Origin: Thermomonas carbonis
GTDB lineage: Bacteria; Pseudomonadota; Gammaproteobacteria; Xanthomonadales; Xanthomonadaceae
Length of the DNA stretch: 64,000 nucleotides
Assembly: GCF_014396975.1 (NCBI RefSeq)
Contig: NZ_CP060719.1
Location: forward strand, 3,134,001-3,198,000
Direction of reading: 5' to 3'
The notes below the pieces were generated by a model, which ran no database searches, was not told the origin of the DNA, and was given only the letters and a program-made list of their open reading frames with translations. Each line of letters starts with the position of its first letter. The first letter of the stretch is position 1. Of the stretch, positions 1 through 64,000 are shown one piece after another. Both the position numbers and the translations under genes were made by a program.

Positions 1-1022
1 AGTGCGCGCGCCAGTGCCTTGAAGCAGGCCTCGACCTTGTGATGGTCGTTGTCGCCACGCACCTGCAGATTCAAGTTGAGGCCGGACGCATCGCAGACCG
101 AACGGAAGAAATGCGGCACCAGTTCGGTCGGCAGGTCGCCCACCCGCTCGCGCTTGAACTCGCCGTCGAAAACGAAGTACGGCCGGCCGCTGAAGTCCAG
201 CGCGGCACTGGCCAGGGTTTCGTCCATCGGCAGGGTGAAGCCGTAGCGACCGATGCCCCGTTTGTCGCCCAGCGCTTCCTTCAGCGCCTGGCCAAGCGCA
301 AGCCCGGTGTCTTCCACCGTGTGGTGCTCGTCGATGTGCAGGTCGCCGTCGGTGCGTACGTCCAGCGCGAAGCCGCCGTGCTTGCCGATCTGTTCCAGCA
401 TGTGATCGAAGAACGGCAAGCCGGTGTTGATGCGAGGCTCGGCCACGCGATCCAGGTTGACCTCGACGCGAATCTTCGTTTCCTTCGTATTGCGCTGGAC
501 GACCGCGCGGCGTGGCGCATCCGCGAGTTCATGCGCGATGCCGTTCCAGTCCCACTCGCCACCGAACTGTTCGGTCTTGAGCTGGAAGCCGCGGATCTTC
601 AGGTTGTCGGCAAATTCGATGTCGGTGGGCCGATCGCCGACCATGCCGGAACGCGTCCAGTCGATGCCGCGATCCTGCAGGTAGCCCACCATCATGCCAA
701 GTCCCGGCTTGCGGGTCGGCTTGTTGTCATGCGGGAAGCTTTCGTCGATCAACACGTCGCGGAAACGCAGGCCCTGGCTCTCGAACACCTGCATCATCAG
801 GTCGTGCGGCCCCCGGAAGTTTTCGCGCGGATAGCCTTCGGTGCCCAACCCGTCCTGATTGCTGACGATGACGAACTGGTAGCCGGCGTCACGCAGCTTG
901 AGCATCGCCGGGATCACGTCCTTGACGAAGCGCAGCTTGGGATAGGCATCGATCTGGAAATCCTCCGGCTCCTCGATCAGGGTGCCGTCGCGATCGACGA
1001 ACAGGATCGGCGTGCCTCTCAT
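1..1022 (-). CDS. hisB: Bifunctional histidinol-phosphatase / imidazoleglycerol-phosphate dehydratase (3' end cut by window)
   Basis: Catalyses two steps of histidine synthesis in the cytoplasm: dehydration of imidazoleglycerol phosphate and dephosphorylation of histidinol phosphate. The visible 340 residues start [15 protein letters not shown]10 and D12 of DRDGT are the HAD-phosphatase nucleophile and acid/base. The IGPD half begins near residue 165 ([17 protein letters not shown]) and carries [15 protein letters not shown] and [16 protein letters not shown], with metal-binding His and Glu residues. Only about 15 C-terminal residues should be missing. The ATG at 1022 overlaps the hisC stop (ATGA). 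Unlike E. coli HisB, the loop [13 protein letters not shown] has no cysteines, so the structural zinc site of the phosphatase half appears lost; I recall a similar loop in Xanthomonas. Identification is firm. Confidence 0.96.
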
Positions 1023-2110
1023 GCCGCTACTCCCACTGCATCCGCATCCAGTGCCGCCAGCACGCGCCGGCATTCGTCCGGCGTGCCGACGCTGACCCGC
1101 AATGCGTCGCCGAGTTGCGGCATCGCGCGCATGTCGCGCACCACCACGCCGGCTTCCAGCAGTTGGGCGAACGCGGCATCGGCATCGACGAAACGCGCCA
1201 GCAGGAAATTACCCGCCGACGGATACACCTGCAGCACCTGCGGCAGGCTGCGCAGGCCGGCCGCGAGCCGTTCGCGCCAGCCGCGCGTCTCCGCGACATG
1301 TGCGGCCGTGCTTGCCAGCACCTGCGGCGTCAGTGCCTTCAGCGCGGCTTCCGTCACCGGTCGCGGCATCGGGTACGGGGCTTGGCAGCGGCGCAGGGCG
1401 TCGATCAATTCGGGCGCACCCAGCACGCAACCGACACGCGCCGCGGCCAGCGCATGCGCCTTCGACAATGTACGCAGCACCGCGATGTTTTCGTGCGCGG
1501 GAAACAGTGCGGTCGCCGATGGCACGTCGGAGTATTCGGCATACGCCTCGTCCACCACCACCAGCGCCTTACCGCGCAGACGCACCGCGAGCGAGGCGAT
1601 CTCGATCAATGGCAAAGCCTCGCCGGACGGATTGCCGGGTGTGCACAGGAACACCAGGCTCGCGCCACTGGCCAACGCGGCATCGCCCAATGCCTGCAGG
1701 TCCACGCACAGGCCCTGCTCGCCATCGACCAGCGGTACGTCGACGATGCGAGCGCCATGCAGGCGCGCAGACACCGCATACATGCCGAACACCGGCGGTG
1801 CGATCGCGATCGCACCCTGCCCCGGCGCGCAGAACGCGCGCACCAGGAGGTCGATGGCTTCGTCGCTGCCGCGGCCGACCAGCAATTGCGCCGGTTCGAC
1901 GTCGTAAAGCGCGGCCAATCGCGAACGCAATGCGCGCGGCTGCGGATCCGGATAGCGGCGCAAGGTCGCGTCCGCATCGGACGGATTGGCCCAGGCCGAT
2001 TCATTGGCGTTGAGCCAGGCGCTGCCTTCCAGCGATTCGCTGCGCGCCGACTTGTAGCCGGCGAAATCGCGCAGGTCGTCGCGCAGCAGTGCGTTCACCG
2101 TCACGTTCAT
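1019..2110 (-). CDS. hisC: Histidinol-phosphate aminotransferase
   Basis: PLP-dependent class II aminotransferase of 363 aa that converts imidazole acetol phosphate to histidinol phosphate. Family features are the N-terminal [11 protein letters not shown], the TPGNPSG loop, [10 protein letters not shown] and the PLP lysine K217 in [11 protein letters not shown] chose the ATG at 2110 because it overlaps the hisD stop as ATGA and matches the family N-terminus; the same frame stays open far upstream only as a shadow of hisD. It is the third enzyme gene in the hisG-hisD-hisC-hisB run and is translationally coupled on both sides. Confidence 0.97.
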
Positions 2111-3405
2111 GCCGCGCGCTCCAGGCGCAGTTCGACCGCGCGCGCATGCGCCTGCAAGCCTTCCGCATGCGCGAGCGTGGCCGCGCACGGACCTGCAGCG
2201 GCAATGCCGGCGCGAGTTGCATCCTGCACGGTGATCGCCTTCTGGAAACTGGCCACCGACAGCCCACTCCACGCGCGCGCGGCGCCTCCGGTGGGCAGCA
2301 CGTGGTTGCTGCCGCTGCAGTAATCGCCCAGCGCTTCCGGGGTCCAGTCGCCGAGGAAGATGCTGCCGGCGTTGTGCACGCGCTCCAGCCATGCGCGCGG
2401 TTCGCGCACGGCCAGGATCAGGTGTTCGGGCGCATACGCATCGCTGACTTCGATGGCCTGGGTGATGTCGCGCACCCACACCAATCGCGACGCCGACAAG
2501 GCCTGCGTGGCGATGGCGGCGCGCGGCAATTGCGCAAGTTGCGCATCGACTTCGACCGCAACCGCATCGAGCAAGGCATCGCTGTCGGATACCAGCAAGA
2601 CCTGCGAATCGGGACCGTGTTCCGCTTGCGACAACAGGTCTGAAGCAACGAATGCCGGATCGGCACCCGCATCGGCGATCACCAGCACTTCCGACGGACC
2701 GGCGGGCATGTCGATCGCAATCCCGCCCGGCCGCTGCAGCGCTTGCCGCTTGGCCTCGTCGACCCAGCCATTGCCCGGCCCAAAGAGTTTGTCGCAACGC
2801 GGCACGCGCTCGGTGCCCACGGCCATCGCGGCGATCGCCTGCGCGCCGCCGAGCTTGAACACGCGCACGCCTGGTGCCTGCCGCGCCGCCAGCAAAACCG
2901 CGGGATCGGCGGTGCCGTCCTTGCGCGGCGGCGTGCACAGGATGATCTCGATGCATCCGGCCAATCGCGCGGGAATGGTGAGCATCAGTGCGGTCGACGG
3001 CAGCGGCGCACTGCCCGCCGGCACGTACAAGCCCACGCGAGCGATCGGCCGTTGCACGCGTTCGCAGCGCAGGCCGGGCGCTGTTTCGACTTCATACGGT
3101 GCGGCGATCCCGGCGCGATGAAACGCTTCGATGCGGCCTGCGGCCTCGTCGATCGCCGCCTGTACCTCGGCGCTCACGGATGCACGCGCGGCGTCGAACT
3201 CCACCACGTCCACTTCGAAATCGTCGAGCATCACGCCATCGAATTGCCGCGTGCATGCGCGCAACGCCGCATCGCCATCGGCCACGACCGCATCGAAGAT
3301 CGCCGCGACGCCGCTGCGCACCGCATCGGACACCGCCTGCACCGGGCGCTGCAACACCGCCGCGCGCTCGCCCTCGTCCAGCGCGTTCCAGTCGATCCGC
3401 TTCAT
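2107..3405 (-). CDS. hisD: Histidinol dehydrogenase
   Basis: NAD-dependent zinc enzyme of 432 aa that oxidises L-histidinol to L-histidine, the last two steps of the pathway. Visible signatures include [16 protein letters not shown], the cofactor region [28 protein letters not shown], the zinc and substrate residues in [12 protein letters not shown], and the catalytic YAPEHL motif with the acid/base Glu-His. The length is normal for the family. ATG at 3405 overlaps the hisG stop by 4 nt (ATGA), and the stop overlaps the hisC start in the same way. No sign of damage. Confidence 0.97.
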
Positions 3406-4316
3406 GCCAGCATCCGCTCCACCGGCAGCACCATCAGTCCACGCGCGCCCGCACGCTTGAGGTCTTCCAGGCGCTGCCAAGTCATCGCGCCATGGCAGAG
3501 CGCCTGCAATGAGAGGGTGTCGGCGCCATCGATCGCGCACATCGTCGGCGGCTCGGCATCCGGCAACAGCAACATGAGTTGGTCGACCGCATCGCGCGGG
3601 GCCTGGAACATCAGCAGCTTGCTGTCGCGGATGCGCAGTACGCCGTCCATGCGCCGCAGCAGCAGGTCGGCGAGCTCGGCGCGCACATCGCCGAAGGGTT
3701 GCGCCGGGCCCGCAAGCACCGCTTCGCTCTGCAGGATGTCGAGCACCGGCTTCAACTGGTTGGCGGCCAAGGTCGCACCGCTCGAAACGAGATCGCAGAT
3801 CACGTCGGCCTGGCCGAGGCGCGGTGCGATTTCGACCGAGCCGTTCAATACCACCGCTTCGGCCTGCACGCCTTGTTCGCGCAGCCAGCCGCGCAGCAGG
3901 TTCGGATAGGTCGTAGCGATGCGCTTGCCGGCGAGTTGCGACGGCCCTTCCCACGTCCAGTCGTCGGGCACCGCCAGCGACAGCTTGCAGGCACCGAAGC
4001 CGAGCGAGCGCCATTCGCGGAACACCTCGGGCTTGCCGGCTTCCGCGCGTTCGCCGGCCTGCTCCACCAACACATTGCGACCAACGATGCCGAGGTCGCA
4101 GACGCCGTCGGCGATCAGACCGGGAATGTCGTCGTCGCGGACCAGCAACAGGTCGACCGGCAGCGATTCGCCATAGCAGAACAGCTTGTCGCGGCTCTCG
4201 CGCCAGCTCAGGCCGGACGAGGCCAGCAAGGCACGCGCCGGTTCGCTCAGGCGTCCGGATTTCTGGATGGCGATGCGCAGTCGGTCGCGCACCGCGCTGT
4301 TCGCGGTGGGGCTCAT
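3402..4316 (-). CDS. hisG: ATP phosphoribosyltransferase, long-form
   Basis: Catalyses the committed step of histidine synthesis (ATP + PRPP to phosphoribosyl-ATP). The 304-aa protein starts [22 protein letters not shown] and keeps DLGIVGRN and the PRPP loop region [17 protein letters not shown]. The C-terminal part (about 225-304) is long enough to be the ACT-like regulatory domain of the long HisG form, so feedback inhibition by histidine is likely. I prefer the start at 4316 over an in-frame extension to 4415, because that extension lies within the upstream regulator gene and is proline-rich shadow sequence. It lies 10 nt downstream of the TrpR-like regulator gene. Confidence 0.95.
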
Positions 4317-4326
4317 GGGGATTGGC

Positions 4327-4650
4327 TCAATGGGAAGCGGTGGGCAGGCGCAGGCGACGGGCGGCGGTGCCGTACCCGCCGGTGCCACGTTCGAGCGTGC
4401 GGGCAACGCGGCCAACGGTGGTCACGCTGACCAGGGTGCGCTCGTGGATCTCGCGATACGGCAATCCCTGCAGCAGGCACGGCACCACCCGCCAGCGATC
4501 GCCCATCGCCTCGAGTTCGGCGGGTGTGCACAGGTCTTCGAGGAAAGCGCGGATCTCGCCCGCCCCCTTGAGTGCGGACAGCGCTTCGGCCAAGGCGTCG
4601 ATGGCGATGGCGGCGTCGTACTTCGGCAGGGGTTCGGGGCGTTGTTTCAT
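4327..4650 (-). CDS. hisR: TrpR/YerC-YecD-family regulator of the his operon
   Basis: A 107-aa protein of the Trp repressor superfamily. The fold is all-helical, with the helix-turn-helix near residues 64-86 ([20 protein letters not shown]) after the family-typical block [17 protein letters not shown]. It is the first gene of the transcription unit that continues into hisG 10 nt later. TrpR-family proteins in this position in Xanthomonadales are considered autoregulated repressors of histidine synthesis; I recall this from comparative regulon collections and it is not shown here. A 36-bp palindrome lies directly against the start codon and leaves no room for a Shine-Dalgarno sequence, so a near-leaderless transcript or an atypical initiation site is possible. 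The gene symbol is by context. Confidence 0.82.
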
Positions 4651-4686
4651 TGGATTAATGTATTAGCGTGTTAATACATTAATCCA
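4651..4686. promoter_or_regulatory. Putative HisR operator: 15-bp perfect inverted repeat
   Basis: TGGATTAATGTATTA (4651-4665) and its exact reverse complement (4672-4686) are separated by 6 bp. The element is AT-rich in a GC-rich region and sits immediately upstream of the regulator ATG (4650). The size and symmetry suit a dimeric TrpR-type protein, so autoregulation of the his operon is inferred. Possible -10-like hexamers (TATTAA, TAATAC) lie inside it, but no clear -35 partner can be assigned. Confidence 0.7.
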
Positions 4687-4687
4687 T

Positions 4688-4740
4688 CACGACAACCGAG
4701 GTCAACCCCTGCCAAGCAAGGGATGACCTCGGTTGTCGTG
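4688..4740 (-). terminator. 17-bp perfect-stem hairpin between hutH-like gene and his operon
   Basis: CACGACAACCGAGGTCA (4688-4704) pairs exactly with TGACCTCGGTTGTCGTG (4724-4740) around a 19-nt loop. It starts one base after the stop codon of the lyase gene, so it probably ends that transcript. There is no U-tract after the stem; the his operator follows instead. A role in RNA stability or in the his promoter (a TTGACC hexamer lies in one arm) is also possible. Confidence 0.55.
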
Positions 4741-6633
4741 TCAGTCCAGTGCGCTTCGCGCGGCAGCCAGCACGCTGCCCTCGACCACCAATGCAACGGC
4801 AGTCGCGACATCCCCATCCATCGCGTGGTCGCGCCCCATGAACGGGATGCGCGCGCGAATCGCGGCATGCGCCGCAGCGACGGCACGGCCTGGCCGGAAT
4901 TCGGCAGCATTGGCCAGTTGCGTGCGCAATGCATCGACCTCGACCAGGAACTCGCCATGGTCGCCGGCATCCGGCAGCGGCCCGCCCTGGACTTTCATCG
5001 CGAACGCCTCGGCATCGGCGCGATCCGCCAGGTCACGCGCGGCGTTGATCATGTCGCGACGCAGGTCGAGCGCCTGCGCGGCGGTGTACAGCTCCAGCCC
5101 GAGCACCTTCCCAAGGTCGGATGCCATCGCCAGCACGTGGCGCGCCTCGTTGGCGCCCATCGAGACATGGTCCTCGGCGTTGGCGGAGGTCGGGATCGAA
5201 TACACCGACGCCGGCATCGCGCGGCTGGCGAGGTCGTTGACGATCGCCGCAGCGGTGTACTGCACGATCATGTGGCCGGACTCGGTGCCGTCCTCATTGC
5301 CGATCAGGAACGCCGGCAGGCCATCGTTGGTCGCCGGATCCACCAGCTTGTTGAGGCGGCGCTCGCTGATCGAGGCCAGCACCGGGATCGCCGCCTTCAG
5401 GTAGCTCATCGCCAGCGCCAGCGGCATGCCGTGGAAATGGCCGGCGGAGATCACCTGCTGCTCGACGTGCTCGGCCTGCTTGTCCGGGAAGATCAGCGGG
5501 TTGTCGGTGAGCGCGTTGAGCTCGATGTCGAGCACGCGCTTGGCCTGCCCCAGCGCATCACGCACCGCGCCATGCACCTGCGGGATGCAACGCAGCGAAT
5601 AGCTGTCCTGCGGCTGGTGCTTCTTGCCGCCGCGGAACGGCAGGAAGCGCCGGTAGAACTTCTCGCGGCCATGGCGCTGGCCGAACGGCACCCAGTCCCA
5701 GCCGATGTCGAAGCTGAGCGCTTGCGCAGCCTGCGTATCCCAGCTCGACGGCAACCACTGCCGGAACCGTGGCACCAAGTGATACGCGATGTCGGACAGG
5801 GTCGATCCGTCGAGCAGGCGCAGCAGGTTGTCGGCGGTCTGCACCTGGCCCGGATGTGGACGCAGTGCGTGCACCTCGGGCGCGAACGCGCCGAGTCGAC
5901 CCGCGAACGCATCGATGGTCATCGCTGCAGCAAGGTCGGCGGTGTCCAGCAGGTCTTCGAGCTGCTGCACCGCGAGCACACCTGTTGCGAGCATCTGCGC
6001 GGTGCCATTGTTCAGCGCCAGCCCTTCCTTGTACGACAGCGTGACAGGCTGCAAGCCCTTGCGACGCAGAGCCTCGGCACCGGCAACGCGCTCGCCGTCG
6101 ACGAAGGCTTCGCCGCCGCCGAGCAGGACGATGGCCAGGTGCGACAGCGGCGCGAGGTCGCCGGACGCACCGACGGACCCCAGCTGTGGCACCACCGGCA
6201 CGATACCGGCGTTGAGCATGGCCGCCAGCGCCTGCAGGGTCTGCACGCGGATGCCGGAGTGTCCGCGCAGCAGCGTGTTGATGCGGATGCACAGCATCGC
6301 TCGCACCACGCCCGGCGCGAACGGTTCGCCCACGCAAACCGCATGGGTGACGATGAGGTTGCGCTGAAGTTCGATGTGCGGCGACTGCCCGGATTTCGAC
6401 GCACCCGGCAATTCGTCGCGCAGTGGATGCGCGCCGAGCAGTTTGTCGGCATTGCTGCCGAAGCCGGTCGACACGCCATAGATCGGTTCCTCGCGCGCGA
6501 CCTGCGCGGCGAGGAAATCGGCAGCACGCGCGACGCGTGGCAGCGAGGCCTCGTCCAGTTCCACGCCTTCGCCACGCGCGACCTGCACCAGTTGCGCGCG
6601 CGTCAGCGAAACGCCATCAAGACGGACGGTCAT
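4741..6633 (-). CDS. hutH: Aromatic amino acid ammonia-lyase (histidine ammonia-lyase-like)
   Basis: A 630-aa member of the HAL/PAL/TAL family, which removes ammonia from an aromatic amino acid using the self-formed MIO group. The MIO triad Ala156-Ser157-Gly158 is present in [14 protein letters not shown]. The catalytic tyrosine Y52 lies in IYGVSTGFG, and [23 protein letters not shown] and ALTDNPLIF are also family blocks. Typical HutH has about 510 residues. The excess is mostly an insert of about 80 residues (about 297-375, with a [18 protein letters not shown] stretch) before the SYSLRC block. The gene overlaps the hisS stop (ATGA) and has no hutU/I/G beside it, so histidine as substrate is likely but not certain; other aromatic substrates remain possible. 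Confidence 0.82.
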
Positions 6634-8009
6634 CGCGCTGCTCCGCTCGTGCGCAATTGTTCGCGCTCGACGAGGAGCGTGGGCGCGAGCTCGGCTTCGG
6701 AGACCTCGAACTGCTCACCGCGACGCAGGTCCTTCACCGCGACCACGCCGCGCGCGGCCTCGTCCTCGCCGTGCATCACCACGAAGCGGATGCCGGCCTT
6801 GTCGGCGTACTGCAACTGCTTTGCCAGCTTGCGCGGCTCCAACTGCGTTTCGACGTTGAGGCCAGCGGCGCGCAGGCGCTGCGACAGGCCGAGCGCATGC
6901 GCCAGCCCGGTGTCGTCGAGCAACGCCACCAGCACGTCGACCGAACTCTCGGCGGTATCGACCAGGCCGGCGTCCTTCAACTGGAAGAACAGCCGGGTCA
7001 GGCCGATGGAGATGCCGACGCCGGGCAACTTCGACTTGGTGTAATGACCGGCCAGGTTTTCGTAGCGCCCGCCCGAACAGATCGAGCCGATCTGTGGGTA
7101 GGCGTCGAGCGTGGTCTCGTAGACCACGCCGGTGTAGTAGTCGAGGCCACGCGCGATCGACAAATTCAGCGCATAGCGCGAGTCGGCCACGCCGAGCGCC
7201 TGCAACTGGACCAGGATCGCGCGCAACTCGTCGCGACCTTCCTCGAACAGCGGCGTGCCGGTGCCGAGCGCATCGAGTTTGGCCAATGCATCCGCATGTC
7301 CCTGCGAGCGCACCTTCGAGAACGACATCAACCGGCCGATCACCTCGTCGGACAAGCCGAAGCCATCGCCCGCCAAGGTCGCGCGCACCGCGTCCTCGCC
7401 ACGCTTGTCCAACTTGTCGAGCTCGCGCAGCACCGCGAACTGCGCTTCGCCCTCGATGCCCTGCCCCTCGAAGAAGCCGCGCAGCAGCTTGCGGTGGTTC
7501 AGCTGGATGGTGAATTCGCCGATCGCAAGCCGCTCGAACACCGCCGAGATCACCGCCGGCACTTCCGCATCGAAGCGCGGCGACAGCGCGTCCTTGCCGA
7601 CCACGTCGATGTCGCACTGGTAGAACTCGCGGAAGCGGCCGCGCTGGGCGCGCTCGCCGCGATACACGCGCTGCATCTGGTAGCGGCGGAACGGAAAAGC
7701 GAGGTCGTGCTCGTGTTCGGCCACGTAGCGGGCCAAGGGCACGGTCAGGTCGAAGCGCAGGGCCAATTCGGGCAAGCCATCGGCACCCTTCTCGAGAGCG
7801 CCAGTGGACTGGACGAAGTACACCTGCCGCTCGGTTTCGCCGCCGGACTTGGTCAGCAGCACCTCGGACAACTCCATCACCGGCGTTTCCACCGGCAAAA
7901 AGCCGAAGCGCTCGAACACCTGGCGGATCGTGTCCAGCATGCGCTGGAAGGCAATCTGGTCGCGGGGCAACAGCTCCATGACCCCGGGCGGGGTGCGTGG
8001 CTTGATCAA
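6630..8009 (-). CDS. hisS: Histidyl-tRNA synthetase
   Basis: Class II aminoacyl-tRNA synthetase of 459 aa that charges tRNA-His in the cytoplasm. Visible features are the N-terminal [15 protein letters not shown], motif 2 ([19 protein letters not shown] followed by [10 protein letters not shown]), the histidine-specific [10 protein letters not shown], motif 3 around [13 protein letters not shown], and a C-terminal anticodon-binding domain (about 360-440). Length and motif order are normal. It is the first gene of a two-gene unit with the downstream lyase (4-nt overlap). It is transcribed away from the neighbouring tRNA-Pro gene across about 108 bp of non-coding sequence. Confidence 0.97.
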
Positions 8010-8073
8010 GGCAGGAACTCCGTCACGGAATGGCGTTAGTTTAGCTGCCGATGGCGTGCGAACAGCTGCCCTC

Positions 8074-8102
8074 TTGCCGACCGCGCCACATGCCCCTAAA
8101 AT
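8074..8102 (+). promoter_or_regulatory. Sigma-70-type promoter of tRNA-Pro
   Basis: TTGCCG (8074-8079) and TAAAAT (8097-8102) are separated by 17 bp. They lie 15 bp upstream of the mature tRNA 5' end and are followed by a GC-rich segment typical of stable RNA promoters. Position and spacing support the call; no start-site data exist. Confidence 0.7.
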
Positions 8103-8117
8103 GCGCGGCTCTGCTGT

Positions 8118-8200
<83 letters not shown>

Positions 8201-8210
8201 TCAAGCATTT

Positions 8211-8240
8211 AGGCCACCTTTACGGGTGGCCTTTTTGTTT
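8211..8240 (+). terminator. Rho-independent terminator after tRNA-Pro (element-borne)
   Basis: Stem GGCCACC (8212-8218) / GGTGGCC (8225-8231) with a 6-nt loop, followed by TTTTTGTTT. It lies just inside the element, so it replaces the chromosomal terminator that was pushed beyond attR (18724-18747). Confidence 0.85.
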
Positions 8241-8259
8241 CCGTTCTTTAAGCGTTCTT

Positions 8260-10497
8260 TTAGGCGAACCTCATCGCGTGCTTCAGCTTCTGTGCCGCTT
8301 CGGCCTCGCGTTGCGCGGAGCTACTGCGGTCATACATGCGGGGGTTGTAGAAGTTCTGGACGACTTGCTGGCTGCCGCCTCCCCCGCCGAGCTTGTGGTT
8401 AGGCGTGATGGTCACGGCGTCATTCCCAGTCATCAGGTAGTCGCGGCCACGGACGGTCATCAGCTCGGGGCCGTTCTCGTTGACGCGCGCAATGCTGTTG
8501 GCAGGCATCAGGCCGCCAGAGGCGTACCCGCCCTGCATCCAGCTCAGGTAGCTCGAACCACCAGCCGCCGAAGCGCCTGCCCCTGCCCCTGCCCCGCCGC
8601 CTGCGAAAGCGCCGAGGACTGAGGTAAAGAGTCCCGCCCAGCCATCCCCAGCCTTGCCGCCCTGCGTAGTGCCCAGCTGTCCAAACAAGTCCTCGATGAC
8701 TTTCTTCGACGCGAAGTCGAACACGGCATCCGCGAAGTTATCGAACGCATCCTTCACCGCATCCCATGCGTTCTTGCCGTTGTAGATGTCGCCGAAGATC
8801 CCGCGCACCGACTCGCGGAACTCGTCCATCAAACCGACTTGTTCGCGTATCCGATCACTCTGCGCGTAGGCGTCCTGCAGCTTCGACAGCGCGCCCGCTT
8901 GCTGCGCTATTGCGTCGGCATCCATGCCCCGTGTCGCAATCGCCAGTTGCCGCTCAACGTTACCCATTCCGACAAGCGAGTTCTCAAACTCCAGGTCGGC
9001 CAGCAACTCGCCCAACGGGTCTAGCTGTTTTCGGATGGCTTCGACGTTGAGGTCGTATTCCTTCCGCAAGTTCGCCTGCGCTTTCTCTAGCTCTTTGGTG
9101 CCGACCTCTCCCGCCTTTGCGGTGTCGATCAGCCTTTGATTTTCGACCGTATAGCGATACAACGCCTCGGCTAGCGGGCCTGACAGCGATGCGGCCATGG
9201 CGTCGAACTCCTCACGGGCGCGGACGACAGCTTCGACCTGTTCGCGAAGCGCCTTCGCTGCATCCTCGGCGTTGTCTCTGACAGACTTGCCTTTGCCGCC
9301 ACCCTTGGCCTTGGAATCCCCGCCTCCGTAAACGCCAGCCAATGCAGCGGCCAGTCTTTCGGCTTCCTTCCTTGCTTCCGCAGCCTGAGCCGCCGTCTTT
9401 TTGAACAGGCCATCAGGATCGGCGTCGATCCCAGCGAACAGCACCGGCTTCGGCGTGCCGCGCACATTGCTGAAGTCGGGGAGGTCATTGAAGGCGTAGT
9501 AATACGCCCTGTCCGCCTTACCTTTAGCGGCCATGATTTGATCAATGCCGCGTGAGGTGTCTTTGAACAGCAGGGTTCCCAGCCCCTGCAGTGCCTGGGC
9601 GCTGCCCTCTTTGATCGCGGTGAGCATCTGAATAGTGCCCGCGCCGATAGAGTTGGCTTTCTCCAAATAGTCGACCAGTGAGCTAGCCGCGCCACCGACA
9701 GAATCGAGTGCACCGCCTGCCGCTTGGCCCTCTTTCGCTGCGTTCTGGAACATGGTCGCCAAGCGGTCTAGCGATGGCAGCAAGTCCTCCGCGAGCTTCA
9801 GGAAAAGCCCCTCAGAGATTGCCCAAATGTCGCCCATCTTGTCGTTGAACTGGTCTGCAGCTCGCAACGTGTCGCCATCAAGTTCGACGCCCAACTCGCG
9901 CGCACGGTCGCGCAGGCTTTCGATACCGTCCTGACCCTGATTCAGGAACTCCAGCAAGTCAGTGCCCGACTTTCCAAACAAGTCCATCGCAAGCGCGCTT
10001 TCCTGAGTCGCGTTGTCGAGTTCCTTGAAGCGAGCTGCAATCGCGGGCAGTACATCCTCAACATCCCTCAGCTTGCCCTGAGCATCCACGACAGACACGC
10101 CTAGCGCATCGAACAGCTTGCCTTGCGACGACTTCGGATCCAGCGCCTCAGCCATGTTCTTGGCGAGCTTCTTCAGGCCGATGCCAAGCGAATCGATGTC
10201 CGTGCCGGATTGCTTCGCTGCGTAGGCCCAGCCCGACAACGCTTCGGCAGAAACGCCGAGACGCTGGTTCATGTCGTTGAGCTGGTCGGCGTAGTCAATG
10301 GCCTGTTTCACACCAGCGGAAATTGCAACTGCTGCACCGGCTACGGCTGCACCTGCCACGGCTCCGAACTTTTTAGCCCGTGCCTCCATTTCTCGCATGC
10401 GCTTGTCGGTAACTCGCGCGGCTTTGTCCATTCCTTGCTCAAATCCGCCCATGCGGAGAACTAAATCGAGCGTGAGCGCGCCCAAAGACTTAGCCAT
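8260..10497 (-). CDS. Phage tail tape measure protein
   Basis: A 745-aa protein that would set tail length and line the tail lumen. It begins MAKSLGALTLDLVLRMGGFEQGMDKA, a typical TMP start. Next come an Ala/Val-rich hydrophobic stretch (GAVAGAAVAGAAVAISAGV), the TMP core LNDMNQRLGVSAEALSGWAYAAKQSG and DLFGKSGTDLLEFLNQG, and long Ala/Glu-rich helices. The C-terminus is Gly-rich with YASGGLMPANSIARVNENGPEL. I chose ATG at 10497, which overlaps the upstream gene by 8 nt; an in-frame extension to 10521 adds only eight residues. It is the last gene of the element's structural operon. It is odd to find it without tail tube, sheath or hub genes. Confidence 0.85.
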   Translation of the reverse strand: MAKSLGALTLDLVLRMGGFEQGMDKAARVTDKRMREMEARAKKFGAVAGAAVAGAAVAISAGVKQAIDYADQLNDMNQRLGVSAEALSGWAYAAKQSGTDIDSLGIGLKKLAKNMAEALDPKSSQGKLFDALGVSVVDAQGKLRDVEDVLPAIAARFKELDNATQESALAMDLFGKSGTDLLEFLNQGQDGIESLRDRARELGVELDGDTLRAADQFNDKMGDIWAISEGLFLKLAEDLLPSLDRLATMFQNAAKEGQAAGGALDSVGGAASSLVDYLEKANSIGAGTIQMLTAIKEGSAQALQGLGTLLFKDTSRGIDQIMAAKGKADRAYYYAFNDLPDFSNVRGTPKPVLFAGIDADPDGLFKKTAAQAAEARKEAERLAAALAGVYGGGDSKAKGGGKGKSVRDNAEDAAKALREQVEAVVRAREEFDAMAASLSGPLAEALYRYTVENQRLIDTAKAGEVGTKELEKAQANLRKEYDLNVEAIRKQLDPLGELLADLEFENSLVGMGNVERQLAIATRGMDADAIAQQAGALSKLQDAYAQSDRIREQVGLMDEFRESVRGIFGDIYNGKNAWDAVKDAFDNFADAVFDFASKKVIEDLFGQLGTTQGGKAGDGWAGLFTSVLGAFAGGGAGAGAGASAAGGSSYLSWMQGGYASGGLMPANSIARVNENGPELMTVRGRDYLMTGNDAVTITPNHKLGGGGGSQQVVQNFYNPRMYDRSSSAQREAEAAQKLKHAMRFA

Positions 10498-11086
10498 TGA
10501 TTGCCCCCAAGTCGCGCACATTCGTTCCGGCGCGCGTTATCTCGGCAACCAGCAAACGTCCGCCAGTGACAGCGGTAGGCGTGTTGCCTTCCATCCATGC
10601 AACTTGATCGCGTGCGAGCTGGAGCGCACGCTGGTCATCGAAGCAGGCCGGAATCGGCACCTTTGGAAGCGGTGCCACGCGGCAACGATTGACCTCGCCG
10701 AATAGCTTGGCTGTCTTGGCATTCAAGTCTGCAACGTAGGTAACGCCCGCCATGCTTTGTTTGGCCTCAGACCAGCCGACCAAGTGCACCTCGCACTGCG
10801 TAGCTTCATCGGGGAAGCCGGCAGGAAAGTTAGCCGCAGCCCAGCTAATCAGCTCGGGCAACTTCTCGGCCAGGTTGTCGTAACTGGTAAGCCCCGGCAC
10901 AAGCCAAACCTGCGCCAGCACTTGGAAGAATGCCAACTGCGATCCACGGCACGCCATCACCGAATTGGACTGCGCGAGGATGACCATCTTGTTCGATTCG
11001 ACCAGCTCGCCAGTTGCTGCATATGCCAACGTGTCGACTGCAACGACAGCGCGATCCTGCTCAATCCATGACTGAAAAATACTCAT
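10490..11086 (-). CDS. Conserved-looking phage protein of unknown function
   Basis: 198 aa, starting MSIFQSWIEQDRAVVAVDTLAY at an ATG preceded by GGAGGAAGGG at good spacing, which I preferred to the upstream ATG at 11116. The N-terminal alternation of short beta-like strands and VDTLAY...KMVILAQSNSVMACRGS resembles Ntn-hydrolase/proteasome-like proteins found in some phages, but I cannot confirm a catalytic residue. There is no signal peptide or membrane segment. It overlaps the tape measure gene by 8 nt and the small gene upstream by 26 nt, so it belongs to the structural operon and may be a tail assembly or virion accessory protein. Confidence 0.6.
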   Translation of the reverse strand: MSIFQSWIEQDRAVVAVDTLAYAATGELVESNKMVILAQSNSVMACRGSQLAFFQVLAQVWLVPGLTSYDNLAEKLPELISWAAANFPAGFPDEATQCEVHLVGWSEAKQSMAGVTYVADLNAKTAKLFGEVNRCRVAPLPKVPIPACFDDQRALQLARDQVAWMEGNTPTAVTGGRLLVAEITRAGTNVRDLGAING

Positions 11087-11207
11087 TCCCTTCCTCCAGT
11101 ATTGTTGGATCGCCAATCTGTCCGACTGCGGGCCCGATCATTGCGCCGTAGTACGCGCCCTGCGGGTTGTAGCCGGTGACGATGAAGCCGATGACGGCCC
11201 CGACCAC
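11061..11207 (-). CDS. Small glycine-zipper phage protein, start uncertain
   Basis: A frame open from 11231 to the stop at 11061 reads GTVVGAVIGFIVTGYNPQGAYYGAMIGPAVGQIGDP. This is the kind of glycine-zipper segment found at the N-terminus of tail hub or tail assembly proteins in many siphophages (YGAQIGG..DP type). No ATG exists. GTG at 11207 gives 48 aa; an ATT at 11229-11231 sits right behind AAGGAGAAGG and would give 56 aa. It could be a complete small membrane-active protein or the truncated head of a tail gene. It ends 26 nt inside the next gene. Confidence 0.45.
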   Translation of the reverse strand: MVGAVIGFIVTGYNPQGAYYGAMIGPAVGQIGDPTILEEGNEYFSVMD

Positions 11208-11400
11208 TGTTCCTATGGTTCTGCCTGAAATGTTCCTTCTCCTTGTCTTGTGTGAGCCCTGTTGCTTCGCGCACGCGCGTCACCGGCCCATCACCGTGGT
11301 GTGTGTTGGTTGAAAGTTGGAATTTGTTACGGTTCAGCACAACGCACCTCCGACGACGGTGTCCGAGACCGTCTCAGCGGCCCAGCAACGGCCCCGCCGC

Positions 11401-11691
11401 CTACATTGGCCAGCCATCCACGCCGATACGTGCCTTGATCCTTACGTTGCGTCCCTGCGCCTCTGCGGCCTCGCGCTCAGACTTGTCGGCATGGCAGGGA
11501 GGGCATATCCAGCCGAGATTGCCCATCTCCGTCTTGCCGCCTTTGGAGACCGGGACAATGTGGTCACACTCGCCCTGCTCCACGATGCGACCGCAGACAT
11601 AGCACTTGTATCCGTCACGGATCGCCACCGCATCACGTAGGCGTCGCCACGGTCTGCCGCCGCGTCCGTTCCCGTATCTAGTCGCGGTCAT
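11401..11691 (-). CDS. HNH endonuclease
   Basis: 96-aa single-domain HNH nuclease. Zinc-knuckle cysteines occur as CYVC and CPPC, and the HNH core is ECDHIVPVSKGGKTEMGNLG followed by PCHADKSERE. Such small HNH proteins flank terminase and portal genes in HK97-type phages and in capsid-forming satellites, where they assist DNA cutting during packaging. Here it follows the portal gene by about 96 nt but has no terminase beside it. The function in packaging is inferred from family and position. Confidence 0.88.
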   Translation of the reverse strand: MTATRYGNGRGGRPWRRLRDAVAIRDGYKCYVCGRIVEQGECDHIVPVSKGGKTEMGNLGWICPPCHADKSEREAAEAQGRNVRIKARIGVDGWPM

Positions 11692-11787
11692 GGTGGGGTC
11701 GTCTGCTCAATTGTGGATGTGCGTGCAAAGCTTCGTCGGCGGTGTCCGGTGCGGACGCAGGCTCTCGCCAGCCTGCCCCGCCGTGGG

Positions 11788-13263
11788 TCACGCAGCCCAG
11801 CGCGCCTCATGCTCAGGCGTCCATCGCCAGCTAGCCGGATTCCATTCGCCGCTACCTGCCAACGTCTCCCAGCGTTGCGTGGCGTTGTTGAAACGCGCAC
11901 GCATCTTGGGGTCTCGGCCTTCCATGACCTTCTGGATGTAGTTGGCCTGTCCTCGCGTGAGTAGCGGGCCTGCATCCTTGCTGCCGCCAGTACCGAACGG
12001 ATCGGCGGATTGATCGCGCCTCGCAAGCGCCTGCAAGCTGAAGTTTTGTTGTTGCAGGTAAACGCTATCGCCACCTTCGAGCGGTGCAAGCCCGAACCGT
12101 CGGCGAGCCTCGTTCGGTGCCTTGATCCCGTTCTTGACCAGCGCGCCTTCTATCTCTGCCTGCTGCTGCGCGTCCATGCGTAACAGCGGCTCCAGGTTCA
12201 ACTCCACGCCTAGCGCATCACCCAGCCCAAGCCCATGGTCGAGACAGTCTTCCATGGACTCGATGCGGGCCTGTAGCGCGTCCTGATAGTAGAGCTGCGA
12301 GACATCGCCGACCTTCAGCCCGGTAGGGATTTGCCCGATGCCGATCTTGTAAGGCGGCACGCCGAACGCATGGCATACCTGCTCGTCCGAATACTTCAGT
12401 TGCTCGACAAGCTGGCTATCCGCTGCCGTGTTCGCGAATGCCTGATATTTCAGGTCAGCGCCGATCACTCCAACCTTGCCCGCGTTTGAGCCTGAGTAGT
12501 TCTGCTGCCAAAACGTCTGGAGCTTCTTTGCGTCCTCTTCCGACATGCCAGCGGGTGCCGTCAGGATTCCGCCCGGTTGAGCATGGTTTCCGAAGAACTC
12601 CGCACCAGTTCGATTGATCCGCTGGTTTTTCGCAGCGGGCCAGTAAGCGGCCAGCAGCGGCGGAACGCCGATCAATGGATGGTAGAGCGTCACCTCGCGG
12701 TCGTGGATCATCTCGCGCTGAGGAACGATGATCCGTCCGTTCTCGCTAATGTGGTTCAAGTTGTCGACCGACAACTCATAGAACACGTCGCCAGTGTCGG
12801 AGACCAGCACCTTCACCTTCGTCGGGTCTAGGATGAAAAGCCCATCCACCACGCCGCGCGCGTCGCGCCTCTTCAGGACATAGGTGTTGCCGTGCTGGAG
12901 CTTGCTGAGGATCCACGATTCCCGGAACTGCGCCGCCGTCTGGTAACTGTTCGGCTTCCGCAGGACTGGTGAATATGCCGGGTTCGTGGTCGTGCGCCAC
13001 AAGCCGTTAGCGTCCAGCTCGCGCAGGGTAAACGGCAACTTGCCGATATCCTTCGCGATGCGGCTCAGGCACGCATAGACCGTCGAGTATCCCGTGACGT
13101 TCTCTGCACGCTCGCTGGTAACTCCCTGCTGCCACGCGCCGGCATAGGGTTCAGTCACCAGCGGGAACCATCCGGTTCCCATGCGTGGACTGGAGACCGG
13201 CACCAGCGCGGGCGCGGCCTTCTCTCGGGTCAGCAAGCCCCGGAAGCGATCAACGATACCCAT
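11788..13263 (-). CDS. Phage portal protein, HK97 type
   Basis: 491 aa. Forms the dodecameric ring at the capsid vertex through which DNA enters. Recognised by the HK97-portal layout: NVTGYSTVYACLSRIAKDIGKLPF near residue 60, SYQTAAQFRESWILSKLQHGNTYV near 110, the HPLIGVPPLLAAYW region, and FGVPPYKIGIG near 300. The length is normal for the family, although the last ~60 residues (RGQANYIQKVMEGRDPKMRA onward) form a tail that may be element-specific. The start at 13263 overlaps the upstream small gene by 14 nt. No protease gene lies next to it, which is unusual. Confidence 0.9.
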   Translation of the reverse strand: MGIVDRFRGLLTREKAAPALVPVSSPRMGTGWFPLVTEPYAGAWQQGVTSERAENVTGYSTVYACLSRIAKDIGKLPFTLRELDANGLWRTTTNPAYSPVLRKPNSYQTAAQFRESWILSKLQHGNTYVLKRRDARGVVDGLFILDPTKVKVLVSDTGDVFYELSVDNLNHISENGRIIVPQREMIHDREVTLYHPLIGVPPLLAAYWPAAKNQRINRTGAEFFGNHAQPGGILTAPAGMSEEDAKKLQTFWQQNYSGSNAGKVGVIGADLKYQAFANTAADSQLVEQLKYSDEQVCHAFGVPPYKIGIGQIPTGLKVGDVSQLYYQDALQARIESMEDCLDHGLGLGDALGVELNLEPLLRMDAQQQAEIEGALVKNGIKAPNEARRRFGLAPLEGGDSVYLQQQNFSLQALARRDQSADPFGTGGSKDAGPLLTRGQANYIQKVMEGRDPKMRARFNNATQRWETLAGSGEWNPASWRWTPEHEARWAA

Positions 13264-13579
13264 CGATCACCTTCCTAGTCTGCGCCTCTGCGTACTGGCG
13301 GACGAATGATTCCACCTCCAAGCGCTTACGCAGGACATGGGAAAACTCATGCACCCATTGCTGCTCGATGTAGATATTCCAGCCGGCTGCTGTCAGTGCG
13401 ACGTTGACCGAGCGAAAACGTGTTGCCGGCAGGTCAGGGAAGTAGGCTTCCATATTCACCGAACAGCCATCAGTGTTCGGGTTTGCCAACATGCTGAAGT
13501 CGGTGACGCCGTAAACGCGGTAAACGCGCGCGACATCGTTCGCCAGGGCGAGTTGAGCCTCCGCTTTACTCAGGCTCAT
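13250..13579 (-). CDS. Small phage protein between capsid and portal genes
   Basis: 109 aa of unknown function. Its ATG overlaps the capsid stop (ATGA), and its 3' end overlaps the portal start by 14 nt, so it is translated with both. It has no recognisable motif, signal peptide or transmembrane segment. A mix of aromatic-rich strands (AGWNIYIEQQWVHEFSHVLRKR) and charged helices suits a small soluble protein. By position it could be a head-tail connector or head completion protein; that is only inference. Confidence 0.6.
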   Translation of the reverse strand: MSLSKAEAQLALANDVARVYRVYGVTDFSMLANPNTDGCSVNMEAYFPDLPATRFRSVNVALTAAGWNIYIEQQWVHEFSHVLRKRLEVESFVRQYAEAQTRKVIDGYR

Positions 13580-14598
13580 TCGTAAGCGTCCGCCAGGCCA
13601 TAGCTAACGTCGGTCATGGTCACGACATTGCCCGCGCCGTTGACCTCCCAATTCGCGGACGCAGTGCCGCGCCATGCGATTGCATTGGTTTGAAAAAGTG
13701 CGACGAAATCGCCGCTGCCGAACGTGGGCGAATCGCTCATTTGCAGCGTCGCGTCCTCGCTCAGACTGAGGTCGAAGTCGCGAGCCGCATAGGCGACTGC
13801 TGCCGCGTCAAAGATCGTGATGGTGCCGCCGTTGCTATCGAACGGGACAGACTCGCTGCAAACAACAGGCACGCCCATCAGGACGCCACCGCGAACGGTG
13901 AGCTTCGTGTCGCCGAGCTGGGAAGCGGCCACGCCGATCCGGACAGCTACGCGCGGATGCATGACGATGCACGCGGTCAACATGCTGCCTTGATACTGGT
14001 CAAACAGGTTTCGGATGTCCTGCCGAATGTTGCCGCTGGATGCGAACTGAAAAGCGCCGTTGGTGATGGAAGCCGGCGCTTGATCGGGAGTGCCGGCGTT
14101 GTCGGGGTCGATGAACGCGATGTCGAGCGCGCCCGCAATGGCGTTCAACAGGTCGCGTTGCAGCGCGGCCTCCTGCACGTCGCCCATGGACTGCACGGCT
14201 TCCTTCGTCGCCACGATGATGGATGCGACCTTCAGCGGTAGCAGCGTGAAGCGATCCATCGCAGCGGTGGACAAGGGAATCGGTCGACCCTCCGAAACCC
14301 AGTAGCCGCGAGCGCCAGAGATTTGACGCAGGTTCGGAATGTTGAAGCCGATGCGGCGCAAGTTCGGAACGCGGCCCAACAGGCTTTGTTCAACGGCCAT
14401 GCCGAAGAACTCGCGGGCCTCTGGCGTGCCGCCAGGTTCTGCTGTGATCGCAGGAACCGCAGCCTTTGCGATGGCCTGCGCGTGGGTATGGCCCCAGCGA
14501 TTGGCTGCGTATGCATCGGGATGCGCCGACGACATGGCGTGGGCGATGACACTGCGCACGAAAGTACGCCCGCGAGGAACGAGGGAGACGGTAGACAT
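13576..14598 (-). CDS. Major capsid protein, HK97 fold
   Basis: 340 aa. Features of the HK97-type capsid family are the central GYWVSEGRPIPLSTAAMDRFTLLPLKVASIIVATKE, the P-domain stretch ending LLNAIAGALDIAFID, then SMLTACIVMHPRVAVRI and LMGVPVVCSESVPFD near the C-terminus. About 75 residues precede the core, possibly a short scaffolding-like delta region that would normally be cut by a protease; no protease gene is present in the element. The ATG at 14598 has AAAGGA eight bases upstream. It follows the structured leader and terminator at 14705-14873. Confidence 0.85.
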   Translation of the reverse strand: MSTVSLVPRGRTFVRSVIAHAMSSAHPDAYAANRWGHTHAQAIAKAAVPAITAEPGGTPEAREFFGMAVEQSLLGRVPNLRRIGFNIPNLRQISGARGYWVSEGRPIPLSTAAMDRFTLLPLKVASIIVATKEAVQSMGDVQEAALQRDLLNAIAGALDIAFIDPDNAGTPDQAPASITNGAFQFASSGNIRQDIRNLFDQYQGSMLTACIVMHPRVAVRIGVAASQLGDTKLTVRGGVLMGVPVVCSESVPFDSNGGTITIFDAAAVAYAARDFDLSLSEDATLQMSDSPTFGSGDFVALFQTNAIAWRGTASANWEVNGAGNVVTMTDVSYGLADAYE

Positions 14599-14704
14599 TG
14601 TTTTTTTCCTTTCGGAGCCGACGGCATCACGCCGTTAGGCATTTCCGATTGTTGCCACTGAGCGCCAGTGACCAGCGAATCCGGCAATGCGCCGGGAATC
14701 TCTG

Positions 14705-14736
14705 CAAACAAAAAGGGCCGCCAATCGGCAGCCCTT
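14705..14736 (-). terminator. Intrinsic terminator upstream of the capsid gene
   Basis: On the minus strand AAGGGCTGCC pairs with GGCGGCCCTT (one T-G wobble) across a GATT loop and is followed by TTTTTGTTTG. It ends the structured region 14737-14873. It could attenuate transcription into the capsid operon about 107 nt further on. Confidence 0.85.
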
Positions 14737-14873
14737 CGGGATAGATGCGCCCGTATACCGGGGCGCGCGGTTGTCCTCTAAGCCTCAGACGTGGCGGCGG
14801 GTGGTTGTCGGGCTTGACCGGGCCGACTCCGGGAACTTGTGTGCTGGCATCACCAGCGATTGACCCACCCGCC
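14737..14873 (-). ncRNA. Candidate structured RNA or leader in the element
   Basis: Non-coding on inspection; open frames here have no start or protein character. On the minus strand a 9-bp stem GGCGGGTGG/CCACCCGCC (14865-14873 with 14796-14804) encloses a GCTGG-TGATG-CCAGC hairpin and a GTCGG/CCGAC pairing. A further GCGCCC/GGGCGC hairpin (14747-14766) and a terminator follow. The arrangement resembles a multibranched small RNA or attenuator rather than random GC-rich sequence. It has no similarity I can name. A promoter would have to lie within or upstream of the terminator at 14887-14912. Confidence 0.45.
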
Positions 14874-14886
14874 AAGGCGATCAAAC

Positions 14887-14912
14887 GCAAAACCCCGGCG
14901 CGTGGCCGGGGT
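14887..14912 (-). terminator. Intrinsic terminator of the small-gene operon
   Basis: On the minus strand ACCCCGGC/GCCGGGGT with a 5-nt loop is followed by TTTGCGTTTG. It is 90 nt downstream of the last small gene (stop at 15003), so it separates the early-type small genes from the structural genes. Confidence 0.8.
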
Positions 14913-15002
14913 CTTTGTGCAGCGCAGGGCAGCCCTAAAAATCGGACTCCCTCACATAAGCGCCAGTTGTGAACCTGAAAGCTCCCAAGCTGAACGGCTC
15001 GT

Positions 15003-15452
15003 TTATCTTCGCGTCCCTGCCCTGTCCAGTCCGGCGTGCCATTCGCCCTGAGGCTCGGGGTGTTCAATCGGATTGATTGGCAGGTTCAGTTCGTCGCGGT
15101 GCTGGTTCGCTGGATGCGGTCGCGTGACGCCAAGCCGTCTGGCGCTGCCTGAATGTCGCAGCTTGTCGCTCGATGGCTTAGGAGCCGCGCGAGCCGCCGC
15201 GCTGGCGACCATGGACTCCTCGACATCGTCGTCCGCGTCCATTTGCCTGCGCCAGTCAATCATCGCGAACCACTCGTCCGGGTCGATTCCCAAGTAGAGC
15301 GCGTCAATCCGCACCAGCTTGGAATCGTGCAACGCCTGCGCGAATGCCTCAGAGCGGATGCCAGCAAGTTTGGCCGCAGCCTTGATCGTCAAGGCAGCCG
15401 GCGTGCCGTGCATCATGATGAAGCGGGTTAGCCATCCGTCGAAGCGGCTCAT
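15003..15452 (-). CDS. Hypothetical element protein
   Basis: 149 aa, not recognised. The start MSRFDGWLTRFIMM at 15452 has GGAAGGG four bases upstream and was preferred to an in-frame start at 15506. The middle (AALTIKAAAKLAGIRSEAFAQALHDSKLVRIDALYLGIDPDEWFAMIDW) looks like a small helical, possibly DNA-binding fold. The C-terminal half is basic and proline-rich, probably disordered. It is the last gene before the 14887 terminator. Confidence 0.6.
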   Translation of the reverse strand: MSRFDGWLTRFIMMHGTPAALTIKAAAKLAGIRSEAFAQALHDSKLVRIDALYLGIDPDEWFAMIDWRRQMDADDDVEESMVASAAARAAPKPSSDKLRHSGSARRLGVTRPHPANQHRDELNLPINPIEHPEPQGEWHAGLDRAGTRR

Positions 15453-15693
15453 TGCGCCCTTCCATGACTTCCCGGATGGACGGCCCCTTGTGGGGGGCCG
15501 CCTCATCCGGTGGCAGATGGACAGCTAGGCAGATATCCGGCGTCCGCCTTAGAAGCGCCGAATCAGGGAAAAGTCGTTGCCAAGCCAAACCGCTCAAAGC
15601 TAATTGCAGAGCCGCTTTCAGGGGATGACTGGTAGGTGTGGGTACAGGTCTAGGTGCAGGTGAAGGTACAGGTGCAAGTGCAAGAGCTTTCAT
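15349..15693 (-). CDS. Hypothetical element protein, proline-rich N-terminus
   Basis: 114 aa starting MKALALAPVPSPAPRPVPT. The ATG overlaps the stop of the preceding gene (ATGA), which is the main support for translation. It then overlaps the next gene by 104 nt in another frame, which is unusual and lowers confidence in its 3' half. The central part (ALQLALSGLAWQRLFPDSALLRR) could be one helix. No function can be suggested. Confidence 0.45.
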   Translation of the reverse strand: MKALALAPVPSPAPRPVPTPTSHPLKAALQLALSGLAWQRLFPDSALLRRTPDICLAVHLPPDEAAPHKGPSIREVMEGRNEPLRRMANPLHHDARHAGCLDDQGCGQTCWHPL

Positions 15694-16151
15694 GCTGCGA
15701 TCCTCAGAAGCTCGCGGACGACTGAGTAACGGACAGCGGGTGCCAGCTTTTGCTGGCGGGCGGTCGTGGTGACGGTGTCCACCTTGCCGACGATGATGCG
15801 CCGGGTAAGGCTTTGGAGGTCAAACCTGTCAAAGCGCCCCGGAAGCTCTAGCAGGCGCGCGTATTCGCGAACAAGGTCGCAGCCCGCCGATGCCTTGAAA
15901 CGTCCTGAGCGGCCTTCCTTGCCCACCAGCGCGGCGACGTTGTAGTGCCGGGACACTAGCGCGCCGAAGTGTTCGCCGGGATCAGCTACGGTGAAGGAAA
16001 GGGACAGCTTGGGCGACCGGCCCATGAACTTGTATGTCTGCCAGTGCTGGAGCGATAGCTGGTATTCGCCCGGTGGTATCAGGGCCGGCAAACCGCCATC
16101 GATGACGCCGTCGCAACTTGGAACGATTCTCAAATCTGGGGCCGCGCCCAT
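15690..16151 (-). CDS. Hypothetical element protein, replication-region type
   Basis: 153 aa with a compact, mostly beta N-terminal domain (PPGEYQLSLQHWQTYKFMGRSPKLSLSFTVADPG) followed by helices ending in RQQKLAPAVRYSVVRELLRIA. Similar beta-rich small proteins occur in the replication or early regions of proteobacterial integrated elements, but I cannot name the family. An 8-bp hairpin lies 14 nt upstream of its start. It is coupled by ATGA to the next gene. Confidence 0.6.
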   Translation of the reverse strand: MGAAPDLRIVPSCDGVIDGGLPALIPPGEYQLSLQHWQTYKFMGRSPKLSLSFTVADPGEHFGALVSRHYNVAALVGKEGRSGRFKASAGCDLVREYARLLELPGRFDRFDLQSLTRRIIVGKVDTVTTTARQQKLAPAVRYSVVRELLRIAA

Positions 16152-16165
16152 TGTTGTCCCTCGCC

Positions 16166-16243
16166 GGGGCCAGCGTTACACTGGCCCCTGCACTCGTTAG
16201 CCCGATTGCACCTTGAAGCCCCAGCCGCGCCAACGGTCTGGGG
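16166..16243 (-). other. Two hairpins in the gap between small element genes
   Basis: GGGGCCAG/CTGGCCCC (16166-16173 with 16181-16188, 7-nt loop) and CCCCAG/CTGGGG (16219-16224 with 16238-16243). They fill the 98-nt gap between the 67-aa and 153-aa genes. No U-tract follows, so they are more likely mRNA leader structures than terminators. Confidence 0.4.
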
Positions 16244-16249
16244 TTTCGC

Positions 16250-16453
16250 TTATGCGGCCTCGCCGTCGCCACGGATCAAGCGCGTACGCAACTGCGACAC
16301 CGCAGTCCTCGCATCCGCCAGGTCGCGCAACAGGTAGTCGCATTTGTCCGCGCATGGCCGCTTGCTCAGTTCGGCGAACTTGGCCGCCAAGCCTTCGCCC
16401 AAGTCGGACAACGTCGGCTGCCGCGTCATGGTGAAAATGTTGTCCGCGCTCAT
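16250..16453 (-). CDS. Small hypothetical element protein
   Basis: 67 aa, MSADNIFTMTRQPTLSDLGE..., with two close cysteines (RPCADKCDYLL) and a predicted helix (LADARTAVSQLRTRLI). The ATG at 16453 overlaps the stop of the preceding gene (ATGA), so I chose it over the upstream start at 16519. Function unknown; size and position suit an early regulatory or accessory gene. Confidence 0.55.
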   Translation of the reverse strand: MSADNIFTMTRQPTLSDLGEGLAAKFAELSKRPCADKCDYLLRDLADARTAVSQLRTRLIRGDGEAA

Positions 16454-16683
16454 GGCGCAGCCGCCTGCATTGCATCGTGCGCGATCCGTGCTTCGGTAAT
16501 CGTGTCGCTCAGCAGCCACAACACGCTGTTCTGCACGGTCTGATTAAGCCCATGCAGCACGCCGTCGCCTAGCACCGATGCCAGCGCTTCCGCCTGCGTG
16601 ATGCGCCGTTCAAAAATGTCCAGCGGATGTTCGCCTTGCGTGGGGTGTGGTGCCCGCCACGTCACCTCATTGTGGTCGCTCAT
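16450..16683 (-). CDS. Small helical hypothetical element protein
   Basis: 77 aa with a predominantly helical body (DIFERRITQAEALASVLGDGVLHGLNQTVQNSVLWLLSDTITEARIAHDAM). It resembles short proteins common in proteobacterial integrative elements and near AlpA genes, but no family can be named with certainty. Its start overlaps the AlpA-like gene's stop by 4 nt, and its stop overlaps the next start, so it is coupled on both sides. Confidence 0.6.
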   Translation of the reverse strand: MSDHNEVTWRAPHPTQGEHPLDIFERRITQAEALASVLGDGVLHGLNQTVQNSVLWLLSDTITEARIAHDAMQAAAP

Positions 16684-16868
16684 GCCGCACCTCGTTCGAG
16701 CTGGGCGACGTAGTTCTCCAGCGCCTGCCGGGTGATCCGGCGGAGCCTGCCGACCTTGTAGGACTTCAGTTCGCCGGACTGGATTGCGCGATAGATCGCG
16801 CTCCGGTTCATGTCGGTGGCGGCTGCCGCTGCCTCTGGCGAGTAGCTAAGTTTTTGTTCCTGCTGCAT
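16680..16868 (-). CDS. AlpA/excisionase-like helix-turn-helix protein
   Basis: 62 aa from MQQEQKLSYSPEAAAAATDM. A MerR/AlpA-type winged HTH runs through TDMNRSAIYRAIQSGELKSYKVG and RLRRITRQALENYV, typical of excisionase or AlpA family DNA-binding proteins. Such proteins activate or assist excision of prophages and satellites. It is first in the leftward operon and diverges from the Arc-like gene across three palindromes that may be its own or its neighbour's operators. The start at 16868 was preferred to 16895, which would overlap the first operator. Confidence 0.82.
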   Translation of the reverse strand: MQQEQKLSYSPEAAAAATDMNRSAIYRAIQSGELKSYKVGRLRRITRQALENYVAQLERGAA

Positions 16869-16888
16869 TTCGTTACGTCCTATGGAAT

Positions 16889-16950
16889 GTAGCACCCGTG
16901 CTACAGGGACGTTGTAGCACCCGTGCTACGTGGCGTCAAGCACCGGTGCT
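16889..16950. promoter_or_regulatory. Three operator palindromes between divergent regulators
   Basis: GTAGCACCCGTGCTAC occurs twice (16889-16904 and 16914-16929), and AGCACCGGTGCT once (16939-16950). All share the inverted core AGCAC-NN-GTGCT, and the centres are 25 and 23 bp apart, about two helical turns. They occupy the 98-bp gap between the AlpA-like (minus) and Arc-like (plus) genes. Cooperative repression by the Arc-like ribbon-helix-helix protein is the likeliest reading. Confidence 0.8.
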
Positions 16951-16966
16951 ATGCGAGACTGAGTGC

Positions 16967-17347
16967 ATGGCCCGCGACGACACCCAAGTAAACGTTCGAC
17001 TCCCCGCCGAGCTTGTGGATCGGCTTCGCCATGCAGCAACCCAGAGCGGGAAGTCGCTCACCTCTGAGATTGTCGACCGGCTAATCGAGTCCTTTCCCAT
17101 AACCATTCAGGACATCGCTCTGGACACAATTAGGAAGGAGGCGGAATTACTATCCGCTCACTCATTCCGCCTGAAGTTTGATCCGAGAGCGAATGCTCCG
17201 GTTGGCTCAAAGGAACGCGATTCATACCGAGAGGAAGTCGGTGAAGTGACTGCGCGATTGCGACAGCTAGAGCGGGAAATCTCTGAGAGAAACCGCAAGT
17301 TCCGCGAAGAGATAGCTGCGCGAAAAGCGAAAACTTCAACCGACTAG
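16967..17347 (+). CDS. Arc-family ribbon-helix-helix DNA-binding protein
   Basis: 126 aa. N-terminal Arc/MetJ-type domain: a beta strand (TQVNVRLPAELVDRL) followed by two helices (RHAATQSGKSLTSEIVDRLIES). A charged coiled-coil tail follows (EEVGEVTARLRQLEREISERNRKF), probably for oligomerisation. The ATG at 16967 lies just after the third palindrome, which would place the gene under its own repression; an upstream in-frame start would run through all the palindromes. Its 3' end overlaps the integrase gene tail-to-tail by 12 bp. Likely the element's master repressor, by analogy with Arc. Confidence 0.82.
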   Translation: MARDDTQVNVRLPAELVDRLRHAATQSGKSLTSEIVDRLIESFPITIQDIALDTIRKEAELLSAHSFRLKFDPRANAPVGSKERDSYREEVGEVTARLRQLEREISERNRKFREEIAARKAKTSTD

Positions 17348-18532
17348 CAACTCCACCGCCGCCGCCTTGTGCTCGGGCGCGAGATGCGCGTACTTCAGCG
17401 TCATCGCGATGTCGCTGTGGCCCAGCAGTTCGCGGACGGTGTTGAGGTCGACCCCGGCCATGACCAGCTTCGACGCGAACGTGTGCCGCAAGTCGTGAAA
17501 CCTGAAGTCCTCCAGCTTGGCCGCCGTCATCAGGCCCGCCCACGACTTTTTCAGGCTGGCGACGCCGAATAGCTCGCCCTTGCCCTTGTGCTGTTTCTGC
17601 CACGTCTTCAGCACGGCCAGCGCCTCGCTGTTCAATGGCACATGCCGCGCCTTGCCGGACTTGGCATAGCCGGCCCGGACTGTCAGCCGCTTTCCCGGCA
17701 GGTCGATATCGGCCCAAGTGAGCTGGGTTAGCTCGCCACGGCGCAACCCGGTATTGATCGCCAGCAGCACCAGCGGCGCAACGTGGTCGGTATAGCCCTG
17801 AAACGCCCCTAGCGGCTCTCTAGCGCGTTCCTTTCGCCACGCATCACCGCTAGCCCTCGCGGCTATGCGGCGATTCTCGCGCGCCTCTAGGGCCTTCCTG
17901 AGCCTCTTTTCCTCAGCGGGTGTCAGGAAGCGAACGCGGGACTCAACCTCGCGCTTGATCCGCTTCGCCTTCGCCAGCGGGTTAGCCGGCAGGATCGCCC
18001 AATCGACCGCCTGCCCGAATGCCGCCTTGATCCTGTCCAGGTCGCGATTGACGGTCGCCGGCATCGTGCCGCCGTTGAGCCTCGCAGCCTTCACCGCGTC
18101 CCAATCGGCCAACGTGATCTTGCCCAGCTTCCGGTTCCACCAGTCGCCGAACGTGGACTTGATCGCCGCCACGGTCGCCTTGCCTTGCTTGTGCGTGGCT
18201 TCGACGTGGGGGCCGTAGTGGTTCGCCATGTAGTCGCCGAACGTGCCCGCCAGCCGCTTGCCGCCGGCTACGGGTGCGCCATGCTCGGCAATCTCACCCA
18301 GTAGCCGCATTGCAGCCTGCCGCGCACCCTCCAACGTCATCACGGGGTAGTCGCCGATATTGCGAGCTTGGCCCTTCCCGCCCCATACCACCGCCCACGA
18401 CTTGCGCCCGCTGGGACGGATCCTCAGGATTAGGCCGCCCGGCTTGTTGTCGCGGAGCGTGTAGACGGTGGCCCGTGGCTTCGCGTTCTCGACATCGCGC
18501 TTCGTGAGCGTTTCCCGCGCGTTCTGCGGCAT
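17336..18532 (-). CDS. int: Tyrosine recombinase / tRNA-targeting integrase
   Basis: 398 aa. The N-terminal DUF4102-like arm-binding domain (about 1-95, with GGLILRIRPSGRKSWAV) is followed by a SAM-like core-binding domain (about 100-200) and the catalytic domain. The pentad is visible: Arg in NTGLRRGELTQL, Lys near GYAKSGKARHVPL, His-X-X-Arg in FHDLRHTFAS, His in LLGHSDIAMT, and the nucleophile Tyr in LKYAHL. Length and order are complete, so the element may still be mobile. It sits 124 bp from attR and reads away from it. Confidence 0.95.
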   Translation of the reverse strand: MPQNARETLTKRDVENAKPRATVYTLRDNKPGGLILRIRPSGRKSWAVVWGGKGQARNIGDYPVMTLEGARQAAMRLLGEIAEHGAPVAGGKRLAGTFGDYMANHYGPHVEATHKQGKATVAAIKSTFGDWWNRKLGKITLADWDAVKAARLNGGTMPATVNRDLDRIKAAFGQAVDWAILPANPLAKAKRIKREVESRVRFLTPAEEKRLRKALEARENRRIAARASGDAWRKERAREPLGAFQGYTDHVAPLVLLAINTGLRRGELTQLTWADIDLPGKRLTVRAGYAKSGKARHVPLNSEALAVLKTWQKQHKGKGELFGVASLKKSWAGLMTAAKLEDFRFHDLRHTFASKLVMAGVDLNTVRELLGHSDIAMTLKYAHLAPEHKAAAVELLVG

Positions 18533-18655
18533 CGCCTGCCCCGTTCTTTACCTGTTCCGTTAAAAGTACCACCTCGTTAAACACAGCGGGACTCAATGGG
18601 ACGATAAATCAACGGCTTAGGCTGTACCTCGTTGTTCTGAAAGGGTGCCCATTCT

Positions 18656-18708
<53 letters not shown>

Positions 18709-18723
18709 ACAAGGACTTACGAG

Positions 18724-18747
18724 AAAACCGCCGAGAGGCGGTTTTTT
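18724..18747 (+). terminator. Original chromosomal terminator of tRNA-Pro
   Basis: AACCGCC-GAGA-GGCGGTT followed by a T run (18742-18747) lies 16 bp after attR. Before integration it would have been about 30 bp downstream of the tRNA. The 305-bp gap 18533-18836 holds this, attR and no gene. Confidence 0.85.
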
Positions 18748-18836
18748 CGTGGGCGCTGCAGGCAGCCATGCGGCCTTCGATGTCCATCCCCGGCGCGGTT
18801 CTGCGTTTGCACAGGCATCCCCTGCCGGATGGATGC

Positions 18837-20459
18837 ATGTCGGAATCCCCCGAAGCACGATCGCTGTCCTCGACGCCGCATGACCGCTCGGCGTTGCTGC
18901 GGCTGTGGGCGATGCGCGTCGTCATTCCGCTATCGCTGGCGGTACTCGTGGCGTTCGGCCTGCTGGCATACGCGGCCAAGCTCGCCTTGCCCGGTGACGG
19001 CCCGACGCTGATGTCCATCCTGTGGCGCATCGCGGTGCTGTTGCTGCTCGCCTTGGCGGTCGTGGCCGCGATCGGCTGGAGCATCGCCGCGCGCGCCTCG
19101 CGACCGGTGATGACCCTGACCGACGCCATCGAGAGCCTGGGCCGAGGCGAACAGGTCCGCCTGCAGGTCGATGACGACGCCCTGCTCGGCCGCCTGCAGC
19201 GTGGCGTCAACGATGCCTCGCAGGCGCTGGCCGATGCGCGCAACCGCATGCAGAGCGAACTCGGCCGCACCGCGATCGAACTGGCAGACAAGAACACCCG
19301 GCTGGAGGCCGCCAGCCAGTCGCGTGCGCGCTTCCTCGCTGCCGCCAGCCACGACCTGCGCCAGCCGCTGTATGCGCTCACCCTGTTCTCGTCCGCGCTG
19401 CGCGCCGGCGAGACTGATCCGGACAAGCTGACCCGGGTGATGCATATCGAGGAATGCGTGTCCTCGCTCGACCAGTTGTTTTCCGAACTGCTGGACCTGT
19501 CGCGGCTCGAGGCCGGGGTCATGCATGCGGCGATCGGCGACGTGCGCCTGGATGACGTGTTCGACGAAGTCAGCCGCAATTTCCGCATCCTCGCCGAGTC
19601 GCGCGGCCTGCGCCTGATCGTGCGCAAGACCGACGCCTGGGTGCGCACCGACCGCACCATGCTGGCGCGCATCCTCAACAACCTGGTCAGCAACGCGCTG
19701 CGCTACACCGACGAGGGCGGCGTGCTGGTCGGCGTGCGCCACCAGGACGACGGCCGCCTGCGCATCGATGTCTGGGACACCGGCACCGGCATCGCACCCG
19801 AGCACCAGTCGCAGGTATTCGACGAGTTCTACCAGGTCAGCGCCTGTGGCGACGATGGTGGCGAGCGCAAGCGCGGCCTGGGACTCGGGCTTGCGACCGT
19901 GCGCAGGTTGGCCGAACTGGTGGGCTGCGAGGTGCGCCTGGCGTCCAAGCTGCGGCGCGGAACGCTGGTCTCGGTCGTGCTGGACCAGAGCCAGACCGGT
20001 GCCGGCGCGGGTGAGGAACCGATGGACATGCCGCTCGACATCAGCGGCCTGCGGGTGCTGGTGGTGGACGACGAAGCCAGCATCCTCGAAGGCCTGCGCG
20101 CCTTGCTGCAGGAATGGGGCTGCGAGATCCGCATCGCCGACAGCGAAGCCAACGCGGTCGACGCCGTGGTCGGCTGGCCGCTGCCGCCCGACCTGGTGAT
20201 CAGCGACCTGCGCCTGCGTGAGGGCCGCAGCGGTCTGGACGTGCTGCGCGCACTGGCCCGCCACTACGATGCCGATCCGCAGCGCCCGCCCTTCGCGCGC
20301 CTGCTGGTGACCGGCGAAACCCGCCCGGACCGGATCGGCGAGATCGCCGCCAACCGCATCCCTGTGCTGTTCAAGCCGGTGTCCCCACCGCGCCTGCGCG
20401 AGGCGATGCTGGCCACGGTGCTGGCATCGCGAGTCATGCCCATGGAGTCGGAAGAATGA
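18837..20459 (+). CDS. Hybrid sensor histidine kinase with C-terminal receiver
   Basis: 540-aa inner-membrane kinase. Two membrane helices (about 23-50 and 62-84) enclose a very short periplasmic loop, so it probably senses in or near the membrane. Next come a HAMP-like linker and coiled coil, then HisKA with phospho-His H172 in AASHDLRQPL. The ATPase has the N-box around N282, the G1 box DTGTG (314-318) and the G2 box GLGLGL. A receiver follows at 406-530, with D411/D412, phospho-Asp D457 (VISDLRL) and K513. I chose ATG 18837; longer in-frame starts run through attR and are unlikely. It overlaps the next gene by 4 nt. A related kinase lies at 49048 and a NarL-type regulator at 34391, which may be its output. 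Confidence 0.88.
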   Translation: MSESPEARSLSSTPHDRSALLRLWAMRVVIPLSLAVLVAFGLLAYAAKLALPGDGPTLMSILWRIAVLLLLALAVVAAIGWSIAARASRPVMTLTDAIESLGRGEQVRLQVDDDALLGRLQRGVNDASQALADARNRMQSELGRTAIELADKNTRLEAASQSRARFLAAASHDLRQPLYALTLFSSALRAGETDPDKLTRVMHIEECVSSLDQLFSELLDLSRLEAGVMHAAIGDVRLDDVFDEVSRNFRILAESRGLRLIVRKTDAWVRTDRTMLARILNNLVSNALRYTDEGGVLVGVRHQDDGRLRIDVWDTGTGIAPEHQSQVFDEFYQVSACGDDGGERKRGLGLGLATVRRLAELVGCEVRLASKLRRGTLVSVVLDQSQTGAGAGEEPMDMPLDISGLRVLVVDDEASILEGLRALLQEWGCEIRIADSEANAVDAVVGWPLPPDLVISDLRLREGRSGLDVLRALARHYDADPQRPPFARLLVTGETRPDRIGEIAANRIPVLFKPVSPPRLREAMLATVLASRVMPMESEE

Positions 20460-22048
20460 GCGACGGCTTTGCCTACGATGTCCTCGAATATCCCTCGCAC
20501 GTACATCCGCAGGCGCATCCATCACGGCTGGCGGCGATCGCGCGGCTGCACGGGATCAGTGCCGCCTCGCCGCGGGCCTGCCACCTCCTGGAAGTCGGCT
20601 GCGGCGACGGCCTGCAACTGCTGACGCTGGCGATGGCGTATCCGCACAGCCGATTCGTCGGCGTGGATCTGTCGCAGGCGGCGATCACGCGTGGCGAAGC
20701 AACGCGACGCAGACTTGGCCTGGAGAACCTGACGCTGGTCGCGGCCGACTTGATGACCTGGGATCCGGGCCCGGATCCATACGACTACATCGTGGCCCAC
20801 GGGTTCTTCTCGTGGGTGCCGGATGTCGTTCGCGATCGCCTGCTGGCGTTGTGCCGGCAGGCGCTGTCGCCTGCCGGCATCGCTTATGTCAGCTACAACG
20901 CGCTGCCCGGTTGCCACCTGCGCCGGCTGATGTGGGACATGCTGCGACATCACACGTGCGACATCGACGACCCGCGCGAACGGATCACCGCGGCGCGCGA
21001 CCTGCTGGCCAGCCTGGAGAGCGACGTCGCCGGTTCACAGGTCTATGGCGATGCGGTCCGCAGCGAAGCCCGGGACTTGCTGCGGCGCACCGAGACCTCG
21101 GTGCTGTTCCATGACGACCTGGCCTACACCAATCAGCCGTTTTCGATCACCGACTTCGCCAGCCGCGCCAGCCACCAGCAACTCCGCTATCTCGGCGAAG
21201 CCGATTACCACGAAATCAGCGATGCAGGTCTGACCGAGGATGCCCGTGAACGCCTGGCGCAACGCGCTGGCGGCGATCGCCTGCAACGCGAGCAATACCT
21301 GGATTACCTGAAAGGACGTCGGTTCCGGCAAACCCTGCTCTGCCACGCCGATGCGCCGATGCTGGACACCGCGGATCCATCGATGGCGCGCGGGCTGTTC
21401 GCGGTCGGGCACCTGCGCACCGATGACGCCGATGGCAATGCGATCGATCTCGCCGAAGGCGTGGCCGCACGCTTCCACAGCGGCGATGGCGCGATGCTCG
21501 CCACCGACCACCCCGTCATCAAGGCCGCACTGGCGATGGTCGGTAATGCGTTCCCGGCGGCGCTCGCCTTCGAGCAGGTGTTGGCAGGCGCACGCGATGC
21601 CAGCCTCAGCCAGGCCGGCGTCCAGGAAGATGCTGCGGTGCTTGCGGATGCATGGACGGCCGCGTTCGGGCTGGGTCTGCTGACATTGCATTGCGACCCG
21701 CCCACGTTCGCCACCGAAGCAGGCCCCAAGCCGAAGGCCAACGCGCTTGCGCGGATGCAGGTGGATGCCGGTTCCGATCTGGTCACCAGCCTGCGCCCAT
21801 CGATGATCCGCATCGACAGCCGGCTCGCACTGGAATTGATCCGCTTGCTGGACGGCCGGCGCGACCGCGAACAACTGCTGCATGACCTGGCCGAACGCAT
21901 GGCTGCATTGCCGGCCGATGACGCCGACGGCAATGGCGAAGACAAGCCACATCCGCACGACCCGGCGTGGTGGCGCCAGGCACTGGCCGGGCAACTGGAG
22001 GCAGGGCTGTTGCAAACCGCACGCATGGGCCTGCTGGAAACCGGTTGA
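20456..22048 (+). CDS. Class I SAM methyltransferase with methyltransferase regulatory domain
   Basis: 530 aa. An N-terminal Rossmann methyltransferase domain has motif I LLEVGCGDGLQLL (about 43-55), the acidic VGVDLSQAAI, and the AHGFFSWVPD motif. A middle segment (about 150-330), introduced by VSYNALPGCHLRRLMWDMLR, is characteristic of the methyltransferase regulatory domain. The C-terminus (about 430-530) looks like a winged-helix tail (RIDSRLALELIRLLDGRRDREQLLHDL). The same three-part plan is found in rickettsial protein-lysine methyltransferases acting on outer-membrane proteins; applying that role here is inference. It starts with ATGA overlapping the kinase stop, so they are co-expressed. 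It ends 16 bp from the convergent tssE. Confidence 0.8.
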   Translation: MSDGFAYDVLEYPSHVHPQAHPSRLAAIARLHGISAASPRACHLLEVGCGDGLQLLTLAMAYPHSRFVGVDLSQAAITRGEATRRRLGLENLTLVAADLMTWDPGPDPYDYIVAHGFFSWVPDVVRDRLLALCRQALSPAGIAYVSYNALPGCHLRRLMWDMLRHHTCDIDDPRERITAARDLLASLESDVAGSQVYGDAVRSEARDLLRRTETSVLFHDDLAYTNQPFSITDFASRASHQQLRYLGEADYHEISDAGLTEDARERLAQRAGGDRLQREQYLDYLKGRRFRQTLLCHADAPMLDTADPSMARGLFAVGHLRTDDADGNAIDLAEGVAARFHSGDGAMLATDHPVIKAALAMVGNAFPAALAFEQVLAGARDASLSQAGVQEDAAVLADAWTAAFGLGLLTLHCDPPTFATEAGPKPKANALARMQVDAGSDLVTSLRPSMIRIDSRLALELIRLLDGRRDREQLLHDLAERMAALPADDADGNGEDKPHPHDPAWWRQALAGQLEAGLLQTARMGLLETG

Positions 22049-22064
22049 TGCGTGCGTACCGCGC

Positions 22065-22505
22065 TCAGCGGACCATGTAAGTCTGGGTGTTCAACTGCAG
22101 CACGGCGTCGAACTGCACTTTCTCGTTCTCCGGCCCCAGTTCCATCAGCGCGTCCACGCGGAAGCGCAAGGCGCGGTCGAGATCGCGCTGCGGTTCCAGG
22201 GTCACGCGAATGCGCGTGAGCCGGCCTTCATGCAGGGAAATCGACTGTTCCAGCGAGCGCCGGATGCGGTCGCGGTCATGCGGGCTGAGCAGGCTGTAGG
22301 AGGAAAAATCCAGGATCCCGTAGGTCAGCGAGGACCCCCTGCACTCCTTGAAGCTGTCGCTGATCAGGCGCGCGCCCTCGGAGCGCGTGTTCAGCAGGTT
22401 TTCCAGATCACGCGACACGCTGTTGCGCATATCGGTGACGGAGACCCGCCGCCCGCCGTCTTCCGGCAATGCCACGTCGACCAAGCGATCCATCAATCCA
22501 CGCAT
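22065..22505 (-). CDS. tssE: T6SS baseplate subunit TssE (gp25-like)
   Basis: 146 aa, homologous to phage T4 gp25; it nucleates sheath assembly on the baseplate with TssF, TssG and TssK. The gp25 core is SVSRDLENLLNTRSEGARL and the following GSSLTYGILDFSSYSLLSPHDRDRIRRSLEQSI, with a C-terminal strand pair (VQFDAVLQLNTQTYMV). The start at 22505 gives MRGLMDRLVDVA; an internal ATG (MDRL) is an alternative. It is the last gene of the minus-strand T6SS arm, 86 bp after hcp. Confidence 0.92.
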   Translation of the reverse strand: MRGLMDRLVDVALPEDGGRRVSVTDMRNSVSRDLENLLNTRSEGARLISDSFKECRGSSLTYGILDFSSYSLLSPHDRDRIRRSLEQSISLHEGRLTRIRVTLEPQRDLDRALRFRVDALMELGPENEKVQFDAVLQLNTQTYMVR

Positions 22506-22591
22506 GCAACAGGCCCCGCTTCAGCCGCGATCCCGCAACGAAAATGGCCCGCCGCGTATTGCGCGGCGGGCCTGTCTCACGAACGGAGGGA

Positions 22592-23083
22592 TCAGGTCGC
22601 CTTGTTCAGCGCGCGATCGTACTGGGCCATCACCGCGCCTTCCAGGCTGCCATCAGCCTTCTGCGGCTTGTACTCGTACTTGATCTTGGTGTAATTCAGG
22701 GCGAACTGGTCGACCGGGATGGATGAACTGCCCGCGTTGCCGCCAGTCTGGAACGAACTCACCATCACGTCTTCCATGGTGATGATCAGGTAATCGACCT
22801 GGCCCGCCTTGCCGCCGGCCTTGCGCGCGGTCAGCACCGCCTTCTTGATGTGGTCGCCGCTGGCCGCCGACTTCACCAGCAGGGCGCTGGACTTGTCGGT
22901 CTGCTTGGTGAAATGCAGATCCTGGAAGTTGGCCTTGCCGGTGCCGCCGCCGCCGCCGCGGCCCATGTTGCCGTCGTTCGACACGCCCCAGCTGAACGAG
23001 TCGATCTCGATCTTGTCCTTATGCTTTTCGTCGAGCGATTCGCCCTTGATGCCGTCGAGCTCGAGCAGGTAATCGGATGCCAT
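22592..23083 (-). CDS. hcp: T6SS inner tube protein Hcp
   Basis: 163 aa; hexameric rings stack into the tube that is fired into target cells. Family features are the N-terminal DYLLELDGIKGESLDEKHKDKIEIDSFSWGVSN, the glycine-rich loop GRGGGGGTGKANFQDLHFTKQTDKSS, and the C-terminal QFALNYTKIKYEYKPQKADGS. GAGGAGA lies seven bases before the ATG, the strongest ribosome site in the arm, consistent with high Hcp demand. No C-terminal effector extension is present. Confidence 0.96.
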   Translation of the reverse strand: MASDYLLELDGIKGESLDEKHKDKIEIDSFSWGVSNDGNMGRGGGGGTGKANFQDLHFTKQTDKSSALLVKSAASGDHIKKAVLTARKAGGKAGQVDYLIITMEDVMVSSFQTGGNAGSSSIPVDQFALNYTKIKYEYKPQKADGSLEGAVMAQYDRALNKAT

Positions 23084-23120
23084 GGTGGTATCTCCTCAGA
23101 GGTTGGAAAGGGAATGCGGT

Positions 23121-24605
23121 TTAGCGGGCGGACTTCGGCAACTCGGCGACGAGGCGCAACGAGACGCTGAGTTCGTCCAACTGGTAGTGCGGGCGCAGGA
23201 AGGCAACCGACTTGAACGCGCCCGGCTTGCCGGGAACCTCGGTCACCTCGATGCGCGCCTCGCGCAGCGGGTACTGGGCCTTCGCTTCCTGCGAGGCGTT
23301 GTCGTCCAGCAGCACGTACTGCGAGATCCAGTTGTTCAGGAACAACTCGACACTGGACTTGCTGGCGAAGCTGCCGATCTTGTCGCGCATCATCGACTTC
23401 AGGTAATGCGCGATGCGGCTGACTGCGAAGATGTACTGCAGCTGCGAGGACAGGCGCGCGTTGGCGTTGGCCGCGTCGGTGTTGTACTCCTTGGCCTTCT
23501 GCGTCGACTGGGTCGAGAAAAACGCCGCGTAGTCGGTGCCCTTGCAGTGGACCAGCGGGATCAGGCCGAGGTCGGCGAGTTCCTTCTCGCGACGATCGGT
23601 GATCGCCAGCTCGGTCGGGCACTTGAGCGCGACTTCGCCGTCGTCTGTGGCGAAGGTATGGGTCGGCAGGCCCTCGACCAAACCACCGCCCTCGACGCCG
23701 CGGATCGCCGCGCACCAGCCGTACTTGGCGAACGCGTCGGTGACCTTGGTGCCCAGTGCGTAGGCGGCATTCATCCACAGGTACTTGTTGTGGTCGGTGC
23801 CGTCGGTGCGCTCGACGAAGTTGAACGCCTCGACCGGATCGGTGTCCGGGCCGTACGGCAGGCGCCCCAGCACGTGCGGCATGGCCAGGCCGACGTAGCG
23901 CGAGTCCTCTGACGCACGGAAACTCTTCCACTTCGCGTATTCGACGGTGTCGAAGATCTTGGCCAGGTCGCGTGGGCCGGACAGCTCGGTGAAATCATCG
24001 AAGCCGAGCAGCTCCGGTGACGCGGCACTGAGGAACGGTGCGTGCGCCGCGGCACAGACGTGCGAGATTTCCTCGACCAGGTACATGTCTTCCGGATGGC
24101 GGCCGAACTCGAAGTCGCCGATCAGGGTCGCGAACGGCGCACCGCCGAAGGTGCCGTACTCTTCTTCGTAGAGCTTCTTGAACAGGGTGCTCTGGTCGAA
24201 GTCGGACGCGCTCTTGAAATCCTTGACCAGTTCCTTCTTGGTCGTGTTGAAGACCTTGATCTTCAGGTTGGTGCTGGTCTCGGAGTTGTCGACCAGGTAT
24301 TTCAGGCCGCGCCAGCTGCCTTCCAGCTGCTGGAACTCCGGCGCATGCATGACCGAGGACAGCTGCTCGGAGAGCACGCGGTCGATCTCGGCGATGCGCG
24401 CATCCAGCGCGCCGATGGCGTCCTTGGACACCACCATCGCACCGTCGCTGACCTGCGAGATGAGTTCGGCGATGAGGTCGCGGGCGCGGGTGCGCTCGGT
24501 GTCGGAACGGGCGATCTTGCTCTGGGTGAGGATCTGGTCGAGCAGGCCGCCATCGGCTGCTTCTGCTGCTGCGGCGCCCGCCGCCTGGGTTTCGGTATTG
24601 GCCAT
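23121..24605 (-). CDS. tssC: T6SS sheath large subunit TssC (VipB)
   Basis: 494 aa; with TssB it forms the contractile sheath. Recognised by LEGSWRGLKYLVDNSETSTNLKIKVFN near residue 100, FGGAPFATLIGDFEFGRHPEDM, the PYGPDTDPVEAFNFVE region, and the C-terminal RIAHYLKSMMRDKIGSF and NNWISQYV. The N-terminal 25 residues are Ala-rich and less conserved. Length is normal. It lies 67 bp downstream of tssB and 37 bp upstream of hcp. Confidence 0.96.
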   Translation of the reverse strand: MANTETQAAGAAAAEAADGGLLDQILTQSKIARSDTERTRARDLIAELISQVSDGAMVVSKDAIGALDARIAEIDRVLSEQLSSVMHAPEFQQLEGSWRGLKYLVDNSETSTNLKIKVFNTTKKELVKDFKSASDFDQSTLFKKLYEEEYGTFGGAPFATLIGDFEFGRHPEDMYLVEEISHVCAAAHAPFLSAASPELLGFDDFTELSGPRDLAKIFDTVEYAKWKSFRASEDSRYVGLAMPHVLGRLPYGPDTDPVEAFNFVERTDGTDHNKYLWMNAAYALGTKVTDAFAKYGWCAAIRGVEGGGLVEGLPTHTFATDDGEVALKCPTELAITDRREKELADLGLIPLVHCKGTDYAAFFSTQSTQKAKEYNTDAANANARLSSQLQYIFAVSRIAHYLKSMMRDKIGSFASKSSVELFLNNWISQYVLLDDNASQEAKAQYPLREARIEVTEVPGKPGAFKSVAFLRPHYQLDELSVSLRLVAELPKSAR

Positions 24606-24672
24606 GAGGTCTCTGCTCGTGTGGTCTGGGCGTATTGGAACGACGACAGCAACTGTGCTGCCGACGGGGCGC

Positions 24673-25185
24673 TTATTCCTCGGACTTGCCGCCGACTTCG
24701 CGGGATAGCTGGGCGATCTTGTCGGTGTTCTGCAGGACGTCGTTCAACAAGTCCTCGAACTTGTCGTTGCCGGCCGCCTTGTTGCGCAGATCAGCGAGCT
24801 TCTGCCGCGCCTCGAGCAGCTTGCGCAGCGGCTCGATCTGGTTGGCCACGCGCTCCGGCGAGAAATCCTCCAAGCTGCGGAAGGTCAGTTCCACGCCGAG
24901 CTTGGAGCCGTCATCGGCCAGCTTGTTGTCGACCTGCATCTGCACGCGCGGCTTCATGCCCTTGAGTACGTCGTCGTAGTTGTCCTTGTCGACGTTGACG
25001 AACTTGCGGTCCTTCAGCTTGGCCAGCGGCTCGGCCGGCTGGCCGGTGAAGTTGCCGACCACGCCCGCCACGAACGGCAGTTCCTTCTTCTCGATCGCAT
25101 CGCCCACTTCGACGTCGTAGGTGAGCTGCACGCGCGGCGCGCGAACCCGATCGAGCTTGTGTTGGGTGCTTTCCTTCTTGGCCAT
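24673..25185 (-). CDS. tssB: T6SS sheath small subunit TssB (VipA)
   Basis: 170 aa. Begins MAKKESTQHKLDRVRAPRVQLTYDVEVGDA and carries KKELPFVAGVVGNFTGQP plus KLGVELTFRSLEDFSPERVANQIEPLRKLLEAR, the standard TssB blocks. I chose ATG at 25185 because an upstream in-frame start (25269) would add residues without family support. The 193-bp gap to tssA holds an imperfectly spaced inverted repeat (CCGGGAC/GTCCCGG at 25226-25232 and 25254-25260), and probably a separate promoter for tssB-tssC-hcp-tssE. Confidence 0.95.
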   Translation of the reverse strand: MAKKESTQHKLDRVRAPRVQLTYDVEVGDAIEKKELPFVAGVVGNFTGQPAEPLAKLKDRKFVNVDKDNYDDVLKGMKPRVQMQVDNKLADDGSKLGVELTFRSLEDFSPERVANQIEPLRKLLEARQKLADLRNKAAGNDKFEDLLNDVLQNTDKIAQLSREVGGKSEE

Positions 25186-25378
25186 GACGTTCCCCGTGCG
25201 CGGTGTGGTGGTGCGGCTGTTGTGGCCGGGACGTTCGCGATTGACTCGGACGTGTCCCGGATTGTGCAAAGAAGTCTAGAAAGCGGGTCGCGAGCGAAAC
25301 ATCCGTCGGACGGCCAGAATTGGGCATATGCCGTTCGACGTGGCCGCAGCCCGGGTGGGAATGCGTGCAGTGCCCATG

Positions 25379-26464
25379 TCAGTACGACGGCGGCAGGCCG
25401 ACCCGCTCGCGGATCGAGGACAGGGTGCCTTCATCGCGGATCAATTCGGCCAGGAACTGCTCCAGCGGCATGTTGGCCCAAAGGACCGCGCGCTCCAGCA
25501 GATAGGCGACCGGGCTGTGCGGCTCGGTACGGCGGAAGAATCCGGCGATTTCACCCAGCGCGCGCAGCGCGGCTTCCTTCGAGGCCAGGCTGCCACCACC
25601 CAAGTCCAGCGCGACACCCCCACCCGTTGCGGCCACGGTCGCGCCACCGCCAGCGCTAGCCTGCACGGCACTGCCGTCGTCGGCGACCACCGCGGCACCG
25701 CCGATGCCCTTGGCGGTCGCGACCTTCGAATAGACCTGCTGGATCTTCTTGAGACCGTCGTCGATCGGTGCCAGGTTGGGGGCGTCGCGGCCGAGTTTGG
25801 CGTCCGAGGTCGTGCTGAAACGGGTGAACGCATCACGCGCTGCCTGCACCTGGACCAGCCGCTCCATCAACATGGCTTCCGGCGTGGCCAGCATCCGCGC
25901 GTCGTAGGCTTCACCGTTGATGCGACCTTCGTCCAGCGCCGCCTGATAGGCCTCGGCATTTTGCCGGCCGAGGTTGTCGACTTCGCGGGAATCGATCCAG
26001 CCAGCCAGGGTCAGCGGTGCCTGCGGATCGTCGTTCAGCCGCAAGGCCTGCAGTGCGCGTGCGCCATACGTTGCGAACCAGGCGAGCTTCCCAGCGCGCT
26101 CTTCCAGGTCGCCGTCATCGGCGCGTGGATACAGGCCCTCCCAGTAGGTCTCCAGCAAACCGGCCAGCAGCGCGAAGCTGTCCCGCGCGCCTTCCAACCC
26201 GTCGCGGGAGATCGCCGCCTCGGCCAGCCACACCGCCGCCTGCAAGTCCTTGCTGGTGCGCAACAGGATGTCTTCGGACAGGCTCTGCGCCTCGCGCCAG
26301 TCGGCGACCTTGAGTTCAGTCTGCCATTCGCCCTGCGCAAGGTTGGGATCGTCCGCGCGGCGCGCTTCGCGGATGCGGTCGAACTGGTCGGAGAAGCTGG
26401 CATCGCTGCCCGCCGGGTCGCTGCCCGGGATCGGGGCGAGGAGTTCGTTGACGTCGATCGGCAT
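25379..26464 (-). CDS. tssA: T6SS assembly protein TssA (ImpA N-terminal domain)
   Basis: 361 aa. TssA primes tube and sheath assembly at the baseplate and, in some subtypes, caps the distal end. The ImpA-N domain covers about 8-130 (LLAPIPGSDPAGSDASFSD, LKVADWREAQSLSEDILLRTSKDLQAAVWLAEA). A variable middle follows, then a Gly/Ala-rich linker (about 260-290) and a short helical C-terminus with RRTEPHSPVAYLLERAVLWANMPLEQFLAELI. It lies 21 bp downstream of tssM. Confidence 0.93.
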   Translation of the reverse strand: MPIDVNELLAPIPGSDPAGSDASFSDQFDRIREARRADDPNLAQGEWQTELKVADWREAQSLSEDILLRTSKDLQAAVWLAEAAISRDGLEGARDSFALLAGLLETYWEGLYPRADDGDLEERAGKLAWFATYGARALQALRLNDDPQAPLTLAGWIDSREVDNLGRQNAEAYQAALDEGRINGEAYDARMLATPEAMLMERLVQVQAARDAFTRFSTTSDAKLGRDAPNLAPIDDGLKKIQQVYSKVATAKGIGGAAVVADDGSAVQASAGGGATVAATGGGVALDLGGGSLASKEAALRALGEIAGFFRRTEPHSPVAYLLERAVLWANMPLEQFLAELIRDEGTLSSIRERVGLPPSY

Positions 26465-26485
26465 GACAGGCTCCGGATGGCGGGG

Positions 26486-29400
26486 TTATTCGAGGATCAC
26501 GCTCGGGACTTCGGCACGCGCGGTGCTGGCGCCGAGGTATTGCTTCATCTGATCCGACAGTTCGACCTGCAGGAACACGCGGGCGCTGCGGAACTTCGCC
26601 TCGGCCAGGCGCTGGCGCACTTCGGACCATTGCGCAGGGCTGTAGCTTTCGCGGAAATCCTCCACCGCGAAGGCACGCGAGCCGCCGGCGAACTCCTCGA
26701 TCAGCTTGGCGAAGCCTTCCGGCCCGCTGTAGATGCGGGTGAGGCTGATCGGCTCACCGGCCGGCGCGGCATCGACCATCTGGCTGGTGGCGGGATCGAA
26801 CTCCTGCACGGCCTCGGCGTCTTCCGCAGGCGGTGCGGCGATGCTGAGGCGGACGCGCGCCTGCAGGCAGCTGCCCGCAGACCAGAACACCTGGGCGGTG
26901 GCATCGGCCAGCGATTCACCGGCGGAACTGGCGCGATACACGCGCTCGCGGCATTCGACCTCGAACACCGTGCCGCCATCACCCTCGTCCAGCGAGCCCA
27001 GCTGGCTCGGCTGGGTCAGGGTGAAACTGCCCGCGAGGAACGGCGGGCCGTTGTCGAGCACCGGCAGGAATTTGCGCTGCGCCGCGACCATGTTCTGGTA
27101 GCCGGGCGTCAGCGGCATCGCCACCCCGCCCACCTTCACCGGCAGCCGCTCCTTCTCGGTGATGAACGGCTTGAGCCAATCGTTGACGAACGCACCCAAC
27201 TTGCCCTGCTCGCCATACAGCGCCTCGATCTGCTGTTCCTGCGGCAACGCCGTCAGCGGCTTGACCACGCTGTCGCGCCAGCGTTCCTGCACGTATTCGC
27301 CGGCGCGGTGCACGGTCAGGAACAGCACCAGGCGGGCCGGCCCCTGCACCACCGACCATGCGCCGAGGTCGTTGCCCTTGAACGAGGTGGCGAACTTCTC
27401 ACCTGGCTTGTCGACGGCGTCGAGCATCGCCGTGTATTCCGAAGCCGGCGGCTTGTCCGCCTTGCCCTTGCTGGCGAACAGATCGGAGGCCAGCTGGTAG
27501 ACATCTTCGCCAGAGCCTTCGGCCTGCAGGCGCAGGTAGGCGCGGGCGTACTCGGATTGCGCAGGCGCGAGCACCCGGGTTTCGGTGTCGTGCATCGCCA
27601 GCAGCCACACCGGCGGGGTGACCTTCTCGCCACCGAATTTGAAGGAGTCCGCCACGAAGCGGCCGAATGGCCGCCACGACGACATCCAGTCGCTCTTCAT
27701 CCGCGCCCACGTAGCCGCCCAGCGCGACGAGAACGGCCAGTCGAGCGGCAGTTCATGCAGGTTGCGCTGGGCGGACTGAAAAAAAAGCGCGTACGGATTC
27801 TGGTGGCCGGCCGCGCGCGCCTGCAGGTCGCCGTAACGACCTCGCCACAGGCCGATGCCGTCCTGGAAACGCGACTGGAACCTGGCCCAGTTGGCGAAGT
27901 AGTCGCGGAAGTAGCTGGTGCGCAGGTCGTCGACGCGCGCCTGCTGTGCCGGTGCCTGCGCCTTCAGGGTGACCAGCAGTGGCTCGACGATGCCTTCCCA
28001 GGCATCGCGGGTGTAGGCGCGCGAGATTCCGATCGTTTCCCCGCCCTCGGTGCCCACCACTGCGCCCTCGGGCAACCAGAACGTGGCCAGGTCCAGTGCC
28101 TGGCCGCGCGAGTCCGCCCACTTCTGCAGGTCGGCAGCTCGCGGGGTGTAGTTGGCCAGCAGTTTGGTCAGCAGGCCTTCGAGGCGTTCGCGCTCTGCGT
28201 CAAGGACGTTTTTTTTTTGCCAGCGCAGGTAGCCCAGGTAGGTGGCGAACAGGGCGTCGGCGTTGTCGCGGTCCCGCCTCGTGTCGTGGTCGGGACTGAC
28301 GAACGGCGCGAACAGCCGCGAGCGCGCGTCGAAGCTGACGTTGTTCGGCAACTCGCGCTTGCGGCAGTCGTCGTTGCCGTCGCGACAGTCGTCGAGCAGC
28401 CGCAGGCGCTGGGTGATCGCCAGCGCATGCTCGATGCCGGCGCGACGCTGTTCGATATCGGTCGCCAGCATCTGGTCTTCGGGCGCGAGGATCAGGTTGT
28501 TGAAGTCGTCGATCACGCGCTGCCGAAGCGTCTCGATATCGGCGTCGGCACGGCGGATGCCGAAGCTCAGCAGGCTCTCGCTGGCCGCGGCATCCAGCGC
28601 CTCCACCGTGCGTCCGCAACCGGCGACCCAGGTGATGCGGCCGTTGGAGGTGCGGTCCGCCACTTCGGCGCAGGCGCTGCGGGTCTGCGCCAGCAGGGTG
28701 GTGTCGTCACGACGCGCAGACGACAAGCCGTACGCGATCGACGCCGACAGGCCCAGCATCGCCAGCACGCCGACGCCGGCAATCGCCATCCGCCCGGCAT
28801 TGCCCTTGAAGCTGGCGCCGGCCAGCGACTGGTCGCTGGGCAGGAAGCGGGTGAACAGGTCGGCGACGAAGGCACCGCCACGGTTGTTCGCATCGGCACC
28901 ACCGGCGAAATACAGGCCACGCCAGCGCGGCGTGCGCTGGAACGGATTGTCTTCCAGCATCAGGCCGACGAACAGGTTGAGCCCCTGCCCGGCCTGGCGC
29001 AGCGCCTCGATGAACTCGAACACCGCGCGCCTGGCCTGCGGCGTGTGCTGCGCGCGCAACGCGGTCATGCGCAAGGCGTGCAGGCGCTCCTCGATGGGTT
29101 TCATGACGTCGGCGATGCGCCCGCTGCTGGCCGCACTCACCACTTCGTCCTCGGCGAAACGATGGCCCAGTGCTTGCGCAAAGGCTTCCGCCGGCAAGGT
29201 GGCGCGCATCTGCGCGTAGCCCGGCAGGCGGTCCAGCCCGCTGACCACGAAATACACCGGCATCTGCACCTGCAGGTGCTCCATCGCCTCGTCCACCAAC
29301 CGACGCAGGCGGGTCGCAGTCTCCTTGAGCTTGTCGGCCGGGCCGATCAGGGTCTGCGCCGCCACCGTCACCACGATGCCGTTCAACGGCAGCTTCTCGC

Positions 29401-30082
29401 GCTCGCTGGCGAGCTGCATCAGCGCCTGGTACCACAGGCCGCGATCCAGCCGCGCGCCGGCATCGGCGACCACCCTCGGATGCATCTCGATGGCGATCAT
29501 CGATTTGTGGAACCACCAGCGCCAGACATCGTCCGCGTCCATCGCCGGCTTGTCCGATGCCGGGAACGGCGAGACCTCGCTGCCGGCGCGCAGCACGCCG
29601 AGCACGTCCGCCGCCTGATCGCCGACGAACAGCATCCACGGGATCCGGTACAGCGGGTTGCGGCCCTTCTCGATCTCCGGCGACCGCGCAATGGTCCGCT
29701 TGGCTTCGGCGATCGCCGCGGTCATGCGCTCCACCGGTGCTTTCTCGTCGTCGGCGTTGCCGGGGCCGAGGTCGCCGATGCGCTTGCGCGTGCGCCCCTT
29801 CAACGAGGCCTTGCGCTGGCCGGCGGTGAACCACCACAGCACCACCAACGCGACCAGGCAGATCGCCAGCACCTGCCAGAAGCGCATCGGCACCATCGGG
29901 ATCAGCGCCAGGCCCAGGAACACCAGGCCGATGACCACCACCAGCAGGACCAGGGTGACCACGATCCGCCGCAGCCATGGCTTCTTGGCGGTGTCGGAGC
30001 CTCTCTCGTACAGATAGCCGATCCGGTAGAACACCGAACTGACGGTCGAGAACAGACGTTCCACGAGGTCCAGCGGATTCAT
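26486..30082 (-). CDS. tssM: T6SS membrane complex protein TssM (IcmF-like), no Walker A
   Basis: 1,198-aa inner-membrane protein that spans to the periplasm. Two N-terminal membrane helices (about 40-62 and 68-86) precede a cytoplasmic domain. A third helix is near residue 430 (AIAGVGVLAMLGLSASIAYG). A large periplasmic region follows with helical and beta-rich parts and ends PAQWSEVRQRLAEAKFRSARVFLQVELSD. Where IcmF proteins usually carry a P-loop, this one reads PWMLFVGDQAADVL (about 149-162), so ATP binding there is unlikely. A10 and T8 runs occur in the coding sequence (28209-28218 and 27779-27786). I chose ATG 30082 because it overlaps the tssL stop as ATGA; the frame stays open upstream only as a shadow. 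Confidence 0.94.
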   Translation of the reverse strand: MNPLDLVERLFSTVSSVFYRIGYLYERGSDTAKKPWLRRIVVTLVLLVVVIGLVFLGLALIPMVPMRFWQVLAICLVALVVLWWFTAGQRKASLKGRTRKRIGDLGPGNADDEKAPVERMTAAIAEAKRTIARSPEIEKGRNPLYRIPWMLFVGDQAADVLGVLRAGSEVSPFPASDKPAMDADDVWRWWFHKSMIAIEMHPRVVADAGARLDRGLWYQALMQLASEREKLPLNGIVVTVAAQTLIGPADKLKETATRLRRLVDEAMEHLQVQMPVYFVVSGLDRLPGYAQMRATLPAEAFAQALGHRFAEDEVVSAASSGRIADVMKPIEERLHALRMTALRAQHTPQARRAVFEFIEALRQAGQGLNLFVGLMLEDNPFQRTPRWRGLYFAGGADANNRGGAFVADLFTRFLPSDQSLAGASFKGNAGRMAIAGVGVLAMLGLSASIAYGLSSARRDDTTLLAQTRSACAEVADRTSNGRITWVAGCGRTVEALDAAASESLLSFGIRRADADIETLRQRVIDDFNNLILAPEDQMLATDIEQRRAGIEHALAITQRLRLLDDCRDGNDDCRKRELPNNVSFDARSRLFAPFVSPDHDTRRDRDNADALFATYLGYLRWQKKNVLDAERERLEGLLTKLLANYTPRAADLQKWADSRGQALDLATFWLPEGAVVGTEGGETIGISRAYTRDAWEGIVEPLLVTLKAQAPAQQARVDDLRTSYFRDYFANWARFQSRFQDGIGLWRGRYGDLQARAAGHQNPYALFFQSAQRNLHELPLDWPFSSRWAATWARMKSDWMSSWRPFGRFVADSFKFGGEKVTPPVWLLAMHDTETRVLAPAQSEYARAYLRLQAEGSGEDVYQLASDLFASKGKADKPPASEYTAMLDAVDKPGEKFATSFKGNDLGAWSVVQGPARLVLFLTVHRAGEYVQERWRDSVVKPLTALPQEQQIEALYGEQGKLGAFVNDWLKPFITEKERLPVKVGGVAMPLTPGYQNMVAAQRKFLPVLDNGPPFLAGSFTLTQPSQLGSLDEGDGGTVFEVECRERVYRASSAGESLADATAQVFWSAGSCLQARVRLSIAAPPAEDAEAVQEFDPATSQMVDAAPAGEPISLTRIYSGPEGFAKLIEEFAGGSRAFAVEDFRESYSPAQWSEVRQRLAEAKFRSARVFLQVELSDQMKQYLGASTARAEVPSVILE
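28209..28218. repeat. 10-bp A/T homopolymer inside tssM
   Basis: Ten consecutive T on the plus strand (A10 in the mRNA), encoding Q-K-K-N near residue 622 of TssM. Such runs are rare in GC-rich coding DNA and prone to replication or transcription slippage. A shorter run of eight lies at 27779-27786. Confidence 0.9.
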
Positions 30083-31410
30083 CGTGCGGGCTCCGTCTGC
30101 ATGAACAGGTAGGTGGCGACGAGTTTGGTGTTGCCCCGGTTGGCATCGACCATCTGCCGCAGCTTGGGCAGGTAGTCCTCGGCCTTGTCGAAGGTCGGCA
30201 GCGCGCCCTCGTACAGCGGCGTGGGCGAGCTGATCACGGTGATCAGCTCCTGGCCGAACGGCGCGCCCACTTCCCAGCCTTCCGGCGTGTTGCCGATCAC
30301 CAGGGTTTCGCCGGCCTTCACCAGGCGTCCGCTCTCCGGCTCGTTCGGGTGCGGGAAGATGTGCGCCATGTTGCCGTCGACGAAGTAGTAGTCCACGTAC
30401 AGGTAGCCGTCGTAGTTCGGCTGGGTGACCTTGATGGTGACCTTCTCGCCTTCGATGAAGCGATCCGAATGGCCGGTGCTGGGCGTGACCGTCAGGCCGT
30501 AGCCGGAGTCGCTGTTGCGGGCCTGGAACGGCTCCAGGATCTTCACCACTTCGCAATGCGGCCAGATCCGCAGCTGCACCTGCACGTCGGTGGACTTCAC
30601 GCCCTCCAGCGCACTGATGCGCTGCTTGACGCCGGTGATGTCGTCCGCACGCGAGACGTAGCCGCCGATCTTCACCGTGCCCTTGTCCTCGTCCACCGTG
30701 GCATTGAGGTCGGAGCACGGGAAACCGGCCAGCGCCTGCTGCACCGGCGCCTCGATGGTCGGCTTGGGCTGGGCGATGAGGATGTAGATCAGGTAACCGA
30801 CCGGGATCAGCAACGCGATCAGCGCGCCGATGCGCAGCAGGGTGCGGTCCCACTGGCGGGGATACCTGGGACCGGAAGGGTCCGCAACGCCATACGGCTG
30901 CGGGGTGATCTTCTCTTCGCGCAGGGTGTGGATCGGCGCCGGCGCGACCGGCAACTGGCGACCGTGCAGTTCCTTGAGCTTGCCCAGCTCGCCGGTGTCG
31001 CCGTTCTCGTAGTAGTACTGGCCGACGAAGCCGCACAGGATCGCGTGGTAATAGACCTCGCGTACTTCATCCTGGTCCTGCTTGAGCGCGGACAGGTGGT
31101 GGAAGAACTCGTTGCCGGCGTTGTTGGTATTGAACATCGCCACCTGCAGCGGCGGCGTGCCGCTGACCAGCCACGTCGGGTTGCGGGCCATGATCTCGTC
31201 GATCCACGCCACCACCGCGAATGCCGCGCCATCGACCTGTTCCGGCCGCTTGCCGTCCGCCAAGGACGCTGCCTTGGCGCGATCGATCAACTCGCGCGCG
31301 CGCGCAATGACCGCGGGTGCCGGTTCGCTGGCCTGGCTGGCGCTGACCTTCTCGTCCAGCGCCAGGCCGTACGAGAACAACGGGGTGAAGTGGTGCAGGA
31401 GTCGGGCCAT
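30079..31410 (-). CDS. tssL: T6SS membrane complex protein TssL (DotU) with BON/DUF4384-like periplasmic domain
   Basis: 443 aa. The cytoplasmic DotU domain (about 1-160) shows AAFAVVAWIDEIM, NNAGNEFFHHLSAL and VYYHAILCGFVGQYY. One membrane helix (about 190-212) follows. The C-terminal 230 residues are periplasmic: a BON-like unit (LNATVDEDKGTVKIGGYVSRADDITGVKQRI) and then a beta domain resembling DUF4384 (GEKVTIKVTQPNYDGYLYVDYYFVDGNMAHIFPHP). Evolved TssL proteins usually end in an OmpA-like peptidoglycan-binding domain; that domain is instead a separate protein in this locus (48263-48829). It starts 16 bp after tssK and overlaps tssM by 4 nt. Confidence 0.92.
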   Translation of the reverse strand: MARLLHHFTPLFSYGLALDEKVSASQASEPAPAVIARARELIDRAKAASLADGKRPEQVDGAAFAVVAWIDEIMARNPTWLVSGTPPLQVAMFNTNNAGNEFFHHLSALKQDQDEVREVYYHAILCGFVGQYYYENGDTGELGKLKELHGRQLPVAPAPIHTLREEKITPQPYGVADPSGPRYPRQWDRTLLRIGALIALLIPVGYLIYILIAQPKPTIEAPVQQALAGFPCSDLNATVDEDKGTVKIGGYVSRADDITGVKQRISALEGVKSTDVQVQLRIWPHCEVVKILEPFQARNSDSGYGLTVTPSTGHSDRFIEGEKVTIKVTQPNYDGYLYVDYYFVDGNMAHIFPHPNEPESGRLVKAGETLVIGNTPEGWEVGAPFGQELITVISSPTPLYEGALPTFDKAEDYLPKLRQMVDANRGNTKLVATYLFMQTEPAR

Positions 31411-31426
31411 GCGTTCAGTCCTGCCG

Positions 31427-32821
31427 TCAGTCTTGGGTCGCGACCGGGAACAGCTTGATTACGGTCGAATCGGCGGGGAGGTCGGAGAACACCGCGATGT
31501 TGCGGCCGTTCTTGATCATCTGCCAGAAGGGATGGGTGGTGTCGACCAGGAAGTACGTGGTGTTCGGGCTCTTCTGCGGCAACTCTTCCGGCGGCACCGG
31601 CAACAGGTCGATCTTCAGGCCGAACAGCGCCGCCGACAGCAGCCGCGGCATCTCGTCCATAGAGGCGATCTTGCCGGTGCGCGACAGCCGCGCGAAGAGT
31701 TCAGCGCCCTTCTGCTCCGACTCGAAGGCCAGGTAGAAGCGGGTCTTGTCGTTCTCGAACAGGTTGGCCGGCAGGTCGGCGCGATAGAAGCGGCCATCGT
31801 GAGCGAGCGTGATGCCGACCTCGGCACCGACCGTCAGTGCCTTGATCAGCACCTCGGCACGATCGAAGCCGATCCGGAAACAGCGCCGCAGGTCTTCGTG
31901 GTCGTAGTCCGGCAGTTCGGTTTCGCGCGGCTTGTTGGCAAGCTCGCCGAAGTAACCGATGTCCTCGGAGAACACCGAGAATTCCGCGACCAGTTGCCGC
32001 AGGTCCTGGTACATCGCATACGCGGATACGCTGCTGAGCCGCGCATGTTCCTGGAACAGCGGGATGTGGCGGCCGAAGGTCTGCATCATCACCACGCGCA
32101 TCACTTCCTGCGCGCTGGTCGATGCCGCGCGGATGCCGCGCTGGCGCTTGACCGAGGCGAAGTCCTGCCCGCGCGAGACCAGCAGGTCGCGCAGTGCACG
32201 CGTCCAGCGCAACAGGTTGTGCGAGGCGGCGATCGCGGTGGTCGGTGGGATGTAGTCGTGCGACAACTTGAACTTTCCCGGCCCGGCCGGCAGCAGCTCG
32301 GCGAACTTGTAGCTGTCCGAAGACCGCACGATGGCCTCGGCGTTCTCGTCCAGCCCGGTCACGATGTTGGGCTGGTACAGCAGGAAATCGACATCGGCCT
32401 CGGGAGCCTGCGGATCGAACGGATCGGCGAGGGTATCGGTGGCCAGCGCATACCGCGCCAGCAGGCGCTCGGATTCGCGCTGCGACAGCCCCTGGATCGC
32501 ACGCTCGCGGTTGAACACCAGCCACACCGGGATCGGATCGTTGCCGGCCATGCGCAGCTCGGCGATGTTGCGCTGAGGCACGCGGGTGTTGCCGCCGGCG
32601 GTCTCCACCGAACCGCCGACCAGGCGTTCGCCGGTGCGGGTGACCAGCGAGAAATGCTCGACATCGACCACGCCGCTGCCCAACGCATCCTCGCGCACGC
32701 GCAGCGCTTCATAGCCCCACGGGAACGGCGTCAGTCGCAGGTGCAGCGCATGCCGGCACGCCTGATCCCACGCATCCTGTGCCTGCAGGTGTTGCGGACT
32801 GAGGAAGGCCCCCTGCCCCAA
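31427..32821 (-). CDS. tssK: T6SS baseplate subunit TssK, with apparent frameshift at the N-terminus
   Basis: TssK links the baseplate to the membrane complex. In this frame the 464-residue protein would have to begin at TTG (32821), reading GQGAFLSPQHLQAQDAW, with an in-frame stop five codons upstream. Family proteins begin with V-x-W-x-x-G-x-F-L-x-P-Q-H. The missing VHW lies directly upstream in another frame, starting at ATG 32856 (behind AGGAG) or 32844 and reading MNGDRQVHWG. One extra G in the G4 tract at 32816-32819 would join them. The rest is complete (FRIGFDRAEVLIKALTVGAEVG; C-terminal TTYFLVDTTHPFWQMI). It is either a sequencing error, a slippage site or a slightly shortened protein. 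Confidence 0.88.
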   Translation of the reverse strand: MGQGAFLSPQHLQAQDAWDQACRHALHLRLTPFPWGYEALRVREDALGSGVVDVEHFSLVTRTGERLVGGSVETAGGNTRVPQRNIAELRMAGNDPIPVWLVFNRERAIQGLSQRESERLLARYALATDTLADPFDPQAPEADVDFLLYQPNIVTGLDENAEAIVRSSDSYKFAELLPAGPGKFKLSHDYIPPTTAIAASHNLLRWTRALRDLLVSRGQDFASVKRQRGIRAASTSAQEVMRVVMMQTFGRHIPLFQEHARLSSVSAYAMYQDLRQLVAEFSVFSEDIGYFGELANKPRETELPDYDHEDLRRCFRIGFDRAEVLIKALTVGAEVGITLAHDGRFYRADLPANLFENDKTRFYLAFESEQKGAELFARLSRTGKIASMDEMPRLLSAALFGLKIDLLPVPPEELPQKSPNTTYFLVDTTHPFWQMIKNGRNIAVFSDLPADSTVIKLFPVATQD

Positions 32822-32914
32822 TGCACCTGCCGATCACCGTTCATGCCGAATGCCATTCCGCTTGCTCCTGTTTGCCTTGCCCGACACCACTTTCGCGATA
32901 ACGCGAAAACCCGC

Positions 32915-34156
32915 TCACCACGGCAGCGCCTCCACTGTGTACCCGTCGCGGCGCAATGCCGCCAGCAGGCCATCGTTGCCGACCAGGTGCACCGCACCCA
33001 CCGCGACCAGGCTCGGCCCGTCCTGGAACAACGTTTCCAATGGCCCGATCCAGCGCGCGTTGCGTTCTTCCAGCAGGCAATAGCGCGAGCGCTGCTCGAT
33101 CGCCTTGGCCTGTTCGCCCAGTCCTTCCATGCGGTCGATGCTGGCCAGCCAGGCGTCCAGATTGCGGCTGCGATAGAAGGCCATCGCTTCCGCCGATTCG
33201 ATGCGCAGGATCCATGACGTGCGCAACCGCTCGGCCAGCACCATCGAATGCTCCTGCGCGGGCACGCAATCGAGCGCCTGCAGCTGTTGCTCCAATGTCT
33301 CCAGGTGCGCCAGTCGCTTGCCCGCGCCGCTGGCCATGCGTTGCAGGCGCGCATCCATGGTCGCTTCACCACCGCTCTCGCCGCGCGCCTCCAGCAGCGC
33401 CAGCACCGACCACGGTTTCATCCGCTGCAGATCCTGCGGGCGTACCTGCGGCAGCAGGGCATTCGCCAGGGTGATCGCCTCCTTGCCGATCATCGCTTCC
33501 AGCGGCGTCTCCACCGGCAACCAGCGATAGCCGTCGTACTCGGACTTCCAGGCTTCATCGAGATTGGCTTCATTGACGAAGGTTTCGGTCTCGCCCAGCA
33601 GTTGTTCGAGCTTGGCGTAGTCGATGCCCTGTTCTTCCGGCGTGCCGAAATGGATCGTGCCCAGCAGGTAGCTGGGGCGCGGCGGTGGCACGCTCGTTGC
33701 GGGAGTGGCCGATGATGCGGACTGGCCGGGGCCGGGCGTGGTCGACTGCCCGGCTTCCGCCGGCAACAGCGCAACCGCGGGCGGGGTGATCCGGAAAATC
33801 ACACCACGCTGGGGTGGGGACGCTGCGGTGGCTGCGCTGTCCGCAGCGGCGGCATCGACATCGACGGGCTTTGCAGGAACCGCATCGGCGGCCATCACCG
33901 GTGGTGCCTGCGGCTGTCCCGGCAACGAGGGATCGAGCGGCGCGTTCGCGACGGGACGCACTTGTTCGAGTTGCGCGGATGCGGCTTCGCGCGCGGCATT
34001 GGCGGACACGCCGCGGGTCGCGGCCGCCGGCGCATCCGGCTGCGGTAGTGCACTCGCGCCGGATTGCCCATGCGCCAGCGCCGGCATCAGCAATGTCGCC
34101 AGCAGCCAACGCGCCGGCGCATGGGCAGGCAGGAACGCATCGCGCTGGCGGGCCAT
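32915..34156 (-). CDS. TraB/GumN-family protein, probably exported
   Basis: About 413 aa from ATG 34156. Probable signal peptide MARQRDAFLPAHAPARWLLATLLMPALAHG, then a Pro/Ala-rich linker of about 110 residues. The TraB/GumN (Tiki-like, metal-dependent peptidase-like) domain runs from YLLGTIHFG to the C-terminal VAVGAVHLVGNDGLLAALRRDGYTVE. The two Gly-X-X-His motifs that hold the metal in this superfamily are both present. In-frame starts at 34171 and 34240 are also possible. It lies about 60 bp upstream of tssK and may be co-transcribed with the T6SS arm. A peptidase role at the envelope is inferred; its link to secretion is unknown. Confidence 0.8.
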   Translation of the reverse strand: MARQRDAFLPAHAPARWLLATLLMPALAHGQSGASALPQPDAPAAATRGVSANAAREAASAQLEQVRPVANAPLDPSLPGQPQAPPVMAADAVPAKPVDVDAAAADSAATAASPPQRGVIFRITPPAVALLPAEAGQSTTPGPGQSASSATPATSVPPPRPSYLLGTIHFGTPEEQGIDYAKLEQLLGETETFVNEANLDEAWKSEYDGYRWLPVETPLEAMIGKEAITLANALLPQVRPQDLQRMKPWSVLALLEARGESGGEATMDARLQRMASGAGKRLAHLETLEQQLQALDCVPAQEHSMVLAERLRTSWILRIESAEAMAFYRSRNLDAWLASIDRMEGLGEQAKAIEQRSRYCLLEERNARWIGPLETLFQDGPSLVAVGAVHLVGNDGLLAALRRDGYTVEALPW

Positions 34157-34390
34157 CCCGGTCATCGGCATTCGTATTCGCTGCACCGACGTGGCGCACA
34201 CTGCCGAGCATTCTTCGGCGTGCGCGCCACCGTCAACCATATGCCGTAGGAGCTATGCCGTTGGAACGGCGCGCATGGCTTGCTGGCAGCTTGCGCGTGC
34301 GACTAAGGTAAACGCCATCGAGCGCGCGTGCGTTCGCCTGTGTCGTGCGCGACACCGCGCAACGAGGACGGAACGCATGAAGGTACCGCA

Positions 34391-35059
34391 GTGAAAGTGC
34401 TCATAGCGGACGACCACCGCCTGATCATCGAGGGGGTGAAGCTCAAGCTGGCCGAGCTTGATCCCGCCGTGGAGACGGTGGTGGCGATGAACCTGGACGA
34501 GCTTGACCGGATGACGGCAACTCACGCCGATTCGCTCGATCTCGCGCTGGTCGATATCACCATGCCCGGCACCCAGGGACACCAGCACGTCAGTCGCCTG
34601 CGCGCGCAGGCGCCGGCGCTGCCGGTGATCGTGCTGTCAGGTTCCGAAGACGTGGACCTGATGCGCTCGCTGATGGAAATCGGCGTGCTCGGCTTCATTC
34701 CCAAGGCGTATTCACCCGAAGTCATGCTGTCGGCGATTCGTTTGGTACTGGCGGGCGGCATCTACATCCCGCCACTGCTGCTGGCCAACGCGCAAGCGCA
34801 AGGCTGGCAACCCGCCGAGACCGCTGCGCCGCCGCCTGACCCGACGCAAGCAATCGATGGCCTGCGCAGGCTGCTGACCGAACGCCAGATCGACGTCATG
34901 CGCCTGCTGTCGCAAGGCAAGCCGAACAAGCTGATCGCGCGCGACCTGGGCATCAGCGAGGGCACGGTGAAGATCCACCTGGCCGCGATCTTCCGCGCGC
35001 TCAATGTGCGCAACCGGGTCGAGGCCGTGGTCGCCTCGCGCAAGCTGCAAGGCCTGTAG
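34391..35059 (+). CDS. NarL/FixJ-family response regulator
   Basis: 222 aa. A receiver domain (1-120), with the acidic pair in VLIADDHR, phospho-acceptor D55 in LALVDITMPG and K105 in GFIPKAY, is joined by a Pro-rich linker to a LuxR-type HTH (LTERQIDVMRLLSQGKPNKLIARDLGISEG). GTG at 34391 with GAAGG upstream gives the canonical start VKVLIADDHR. An ATG at 34377 opens only a five-codon frame whose TGA overlaps the GTG, and may couple translation. It is the first gene of the plus T6SS arm and diverges from the TraB-like gene. The two kinases at 18837 and 49048 are plausible partners. Confidence 0.88.
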   Translation: MKVLIADDHRLIIEGVKLKLAELDPAVETVVAMNLDELDRMTATHADSLDLALVDITMPGTQGHQHVSRLRAQAPALPVIVLSGSEDVDLMRSLMEIGVLGFIPKAYSPEVMLSAIRLVLAGGIYIPPLLLANAQAQGWQPAETAAPPPDPTQAIDGLRRLLTERQIDVMRLLSQGKPNKLIARDLGISEGTVKIHLAAIFRALNVRNRVEAVVASRKLQGL

Positions 35060-35179
35060 CCGCATCAGCGTCGCCCCACCGCGGGCCATAGTGCGTACGC
35101 CGTATTGTTCGGCCCGGGGGCCGGGCGCAGCCTGCCTGCATCGAGTACGGCCCTTTTTCGTGGCCGTCGAGGCCATGCC

Positions 35180-37057
35180 ATGAAGCGCACCGAACACACT
35201 TCCCGCCTGCAACGCATGCGCGCACCGCTGCTCGCGCTGGGCATCGCCCTGTCGAGCTTCGCCGCTGCGCAGAGCGCCCCCGAGGCACCGGTGAATCCCG
35301 ACCTGGGGCCCGCTTTCGCGACCAAGACCGCGGCCTACGTGCCGGTCTTGTTCGACGAGATCCCGGGCTGGAATGACGAGAGCTTCGACGAGACCTACGC
35401 CAGCTTCAGCACGAACTGCAAGGCGATGAAACGGCGCAGCGCGTGGGCACCGCTGTGTGCCCGGCTGGCCAAGTTGTCGCGCAACGACCAGGCCCTGCGC
35501 CAGTTCATGCACGACGAGTTCTACGCCTACCAGATGCTGACCTCAACGCGCAGCGCCACCGGCAAGCTGACCGGCTATTTCGAGCCGCTGATTTCCGGCT
35601 CGCTGCAGCAGCAGGGCGCCTACAAGTTCCCGATTTACGGCATCCCGAACGACATGTACATGGTCGACTCGCGCACCGTGGCCGGTCAGTCCAGCCGCTG
35701 GCTGAAGATCGCTGACGGCCGCATGGTCGGTGCCGAGGCCGGCGCAGCGGGCGCACGCCAGTACAAGATCGATCTGGTCGGCACCTCGCCGAACAACCGC
35801 GACAAGCGCTACCGCGTGCGCGTGGTCGGCAACACCATCAAGCCTTACCCGAACCGCCAGGCGATCGATGCCAACGGCATCGATGCGCCGGTGCTGGCCT
35901 GGGTGGCGGATCCGTTCAAGCTGTATTCGATGCAGATCCAGGGCTCGGGCAAGATCCAGCTCAAGGATGGCGGCCTGATCCGTTTGGCTTACGCCGAGCA
36001 GAACGGGCATCCGTTCATGCCCAACGCCACCCGCGGCGACTCCGACGCGATCCTGCTGGCGATCAAGGCCCGCGCACTGCAGCAGCCGCTGGTCGCGGAG
36101 GCCGAAAGCGAGATCCAGGTTCCCGGCGCGACCCGCGGCGGAAAGAAGAAGACGTCCGGCGACGCAGTGGATGACGAAGTCGCGCGCATCGTTGCCGCAT
36201 TGCAGGGTGGCGGCACGGCCAGTGCCAGCAGTGGTTCACGCCCGGTCGCCAAGGCGAAAGCCAAGCCGAAGCCGCGTCCCAAGTCCAAGCGCCCGACCGA
36301 GCAGGAGTTCGACAGCAGTGTCGCGATCGAAGTCCAGTCGTCCGAGGTGGAGGCGATGATCCAGGCGCTGCTGACGGTACCGGTCGCAGACGAAAGCTAC
36401 ATGGCACCGGAGGAAGAAGTAACCGTGGCCACCGCTGCCGATGCCAGGCCCGCATCGACCGGCAAGGCGTCGGCGAAGACGGCCTCGGCCAATGGACCGA
36501 AGATGGACATGTCCGAGTTCGAGGGCAAGGGCGGCGGCAAGGCCGCGGGCCAGGCGGTGGGCAGCGGCGTCGCGGTACCGCGCACCGGCATCCCCGACCC
36601 CAGCTACGTGTTCTTCCGCCGCATCGGCGACGGTCCGGAAGGCCCGATCGGCGCGCTCGGTGTGCCGCTCAGCGCGGGCCGTTCGATGGCGGTGGATCCG
36701 CGTGCAACGCCGCTGGGCGCGCCAGTGTTCATCGACGGCATGCAGCCGGGCAACAAGGGCCCGATGCGCCGGCTGGTGTTCGCCCAGGACACCGGTGGCG
36801 CGATCCGCGGCAGCGTGCGCGGCGACTTCTTCTGGGGCTTCGGCGACAAGGCAGGCAAGATGGCGCTGGCGACCAATCAGCCGGTGCGGATGTGGCTGCT
36901 GCTGCCGAAGTCGGTGGCTGGCAGCGCGGCCGCTAGCGGCATCAAGACCCGCAGTGCCGGTGGCACGGAGATACTGCGCGACTGCGCGGTGCCGGACGAC
37001 GAATTCTGCGCCGAGGACGACGGCACCATCTTGGACGAATTGCTGCCCGCGCAGTAG
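35180..37057 (+). CDS. MltA-type lytic murein transglycosylase with long linker
   Basis: 625 aa. Cleaves the glycan strands of peptidoglycan in the periplasm. The signal peptide is MKRTEHTSRLQRMRAPLLALGIALSSFAAA. The MltA domain follows (LTGYFEPLISGSLQQQGAYKFPIYG, QIQGSGKIQLKDGGLIRLAYAEQNGHPF) and then the 3D domain with FAQDTGGAIRGSVRGDFFWGFGDKA, where D537 corresponds to the catalytic Asp. Between them lies an insert of roughly 160 residues (about 310-470), rich in Lys, Pro, Ala and Ser, which is absent from ordinary MltA. Lying just upstream of tssF in the T6SS operon, it probably opens peptidoglycan for assembly of the apparatus, as MltE does in enteroaggregative E. coli. Confidence 0.88.
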   Translation: MKRTEHTSRLQRMRAPLLALGIALSSFAAAQSAPEAPVNPDLGPAFATKTAAYVPVLFDEIPGWNDESFDETYASFSTNCKAMKRRSAWAPLCARLAKLSRNDQALRQFMHDEFYAYQMLTSTRSATGKLTGYFEPLISGSLQQQGAYKFPIYGIPNDMYMVDSRTVAGQSSRWLKIADGRMVGAEAGAAGARQYKIDLVGTSPNNRDKRYRVRVVGNTIKPYPNRQAIDANGIDAPVLAWVADPFKLYSMQIQGSGKIQLKDGGLIRLAYAEQNGHPFMPNATRGDSDAILLAIKARALQQPLVAEAESEIQVPGATRGGKKKTSGDAVDDEVARIVAALQGGGTASASSGSRPVAKAKAKPKPRPKSKRPTEQEFDSSVAIEVQSSEVEAMIQALLTVPVADESYMAPEEEVTVATAADARPASTGKASAKTASANGPKMDMSEFEGKGGGKAAGQAVGSGVAVPRTGIPDPSYVFFRRIGDGPEGPIGALGVPLSAGRSMAVDPRATPLGAPVFIDGMQPGNKGPMRRLVFAQDTGGAIRGSVRGDFFWGFGDKAGKMALATNQPVRMWLLLPKSVAGSAAASGIKTRSAGGTEILRDCAVPDDEFCAEDDGTILDELLPAQ

Positions 37058-37180
37058 CCGCACCGCGCGACCCGGAGGGCATAGGCCTTCCGGCGAATGG
37101 CCGCCTTGCCGATGGCTATCTAGCCTGTGGCGTCACCGGTCGCGCATGTCGCGCCTCCCGGTTCATGCCGCGGGATCGCC

Positions 37181-39016
37181 ATGCTCGACGAGCTGCTGCC
37201 GTATTACGAGAACGAACTCACCTACCTGCGGCGGTTGTCGAAGGAGTTCGCCTCCAAGTATCCGAAGATCGCCTCGCGGCTGCAGATGGAGGGCGAGGTC
37301 TGCGAAGACCCGCACGTCGAGCGGCTGATCGAGTCGTTCTCGTTCCTCACCGCGCGCATCCACAAGAAGCTCGACGACGAGTTCCCGCAGATCACCGAGG
37401 CGATGCTGTCGGTGCTGTATCCGCACTTCCTGCGGCCGGTGCCGTCGATGTCGGTCGCCCAGCTGCAGCTGGCGCCCGGTGCCGAGATCAGCACGATGCA
37501 GGAACTACCCCGGCACAGCCAGTTGCTGACGCGCCCGGTGCAGGGCCTGCCGATCCGCTACCGCACCGGCTATCCGGTCGAGGTCTGGCCGATCCGCATC
37601 GCCGATGCACGCCTGGAAGCGGCGGAACGCTCGGCCTTCGCGGTGACCCGCACCGATACCGTCGCCACCTTGCGCCTGCGCATCGAACCCACCGCGCAAC
37701 TGCCGTTGTCGAAGCTGCCGATCCAGCGCCTGCGCCTGTACCTGGACGGCGAGAGCCCGTTGGTCCACGCGCTGCACGAACTGCTGCTCAACGCCACCGC
37801 CAGCATCACCCTGCGCGCGCCGGACGATGCCCCGCAGGTGCCGCCACTGCGCCTGCCGGCATCGGCACTGAAGCCGGTCGGCTTCGAGGAAGAAGACGCC
37901 CTGCTCGACTACGACCCGCGGTCGTTCCTGGGCTACCGATTGATCCAGGAATACTTCGTGCTGCCGGAGAAATTCCTGTTCATCGACCTGACCGGCCTGG
38001 ACCTGTCGCGTTTCGACGGCGCGATGGAGATCGCCATCGAACTCGGTGCCTTCGGTCGCCCGGAGCGCCTGCAGCGACTGGAGCAGACCATCACCGCGGA
38101 CACCTTTCGCTTGTTCTGCACGCCCATCGTCAACCTGTTCAAGCAGCAGGGCGAACCGATCCGGCTGTCGCAGGAGCGCCACGAATACCAGGTGGTGCCG
38201 GATGTGCGTCGCCCGCTGGGGCTGGAGGTCTATTCGGTGGATTGGGTGCGCAAGTTCAGCCGCACGCCCACCGGCAACGACTCGGTGGAGTTCTATCCGG
38301 CCTACTCCGTGCAGCACGGCCTGCACGACGACGGCAACGGCCACTACTGGTACCAGCAGCGGCGGCCTTCGTTGCTGCCGAACGATGACGGCTCCGATGT
38401 GATGCTGAGCCTGGTCGATCGCGACATGAACCCGCGCACGCCGGCGGTGGAAACCCTGTCGGTCAGCCTGACCTGCACCAATCGCGATCTGCCTTCCGCG
38501 CTGCCGTTCGGCGGCGACGAGAGCCTGCTGCAACTGGAACAGGGCGGCGTGATCGCCAGCGCGCGGCTGCTGAAGAAACCCAGTGCGACCTGGCGCGCAC
38601 CGATGCGCCAGGCCAACCAGTGGCGACTGATCTCGCACCTGTCGCTCAACCACCTGTCGATCGTCGATGGCGGCCGCGAGGCCTTGCTGGAAATCCTCAG
38701 CCTCTACAACTTCGGGGACTCCGGCACCCTGCGCAAGCAGATCGCCGGCATCACCAGCGTCGGCGGCAAGCCCTCCACGACGCGCGTCGGCCAGGCACCA
38801 CGCCAGGCCTTCGTGCGCGGCACCGAGATCGAACTGGAATTCGACGAGAACCAGTACGTCGGTTCCGGCGTCTACCTGATGGCCTGCGTGCTCGACCGTT
38901 TCTTCGGCCTCTACTGCACCGCCAATTCCTACACCAGGCTCAGCGTGCGCACCCAACAGCGCGAGGACTGGCTGGTCCGCTTTGCGCCGCGCAGCGGGAG
39001 TTTGCCGCTGGTATGA
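37181..39016 (+). CDS. tssF: T6SS baseplate subunit TssF
   Basis: 611 aa. Starts MLDELLPYYENELTYLRRLSKEFASKYPKIASRLQM, the strongly conserved TssF N-terminus, continuing with DPHVERLIESFSFLTARIHKKLDDEFPQITEAMLSVLYPHFLRPVPSM. The middle and C-terminal regions (FVRGTEIELEFDENQYVGSGVYLMACVLDRFFGLYCTANSY, VRTQQREDW) also fit. The ATG at 37181 was preferred to the longer frame from 37127 on this basis. It lies 123 bp after the MltA-like gene and overlaps tssG by 4 nt. Confidence 0.95.
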   Translation: MLDELLPYYENELTYLRRLSKEFASKYPKIASRLQMEGEVCEDPHVERLIESFSFLTARIHKKLDDEFPQITEAMLSVLYPHFLRPVPSMSVAQLQLAPGAEISTMQELPRHSQLLTRPVQGLPIRYRTGYPVEVWPIRIADARLEAAERSAFAVTRTDTVATLRLRIEPTAQLPLSKLPIQRLRLYLDGESPLVHALHELLLNATASITLRAPDDAPQVPPLRLPASALKPVGFEEEDALLDYDPRSFLGYRLIQEYFVLPEKFLFIDLTGLDLSRFDGAMEIAIELGAFGRPERLQRLEQTITADTFRLFCTPIVNLFKQQGEPIRLSQERHEYQVVPDVRRPLGLEVYSVDWVRKFSRTPTGNDSVEFYPAYSVQHGLHDDGNGHYWYQQRRPSLLPNDDGSDVMLSLVDRDMNPRTPAVETLSVSLTCTNRDLPSALPFGGDESLLQLEQGGVIASARLLKKPSATWRAPMRQANQWRLISHLSLNHLSIVDGGREALLEILSLYNFGDSGTLRKQIAGITSVGGKPSTTRVGQAPRQAFVRGTEIELEFDENQYVGSGVYLMACVLDRFFGLYCTANSYTRLSVRTQQREDWLVRFAPRSGSLPLV

Positions 39017-40110
39017 GCACCGAGAGCGCAGGCCGATCACCGACACATCGCGATCACGTGGCCAGCATCGATCCGATGCAGCCCGCGCTCGAGCGACTGC
39101 ACGCCGAGCCGGGCCGTTTCGGTTTCTTCCAGGCGGTGCGGCTGCTGTATTCGGCGAACGGATTCGACGGCCGCGGCACCGGTTCGCGTCCCGGCCCGCT
39201 GCGCTTCACCACCCCGGCATCGCTCGCCTTTCCGCCATCCGAATTGCATTCGATCGAAGTCAGCGAAAGCAACACGCGCATGTGCGTGAACTTCATGGGC
39301 CTGACTGGTCCATCCGGTGTGTTGCCGCGCACGTACACGGAATTGCTGATCGCACGGAAGACCCATCGCGACCGCAGCGCGCAGGAATTCCTCGACGTTT
39401 TCAACCACCGGCTGGTCTCGCTGTTCTGGTTGGCATGGGCCAAGCACCGGCCTGAAATCGGCCGCCAGTTCGGCTTCCAGAATTCGGTGCTGCGCTACCT
39501 GGAATACGTGGTCGGGCTGGGCACCCCGGCATTGCAGGCACGGCTGCATCCGAACCGGCGCGTGGCCACCAAGACGCGCGAGTTGCCCGGCGCGGCGCTG
39601 GTGTATTTCTCCGGCCTGGTCGCACAGCGCCCGCATGGCGAACGCGCGATCGCGCAGGTGGTGTCGGCAGTGGTCGGCGCACCGGTGGAGGCCGCGGGCT
39701 GCCTGGGCACCTGGCAGACGATCTCCGATGACGCACGCACCCGACTGGGTCGCGATGCGCATCGGCTTGGCCACGGCTGCGTGCTCGGCACGCGCTACTG
39801 GGACCGGCAGACCACGCTGCGGTTGACCATCGGCCCGCTCGACCGCACGCGCTTCAACACCTTGCTACCGCGCGGCCCGCGGCTGGCCGATGTCATCGAA
39901 CTCACCCGCTTCCTCACTGGCCTGGCCATCGACCTCCGCGTGCGCCTGTCGCTGCGTGCGGACCAGGTGCCGCCGCTGCGACTGGGCGCGCGCGACCACG
40001 ACCGCCCGCAACTGGGCTGGAACACCTGGCTGGGTGGTCGTCGCGACCCCGAGCCGGCAAACGACTGCGAATTCCACTTTTCCGCAATGGGAGGCCAATC
40101 ATGGCGCTGA
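39013..40110 (+). CDS. tssG: T6SS baseplate subunit TssG
   Basis: 365 aa. Forms the baseplate wedge with TssE and TssF. Family blocks are GRFGFFQAVRLLYSA, PLRFTTPASLAFPPSELHSIE, NFMGLTGPSGVLPRTYTELLI, FLDVFNHRLVSLFWLAWAKHRP and LGTRYWDRQTTLRLTIGPLDR. ATG at 39013 overlaps the tssF stop (ATGA). The frame upstream is open but lies in tssF. Its end overlaps tssH by 10 bp. Confidence 0.95.
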   Translation: MSTESAGRSPTHRDHVASIDPMQPALERLHAEPGRFGFFQAVRLLYSANGFDGRGTGSRPGPLRFTTPASLAFPPSELHSIEVSESNTRMCVNFMGLTGPSGVLPRTYTELLIARKTHRDRSAQEFLDVFNHRLVSLFWLAWAKHRPEIGRQFGFQNSVLRYLEYVVGLGTPALQARLHPNRRVATKTRELPGAALVYFSGLVAQRPHGERAIAQVVSAVVGAPVEAAGCLGTWQTISDDARTRLGRDAHRLGHGCVLGTRYWDRQTTLRLTIGPLDRTRFNTLLPRGPRLADVIELTRFLTGLAIDLRVRLSLRADQVPPLRLGARDHDRPQLGWNTWLGGRRDPEPANDCEFHFSAMGGQSWR

Positions 40111-42761
40111 ACCTTCGGTCGCTGATCGCGCGACTCAACACCACCTGCCGCGGCGCGATGGAAGGCGCCGCCGGTCTCTGCATGTCGCGCGGCCATTACG
40201 AGGTCGAGGTCGAACACCTGCTGGCCAAGTTGCTGGAAGTCGAGAACAGCGACATCCATCGCATCCTGCGGCAATTCGAGATCGCACCGGAAGCCCTGGA
40301 GCGCGAACTCGGCAAGGCCCTGGACGGATTCAAGACCGGCAACCAGCGCACGCCGGCCCTGTCCGCGATGATCCCGAAACTGTTCGAATCCGGCTGGGGC
40401 TGGGCCTCGATCGAATTCGGCGAGGCGAAGGTCCGCAGTGGTCACCTGCTGGTCGCATTGCTGGCCGACAACGAATTGCGCCGCCTGGTCAGCGTGAGTG
40501 CGCGCTCGCTGGAAAAGATCAACCTCGAAACCCTGACCAAGAATTTCCATGCACTCACCGAATCTTCCAGCGAAGCCCGCGATGCGCGTGCGCTGGGCGA
40601 CGCCGGCGGCGCGATCAGTGGCGATGCCGGCACGCCCGGCAGTGCGCCAGCCGGCGGCAAGCCCAGCCGCACGCCGAACCTGGACCAGTACTGCATCAAC
40701 CTGACCCAGCGCGCACGCGAGGGCAAGCTCGACCCGGTGCTGGGCCGCGACTCCGAAATCCGCCTGATGATCGACGTGCTCACGCGTCGCCGGCAGAACA
40801 ACCCGATCCTCACCGGCGAAGCCGGCGTCGGCAAGACCGCGGTGGTCGAAGGCCTGGCACTGCGCATCGCCCAGGACGACGTGCCGCCGATCCTGCACGG
40901 GGTTGAATTGATGTCGCTGGACCTTGGCCTGTTGCAGGCCGGCGCATCGGTGAAGGGCGAATTCGAGAACCGATTGAAGGGCGTGATCGAAGAGGTCAAG
41001 TCCAGCCCGAAGCCGATCATCATGTTCATCGACGAGGCGCATACGCTGATTGGCGCCGGCGGCGCGGCCGGCCAGAACGACGCGGCCAACTTGCTGAAGC
41101 CCGCGTTGGCGCGCGGGGAAATGCGCACCATCGCTGCGACCACGTGGAGCGAATACAAGAAGTACTTCGAGAAGGATCCCGCCCTCACCCGCCGCTTCCA
41201 GGTGGTCAAGGTCGACGAACCGGACGACGAGAAGGCGATCTCGATGCTGCGCGGCGTGGGCCAGGCGATGGCTGCCCACCACAAAGTACGCATCCTCGAT
41301 GAAGCCGTCACCGAGGCGGTCAAGCTGAGCTCGCGCTTCATCCCCGGCCGCCAGTTGCCCGACAAGGCCGTGAGCGTGCTCGACACCGCCTGCGCGAAGA
41401 TCGCGATCGGCCAGAACGCAACACCCGCGCGCATCGAGGACGCCAAGCGGCGACTCGACGTGCTGGGTACCGAACGCGCGCAACTCGACAAGGAAACCGC
41501 CGGCGGCGCGGAACACGGCAAGCGCCTGGGCGAGATTGCCGAGGAAACCGCCAGGGTCACCGAGTCGCTGGCCGCGGACGAAGCCCGCTTCGCCCAGGAA
41601 AAGGAACTGGTCGGCAAGATCCATGCAGAACTCGACAAGGTCGAGGCCCTGCCCGCCGATGATCCGGCGCGCGCCGATGTGGTGGCCACGCTGAATGCGG
41701 TGCGTGCCGAACTCAAGGCACTGCAGGGCTTCGAGCCGATGATCCTGCCGGTGGTGGATTCGAGCGCGGTCGCGCAGATCATCGCCGGCTGGACCGGCAT
41801 CCCGGTGGGCCGCATGGTCGCCGACGAGATCCAGACCGTGCTCAAGCTCAAGGACACCCTGGAGGAACGCGTGATCGGCCAGAGCCACGCGCTCGATGCC
41901 ATCGCCCAGCGCGTGCGGACCTCGCGGGCGAACCTGGAAGATCCGGACAAGCCGAAGGGCGTGTTCCTGCTGGTCGGCACCTCCGGCGTGGGCAAGACCG
42001 AGACCGCGATCGCACTGGCCGACGCGCTGTACGGCGGCGAACGCAGCATGATCACCATCGCGATGTCCGAGTACCAGGAGGCGCACACGGTCTCCAGCCT
42101 CAAGGGTTCGCCCCCGGGTTATGTCGGCTATGGCGAGGGCGGCGTGCTGACCGAGGCGGTGCGTCGCCGGCCGTATTCTGTCGTCCTGCTGGACGAGATC
42201 GAGAAGGCCCACCCGGATGTGCTGGAGCTGTTCTTCCAGGTGTTCGACAAGGGCCGCATGGAGGATGGCGAAGGCCGCGAGATCGACTTCCGCAACACCC
42301 TGATCATCCTCACCTCCAACGCCGGCACCGACCTGGTGATGCAGGCCTGCAACGAGTCCGAGGAATTGCCCACGGTGGCCTACCTCAACGACCTGCTCAA
42401 GCCCGAGCTCAACCGCACCTTCAAGCCGGCGTTCCTGGGTCGCACCGCGGTGATCCCGTATTACCCGCTGCGCGACGAGAACATGCGCAAGATCGTGCGC
42501 CTCAAGCTCAACAAGATCGGCAAGCGGATCAAGGCCAACCATGGTGCGGCGTTCGAATACGACGAGGCCGTGGTCGATGCCATCGCCCAGCGCTGCACCG
42601 AGGTCGATTCCGGCGCCCGCAACATCGACAACATCCTCACCGGGACGGTGCTTCCGGAAGTCTCCGGCCACGTGCTGGAACGGATGGCGGCCGGCGGCGG
42701 CATCAGCGCCATCCGCATCGGCGCGGGCGAGGACGGCAACTTCACCTACGCGGTGGACTGA
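40101..42761 (+). CDS. tssH: T6SS sheath-recycling AAA+ ATPase TssH (ClpV)
   Basis: 886 aa. Disassembles contracted TssB/TssC sheaths in the cytoplasm. An N-terminal Clp repeat domain (1-150) is followed by AAA module 1 with Walker A GEAGVGKTA (about 239) and Walker B IIMFIDEAHTLIGAGG, a coiled-coil middle domain (about 460-560), and AAA module 2 with Walker A GTSGVGKTE (about 626) and VVLLDEIEKAHPDVLELFFQ. The Clp-type C-terminal domain is complete. It has the ClpV-specific N-terminus (MALNLRSLIARLNTTCRGAME) rather than that of ClpB. Confidence 0.96.
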   Translation: MALNLRSLIARLNTTCRGAMEGAAGLCMSRGHYEVEVEHLLAKLLEVENSDIHRILRQFEIAPEALERELGKALDGFKTGNQRTPALSAMIPKLFESGWGWASIEFGEAKVRSGHLLVALLADNELRRLVSVSARSLEKINLETLTKNFHALTESSSEARDARALGDAGGAISGDAGTPGSAPAGGKPSRTPNLDQYCINLTQRAREGKLDPVLGRDSEIRLMIDVLTRRRQNNPILTGEAGVGKTAVVEGLALRIAQDDVPPILHGVELMSLDLGLLQAGASVKGEFENRLKGVIEEVKSSPKPIIMFIDEAHTLIGAGGAAGQNDAANLLKPALARGEMRTIAATTWSEYKKYFEKDPALTRRFQVVKVDEPDDEKAISMLRGVGQAMAAHHKVRILDEAVTEAVKLSSRFIPGRQLPDKAVSVLDTACAKIAIGQNATPARIEDAKRRLDVLGTERAQLDKETAGGAEHGKRLGEIAEETARVTESLAADEARFAQEKELVGKIHAELDKVEALPADDPARADVVATLNAVRAELKALQGFEPMILPVVDSSAVAQIIAGWTGIPVGRMVADEIQTVLKLKDTLEERVIGQSHALDAIAQRVRTSRANLEDPDKPKGVFLLVGTSGVGKTETAIALADALYGGERSMITIAMSEYQEAHTVSSLKGSPPGYVGYGEGGVLTEAVRRRPYSVVLLDEIEKAHPDVLELFFQVFDKGRMEDGEGREIDFRNTLIILTSNAGTDLVMQACNESEELPTVAYLNDLLKPELNRTFKPAFLGRTAVIPYYPLRDENMRKIVRLKLNKIGKRIKANHGAAFEYDEAVVDAIAQRCTEVDSGARNIDNILTGTVLPEVSGHVLERMAAGGGISAIRIGAGEDGNFTYAVD

Positions 42762-42926
42762 GCCGCCTCCGCACCACCTGCCTGCGCCGCCATGGACGGC
42801 AGCGCGGGTTCTACCCCCTTCGCGCTATGCCGTGACTCGCGGCATCGGCCACGCATAGCACTTCGGATGAATGTCGCAACGCTGCGGCAGCGCCGACGAT
42901 AGCAACACGCCTCCAGGCATCCACTC

Positions 42927-45092
42927 ATGCCCGCCAGTCTTTCCACCAGCAACCGGATGTACTTCCTCACCCTGCAGGAATACGGGGAAGACGATCTGTT
43001 GATCGAGGAAATGTCCGGCCGCGAGGCGGTCTCGGAATTGTTCGAGTTCCGCCTGCGCCTGCTGTCGGAGCGCGACGACATCGATCCGGTGCGGATCATC
43101 GGCAAGTGGGCGATCCTGCGCATCGAAACCTGGGACAGCCGGCACATGGCCGGCGAGCGCCACTGGAACGGTTATGTCTCGCGCTTCGCGCAGACCGGCC
43201 GGGCCCCGTCTCCCGATGGCGAGGGCGACCTCTATACCTACGAATGCGACATCGTGCCGTGGTTCTGGATGCTCACCCAGCACGAGGATTGCCGGATTTT
43301 CCAGAACCTCTCGGTGCCGGACATCATCGAGACCATCTTCGGCGAATTCGCGTACAGCGATTTCAAGCTGGAACTGACCGAAGATCATCCGGAGCTCGAG
43401 TACTGCACGCAGTACAACGAGAGCACCTTCGACTTCATCTCGCGCCTGATCGAGCGCGAGGGCATCCACTACTACTTCCGCCACAACGAAGACAGCGGCG
43501 GGTCGACGCATATCCTGGTCTTCACCGACAACAAGGACAGTAACCCCGCGCTGGATCCGGACGAGCTGCCGTTCCACCACGACGGCCACGCGGAAGATTT
43601 CGACGCGATCCGCACCCTGGCCCGCAACGAGCAGATGCGCACGCGCAAGGTGACCCTGCAGGACTGGGACTACAAGAAGCGCGGATCGGTCAGCGAGAAC
43701 ACTCCGACCGTACTCGACATCGGCAGCGACCACGGACTGGAACGCTACCAGTATCCGGGCGGCTTCGTGGCGCCAAGCGGCGCTGCAGACGCAAGCACCG
43801 GCAAGCACCTGTCCAAGGTGATCATGGAAGCCGAGGAAGCCAGCCACCTGCGCTTCCGCGGCGACAGCCAGATCCGCACGCTGGCCCCGGGCCATACATT
43901 CACCCTCTACGATCATCCGTTCGACACGTTCAATGTCGAGTACCTGCTGCTGTCGGTCTGGCACCACGGCCGCAACAATCTCACCGCCGGCGGGAACGGT
44001 GGTGGCGACTACGGCAACAAGTTCACACTGCAACCGCACCAGACGGTCTATCGCGCTCCCTTGACGACCCGCAAGGGACAAGTGCGGGGTCCGCAGACCG
44101 CGATCGTGGTCGGCCCGCCCGGCGAGGAGATCTACACCGACGATCTCGGCCGGATCAAGGTGCGCTTCCCCTGGGACCGCAAGGTGTCCGGCCGCAGCAC
44201 CGACAAGCCGGACGACAAGGCCTCGTGCTGGATCCGCGTGGCGCAGATGTGGGCCGGCAACGGCTACGGGACGATGTTCATCCCGCGCATCGGCATGGAA
44301 GTCGTGGTCGACTTCCTCGAAGGGGATCCGGACAGGCCGATCGCCGTCGGCTGCGTCTACAACGGCATCAACAAACCGCCGTATGCACTGCCCGCAGATG
44401 CCACCAAGTCCACCATCAAGACGTTGTCGTCGAAGGGCGGCGGCGGCTTCAACGAACTGCGTTTCGAGGACAAGAAGGGCTCCGAGGAAGTCTTCCTGCA
44501 TGCGCAGAAAGACCTGCAGCATCGGGTCAAGGAAAAGTCGACCACATTCGTCGGCAAGGACGTGCATGTCCTGGTCAACGAGAACCGTTACGAAAAGACG
44601 GTGCTCGACGACCACAAGACCGTCGACGGAAAGCGCCTGGCGTATGTCAGGAAAGACGACCACCTGAAAGTCGACGGCGGCGTCCTGATGGAATCCAGCG
44701 GGGGCATGAACCTGTCCGCCGGGCAGGATCTGCTGGGCGCGAGCTCGATGAACCTGCACCTCAAGGGCGGGATGAACGTCGTCGTGGAGGCCGGACTGTC
44801 GCTTAGCCTCAAGGTCGGCGGCAACTTCATCAACATCGGCCCTGCCGGCGTCGCCATTTCCGGCACGATGGTAATGATCAACTCCGGCGGGAGCGCGATG
44901 TCGGCGAACGCACCCGGCAAGCCCGAGAAAGCCAAGGAACCCGAAGAAGCGATCAAGGTCGATCCCGGCAAGGTCACCGACCCCGTCCAGCAATTGCAGG
45001 CGCAGGCGTTGCGCAATGCCGCACGCGAGGGTCAACCCTTCTGCGCCGAGTGCCTCGCTGCTCGCGCCGCCTACCAGGCGTTGATGGCATGA
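42927..45092 (+). CDS. vgrG: T6SS spike protein VgrG
   Basis: 721 aa; the trimeric tip of the Hcp tube. The gp27-like domain covers about 10-400 (YECDIVPWFWMLTQHEDCRIFQN, TQYNESTFDFISRLIEREGIHYYFRH). The gp5-type OB fold follows (IYTDDLGRIKVRFPWDR, GYGTMFIPRIGMEVVVDFLEGDPDRP), then a beta-prism needle with GGGGFNELRFEDKKGSEEVFLHAQKD. It ends in a short helical extension with a CAEC motif and no enzymatic effector domain. It starts the effector module DUF4123 adaptor, small gene and Ala-rich protein, 165 bp after tssH. Confidence 0.96.
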   Translation: MPASLSTSNRMYFLTLQEYGEDDLLIEEMSGREAVSELFEFRLRLLSERDDIDPVRIIGKWAILRIETWDSRHMAGERHWNGYVSRFAQTGRAPSPDGEGDLYTYECDIVPWFWMLTQHEDCRIFQNLSVPDIIETIFGEFAYSDFKLELTEDHPELEYCTQYNESTFDFISRLIEREGIHYYFRHNEDSGGSTHILVFTDNKDSNPALDPDELPFHHDGHAEDFDAIRTLARNEQMRTRKVTLQDWDYKKRGSVSENTPTVLDIGSDHGLERYQYPGGFVAPSGAADASTGKHLSKVIMEAEEASHLRFRGDSQIRTLAPGHTFTLYDHPFDTFNVEYLLLSVWHHGRNNLTAGGNGGGDYGNKFTLQPHQTVYRAPLTTRKGQVRGPQTAIVVGPPGEEIYTDDLGRIKVRFPWDRKVSGRSTDKPDDKASCWIRVAQMWAGNGYGTMFIPRIGMEVVVDFLEGDPDRPIAVGCVYNGINKPPYALPADATKSTIKTLSSKGGGGFNELRFEDKKGSEEVFLHAQKDLQHRVKEKSTTFVGKDVHVLVNENRYEKTVLDDHKTVDGKRLAYVRKDDHLKVDGGVLMESSGGMNLSAGQDLLGASSMNLHLKGGMNVVVEAGLSLSLKVGGNFINIGPAGVAISGTMVMINSGGSAMSANAPGKPEKAKEPEEAIKVDPGKVTDPVQQLQAQALRNAAREGQPFCAECLAARAAYQALMA

Positions 45093-45216
45093 CCTGTTTC
45101 AGTGCCTGCCTGCGTAAACCCAGTGGCATGGGGATGGAGCACCTTCATCACCCAAGTCAGTGTCTTCGACGCCGTGCGTGCGCCTCCAGCGCCTGCCGAC
45201 GTCGTCGGCGTTGCCG

Positions 45217-45786
45217 ATGAACGCTTGGAGACAGGACCAGGTGATCCCGCAAGGCCAGTACGAGTCGCTGCACAGAATGGTCTTCGGGCAACCTGCCCGG
45301 GCGGTCTATGCGGTCATGGATGGGGCCATGATCGACGACCTTCCCGCCCGGCTCGCGCAAGTCGCCCCCGACGCCGCATGCTTGTTCGAAGGCGCGCTGG
45401 ATCCCATGCTCAGCGCCGCCGCGCCCTGGCTGGTGAAGCTGGATCCGGACACGCCGGTCACCCAGATGGCCCTGCGCGATGGCTGGAACGGCCATTGGGG
45501 CATCGTCCTGGTGACCGATGCCGGGCTCGACCTGCGCACCGTGCGCGCGCACCTGCGCCGGGTGTTGCGGGTGCGTGCACCGGACGGCAGCAGCATGCTG
45601 TTCCGCTTCTACGATCCACGCGCGTTCCGTACCGTCATCCCGGTACTGGACGCGCCTGCGCGCAAGGAATTCTTCGGCCCGATCCACGGCGCCTACGTCG
45701 AAAGCCGCAACCCCGACAGCGTGCTGTTCTTCGCACGCGATGGCCGGCCCGAACCACAGGCCCTGCCGCTGTCCACGGCCGCCTAA
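45217..45786 (+). CDS. DUF4123-family T6SS effector adaptor (Tap/TEC)
   Basis: About 189 aa. DUF4123 proteins bind a specific effector and load it on the VgrG beside which they are encoded. Recognised by ARAVYAVMDGAMIDDLPARLA near the N-terminus, the middle WLVKLDPDTPVTQMAL, GHWGIVLVTDAGLDLRTVRAHLRRVLRVRAPDGSSMLFRFYDPRAFRTVIPVL, and the following FFGPIHGAYVE. The start is uncertain: ATG 45217, an upstream GTG at 45160, or a GTG a few codons downstream behind AGGA. Ten bases separate its stop codon from the frameshifted small gene, so both serve the same effector module. Confidence 0.88.
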   Translation: MNAWRQDQVIPQGQYESLHRMVFGQPARAVYAVMDGAMIDDLPARLAQVAPDAACLFEGALDPMLSAAAPWLVKLDPDTPVTQMALRDGWNGHWGIVLVTDAGLDLRTVRAHLRRVLRVRAPDGSSMLFRFYDPRAFRTVIPVLDAPARKEFFGPIHGAYVESRNPDSVLFFARDGRPEPQALPLSTAA

Positions 45787-45795
45787 GGAGTCCAT

Positions 45796-46151
45796 GTGCT
45801 CGCAATCAAGCGCAAACAGATGGCCGCGATCGGCGAAGTGCAACTTCGCAACAACCTGGCCGACTTCCTCAACCAGCACCTGGGGGGAAGGCACCGTTGC
45901 AACTGGACCAGCTGGATGCACAGTTGGACGCCGTCATTGCCCATTGCCGCAAGGCCGGACTGAAGAGCCAGCGGGCGGTCGCGTCCTATGCCCTTGCCTG
46001 CTCGCTGTTCGGCAACGACCGCGTGGCCGGCGACCCCTCGATCATCGGCATTCTGGCCGACCGCAGCAGCCCGCAGATCGATCGCGCCCTGCTCATCGAG
46101 ATGTGGACCGCGTCGGCCTACAGCGATTACCGCCGCTCACACGGAGGCTGA
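45796..46151 (+). pseudogene. Small T6SS effector-module gene broken by a -1 frameshift
   Basis: GTG at 45796 has AAGGAG five bases upstream and opens VLAIKRKQMAAIGEVQLRNNLADFLNQHL, then runs to a premature stop. From the G6 tract at 45882-45887 another frame continues with GKAPLQLDQLDAQLDAVIAHCRKAGLKSQRAVASYALACSLFGNDRVAGDP to the stop at 46151. Adding one G joins them into 118 residues. The joined protein resembles small proteins found between DUF4123 and effector genes in VgrG modules (M-x-I-x-x-x-Q-M-A start, helical body), whose function is unknown. It is either a real mutation or slippage, or a homopolymer sequencing error. The next gene starts two bases after its stop. Confidence 0.7.
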
Positions 46152-46152
46152 C

Positions 46153-47733
46153 ATGTTCGAATCACTGACCGAAGGCCTGTCCGAAATCGGCGCTGCCGCA
46201 GCGCAGGCCGTGCAGCAGGCGCAGCAAGCCGCGCAGGAAGCAACCCAACAGGCGGGAGCGGCGGCGCAAGGTGCGATCGCCGAGGCGCAGACGGCGGTGT
46301 CGAATGCCACCACGGCCGCAGCCGGCGCAGCGAATGGAGCCGTTGCACAAGCGCAACAGGCCGCCGAAAACGCGGCTGCACAGGCCGGTGCTGCCGCACA
46401 GGGCGCGATAGGCCAGGCCAAGTCGGCGATGAGCGCCGCGCAGGAGGGCCTGAACCAGGTACAGGGCGTCCTCGCGCAGGCAGACCAGATGTTGCAGCAG
46501 GTCCAGGACCTGCCGCCGAATCCGGCACAGGCCTTGCTCGCCCAGGCGAAGAACGCGGTCAACGATGCCAAGAGCCAGGCCAGGGCGATTGCCGAAGGTG
46601 CGCTGGAAACCGCCTCGCAGGCCTTGGACGACGCGATGCAGAGCGCCGAGGACGCCGCGCAGTCCGCCATCGACGACGCGATGGGCTATGTCGACAATGC
46701 AATGGCATTGGTCGAGAACGGGCTGGACACCGCACTGGATGTCGCCAATACCGCCATCGACCAGGCGCAGAACCAATTGCGCAATGCCGCCACCGATGTG
46801 CTGCAGACCGCGCGCAACGAAGTGCTGGACCAGGCGCGTGACGTGCTGGGCCAGATCGGTTCCGCGCTCGGCTCTTTGCCCACGAGCTTCCCCGATCTGC
46901 CGATCGACTTCCCTGCGTCCGATTGCCCGTACGTGCGCGCCCTGCAGAACGAATTGGCACGGCGCGCGGCCCAGGCCAACAATGCCCTGGCCAACGCAGT
47001 CGGGGCGCTCAACGGCGTGGCCGGTCCGCTGCTGGACCAGGCGAACGGCATGCTGGACCAGGCCGATGCATTGGCCGACCAGGCCATGGAGGCGATGGAC
47101 GATGCGATGGCCGCGCTGGACGATGCGCAAGCCACTGCCACGGATGCCGCCAGGGATGCGTTGAACACCGTCAAGGACACCGTTCAACAGGCGCAACAGA
47201 CCGTGCGCGACACCGCGAAGAGCGCCATCGCGCAGGCCAAGGACGCAGTCAACGACGTCAAGGATCAAGCGCAGCAGGCCGCGCAAGGGGTCATCGACGA
47301 CGCCATGTCCGCGGTGGATTCCGTGCAGGAACAAGCCGAAGGGGTTGCCGATCAGGTCGCCCAGCAAATCGACGAAGCCGTGCAACCGGCCATTGACGCC
47401 GCCAAGGGCGCTGCGGCGCAGGCACAGCAAGTCGTGCAACAGGCGCAACAAGGCGCTGCGCAGGTGCAGCAGGCCGCCGAACAGGCCCAGCAGGCCCTGG
47501 ACAGTGCCTCCCAGCAAGTTGCGCAGGCGCAAGCCGCTGCCCAACAAGCCGCGCAAGAGGCGGGCGAAGCTGCACAAGGCGCGATCGCCAGCGCCCAGAC
47601 CGCCATGGCTGACGCCGCGGGTGCCGCAGCCGAAGCCGCCTCCAGCGCAGCCAGCGCCGCACAGTCGGCTGCTGCCGGCGCGATCGATGCGATGGGCAAT
47701 GCGGCTGACTCACTGGGCAACCTGTTCGGCTGA
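46153..47733 (+). CDS. Ala/Gln-rich repetitive coiled-coil protein, candidate T6SS cargo
   Basis: 526 aa, not assignable to a family I know. Nearly the whole chain is alpha-helical low-complexity sequence with Ala, Gln and Asp repeats (AQQAAQEATQQAGAAAQGAI; AQQAAQEAGEAAQGAIASAQ). Both ends carry closely similar segments. One break near residues 237-262 reads GSLPTSFPDLPIDFPASDCP and holds the only cysteine. It has no signal peptide, no long hydrophobic segment and no toxin or nuclease motif. It directly follows vgrG, the DUF4123 adaptor and the small gene in the slot where a VgrG-dependent effector is expected, and a strong terminator follows. It could be a delivered amphipathic protein, a chaperone or a structural filament. 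Confidence 0.75.
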   Translation: MFESLTEGLSEIGAAAAQAVQQAQQAAQEATQQAGAAAQGAIAEAQTAVSNATTAAAGAANGAVAQAQQAAENAAAQAGAAAQGAIGQAKSAMSAAQEGLNQVQGVLAQADQMLQQVQDLPPNPAQALLAQAKNAVNDAKSQARAIAEGALETASQALDDAMQSAEDAAQSAIDDAMGYVDNAMALVENGLDTALDVANTAIDQAQNQLRNAATDVLQTARNEVLDQARDVLGQIGSALGSLPTSFPDLPIDFPASDCPYVRALQNELARRAAQANNALANAVGALNGVAGPLLDQANGMLDQADALADQAMEAMDDAMAALDDAQATATDAARDALNTVKDTVQQAQQTVRDTAKSAIAQAKDAVNDVKDQAQQAAQGVIDDAMSAVDSVQEQAEGVADQVAQQIDEAVQPAIDAAKGAAAQAQQVVQQAQQGAAQVQQAAEQAQQALDSASQQVAQAQAAAQQAAQEAGEAAQGAIASAQTAMADAAGAAAEAASSAASAAQSAAAGAIDAMGNAADSLGNLFG

Positions 47734-47790
47734 CATCAGCAGAACCATGCGACGGCGCGAGCCACCGCTTCGACATGGACACCTCAAGGA

Positions 47791-47817
47791 AAAAGCCGGC
47801 CAGAGGCCGGCTTTTTC
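47791..47817. terminator. Bidirectional intrinsic terminator
   Basis: AAAAAGCCGGCC (47791-47802) / GGCCGGCTTTTT (47806-47817) with a 3-nt loop, between the convergent Ala-rich gene and PAAR gene. It has A and T runs on both flanks, so it serves both strands. Confidence 0.92.
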
Positions 47818-47839
47818 CTTGACTACCCTTGAGGGGTAG

Positions 47840-48253
47840 TCAACCTTCCTCTGCCCTTCGCCTTTCCAGATCTTCGGGTGAGTTGCCCGCCTGCATGAAC
47901 GCGATCTCGTCAGGAGTCATGTCGGCTGGCGGTGGCGGTGGCGGTGGTGGCGCCGGAGGTGCCGGCCCACCGATCAGAACCGTGGGGCACCCCATCACGA
48001 TGACCCCGCCATGCGCAGTCAGGTCACTCATGCGCGCAGCCATCAATCCATTGATGAGCACTGTCGCCGAACCACTGACGATCGTGTCCGGACCGCCCGC
48101 ACAGACCAGCATGTCCGTCACGCGCGCAGCGGGCAGGAAGCCGATGAGCACCGTGGGTGCACACGGTGGAATCACCGGGCCGCCAACGTGGGGGACCACG
48201 CCGGACCACATCGGACAGACGTGGTTATCGCTGACGCGAGCGGCAGGAAGCAT
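47840..48253 (-). CDS. PAAR-domain spike-tip protein
   Basis: 137 aa. Caps the VgrG spike and sharpens it. Residues 1-96 form a PAAR domain with three repeat-like units (MLPAARVSDNHVC, LPAARVTDMLVC, MAARMSDLTAHGG) and zinc-type His/Cys residues. A proline run (about 98-110) joins it to a charged tail (DMTPDEIAFMQAGNSPEDLERRR) with no toxic domain. It is on the opposite strand from the effector module, ten bases upstream of the OmpA-like gene's stop codon. Confidence 0.93.
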   Translation of the reverse strand: MLPAARVSDNHVCPMWSGVVPHVGGPVIPPCAPTVLIGFLPAARVTDMLVCAGGPDTIVSGSATVLINGLMAARMSDLTAHGGVIVMGCPTVLIGGPAPPAPPPPPPPPADMTPDEIAFMQAGNSPEDLERRRAEEG

Positions 48254-48262
48254 GGGGTTTTA

Positions 48263-48829
48263 TCAGCCGCCGGTGGCCTGGATCTCGACGCGGCGATTCT
48301 CGCCGGCATCCGGATCATCCGCGTTCAGCAGTTGGCTCTCGCCCTTGCCGACCGCACGCAGGCGCGCCGAGGCGACGCCGTTGTCCATCAGGTAGCGGCG
48401 CACCGCAGCGGCGCGACGGTCGGACAGGGCCTTGTTGTAGGCCGCCGAACCACTGGCGTCGGTGTGGCCGATCACGGTGAACTTGCGGCCTTCCAGCTGC
48501 GGCGAGGCAAGCGCCTTGGCCAGCGTGGCCATGGTCTTCTCGGAGCTGCCGGCGATCTCCGCCGAGTTGTACTCGAAGTTGATCTGCATGTTGATCGACG
48601 CCGGCTTGGCCGGTGCCGCGGGCGCAGGTGCCGGAGCGGTGGCCATCGAGGCCGCACCGGGACGCAAGGCGCGGGTCTGGCCCTGCTCAGAGGCCGGTGT
48701 GTCCGACTTCAGGCTGTCGATGATCGAATCCACCGACGGTGCACTCTGCGGATCCTGCGCGAACGCGTTGCCGCAGGCGGCAAGCACCGCGATCGCAACG
48801 GCGGTGCGGAGATATTTGGTCATGCTCAT
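48263..48829 (-). CDS. OmpA-like peptidoglycan-binding protein, probable lipoprotein
   Basis: 188 aa. N-terminus MSMTKYLRTAVAIAVLAACGNAFAQ has a possible lipobox (LAAC, Cys19) and also a possible type I site (AFA|Q). A short Pro/Ala linker leads to an OmpA/MotB C-terminal domain (about 85-188), with INFEYNSAEI and GHTDASGSAAYNKALSDRRAAAVRRYL, which holds the Asp and Arg that bind diaminopimelate. I chose ATG 48829, behind AGGATGGG. It pairs with the PAAR gene. Because TssL here lacks such a domain and tssJ is missing, this protein may anchor the T6SS membrane complex to the wall; that is inference. Confidence 0.85.
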   Translation of the reverse strand: MSMTKYLRTAVAIAVLAACGNAFAQDPQSAPSVDSIIDSLKSDTPASEQGQTRALRPGAASMATAPAPAPAAPAKPASINMQINFEYNSAEIAGSSEKTMATLAKALASPQLEGRKFTVIGHTDASGSAAYNKALSDRRAAAVRRYLMDNGVASARLRAVGKGESQLLNADDPDAGENRRVEIQATGG

Positions 48830-49047
48830 CGTCCCATCCTCAGTAACGTGGTGGCCTTGCGGCCGGAATGCATTGGATGCACGGGCCAGTGCCCGGCCTT
48901 TCCCGGAAGTCTGCACCGCACGCGGCAACGATTCGATACCACATTCGGCCTAGTTCCGGCGTGTGCGGCCCGCATCCCGACTAGCGCCGATGGGATATCG
49001 CCGCCGCCGCGGCCGCTGCCTACCCTGAACGGAAATCCGGGGGTTCC

Positions 49048-50409
49048 ATGGAAGCGATGCGGCAACTGCTGCTGGCATCGGGCATCGCCGCCTGCGGCGG
49101 GCTGGCGGGCGCGCTTGCATCATGGATCCTGATATCGCGCCGCACCCGGCGGGAAGCCATCCGCCTCGCTTCGCTGGTGGATGCCGAACCAGCGGCACCC
49201 CACCAGACCGCAGTGCCCGAACTCGCCCCGCTCCTGGCCGCCTGGCGACATCGCCACGACAGCCTGTTGGCGGGCAGCGAAACGCATGCCGCGCAGTATA
49301 GGCACCTATCCGCCGAGATGGTCGGGCTGATGCAGCAGGCAGATGGTGCGCAGCGCGCCAAGGAGCGTTTCCTGGCCGCCAGCAACCACGACCTGCGGCA
49401 ACCGCTGCAGGCGATGGATCTGGCCCTCGCCCGCCTGCGCCGCAACGCGCAAGCAACACAAACCGCCGACATCGAGGGCCTGCAGGACGGCATCCGGACC
49501 ATGGCCGACATCCTCGACGGCCTGTTGCTGCTCTCCCAGCTCGAGGCCGACAGCCTGCAGGCGCAACCAGTGGCCTGCGACCTGCAGGATCTGTTCGCCG
49601 AACTGCTGCTCGCCCATCGTGGGCGAGCGCAACTGGCCGGCGTCGCCCTGCACGCGAATGCACAGGCGCTGGCGGTCACCACCGACCCGGGACTGCTGGC
49701 CGGTCTGCTCGGCCGGCTGCTGGACAATGCGATCAACGCGACCCCGACCGGCGGCCGCGTGCTGCTGGCGGCGCGGGTGCGCGGCGAACGTATCCGCATC
49801 GAAGTGCGCGACAACGGTGTCGGCATCGCGCCGGTGCACCAGCCGCGGGTGTTCGACGAGTTCTTCCAGGTCGGCAATCCCGAGCGCGACCATCGCAAGG
49901 GCTTCGGCCTGGGCCTGGCCATCGTCTCGCGACTGGCCGCCCTGCTCGGCGGCCGGGTCGAACTGCGCTCGCGACTGCATGGCGGCAGTTGCTTCCGCAT
50001 CGACCTGCCGCGCGCGACCGCCGGCAAGCGCATGCCGCAGGCATGGGTGCTTTCCGATGTACCAGCCGACGCCGAAACCCTGCCGGCGATGCTGCAGGCC
50101 TGGGGTTACGCCGCGATGTTCGCCACGGCCCAGCGCCTGGGGCAGCCCCTGCAGGGCATCAAGGAAGGGATCGATGCGGTGGTCTGCGCCATCGATGCTG
50201 CCGATGATCCAGCGTGGGCGGCATTGGAGGCGATCGCCCGGCAACATCCGCGCGCCATCCTCATCGTCCTGTCGGCTACCGCGAGCAGCGAGATCTTCGA
50301 GCGCGCCGGACGGATGCATGCACGCGTGCTGTTGCGACCGCTGGCACCTGCCAAGTTGCGCGCCCTTCTGGCCCAGCGCGGCGTGACCACCCTGGCCGGC
50401 GCCGCCTGA
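49048..50409 (+). CDS. Sensor histidine kinase with degenerate receiver domain
   Basis: 453 aa. One N-terminal membrane helix (about 8-30), a short coiled coil, HisKA with H114 in AASNHDLRQPLQAM, and an ATPase domain (RLLDNAINATPTGGRVLL; DNGVGIAP; GFGLGLAIVSRL). The C-terminal 110 residues have receiver length and a 'LRPLAPAKLRALL' end, but the acidic pair, the phospho-Asp and the invariant Lys (here Arg) are missing, so it is a pseudo-receiver. It is related in its kinase core to the gene at 18837. It diverges from the OmpA-like gene over 218 bp that contain no other gene. Confidence 0.85.
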   Translation: MEAMRQLLLASGIAACGGLAGALASWILISRRTRREAIRLASLVDAEPAAPHQTAVPELAPLLAAWRHRHDSLLAGSETHAAQYRHLSAEMVGLMQQADGAQRAKERFLAASNHDLRQPLQAMDLALARLRRNAQATQTADIEGLQDGIRTMADILDGLLLLSQLEADSLQAQPVACDLQDLFAELLLAHRGRAQLAGVALHANAQALAVTTDPGLLAGLLGRLLDNAINATPTGGRVLLAARVRGERIRIEVRDNGVGIAPVHQPRVFDEFFQVGNPERDHRKGFGLGLAIVSRLAALLGGRVELRSRLHGGSCFRIDLPRATAGKRMPQAWVLSDVPADAETLPAMLQAWGYAAMFATAQRLGQPLQGIKEGIDAVVCAIDAADDPAWAALEAIARQHPRAILIVLSATASSEIFERAGRMHARVLLRPLAPAKLRALLAQRGVTTLAGAA

Positions 50410-50434
50410 TCGGCGACGCCGGTCAACGGCTCGG

Positions 50435-53400
50435 TCAGAAGCTGCCGCAACCGTTCTCGCGTTCGCTGTCGAAGCAGTTGGTCAGGTTCGGCCGCGAGCG
50501 CACCCTGGTCCATTCCGTGGAGAGTCCGTCGCCGGTCGTCGCCAGGCCGGTATCGTCGATCGAGGCATTCACCGCGCACACCGGCGCGCCGCCGAAGTTG
50601 CGGTCGTACACGTAGGTGTTGATGGTCTCGCGAATGAAGTTGACCGGCCTGCCCGGCACCGACGGCAACAGGATGACCTGCAGGGCCGTCGCGTTGCCCG
50701 GTGCCTGCGCGAACACGTAGTTTCTCGCGCTGGTCCCGCCGATCACCGGGTAGAACCCGATCGGCGACAATGGCCCGGCCGGCGACGACCAGATCACCGT
50801 ATCGCCGAACACGCTGGCCACGGTATCTCCGTTGCGGAAACCGCTGACGGTGCCGGTGAAATCCGGATTCGGGAAGCCGAGGTAACGGACCGCGCCATCG
50901 GCGGTGAACAGCAGGGTGGCCGGGGTGATCGCCAGCGTGCCAGGCACGAACTGGATCTGGTAGCCGGCGGCCGAGGTGAAGTTACCGAGGATCGGATAGA
51001 GGCCGACGTCGCTGCCGATGGTCGCCGTGGTACTCGCACTGCCGACGGCCACATTGGCGGCGGTGTCGCCCAGGATCGCGCCGGTCACGCTGAAGGTGAA
51101 CAAGGGATTCGGCAGGCCGTACTCGCGGGTGGCATTGTCGAAGGTGATCGTCGCGATCGGCTGTTGCACGTAGATGAAGTGGTTGTCGCCGCTGGTCACG
51201 GTGACACCGCAGGTGCCGAGATACGCGCAGCCGTAGAGGTTCGGCAGGTTGCCGTCGCCGGCCAGGCCGCCGCGGGTTTCGCCCTCCCAGGTATTGGCCC
51301 ACACCCGCCAGTCGCCGCTCGCCACCAGGCTCGCACCCGCCACGTTCTGCAAGCGTCCCGCGGTGACCAGGTCGATGTTGGTCGCGGTCACGCCGGCGTT
51401 GAGTGTGAGATCGCCTTGCAGGTTGCGCACGAACGCATCGCCACCGGCCGTGATGCCGGTCGCACCGAAGCTGGACAACTGCCCGGAAGACGCATCGAAG
51501 CCGATCGCCGACACGCTGCCGATCGCCAGGGTGTTGGCGTCCTGGAACTCGAAATCGCCACCGGCCAAGCCCGCCAGCGTGGTGTCGGCCACGTCGTTGA
51601 GCGCAGTCGCCAGCAGCACGTCGCCACCGGCCTGCGCGAGCAGGCTGTGCGCGGTGATGACGCCTGCACTGGTCTGGATGATGGATCCGCCGGTGGACAG
51701 CGCCAGCGTGCCATCGCCCACATCGAGTGCCGCCTGCAGGTCGATGCCGCCAGTACCGCCGGTGTTCTGCAGGGTCAGGTTGCCATCGCGGCTGACGCCG
51801 CCGATGACCTGGATGGCACCGGCATGCAGGTTGCTGCCGATGATCAGTTCGGGGGTTTCAATCCGCCCGAGCTCGTCGTCCGTCAACGCGAAGCCCGCCG
51901 TTCCACCGATCAGGATTTCATCGCCGGTACGCTCGGTCAGTCCGCCATTCAGATCCACACCGCCGGGACGCAGGTTCACTCCAACGCCACTGCGAATGAT
52001 GCCGCCGAGGCCGATCGCGTCTCCGTTTCCGGCATTGCCTGCACGGATCACGACCAAGCTGTCGCCGGCATCCACGACTGAACCACCACCGAGGCGCACG
52101 CCTCCGCTCCCGCCTTCGCCGCTCAGCTCGACGCCGCCACCGTTGGTCGCGATGGACACGTTCTCGCCGATTTCCAGTCCGATCGAGAACCCCGAAATTC
52201 CACGGCCGCGCAGATCGATGTGGCCGCTGTCCGTGGTGAATTCGCCACCGCCCAGCAGCAAGCCGTAGTCCGCGCCGATGCCGGTCAGGCTGATGCCGCC
52301 CGTGCTGGTGGCGACTGCGGATGTTCCGAAGAACCTGAGCCCCGTGCCGCCGGCGGCATTGCCGAGAATCGAGACATCTCCTGCCCCCGCCGAAATCTGC
52401 GCATTGACCAGGCCCACACCCATTCCCGCCAAGCCAGACGCCATGCCGGTGATGTCGATGGTGCCGCCAGCGCTGTCCAGATCCGTGCCAGCAAGCGACA
52501 CGCCAAGCAGCCCGCCCTCGCCCTCGATCGTGATGGAGCCACCATCGCTCGCGACGTCGTTCTCGGTCATCAGGACGCCTGTATTCGCACCGGCTCCGAT
52601 TACGCTGATCGCACCGCCGCCGCTGCCGATCGCGAACGCGCCACCATCGCCCAGTTGCACACCCACGCCCCCGGCACTGGTGCCGGTGACGCTGATGTTG
52701 CCGCCATTGGTGACCAGGCCATCGCCGGTCACGCGCACGCCGGCAATGGCCGTTGCAGCCGTGGCGGTGCCTTCCAGGGTGATGTCGCCGCTGTCGGTAT
52801 CCAGCGCACCGTCGGTGATGTCCAGGCCGAAGTCCGCGCCGGTGCCATAGAGTCCGATCGCGCCGGTCGTGGTGCTGATGCTGCTGCCGTTGGCCATGGC
52901 GATGCCGATGCCGGCCACCGCGCTGCCGGTCACACTCACGTCACCTGCGCCGCCGATGAGTTGCGCCGCATACAGCGACACACCCGCGCCCCCCGCAGCG
53001 GATGCGGTGCCGTCGATGTCGATGCCACCGCCCGCGCTGTCCACATTGCTGCCATCCAGCGAAACACCGACATCCGCGCCATTGCCGAGGATGCTGATCG
53101 CACCACCCGCACTTGCAACCTGATTGCCCTGCATCAACACACCGGCATCGATGCCGGTGCCTTCAATGGTGATTGCGCCGCCGCCGCTGCCGATCGCAAA
53201 TGCACTGCCATCGCCCAGTTGCACGCCCACGCCGCCGGCACTGGTGCCGGTCACGGTGATGTCGCCACCATTGGTGGTCAGGCCATCGCCGGTCACGCGC
53301 ACGCCGGCAATCGCTGCCGCCGATGTCGCGGTGCCTTCCAGGATGACATCGCCGCTGTCCGTATCCAGCGCGCCGTCAGTGATATCCAGGCCGAAGTCCG

Positions 53401-56400
53401 CGCCAGTGCCGTACAAGCCGATCGCGCCGGTCGTCGTCGAGATGCCCGCGCCGTTGGCCAGCAACACGCCGACACCCGCCGTCGCAGTGCCGCGCACGGT
53501 CACGTCGCCGGCACCGCCAACGAGCGCTGCATCGTCCAGCGACACACCGATGCCGCCCGGGTCGGACGCAGTCCCGGTCACCGTCATGACGCCGCCATCG
53601 CTATCGAAGCTTCCGTCCAGCAACACGCCAATCGCCGCGCCGGTACCGAGGATGTCGATTGCACCGCCATCGCTCTCGACCGAGCTGCCCTGAACCAGCA
53701 CGCCGGCGTCGATGCCGGTGCCCTCGATGCTGATCGCACCGCCGCCGCTGCTGATGTCTGCGAACGCATCCCCGTCGCCAATCTGCACGCCAACGCCGCC
53801 GGCGCTGGTGCCGGTGATTCTGATGTCGCCGCCATTGGTGATCAGGCCATCGCCGGTCACCCGCACGCCGGCGGTCGCCGTTGTGGCCGTCGCCGTGCCT
53901 TCCAGGGTGATGTCGCCGCTGTCGGTGTCCAGCGTGCCGTCGGTGATGTCCAGGCCGAAGTCCGCGCCCGTGCCGTACAGGCCGATTGCGCCAGTGGTGG
54001 TCGAGATGGCGCTGCCATACCCGAACTCGATGCCGATGCCGCCCGCCGCAGCACCGCGGACAATCACGTCGCCTGCACCGCCGATCAATTGCACGTCGTA
54101 CAGGGACACGCCCGCGCCGTCCACCGCGGTTGCGGTGCCATCGATCTCGATGTCGCCGCCGGCACTGTCGACATCGCTGCCATCCAGCGAGACGCCGACA
54201 TCCGCGCCGGCACCGGTGATCGACACCGCACCACCGCCACTCGCCACCTGGTTGCCATCCATCAGCACACCGGCGTCGATGCCGGTGCCTTCAATGGTGA
54301 TCGCACCACCGCCGCTGCCGATCGCAAACGCAGTGCCATCACCCAGTTGCACACCCACGCCACCTGCGCTCGTTCCGGTGACCGTGATGTCGCCGCCATT
54401 GGTGACCAGGCCAGCGCCGGTCACGCGCACGCCGGCCACGGCATCCGCCGCAGTCGCCGTGCCGTCCAGGGTGATGTCGCCGCTGTCGGTATCCAGCGCA
54501 CCGTCGGCGATGTCCAGGCCGAAGTCCGCGCCGGTGCCGTACAGGCCGATCGCGCCCGTCGTGGTGGAAACGCTCGCGCCGTATTCAAACAGGATGCCGA
54601 TGCCGGCCGCGGCGCTGCCATCAATCACGACATCGCCCGCCCAGGCAATGACCTCCAGATCGGAAAGCTCGACGCCAACGGCATCGGCGGCGGACGCGGT
54701 GCCGATGATCGTGATCAGGCCACCGCCGCTGTCGATGTTGTTGTTGCCATAGCCGCTGCCCACCAGCAGCGCACCGGCAGTCACGCCGTAGCCGGTCAGG
54801 TCGATGCTCCCACCCGCGCTGACGATGCCGTTCAGGAAACCGCCCCTGAATGTCAGGCCTTCCGCGTCGGTACTGACGCCGTAGATCTCGATGTCGCCGC
54901 CATCGCTGTTGATTTCGCCGGTGAACGACGTCCCTGCTTCGGTGCCGCCCTCGCCACGCACGACGATGTTGCCGCCGCCGCTTTGCAGCCCGCCGCCCAT
55001 GAAGGCATAGACGCCGTATTCACCGCCCGTGCCGGTGATGGAAACATCGCCGCCTTCGCTGTCCAGGTCGCCGTAGAAGTCGACGCCGCTGGCGTCGCCA
55101 TTGCCGGTAATGGTGATATTGCCGCCACCCCCTAGTATCTCGCTCAGATCAAAGAACACGCCATCGTTGGTGCCGCCTTCGCCTTCGATCATGACGTTGC
55201 CGCCACCCGAATCGAGCAGCGAACTCAGAGCAACCACGCCGCTGGTGTCGCCCACGCCCAAGCCGTAAATGTCGATGGCACCGCCACCGGTATCGATGTC
55301 CGTGTCATCCAGCAGCACGCCGGCAGCGTCTTCGCCCGGGTCGTCGCCCGTTGTGCTGCCGCGCAACGACAGGCTGCCGCCGCCCGTGCTGATGGTGCTG
55401 TCGGTGAGTTCAATGCCGCTGTCGTAGCCGCTGGCGGTCCCGTTCAACGGATCCGACTGGCCGTACATCGCGATGTCGCCCCCATTGCTGTCCAGCGTTG
55501 CATTGCTGAACGTGATGCCCGAGAAGCCGGTGTTGAGACCGGAAGCGTTGCTGTTGAACACCATGTCCAGCGTGCCGCCGAGACTGGTGATCGAGAACGC
55601 GTTGCCGGCAATTTCGCCTTCCGCATTCACGGCGAACGTCAGTGGCGATGCATTGTTGGCGACGATTTGCGCATCATCGAAGAACGCATCGTCACCCGAC
55701 TGCAGCACCACGCTGGTGCCGGTCAGGAGGGCGTAGTTGATCTCGGCATCCTGCACGCTGTCGCCCAATTCCGGTGCAGCGACGCTGCCAACGTCGGTGC
55801 CATTGACCACGGTGAGCGACGGTGCCGACAGCAACCAGCTGCCCGCGGTGCCATTGGTGGCACCGGCATCGACCAACAGCCCGCGGAAGTCGAAAGTGCC
55901 ATCGGACGCGGTGATGATGCTGCCGCCGGCGGTGTTGCCATGCGCAGACAGCAGGCCATAGGCCGCCAGCGCATTGGTTGCGCGGAACCCGACCGTGCCA
56001 CCGGCGCCGGCACCGCCATCCGCACTTGCTCCGGAATCTTCGGTAAGGACGATGGTCTCGGCCACGCCGGCGATCTGGCCGCCATTGCCGGTGCCGCCAT
56101 TGGCGCTGACGAAGCCATCAATCGCAAGCCCGCCGTTCATCGCCGACATCAATACCGAGCCGCCATTGTTGGCACCCGTGGCGGAGACCGTGCCGATCAG
56201 GAACAGGTTGCCGGTGCTGGACAACAGGCCCACGCTGCCGCCGTTGCCGTCGACCTTCGTCGTGGCACTGATGTCACCCTGGATGAGGATGCTTCCGACT
56301 GCGGCGACGCTGACTTGCCCGGCCGTCCCGGCATCCGCATCCGCGATGATCCGCGAAAACCCGAGCATGGTCACGCCGTCGCTGGACTGGATCTCCACCT

Positions 56401-57514
56401 GGCCGCCACCGGCGTCGCCGGAGGCATTGATCATGCTGCCGACCGAGAACGGATCGGTGGGATTGGTGGGCGTGGCATCGTCGTTGACGAATTGCACGCC
56501 ATTGCCCTGGATCAGCACCGATCCGCCGGTTTGGCCCGGGCCGCCGGACACATCGATCAAGCCTGCGGTGAAAGGCGAACTCACGTCGTCGTAGAAGCCC
56601 AGGGCTCCTACCATCACCGGCCCGCCGATGCTGGTGAGCTCGACCCGCCCGTTGACGTTGGCGATCGACCGCGCCTGGAGCGTGCCGGATGCATAAATCG
56701 CGCCACCAGTCCCACCGGTGGTCGCAGCGGTGCGCAGCAGGATCTGCCCGCCATCCGCGATCATCGAACCGGCATTCTCCTGGGCAATCACGGAATCCAC
56801 CGTGGGCGGCACATTGATGGTGACCTGAGTCAGGCCGTCACCGAACATGTCCAGCGTCACTTGCGTACCCGCACCCGCGACGATGTTGCCGCCATTGCTG
56901 GTGATCGCCCCCCCGTTGCGGATGCCCTGGCCGACAAGTCCGACACCGCCTGCACCTGCGGTGATCGTGCCGTCGTTGCGCACTTCGTGGAAGGTGCTGG
57001 TGTCGCCGTTGAAACCGCTGAACACGTATTGCCCAGTCGCCAGGCCATTGATGAAGTCGCCCGAGTTCATCCACAGCGTCGAGGCGACGATGCCGCCGAC
57101 GTTGACCTGTGCGCCACTGCCGAAGGTGATCCCCGCCGGGTTGATGATGAACACGTTGCCGTTGCTGGTCAGCGTGCCGTCGATGAACGACGCACTCGTC
57201 GAGTAGCCGAACCCGACCACCCGGTTCAAGGTCACGCTCGTGTTGCCGAACTGCTGGTCGAACGTCACCCCGTAGCCAGCCCCGATGTTGAAGCTGCCCC
57301 AGTCGATGATCGCGCCCTTCGTGGTCTGCGTCACCGTCATCTCGTTGCCCGACTGGCCGATCGTGGCACTGCCGTTCACCACGCTGCCGCTGTTCGGGAT
57401 GTTCTGCGCCAGCGCCGGCATCATCGGCATCGCCATCGCGCCCACCAGCGCCAGCGCCAAACGCCGGCGACGGATCGTCCGAAGCTGCTTCCGTGTCGTC
57501 TTCTTCATGCGCAT
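50435..57514 (-). CDS. Giant TpsA exoprotein (filamentous hemagglutinin-like adhesin)
   Basis: 2,359 aa; secreted by the partner TpsB encoded just upstream. A signal peptide with a long basic n-region (MRMKKTTRKQLRTIRRRRLA..., cut near ALA-Q37) is followed by the TPS domain (about 38-290), with the NPAG motif at 125-128 in VFIINPAGITFGSGAQVNVGG. A long beta-helical stalk includes tandem 188-residue repeats (about 960-1715). Near the end are MBG-type beta domains (YGLPNPLFTFSVTGAILGDTA; FPNPDFTGTVSGFRNGD), and the protein terminates NCFDSERENGCGSF. I chose ATG 57514, seven bases after AGGAG; 57520 and 57508 are alternatives. It starts 11 bp after tpsB. Adhesion or biofilm is the usual role; the target is unknown. 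Confidence 0.9.
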   Translation of the reverse strand: MRMKKTTRKQLRTIRRRRLALALVGAMAMPMMPALAQNIPNSGSVVNGSATIGQSGNEMTVTQTTKGAIIDWGSFNIGAGYGVTFDQQFGNTSVTLNRVVGFGYSTSASFIDGTLTSNGNVFIINPAGITFGSGAQVNVGGIVASTLWMNSGDFINGLATGQYVFSGFNGDTSTFHEVRNDGTITAGAGGVGLVGQGIRNGGAITSNGGNIVAGAGTQVTLDMFGDGLTQVTINVPPTVDSVIAQENAGSMIADGGQILLRTAATTGGTGGAIYASGTLQARSIANVNGRVELTSIGGPVMVGALGFYDDVSSPFTAGLIDVSGGPGQTGGSVLIQGNGVQFVNDDATPTNPTDPFSVGSMINASGDAGGGQVEIQSSDGVTMLGFSRIIADADAGTAGQVSVAAVGSILIQGDISATTKVDGNGGSVGLLSSTGNLFLIGTVSATGANNGGSVLMSAMNGGLAIDGFVSANGGTGNGGQIAGVAETIVLTEDSGASADGGAGAGGTVGFRATNALAAYGLLSAHGNTAGGSIITASDGTFDFRGLLVDAGATNGTAGSWLLSAPSLTVVNGTDVGSVAAPELGDSVQDAEINYALLTGTSVVLQSGDDAFFDDAQIVANNASPLTFAVNAEGEIAGNAFSITSLGGTLDMVFNSNASGLNTGFSGITFSNATLDSNGGDIAMYGQSDPLNGTASGYDSGIELTDSTISTGGGSLSLRGSTTGDDPGEDAAGVLLDDTDIDTGGGAIDIYGLGVGDTSGVVALSSLLDSGGGNVMIEGEGGTNDGVFFDLSEILGGGGNITITGNGDASGVDFYGDLDSEGGDVSITGTGGEYGVYAFMGGGLQSGGGNIVVRGEGGTEAGTSFTGEINSDGGDIEIYGVSTDAEGLTFRGGFLNGIVSAGGSIDLTGYGVTAGALLVGSGYGNNNIDSGGGLITIIGTASAADAVGVELSDLEVIAWAGDVVIDGSAAAGIGILFEYGASVSTTTGAIGLYGTGADFGLDIADGALDTDSGDITLDGTATAADAVAGVRVTGAGLVTNGGDITVTGTSAGGVGVQLGDGTAFAIGSGGGAITIEGTGIDAGVLMDGNQVASGGGAVSITGAGADVGVSLDGSDVDSAGGDIEIDGTATAVDGAGVSLYDVQLIGGAGDVIVRGAAAGGIGIEFGYGSAISTTTGAIGLYGTGADFGLDITDGTLDTDSGDITLEGTATATTATAGVRVTGDGLITNGGDIRITGTSAGGVGVQIGDGDAFADISSGGGAISIEGTGIDAGVLVQGSSVESDGGAIDILGTGAAIGVLLDGSFDSDGGVMTVTGTASDPGGIGVSLDDAALVGGAGDVTVRGTATAGVGVLLANGAGISTTTGAIGLYGTGADFGLDITDGALDTDSGDVILEGTATSAAAIAGVRVTGDGLTTNGGDITVTGTSAGGVGVQLGDGSAFAIGSGGGAITIEGTGIDAGVLMQGNQVASAGGAISILGNGADVGVSLDGSNVDSAGGGIDIDGTASAAGGAGVSLYAAQLIGGAGDVSVTGSAVAGIGIAMANGSSISTTTGAIGLYGTGADFGLDITDGALDTDSGDITLEGTATAATAIAGVRVTGDGLVTNGGNISVTGTSAGGVGVQLGDGGAFAIGSGGGAISVIGAGANTGVLMTENDVASDGGSITIEGEGGLLGVSLAGTDLDSAGGTIDITGMASGLAGMGVGLVNAQISAGAGDVSILGNAAGGTGLRFFGTSAVATSTGGISLTGIGADYGLLLGGGEFTTDSGHIDLRGRGISGFSIGLEIGENVSIATNGGGVELSGEGGSGGVRLGGGSVVDAGDSLVVIRAGNAGNGDAIGLGGIIRSGVGVNLRPGGVDLNGGLTERTGDEILIGGTAGFALTDDELGRIETPELIIGSNLHAGAIQVIGGVSRDGNLTLQNTGGTGGIDLQAALDVGDGTLALSTGGSIIQTSAGVITAHSLLAQAGGDVLLATALNDVADTTLAGLAGGDFEFQDANTLAIGSVSAIGFDASSGQLSSFGATGITAGGDAFVRNLQGDLTLNAGVTATNIDLVTAGRLQNVAGASLVASGDWRVWANTWEGETRGGLAGDGNLPNLYGCAYLGTCGVTVTSGDNHFIYVQQPIATITFDNATREYGLPNPLFTFSVTGAILGDTAANVAVGSASTTATIGSDVGLYPILGNFTSAAGYQIQFVPGTLAITPATLLFTADGAVRYLGFPNPDFTGTVSGFRNGDTVASVFGDTVIWSSPAGPLSPIGFYPVIGGTSARNYVFAQAPGNATALQVILLPSVPGRPVNFIRETINTYVYDRNFGGAPVCAVNASIDDTGLATTGDGLSTEWTRVRSRPNLTNCFDSERENGCGSF
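52260..54640 (-). repeat. Tandem 564-bp coding repeats in the giant TpsA gene
   Basis: The anchor TCCAGGCCGAAGTCC-type sequence (IGLYGTGADFGLD... in protein) recurs at 52821, 53385, 53949 and 54513, exactly 564 bp (188 codons) apart. A fifth, diverged copy at 52266 keeps the same phase. Several blocks are nearly identical between copies, so copy number can change by recombination and assembly here needs long reads. Confidence 0.9.
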
Positions 57515-57525
57515 CGCCATGCTCC

Positions 57526-59214
57526 TCAGAACGCCTTCTGGATCGACCAATACACCCGCGGATTGCGATCGCCGCCATCCGTCAGGCCAACTCCCGTCCC
57601 ACGCCACGCCACGCTCAGGTTCATCGTCACCTGGCCCGGCTTGCTCCAGTTGAAGCCCACGCCATGCCCGCGCAAGCTGCGGCTGGTCACCACGTCCACC
57701 GCCCGCGGGTCGTGGAAGAAGTCGCCCTTCGCCGCGTCATAGAACGCGAACAGCGACGCCTCCGGCCTCAGCGCATACCGCAACTCCACCGTGCCCAGCC
57801 AGCCGTCGTCCGCCAGCACCTCGCCGGTCGCGTACGCGCGCACCGCCTTCGGGCCGCCCAGCGACAACTTCTCGTAGGTGTCCAGGTTCTTGCTCGCCCG
57901 CTGCAACCCGCCGCCCAGGTACAGGCTCAGCTTCGGTGCCACGTACTGCAGCCGTGCGAACTGCATCGTCAGCTTGCCGAAGCTGCCTTCCGTGTCGTAG
58001 CCGAACGGCGGCTTGTCGAACGCCTCGCTCATCGCATCGCGGATATCCAGACTGCCCCGGTATACCTGCGCGTTCAGGCTGGTGTAACCACCGCCCAGCC
58101 AGGTGTCGCGCTTCTCCAGCGCAATCCCGATCCCGAGCCCGCGGATCCGCTTCCTCGACTCGAAGCCCACCGCCTCGAAGCGGTCGGTCAGGTCCTTGTT
58201 GTCCAGCGCCCCGCGCAGGAACAGGTTCGTGGTGCGCTGGCGGATCAGCGGATAGCTGAACGACACGTCCGCCACGTTGCCCACGCCGGTCGGTTCCAGC
58301 GCCGCGAACGGGCCGCCCAACTCGTACTGCACCCGGGCGAGGCCGCCGCCGATGCGCAGGCCGGTGTAGCCCACCGGGGTCTCGTACGACAGCCGCCCGA
58401 ACGCCGTGTGCATCCCCTGCGCCAGCATCACCCGCAGGTCCAGGTTGTCGCCGCGCTCGAACGGGCTGGCCCAGCGCAGGCTGCCGGTGATCCGGTGCCG
58501 ACCCGAGTCGCGGCTGCCGAAGTTGTCCAGCTCCAGCCCGAACTGCAGGCGGTCGCGCTGCCCCACCTTCACCGTCAGGTCGGTGGTGCCATTGACCGCG
58601 CCGGCCGAGATCGCCGACTGCGGCTTGATCCCCGGCAGGTCCGACAGCAGCAGCATCGCCCGCTCGTAGCGCTGGCCGTTCAGCGGCTTGCCCGGCTCCA
58701 GCACCGCCAGCGTCTTCGCTACCCGCTCCTGCTGCACCGGCGCGCCCTCGGCGACCTCGATGCTGACGTTGCCCAGTGATCCTTCGCTGACATTGAAGGT
58801 GACTTGCCCGTCGGTGACTTCCTGCACCGGCACGAACACCTGCACCAGCGCATAGCCGTGCGTGCGGTACACCGCGCTGGCCTTGGCCGCCAGTTGCTCC
58901 AGGTCGCTGAAGGTCACCGACTGGCCGATCTTGCCGGCCACGGCCGCCTGCAGCTCCGCTTCCGGCACATCGGTCGTCCCGCTCACGCCAACGAAGCGCA
59001 CGCCCTGCAGCACGAAGCTGGCCTGGCCGGCCATCTGCGGCTCCGGCAGGGCCTGTGCCTGCTGCGGCGTGGCCGAGGGCGTGTCCTGCGGCATCGGCAC
59101 TGCGTCATCGGCATCTGCTGCCTCGCCGGCCCAGCCGAAGGGCGCGCAGGCCAGCAGCGACAGCGCCAGCAGGTTCATCGTCAGCGGCCTGCGCCGCGGG
59201 GTCTGCGTGTGCAT
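57526..59214 (-). CDS. TpsB outer-membrane translocator (ShlB/FhaC/HMW1B type)
   Basis: 562 aa. After a signal peptide (MHTQTPRRRPLTMNLLALSLLACAPFGWAG) come POTRA domains (about 60-210; FVLQGVRFVGVSGTTDVPEAELQAAVAGKIGQ, HGYALVQVFVPVQEVTDGQVTFNV) and a 16-stranded barrel. The barrel carries GLELDNFGSRDSGRHRITGSL, GGPKAVRAYATGEVLADDGW and a C-terminal aromatic end (YWSIQKAF). ATG 59214 has GGAAGAG five bases upstream; ATG 59238 is possible. It lies between the CHAT gene (32 bp upstream) and tpsA (11 bp downstream), so the three form one operon. It probably exports both TpsA proteins. Confidence 0.92.
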   Translation of the reverse strand: MHTQTPRRRPLTMNLLALSLLACAPFGWAGEAADADDAVPMPQDTPSATPQQAQALPEPQMAGQASFVLQGVRFVGVSGTTDVPEAELQAAVAGKIGQSVTFSDLEQLAAKASAVYRTHGYALVQVFVPVQEVTDGQVTFNVSEGSLGNVSIEVAEGAPVQQERVAKTLAVLEPGKPLNGQRYERAMLLLSDLPGIKPQSAISAGAVNGTTDLTVKVGQRDRLQFGLELDNFGSRDSGRHRITGSLRWASPFERGDNLDLRVMLAQGMHTAFGRLSYETPVGYTGLRIGGGLARVQYELGGPFAALEPTGVGNVADVSFSYPLIRQRTTNLFLRGALDNKDLTDRFEAVGFESRKRIRGLGIGIALEKRDTWLGGGYTSLNAQVYRGSLDIRDAMSEAFDKPPFGYDTEGSFGKLTMQFARLQYVAPKLSLYLGGGLQRASKNLDTYEKLSLGGPKAVRAYATGEVLADDGWLGTVELRYALRPEASLFAFYDAAKGDFFHDPRAVDVVTSRSLRGHGVGFNWSKPGQVTMNLSVAWRGTGVGLTDGGDRNPRVYWSIQKAF

Positions 59215-59246
59215 GGGAACTCTTCCGCGATGGGTCATCGACGTAC

Positions 59247-61466
59247 TCACTTCTGCACCGTCAGGCGCCAGTTGCCGATCAGGTTGAACGGGGCCCAGAA
59301 GAACGGGTGCGCGGTCTCCGGGTTGGCCAGCACCGCGCGCTGCGCGTCGCGCATCGCGTCCTGCACCTGCTCGCCCTTGGCCAGGTCGTCGTACAGCGTG
59401 GTCATCAACGTCTCCGTGGCCGCATCCGACACCGGCCACAGCGAGGCCAGCAGCGTGCTGGTCCCGGCCGACAGGAACGAGCGGGTGAAGCCCAACACCT
59501 CGTCGCCGTCCTCGACCCGGCCCAGCCCGGACTCGCAGGCCGACAGCGCGATCATCGCGGTGCCGCTCAGGTCCATGCCCAGCACGTCCTTGGCTTCCAG
59601 GTAGTTCGGCTGGCCGTTCTCGTCGGCCAGCAGCACCTTGCTGTGCAGCGGGTCCAGGGTATCCGCCACCGCGTGCGCGGCCACGTGCAGCAGCCGCGCC
59701 TTGGGCGCGCTGGCCGTGAAGTTGCTCTTGTTCGCCTGGTCCTTGAAGAACAGCGTCGCGCCCGGGAACTGCTTCGACAGTTCATGCACCTCGCGCTCGG
59801 CACCGGGCAGCGGGTCGGCCACGTCCGGGTTGATCGTCGGGTTGCCGAACGCCACCAGCTGCGCGGCCACCGTCGGCGTGCGCTCGGCCAGCTTCGCCGC
59901 GATGCTGATCGACGGGGCGATGCTGATCGGATTGCGTTCGATCAGGTACTGGCCGTCCAGGCGCAGCGCCTGGAATGGCAGGTAGTGCAGCGGGCCGTGC
60001 GGGACGATGATGATCCGCTTGCCGGCCGGGATCTCGAGCGGGGCCAGCAGCAGCGTGCCGATCTTGTCGCCCACGTCGGTGGCCGGCTTCAGGTTGATCA
60101 GCGCATCGCGGTAGGCATCCACCAGCCGCGCCAGGTCCGCGCGCTTGACCGCCACCGGCAACGTGGCCTCGCGCACGCCCTCATTGGACAGCACCCACGC
60201 CATCAGCCGGTCCGGCAGTGCGTGGTAGGCCACCACCACTTCGTCCGGGCGCAGCATCGTCTGCAGGGTCGCCGCGTCCAGCGCGACTGCCTCGCCATTG
60301 CCGATCTCGGCGCGACCGGCCACCGCGTCCAGCAACGCGCGGGCGCGGCTGCGCTCGCTGACATCGAAGGCCTTGGCCGGCTGGCCGAGCCGGGTGTGCA
60401 TGCCGATCGCCCGCTCGAACACCACCTGCAGGTCCGAGAACAGGCCCATCTTGAACTCGTCGCTGCGGAACTTGGCGCGGGCCTTGTCGAACACGTCGAT
60501 CGCCTGGTCCAGCGCCTGCGCGGCTTGGGCTTCGTTGCCCAGGGCGGACTCGCTCTTGCTGATGCCGTCCAGCGCCCACGCCCGGTAGAAACCTTCATCG
60601 CCGTTCACCGGCGCATTGGCCAGTTGCTGGTACAGCACCAGCGCTTCGGCCGGCTTGTTCTCGGCCAGCAGCAGGCGCCCACGGGTACGTTGCAGCTGGG
60701 CCTGCTGCGAAGGATCGCTGGGCACTGCCAGCGCGTCCAGGGTGCTGCGCGCGCGGGTCAGGTCGCCGGACAGGATCAGCGCATTGGCCAGCGAGGCATC
60801 CACCAGCGGGCGGAAGCGGTCCGAACTCTCGGTCCGCGCCTGGTCGTACAGCGCGATGGCTTCGGCGAAGCGCTTCTGCCGCGTGCGCACATCGCCCAGC
60901 ACCTTCTTGCCGGGGCCGTTGACCTGGGTCGGGTCGACCCCGGGGTACTTCAGCGACAGGGTCGCGAACTGTTCGGCCCGCTCCAGCTGGCCGGCGTAGC
61001 TGAACGCGATCGCCAGGTCGCGATACGCCTTGCCCAGCAGGTCGGTGTTGCCGGTCTGCAGCGCCACGTGCAGCGCCTTGCTCGCCGCCCGCGTGCTCTC
61101 GCGGAACTCGCCCTTCTCCGCCAGCTCCACCGCCTGGCTGCAATACGCATACCCGTCCAGCTTCACCACGTCGCGTTCGTACAGCGCCGCGCCTTCCGCC
61201 GCCAGCGACAGCGCCGTGTCCGCATCCTCCAACCGGCCGATCGCCGCCAAGGCCTGGCGCGCTTCCGACTGCATATCGACCGCGGCGGCAGGCGCTGCAG
61301 GTGCCGATTGCGGCGTCGACTGCGGCACGGGCGATGCAACCGCAACCGCAGACGCCGTCAACGCTCCTCCCAACGGCGCGCAAGTGGCTTGCACCACGGG
61401 GCTGGCAAGCGACAACGCCAGCAGGAAAACGGCAAAGCCGGCGGAGGACGACGCGGTACGACGCAT
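59247..61466 (-). CDS. Exported CHAT-domain caspase-like protease with TPR repeats
   Basis: 739 aa. Signal peptide MRRTASSSAGFAVFLLALSLASPVVQA. A TPR-like helical region (about 60-400; GKAYRDLAIAFSYAGQLERAEQFATLSL, KRFAEAIALYDQART) precedes a CHAT domain (about 440-739). The catalytic dyad is H598 (LLHVAAHAV) and C644 (IALSACESGLG), and the domain ends GASTLL-like GTSTLLASLWPVSDAAT and HPFFWAPFNLIG. ATG 61466 with GGGAG eight bases upstream was chosen over 61520. It is the first gene of the operon with TpsB and TpsA. CHAT proteases cut specific partner proteins, so processing of the TpsA proteins in the periplasm or at the surface is a reasonable hypothesis. Confidence 0.9.
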   Translation of the reverse strand: MRRTASSSAGFAVFLLALSLASPVVQATCAPLGGALTASAVAVASPVPQSTPQSAPAAPAAAVDMQSEARQALAAIGRLEDADTALSLAAEGAALYERDVVKLDGYAYCSQAVELAEKGEFRESTRAASKALHVALQTGNTDLLGKAYRDLAIAFSYAGQLERAEQFATLSLKYPGVDPTQVNGPGKKVLGDVRTRQKRFAEAIALYDQARTESSDRFRPLVDASLANALILSGDLTRARSTLDALAVPSDPSQQAQLQRTRGRLLLAENKPAEALVLYQQLANAPVNGDEGFYRAWALDGISKSESALGNEAQAAQALDQAIDVFDKARAKFRSDEFKMGLFSDLQVVFERAIGMHTRLGQPAKAFDVSERSRARALLDAVAGRAEIGNGEAVALDAATLQTMLRPDEVVVAYHALPDRLMAWVLSNEGVREATLPVAVKRADLARLVDAYRDALINLKPATDVGDKIGTLLLAPLEIPAGKRIIIVPHGPLHYLPFQALRLDGQYLIERNPISIAPSISIAAKLAERTPTVAAQLVAFGNPTINPDVADPLPGAEREVHELSKQFPGATLFFKDQANKSNFTASAPKARLLHVAAHAVADTLDPLHSKVLLADENGQPNYLEAKDVLGMDLSGTAMIALSACESGLGRVEDGDEVLGFTRSFLSAGTSTLLASLWPVSDAATETLMTTLYDDLAKGEQVQDAMRDAQRAVLANPETAHPFFWAPFNLIGNWRLTVQK

Positions 61467-61493
61467 GCGGGGTGCTCCCAGACGTGAACGGAC

Positions 61494-61509
61494 ACAGGCG
61501 AAAGCCTGT
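61494..61509 (-). other. Small hairpin in the leader of the CHAT-TpsB-TpsA operon
   Basis: ACAGGC-TTTC-GCCTGT on the minus strand, 28 bp before the CHAT start codon. The 168-bp gap 61467-61634 must also hold the operon promoter if it is not read through from the upstream tpsA; I see no convincing -35/-10 pair. Confidence 0.4.
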
Positions 61510-61634
61510 ATCGGATTCAACGGAGTCTAGGAACGGTGCAGGACATCGCCCACTGTCGATTAGGCATAGCCCATCTTGGCGTGGATCCGGTGTCCGGAAT
61601 CCTCGCCATTGCGCGTATCCGGCCTACAATGCCT

Positions 61635-64000
61635 TCAGAATCGGCATCCAGGCGCGTTATTGCTGTCGATGCAATTGTTCAATCGCAGCCGATGACGGGA
61701 TTTCAGCCATTCCCTCCCCAGTACATCCCGGCTCGCTCCTGCCTGAAGCGGGTCGGCCGCATCAGCCACCGGGCAGATCGCCGCGTGCAGCAGATCAGTC
61801 ACCGAACCATCCAGTTCTTCTTCGTCGAACAATTCAGCAACGGATTCCGGTGCGATCGGCGACTGCCGGAAGCGCTGCTCCTGGTAGATGAACTGGTTGC
61901 CCTCGCCGATTCCCTCGCAACTCTCCTGTCCGAACGAGCAACCAAACACATCGAACTGGCCATCGCCCTGCAGACCGCCGCGCTCCTCGCCTTCCGGCGT
62001 GCGCGCAAAAATCCGCCAGGACTCGCTTGCGGTCAGTGACGCGCCTGCAGGATTGAGGAACAGGTCGGCCGCCACCAGGTCGATGCTGCTGCCGCTGACA
62101 TCCGCGCCGAGGGTGAGGTTCCCGCTTGCGGTCACCACCAGCACGTTGCCTTCGGCCTCGATACCGGTGGCCGACAGCGAAGTCAGACCCGCGTTGTCGA
62201 TCAGGCTGAAGCCGAATGACGACACCTCGCCGATCGCAAGGTCGTCCACGTCTTCATAGGCGAAATCACCCCCCGCCGAACCGGCCACACTCGTGGCCGC
62301 CACGTTGTTCTGTGCGGCAGTCAGCGACACGTCGCCACTGGCGATCGCCAACAGGCTGTGCGCGGTGATTGCACCGGCCGAGGTCTGCTCGATGTCGCCG
62401 CCACTGGCAAGCGTGAGGATGTTGTCGCCAACATCGACAGCGGCCTGGAGGTCGATACCGCCATCACCCCCCTGGTTCTGCAGGGTCAGGTCGTCGTCCC
62501 AGTCGACCGCTTCCATCACCCGGATCGCACCTGCATGCTCGGCGCTGCCGATCACCAGCAGCGGCGCATCGATCAATGCCAGTTCGGCGCTGGTCAGCGA
62601 GAACCCGTTGCCTGCGCCGAGCAGGATCGTATCGGCCTCATCGACCGCGCGCAGGTTGACCGCGGTGGTGCTGGCAATACTGCCCCGCAGGATGATCGCG
62701 TCGACGTTGCCGTCGTTGCTGGCGGCCAGACTCACCAGGCCAGTGCCACCATCGATGCTCGAATCTGCGTCCATTCGAATACCGGCGCGATCGGTTCCTG
62801 AACCGATGACGTAGATGTCGCCCGTGGTGCTGGACACATCCCCATCGGACATCCACACGCCACCGGCACCCTCACCCTCGATCGCGATGTCGCCGGACGC
62901 GGTGACGATTTCGGCATCGCCACTCATCAGCACCGCGTAATAGGAATCACTGACCGCACTGATCGATACATCGCCAGAGGTCGTGGACACCATGCTGCCC
63001 TGACCGAGCGAAACGCCGGAACCGGCGCTACCGCCACCACTTCCGATCAGGCTGATGCTGCCCACCCCACTGTGGATACCGACCGCCGACAGGATCAGGC
63101 CGGTCGAGGCACCTTCACCGGTGATCGCGATATCGCCACCGCCACTGGTGATGTCGGCACCGGACACCTGTGTACCGGCCATGTTCGTGCTGGTGCCATG
63201 GATCGTGATGTCGCCGCCATTGCTGGTGATGTCACCGCCATTCACCCACACCCCGGTCACGTCCACGCTGCTGCCGATGATGGTGATGTCGCCGCCGTTG
63301 CTGGCAAGCCCGCCGGAGCCGACCTGCACGCCGAAGCCGCTGCCCAGCGCATGGCCTTCCAGAGTGATGTCGCCGGTGTCCGTGGTGAACGGCACGCTGC
63401 CCACGCTCAGGCCCGACAAGCCCGTGCTGATCACGCTAATGGCACCGCTGGTGGTGGTCACGCTGCTGCCGGGACCGTAGGCCGTGCCACCGAAAAACAT
63501 GCCTGAACCGTTCGCGGCGCTGCCGTCGACGGTGATGCTGCCACTCGTGCTGGCGAGTGCGGCATCGCGCACGCTGACGCCAAAAGCGCCGGCCCCGGAG
63601 GCCACGCCCGTGATATCGATATCGCCACTGCCGCTCGACACCAGGTTCTCCCACACCTGCACGCCATAGAGAACGCCTTCTCCAAGCACGCTGATGTCGC
63701 CGCCATTGCTGACGATGTCGCCCTCGTACAGCCAAACGCCCGTGGCAGCGCCACGACCGGTGATGGTGATGTTTCCGCCGTTCGTGGTCAGTCCACCGCT
63801 GCTGATGAACACGGCGGCGGTGGCGTCTTCGTCCAGCGCATACCCGGTCAGGCTGATGTCGCCGCTGTCGGTGGTCAGCGTGGCATCACCAAGGCCCAAT
63901 CCGCTCAATCCCGTACTGGTCAGCGAGATGGCACCGCTGTCGGTGGTGAAGCTGGTGACGGTAGACGTTTGTGTCTGTTCGTCGTAAACCGACCATAGCT
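61635..64000 (-). CDS. Second TpsA-type exoprotein, C-terminal part (5' end beyond window)
   Basis: About 788 residues are visible, open to the window edge. Beta-helical repeats (GGDITITG-type strands every 20-30 residues, such as ITSNGGDITIHGTSTNMAGTQV) are related to, but not identical with, those of the first TpsA. A shared block (LTLQN.GG.GGIDLQAA.DVGD...SAG.ITAHSLLA) is followed by ESWRIFARTPEGEERGGLQGDGQ, FGCSFGQESCEGIGEGNQFIYQEQRF, and a tail ending NNCIDSNNAPGCRF. It lacks the MBG domains of the first. It lies upstream of the CHAT gene on the same strand and probably shares TpsB. Function is presumed surface adhesion. Confidence 0.85.
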   Translation of the reverse strand, partial: LWSVYDEQTQTSTVTSFTTDSGAISLTSTGLSGLGLGDATLTTDSGDISLTGYALDEDATAAVFISSGGLTTNGGNITITGRGAATGVWLYEGDIVSNGGDISVLGEGVLYGVQVWENLVSSGSGDIDITGVASGAGAFGVSVRDAALASTSGSITVDGSAANGSGMFFGGTAYGPGSSVTTTSGAISVISTGLSGLSVGSVPFTTDTGDITLEGHALGSGFGVQVGSGGLASNGGDITIIGSSVDVTGVWVNGGDITSNGGDITIHGTSTNMAGTQVSGADITSGGGDIAITGEGASTGLILSAVGIHSGVGSISLIGSGGGSAGSGVSLGQGSMVSTTSGDVSISAVSDSYYAVLMSGDAEIVTASGDIAIEGEGAGGVWMSDGDVSSTTGDIYVIGSGTDRAGIRMDADSSIDGGTGLVSLAASNDGNVDAIILRGSIASTTAVNLRAVDEADTILLGAGNGFSLTSAELALIDAPLLVIGSAEHAGAIRVMEAVDWDDDLTLQNQGGDGGIDLQAAVDVGDNILTLASGGDIEQTSAGAITAHSLLAIASGDVSLTAAQNNVAATSVAGSAGGDFAYEDVDDLAIGEVSSFGFSLIDNAGLTSLSATGIEAEGNVLVVTASGNLTLGADVSGSSIDLVAADLFLNPAGASLTASESWRIFARTPEGEERGGLQGDGQFDVFGCSFGQESCEGIGEGNQFIYQEQRFRQSPIAPESVAELFDEEELDGSVTDLLHAAICPVADAADPLQAGASRDVLGREWLKSRHRLRLNNCIDSNNAPGCRF

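Follow-up and report, generated by a model that had tools for sequence, protein, structure and literature searches.

To our knowledge, the prokaryotic CHAT proteases characterised so far act inside the cell, in defence. In Craspase, the TPR-CHAT protein carries a dyad of H585 and C627, mutation of the cysteine abolishes cleavage, and a conformational change can turn the protease on (PMC9729208). CHAT proteins have also been reported from the type VI variable region of Bacteroides fragilis, where they are presented as presumed immunity proteins (PMC11854122). For two-partner secretion (TPS), the precedent is CdrA: this TPS adhesin is cut near its C terminus by LapG, a transglutaminase-like periplasmic cysteine protease controlled by LapD and c-di-GMP, and a hook presumably formed by its C-terminal cysteines anchors CdrA to CdrB (PMC11898600, PMC4694147). 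Full-text searches of the open PMC library found no description of a CHAT-TPS combination among the titles and abstract openings of the matches listed. The domain families are themselves known, and each gene is already named in public annotation, as in a Caballeronia replicon; what appears new to us is the recurrent exported CHAT-TPS module described below, together with its tail and its connection to type VI secretion.

The CHAT-TpsB-TpsA1 operon

The window analysed here is a stretch of 64,000 nucleotides (bases 3134001-3198000) of a 3.46-Mb single-contig Thermomonas genome. Three genes follow one another on its minus strand: CHAT (59247..61466, with its ATG at 61466), encoding a 739-aa CHAT-TPR protein with a signal peptide, a TPR region, and a C-terminal CHAT domain; TpsB (57526..59214), a 562-aa outer-membrane transporter with POTRA_2 and a ShlB barrel; and TpsA1 (50435..57514), a 2,359-aa protein with a TPS secretion domain, repeats, MBG_2 domains, and a C-terminal cysteine tail. 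CHAT and TpsB are 32 bp apart, TpsB and TpsA1 11 bp, none of the three frames has an internal stop, and a second TpsA (TpsA2) lies upstream and terminates 168 bp from where CHAT begins. The tight operon with its two gaps, the CHAT-TPR protein with a signal peptide, the 2,359-aa TpsA, and the second TpsA directly upstream all stand as given in the preliminary description of this DNA. Domain searches identify CHAT (PF12770, 222 bits against a cut-off of 24, plus TPRs), TpsB (ShlB, 78 bits; POTRA_2, 54 bits), which classes as a type Vb transporter, and the N-terminal TPS domain of TpsA1 (PF05860, 84 bits; TIGR01901, 66 bits), a protein that also matches MBG_2. The last 47 residues of TpsA1 plus the stop (50435..50578, minus strand) form the tail, in which alignments show three cysteines, a single invariant Arg, and Phe as the last residue; we propose it as a putative retention hook and CHAT target. 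Near the TpsA1 end lie a sensor histidine kinase gene convergent with it (49048..50409, plus strand; HATPase_c, HisKA) and a gene for an OmpA-family protein (48263..48928, minus strand; OmpA, 81 bits), and an OmpA-like match is likewise found beyond TpsA in some relatives.

The upstream TpsA is part of a tandem duplication. The segment at 57075..61411 (minus strand), which contains the 5′ part of TpsA1, TpsB, and most of CHAT, is 99.8% identical over 4.3 kb to 66196-70531, beyond the window, by self-comparison. TpsA2 (61635-66635, minus strand, 1,666 aa), of which the C-terminal part at 61635..64000 lies in the window, shares its first 147 residues with TpsA1 without a difference and then diverges; both finish in the same type of tail, which in TpsA2 has diverged while keeping the three cysteines and the Arg. 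The second TpsB, also beyond the window, equals the first in length and has no internal stop. Because the second CHAT copy there is broken, its matches to CHAT being split over two frames, the single intact CHAT may serve both TpsA1 and TpsA2. Upstream of the broken copy are proA, proB, argH, and argC, as read from translations alone.

The catalytic dyad that the preliminary description had placed at His598 and Cys644 (616 and 662 in the numbering of a longer frame) is invariant in a nine-row alignment from the genus, and the nearest solved sequences, CHAT chains such as 8d9f (E 1.5e-5), align across both residues. The same His and Cys are kept in all 34 TPS-linked CHATs, that of the window included, and the dyad is intact in 27 of 29 CHATs labelled unlinked (among them locus L065, discussed below). 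The claim that this CHAT is exported is also supported: a predicted signal peptide is conserved, and the start methionine invariant, across the nine aligned sequences, which makes a cytoplasmic location unlikely and would place the protein in the periplasm, where the C terminus of an exported TpsA would remain. Signal-like N termini occur in 43 of 51 other CHATs by a crude, home-made hydrophobicity rule. Many CHAT-TPR proteins that carry a signal have no TpsB next to them, so being exported does not in itself point to a function in TPS.

Within the home family, Lysobacteraceae, we sampled 24 other genomes of the genus and 11 genomes of other genera. CHAT has a match in 22 of the 24 and in none of the 11; a search with the CHAT alignment found a relative in Luteimonas salinisoli (L092). 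Conserved CHAT-TpsB-TpsA synteny, for which the preliminary description had suggested a search, was recovered: order and strand are kept in all 20 same-genus loci fetched (TpsA being counted by its TPS domain or its C-terminal part), and CHAT has TPS neighbours in other families as well. Among these 20 loci, TpsA is split over two frames in L040; CHAT and TpsB are split and part of TpsA lies in another frame in L055; TpsB and TpsA share one frame in L038; and TpsA extends past the end of the stretch in L048 and L050. A TpsB match adjoins CHAT in the remaining two of the 22 CHAT-bearing genomes (G015, G023). As for the two Thermomonas genomes that lack CHAT, G007 has no TpsB match and G016 has a divergent one (34% identity).

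Recurrence of the CHAT-TPS pairing

At E<=1e-10, PF12770 has matches in 93 of the 397 Pseudomonadota genomes, and PF03865 is present in 48 of the 80 genomes searched for it, drawn from the other 92 CHAT-matched genomes. Among the matches listed (67 genomes), 22 of 129 CHATs have a TpsB within 15 kb, where the TpsB counts, with genomes taken to be 4.5 Mb in size, predict ~0.9; these 22 pairs, again among the matches listed, spread over 18 genomes, with both genes on the same strand in 20. Outside the genus, gene order varies: CHAT-TpsB-TpsA (L101, L104, L105), TpsA-TpsB-CHAT (L098), TpsB-CHAT-TpsA (L099, L102), TpsB-TpsA-CHAT (L113, L122), CHAT-TpsA-TpsB (L117), and a divergent arrangement (L107, L108) are all observed, with tight gaps and overlaps between genes of such pairs.

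In a tree of 62 CHAT domains, the TPS-linked rows fall in three supported clades: one of 15 rows from Thermomonas, Luteimonas, Caballeronia, Paraburkholderia, and the family of genome G524 (support 100/98), one of 9 rows from families f62 to f64 (100/99), and one of 10 rows that includes the TpsB-CHAT type (100/99). The family of G524 (f16) is probably Burkholderiaceae, since the CHATs found in it cluster with the Caballeronia and Paraburkholderia ones. L065 had initially been labelled unlinked, yet a TPS-domain protein adjoins its CHAT; with L065 counted as linked, the tree calls for at least two gains or losses (two to three in bootstrap trees), versus ~21 with shuffled labels. The minimum suggested by this relabelling is two origins, or one origin and one loss, and one origin without a loss is incompatible with the starred branches of the tree. 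Three independent recruitments, an earlier candidate scenario, were dropped, since two changes suffice once L065 is relabelled. Either way, the repeated pairing holds, and the sequences themselves show that CHAT was recruited to TPS in more than one lineage.

At the level of the order, 20 stretches were fetched, 19 of which have CHAT by profile; none of the 19 has a TpsB by the genus profile, nor by a wider one. As L065 is one of these stretches and nonetheless has a TPS-domain protein, counts of unlinked CHATs are upper bounds. Cyanobacterial plasmid CHATs were considered as TPS partners and set aside: three Nostocaceae regions, a small sample from among the 30 plasmid records listed of 84 that matched, are without an annotated TPS gene, and none is annotated in one Azospirillum region. 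CHAT proteins of ~2,600 aa were considered as possible TpsA-CHAT fusions; the one scanned, L110, is a PD40-TPR-CHAT protein without a TPS domain, and the other four (L109, L111, L112, L114) have no TpsB within their stretches.

The TpsA tail and the type VI neighbourhood

The Thermomonas/f16 type of tail is represented by 34 distinct sequences, which share three cysteines, an Asp, a Leu, a Trp, one Arg, and the terminal Phe, although gathering them with a tail profile favours such agreement. The Arg precedes the second cysteine by eight residues. The cysteines, invariant across all 34, give these proteins the C-terminal cysteine pair of a putative cysteine-hook (CdrA-like) TpsA. A profile built from 18 tails (A2) was searched in the class, in f16, and in the home family. 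Across the class, it matches 3 of 370 genomes at E<=0.01, namely, the window's own and two marginal ones (0.0035 and 0.0082). In f16, it matches 10 of 200 genomes, nine of them at E<=1.5e-7 and the tenth (G1021, E 0.0066) only over the stretch ahead of the cysteines. A nearly full-length CHAT (~660 bits or more) occurs in exactly the same 9 of the 200 genomes, while eleven further f16 genomes have CHAT-domain matches only, of at most 187 bits; Fisher's test gives p 8.5e-16 for this co-occurrence, a value that overstates the case because relatives are treated as independent. In the home family, 21 of the 22 CHAT-bearing genomes have the tail at E<1e-20 (in the 22nd, G011, TpsA is cut by a contig end), versus none of the 13 CHAT-less genomes at that threshold; matches in the CHAT-less G007, G033, and G034 are marginal (E 0.003-0.01). 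G524, G462, and G520 have 6, 3, and 2 TpsB matches, one of which lies beside CHAT in each, and a single tail match apiece.

Among the genomes searched, the tail is thus found only with this type of CHAT, a correlation that could reflect inheritance of one cassette instead of a pairing of enzyme and substrate. The Thermomonas-type tail was not seen in the examined TpsAs of the other two CHAT clades; no single substrate rule therefore fits all CHAT-TPS pairs. The CHAT-linked TpsAs of L118, L120, L122 to L124, and L113 have another kind of cysteine pair at the C terminus, and the large CHAT-linked proteins in the TpsA position of L116 and L115 have no cysteine at all (the latter is cut by the end of its locus and has no Pfam match). 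A cysteine pair by itself was ruled out as a CHAT marker: such pairs also occur in TpsAs without CHAT (L127, L145).

The window also contains, at 22.6-45.1 kb, a type VI secretion cluster, and the TPS operon comes next, reading towards it; neither this cluster nor the TpsA cysteine tail figures in the preliminary description. The minus strand carries genes for Hcp, TssC, TssB, TssA, TssM (IcmF), TssL (DotU+DUF4384), and TssK, together with a TraB/PrgY/gumN-family gene (22592..34240), and the plus strand carries TssF (37127-39016), TssG (38620-40110), ClpV (40101-42761), and VgrG (42927-45092). Past TpsA, the fetched stretch holds VgrG and/or ClpV in 13 of 20 loci from the genus, the other seven being two short stretches (L045, L048) and five loci from genomes without a TssC match (L050 to L054). 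TssC is present in 18 of the 23 CHAT-bearing Thermomonas genomes, the window's included, versus neither of the two CHAT-less ones (p 0.07, not significant by itself); the other five keep CHAT and have no TssC match. TssC and CHAT are 31.6-35.8 kb apart in all 14 Thermomonas genomes in which they share a contig and lie on different contigs in four.

The association extends to f16, where TssC occurs in all 9 genomes with a full-length CHAT versus 2 of 20 lacking one, these being the first 20 in a list of 191 (p 5e-6). The two genes are separated by 8-11 kb in G520, G1054, and G1009 and by 53-62 kb in G524, G462, G935, and G1024, and are on different contigs in G973 and G1057. On two annotated large Caballeronia replicons, the cassette lies inside the type VI cluster, between tssJ and tssA, in a same-strand run into tssA with TpsA-tssA spacings of 13 and 11 bp; the layout in G520 (L101) is the same, and in Caballeronia, the adhesin is apparently co-transcribed with type VI genes. 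TssA, TssB, and TssC matches also lie near the cassette in Paraburkholderia sp. PGU19 (L172) and in Luteimonas salinisoli. No type VI match was found in L104 and L105 (G462 and G524) or in L115 to L124, in stretches of at most 20 kb, and G880 and G889 have TssC with no CHAT match at E<=1e-30; CHAT and TPS are hence linked to type VI secretion without core membership. The gene neighbourhoods tie the cassette to type VI secretion in most Thermomonas genomes and in several Burkholderiaceae, so that the adhesin may serve contact with cells under attack.

Proposed role and comparison with known systems

The aligned catalytic dyad, the signal peptide that would bring CHAT to the periplasm, and the LapG-CdrA precedent lead us to propose a dedicated protease role for CHAT: acting in the periplasm on the tail of TpsA, it would trim or release the adhesin, much as LapG acts on CdrA; we put the probability of this reading at roughly 0.5. 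TpsB would export TpsA with the N terminus first, and the C-terminal tail, with its cysteine pair close to the end, would stay behind as a hook holding TpsA on the cell. The separase-like CHAT would then recognise the tail and cut within it or just before it, trimming or releasing TpsA and making attachment reversible. Several clan CD proteases cut after Arg, and the single invariant Arg of the tail is, for this reason, the candidate cut site, with cleavage probably following it. Invariant catalytic residues and the TpsA tail both support a putative active protease with TpsA as its candidate substrate; retention by the hook, cleavage, its site, and its trigger are inferred. The initial suggestion that an exported CHAT enzyme serves as a maturation or release protease of a TPS system is plausible and, on the evidence of the locus and its relatives, partly supported, with proteolysis of TpsA as its presumptive step. 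A more specific version of the release reading, tentative and rather unlikely, is a contact module for type VI killing, in which the CHAT-controlled giant adhesin would tether neighbouring cells and a cut of the hook after the Arg would let them go.

An exported CHAT might instead act on TpsA as a periplasmic quality-control or maturation factor, its TPRs holding unfolded TpsA and its protease removing stalled molecules, or trimming a region other than the tail, before or during export. Conservation of the operon and export signal, the presence of the TPR region, and the CHAT-TPS pairs without a Thermomonas-type tail would all agree with such a role; that the tail is the part of TpsA tracking this CHAT type, in nine of nine genomes, and that it occurs once each in G524, G462, and G520 despite their several TpsBs argue against it, and we consider it rather unlikely. 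The type VI neighbourhood admits a further role: a signalling protease that would respond to stress of the envelope or from contact by cutting a regulator, such as the OmpA-family protein, the histidine kinase, or a type VI component, thereby setting expression or firing. The same-strand run into tssA in Caballeronia, the histidine kinase and OmpA genes near TpsA1, and the conformational switching of Craspase CHAT activity (PMC9729208) speak for this role, but CHAT-TPS pairs also exist with no type VI matches nearby (none in L115 to L124) and five Thermomonas genomes keep CHAT without a TssC match, which leaves it improbable.

Slightly less credible again is hitch-hiking. Variable islands are a frequent location of exported CHAT-TPR genes, and joint transfer of the cassette, with no functional tie between its genes, would account for the patchy presence of CHAT (in 0 of 11 sampled home-family genomes of other genera, though Luteimonas salinisoli has one) and for its place on large Caballeronia replicons; it would account poorly for the pairing of more than one CHAT lineage with TPS in differing gene orders, for the tight gaps and overlaps, and for the retention of the dyad in every one of the 34 TPS-linked CHATs. 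A protease of anti-phage defence or cell death, resembling Csx29 or the gasdermin-activating CHATs, would share the domain family, and the NCBIfam Csx29 model does score 56.8 bits on the CHAT protein, but its cut-off is 300 bits; given this shortfall and the export signal, we reject the defence reading as very improbable.

On the release reading, the recurrent pairing of an exported CHAT with TPS brings a candidate for the substrate element and a candidate cut site that can be tested. If true, the separase/caspase clan would gain a role in the periplasm, and TPS adhesins a second release enzyme of an unrelated type. The link to type VI secretion makes one ask how these systems keep hold of their targets and let them go, and if the contact-module version is also true, a separase-like protease would be the release switch of cell-to-cell attachment.

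Among known TPS systems, the HMW1/HMW2 loci are likewise duplicated, and a C-terminal cysteine pair holds the adhesin; their third gene encodes a glycosyltransferase, unlike the protease gene here. FhaB/FhaC, with SphB1 and CtpA, provides a TPS product that is matured and released by proteolysis, as proposed here, but SphB1 is a subtilisin-like surface protease, CtpA is a periplasmic carboxy-terminal protease, and no CHAT-TpsB-TpsA operon is known there. Csx29/Craspase, by contrast, is cytoplasmic and is not known to have a TPS partner. Its TPR and CHAT architecture with a His/Cys dyad is that of the present protein, whose nearest solved sequence is 8d9f; unlike the CHAT here, Csx29 is an RNA-triggered part of a CRISPR complex and cuts Csx30 (PMC9729208).

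The remaining comparison is with LapG itself. Pfam finds no LapG-family domain (PF06035, C93) in the CHAT protein, and none of the 36 home-family genomes has a LapG-family match. In f16, a LapG-family gene occurs in 4 of 9 CHAT-bearing genomes and in 8 of 20 others; the idea that LapG and CHAT are mutually exclusive is unsupported, four of those nine genomes having both. The LapG/CdrA system of Pseudomonas aeruginosa (PMC11898600, PMC4694147) and the present one resemble each other in that LapG frees, and CHAT is proposed to free, a giant TPS adhesin by a cut near presumed hook cysteines at its C terminus, and they differ in that the protease here is a CHAT protein, encoded in the operon of the transporter.

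Duplication and variant arrangements at Thermomonas TPS loci

The two-partner secretion (TPS) locus in the window is partly duplicated in tandem: a 4.3 kb repeat places 57075-61411 and 66196-70531 (the latter beyond the window) at 99.8% identity. The distal arm retains an intact second copy of the gene for TpsB, the outer-membrane transporter, and matches to its copy of CHAT, the putative protease, are split over two frames.

Arrangements vary within the genus. At a locus from a Thermomonas relative (L038), a single open frame (8287-13950) appears to span both TpsB and TpsA; the two genes are either truly fused or joined by an error in the sequence. Another Thermomonas species (L054) carries a tandem pair of differing TpsA genes (44-6442 and 6554-12076), both encoding C-terminal cysteine tails, with one CHAT-TpsB pair ahead of them.

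CHAT proteins and neighbors at other loci

Two lipoprotein-like CHATs (L125, 63-2534; L126, 8879-11377) have lost both residues of the His/Cys catalytic dyad and possess Pro and Thr instead. CHAT proteins at five loci (L109, L110, L111, L112, and L114) are ~2,600 to 2,850 aa long; a domain scan of that of L110 yielded PD40 repeats, numerous TPRs, and a C-terminal CHAT, and TpsB was not found in the fetched stretch around these large proteins. In a CHAT-TPS clade other than that of the window, CHAT adjoins a CHASE2/adenylate cyclase gene (L107, 4788-6740) or a DUF928 gene (L065, 8713-9390).

Type VI secretion genes

The window contains a type VI secretion cluster (22592-45092), whose TssL bears a C-terminal DUF4384 domain and whose genes include a TraB/PrgY/gumN-family member. 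Elsewhere in the window, a protein (8260-10521) weakly matches a phage minor tail protein (PF10145, 36 bits). In two Caballeronia replicons, CHAT-TpsB-TpsA is flanked by divergent tssJ and tssA (L166, 9683-20931; L167, 9833-21092), the cassette lying 13 bp (L166) and 11 bp (L167) upstream of tssA.
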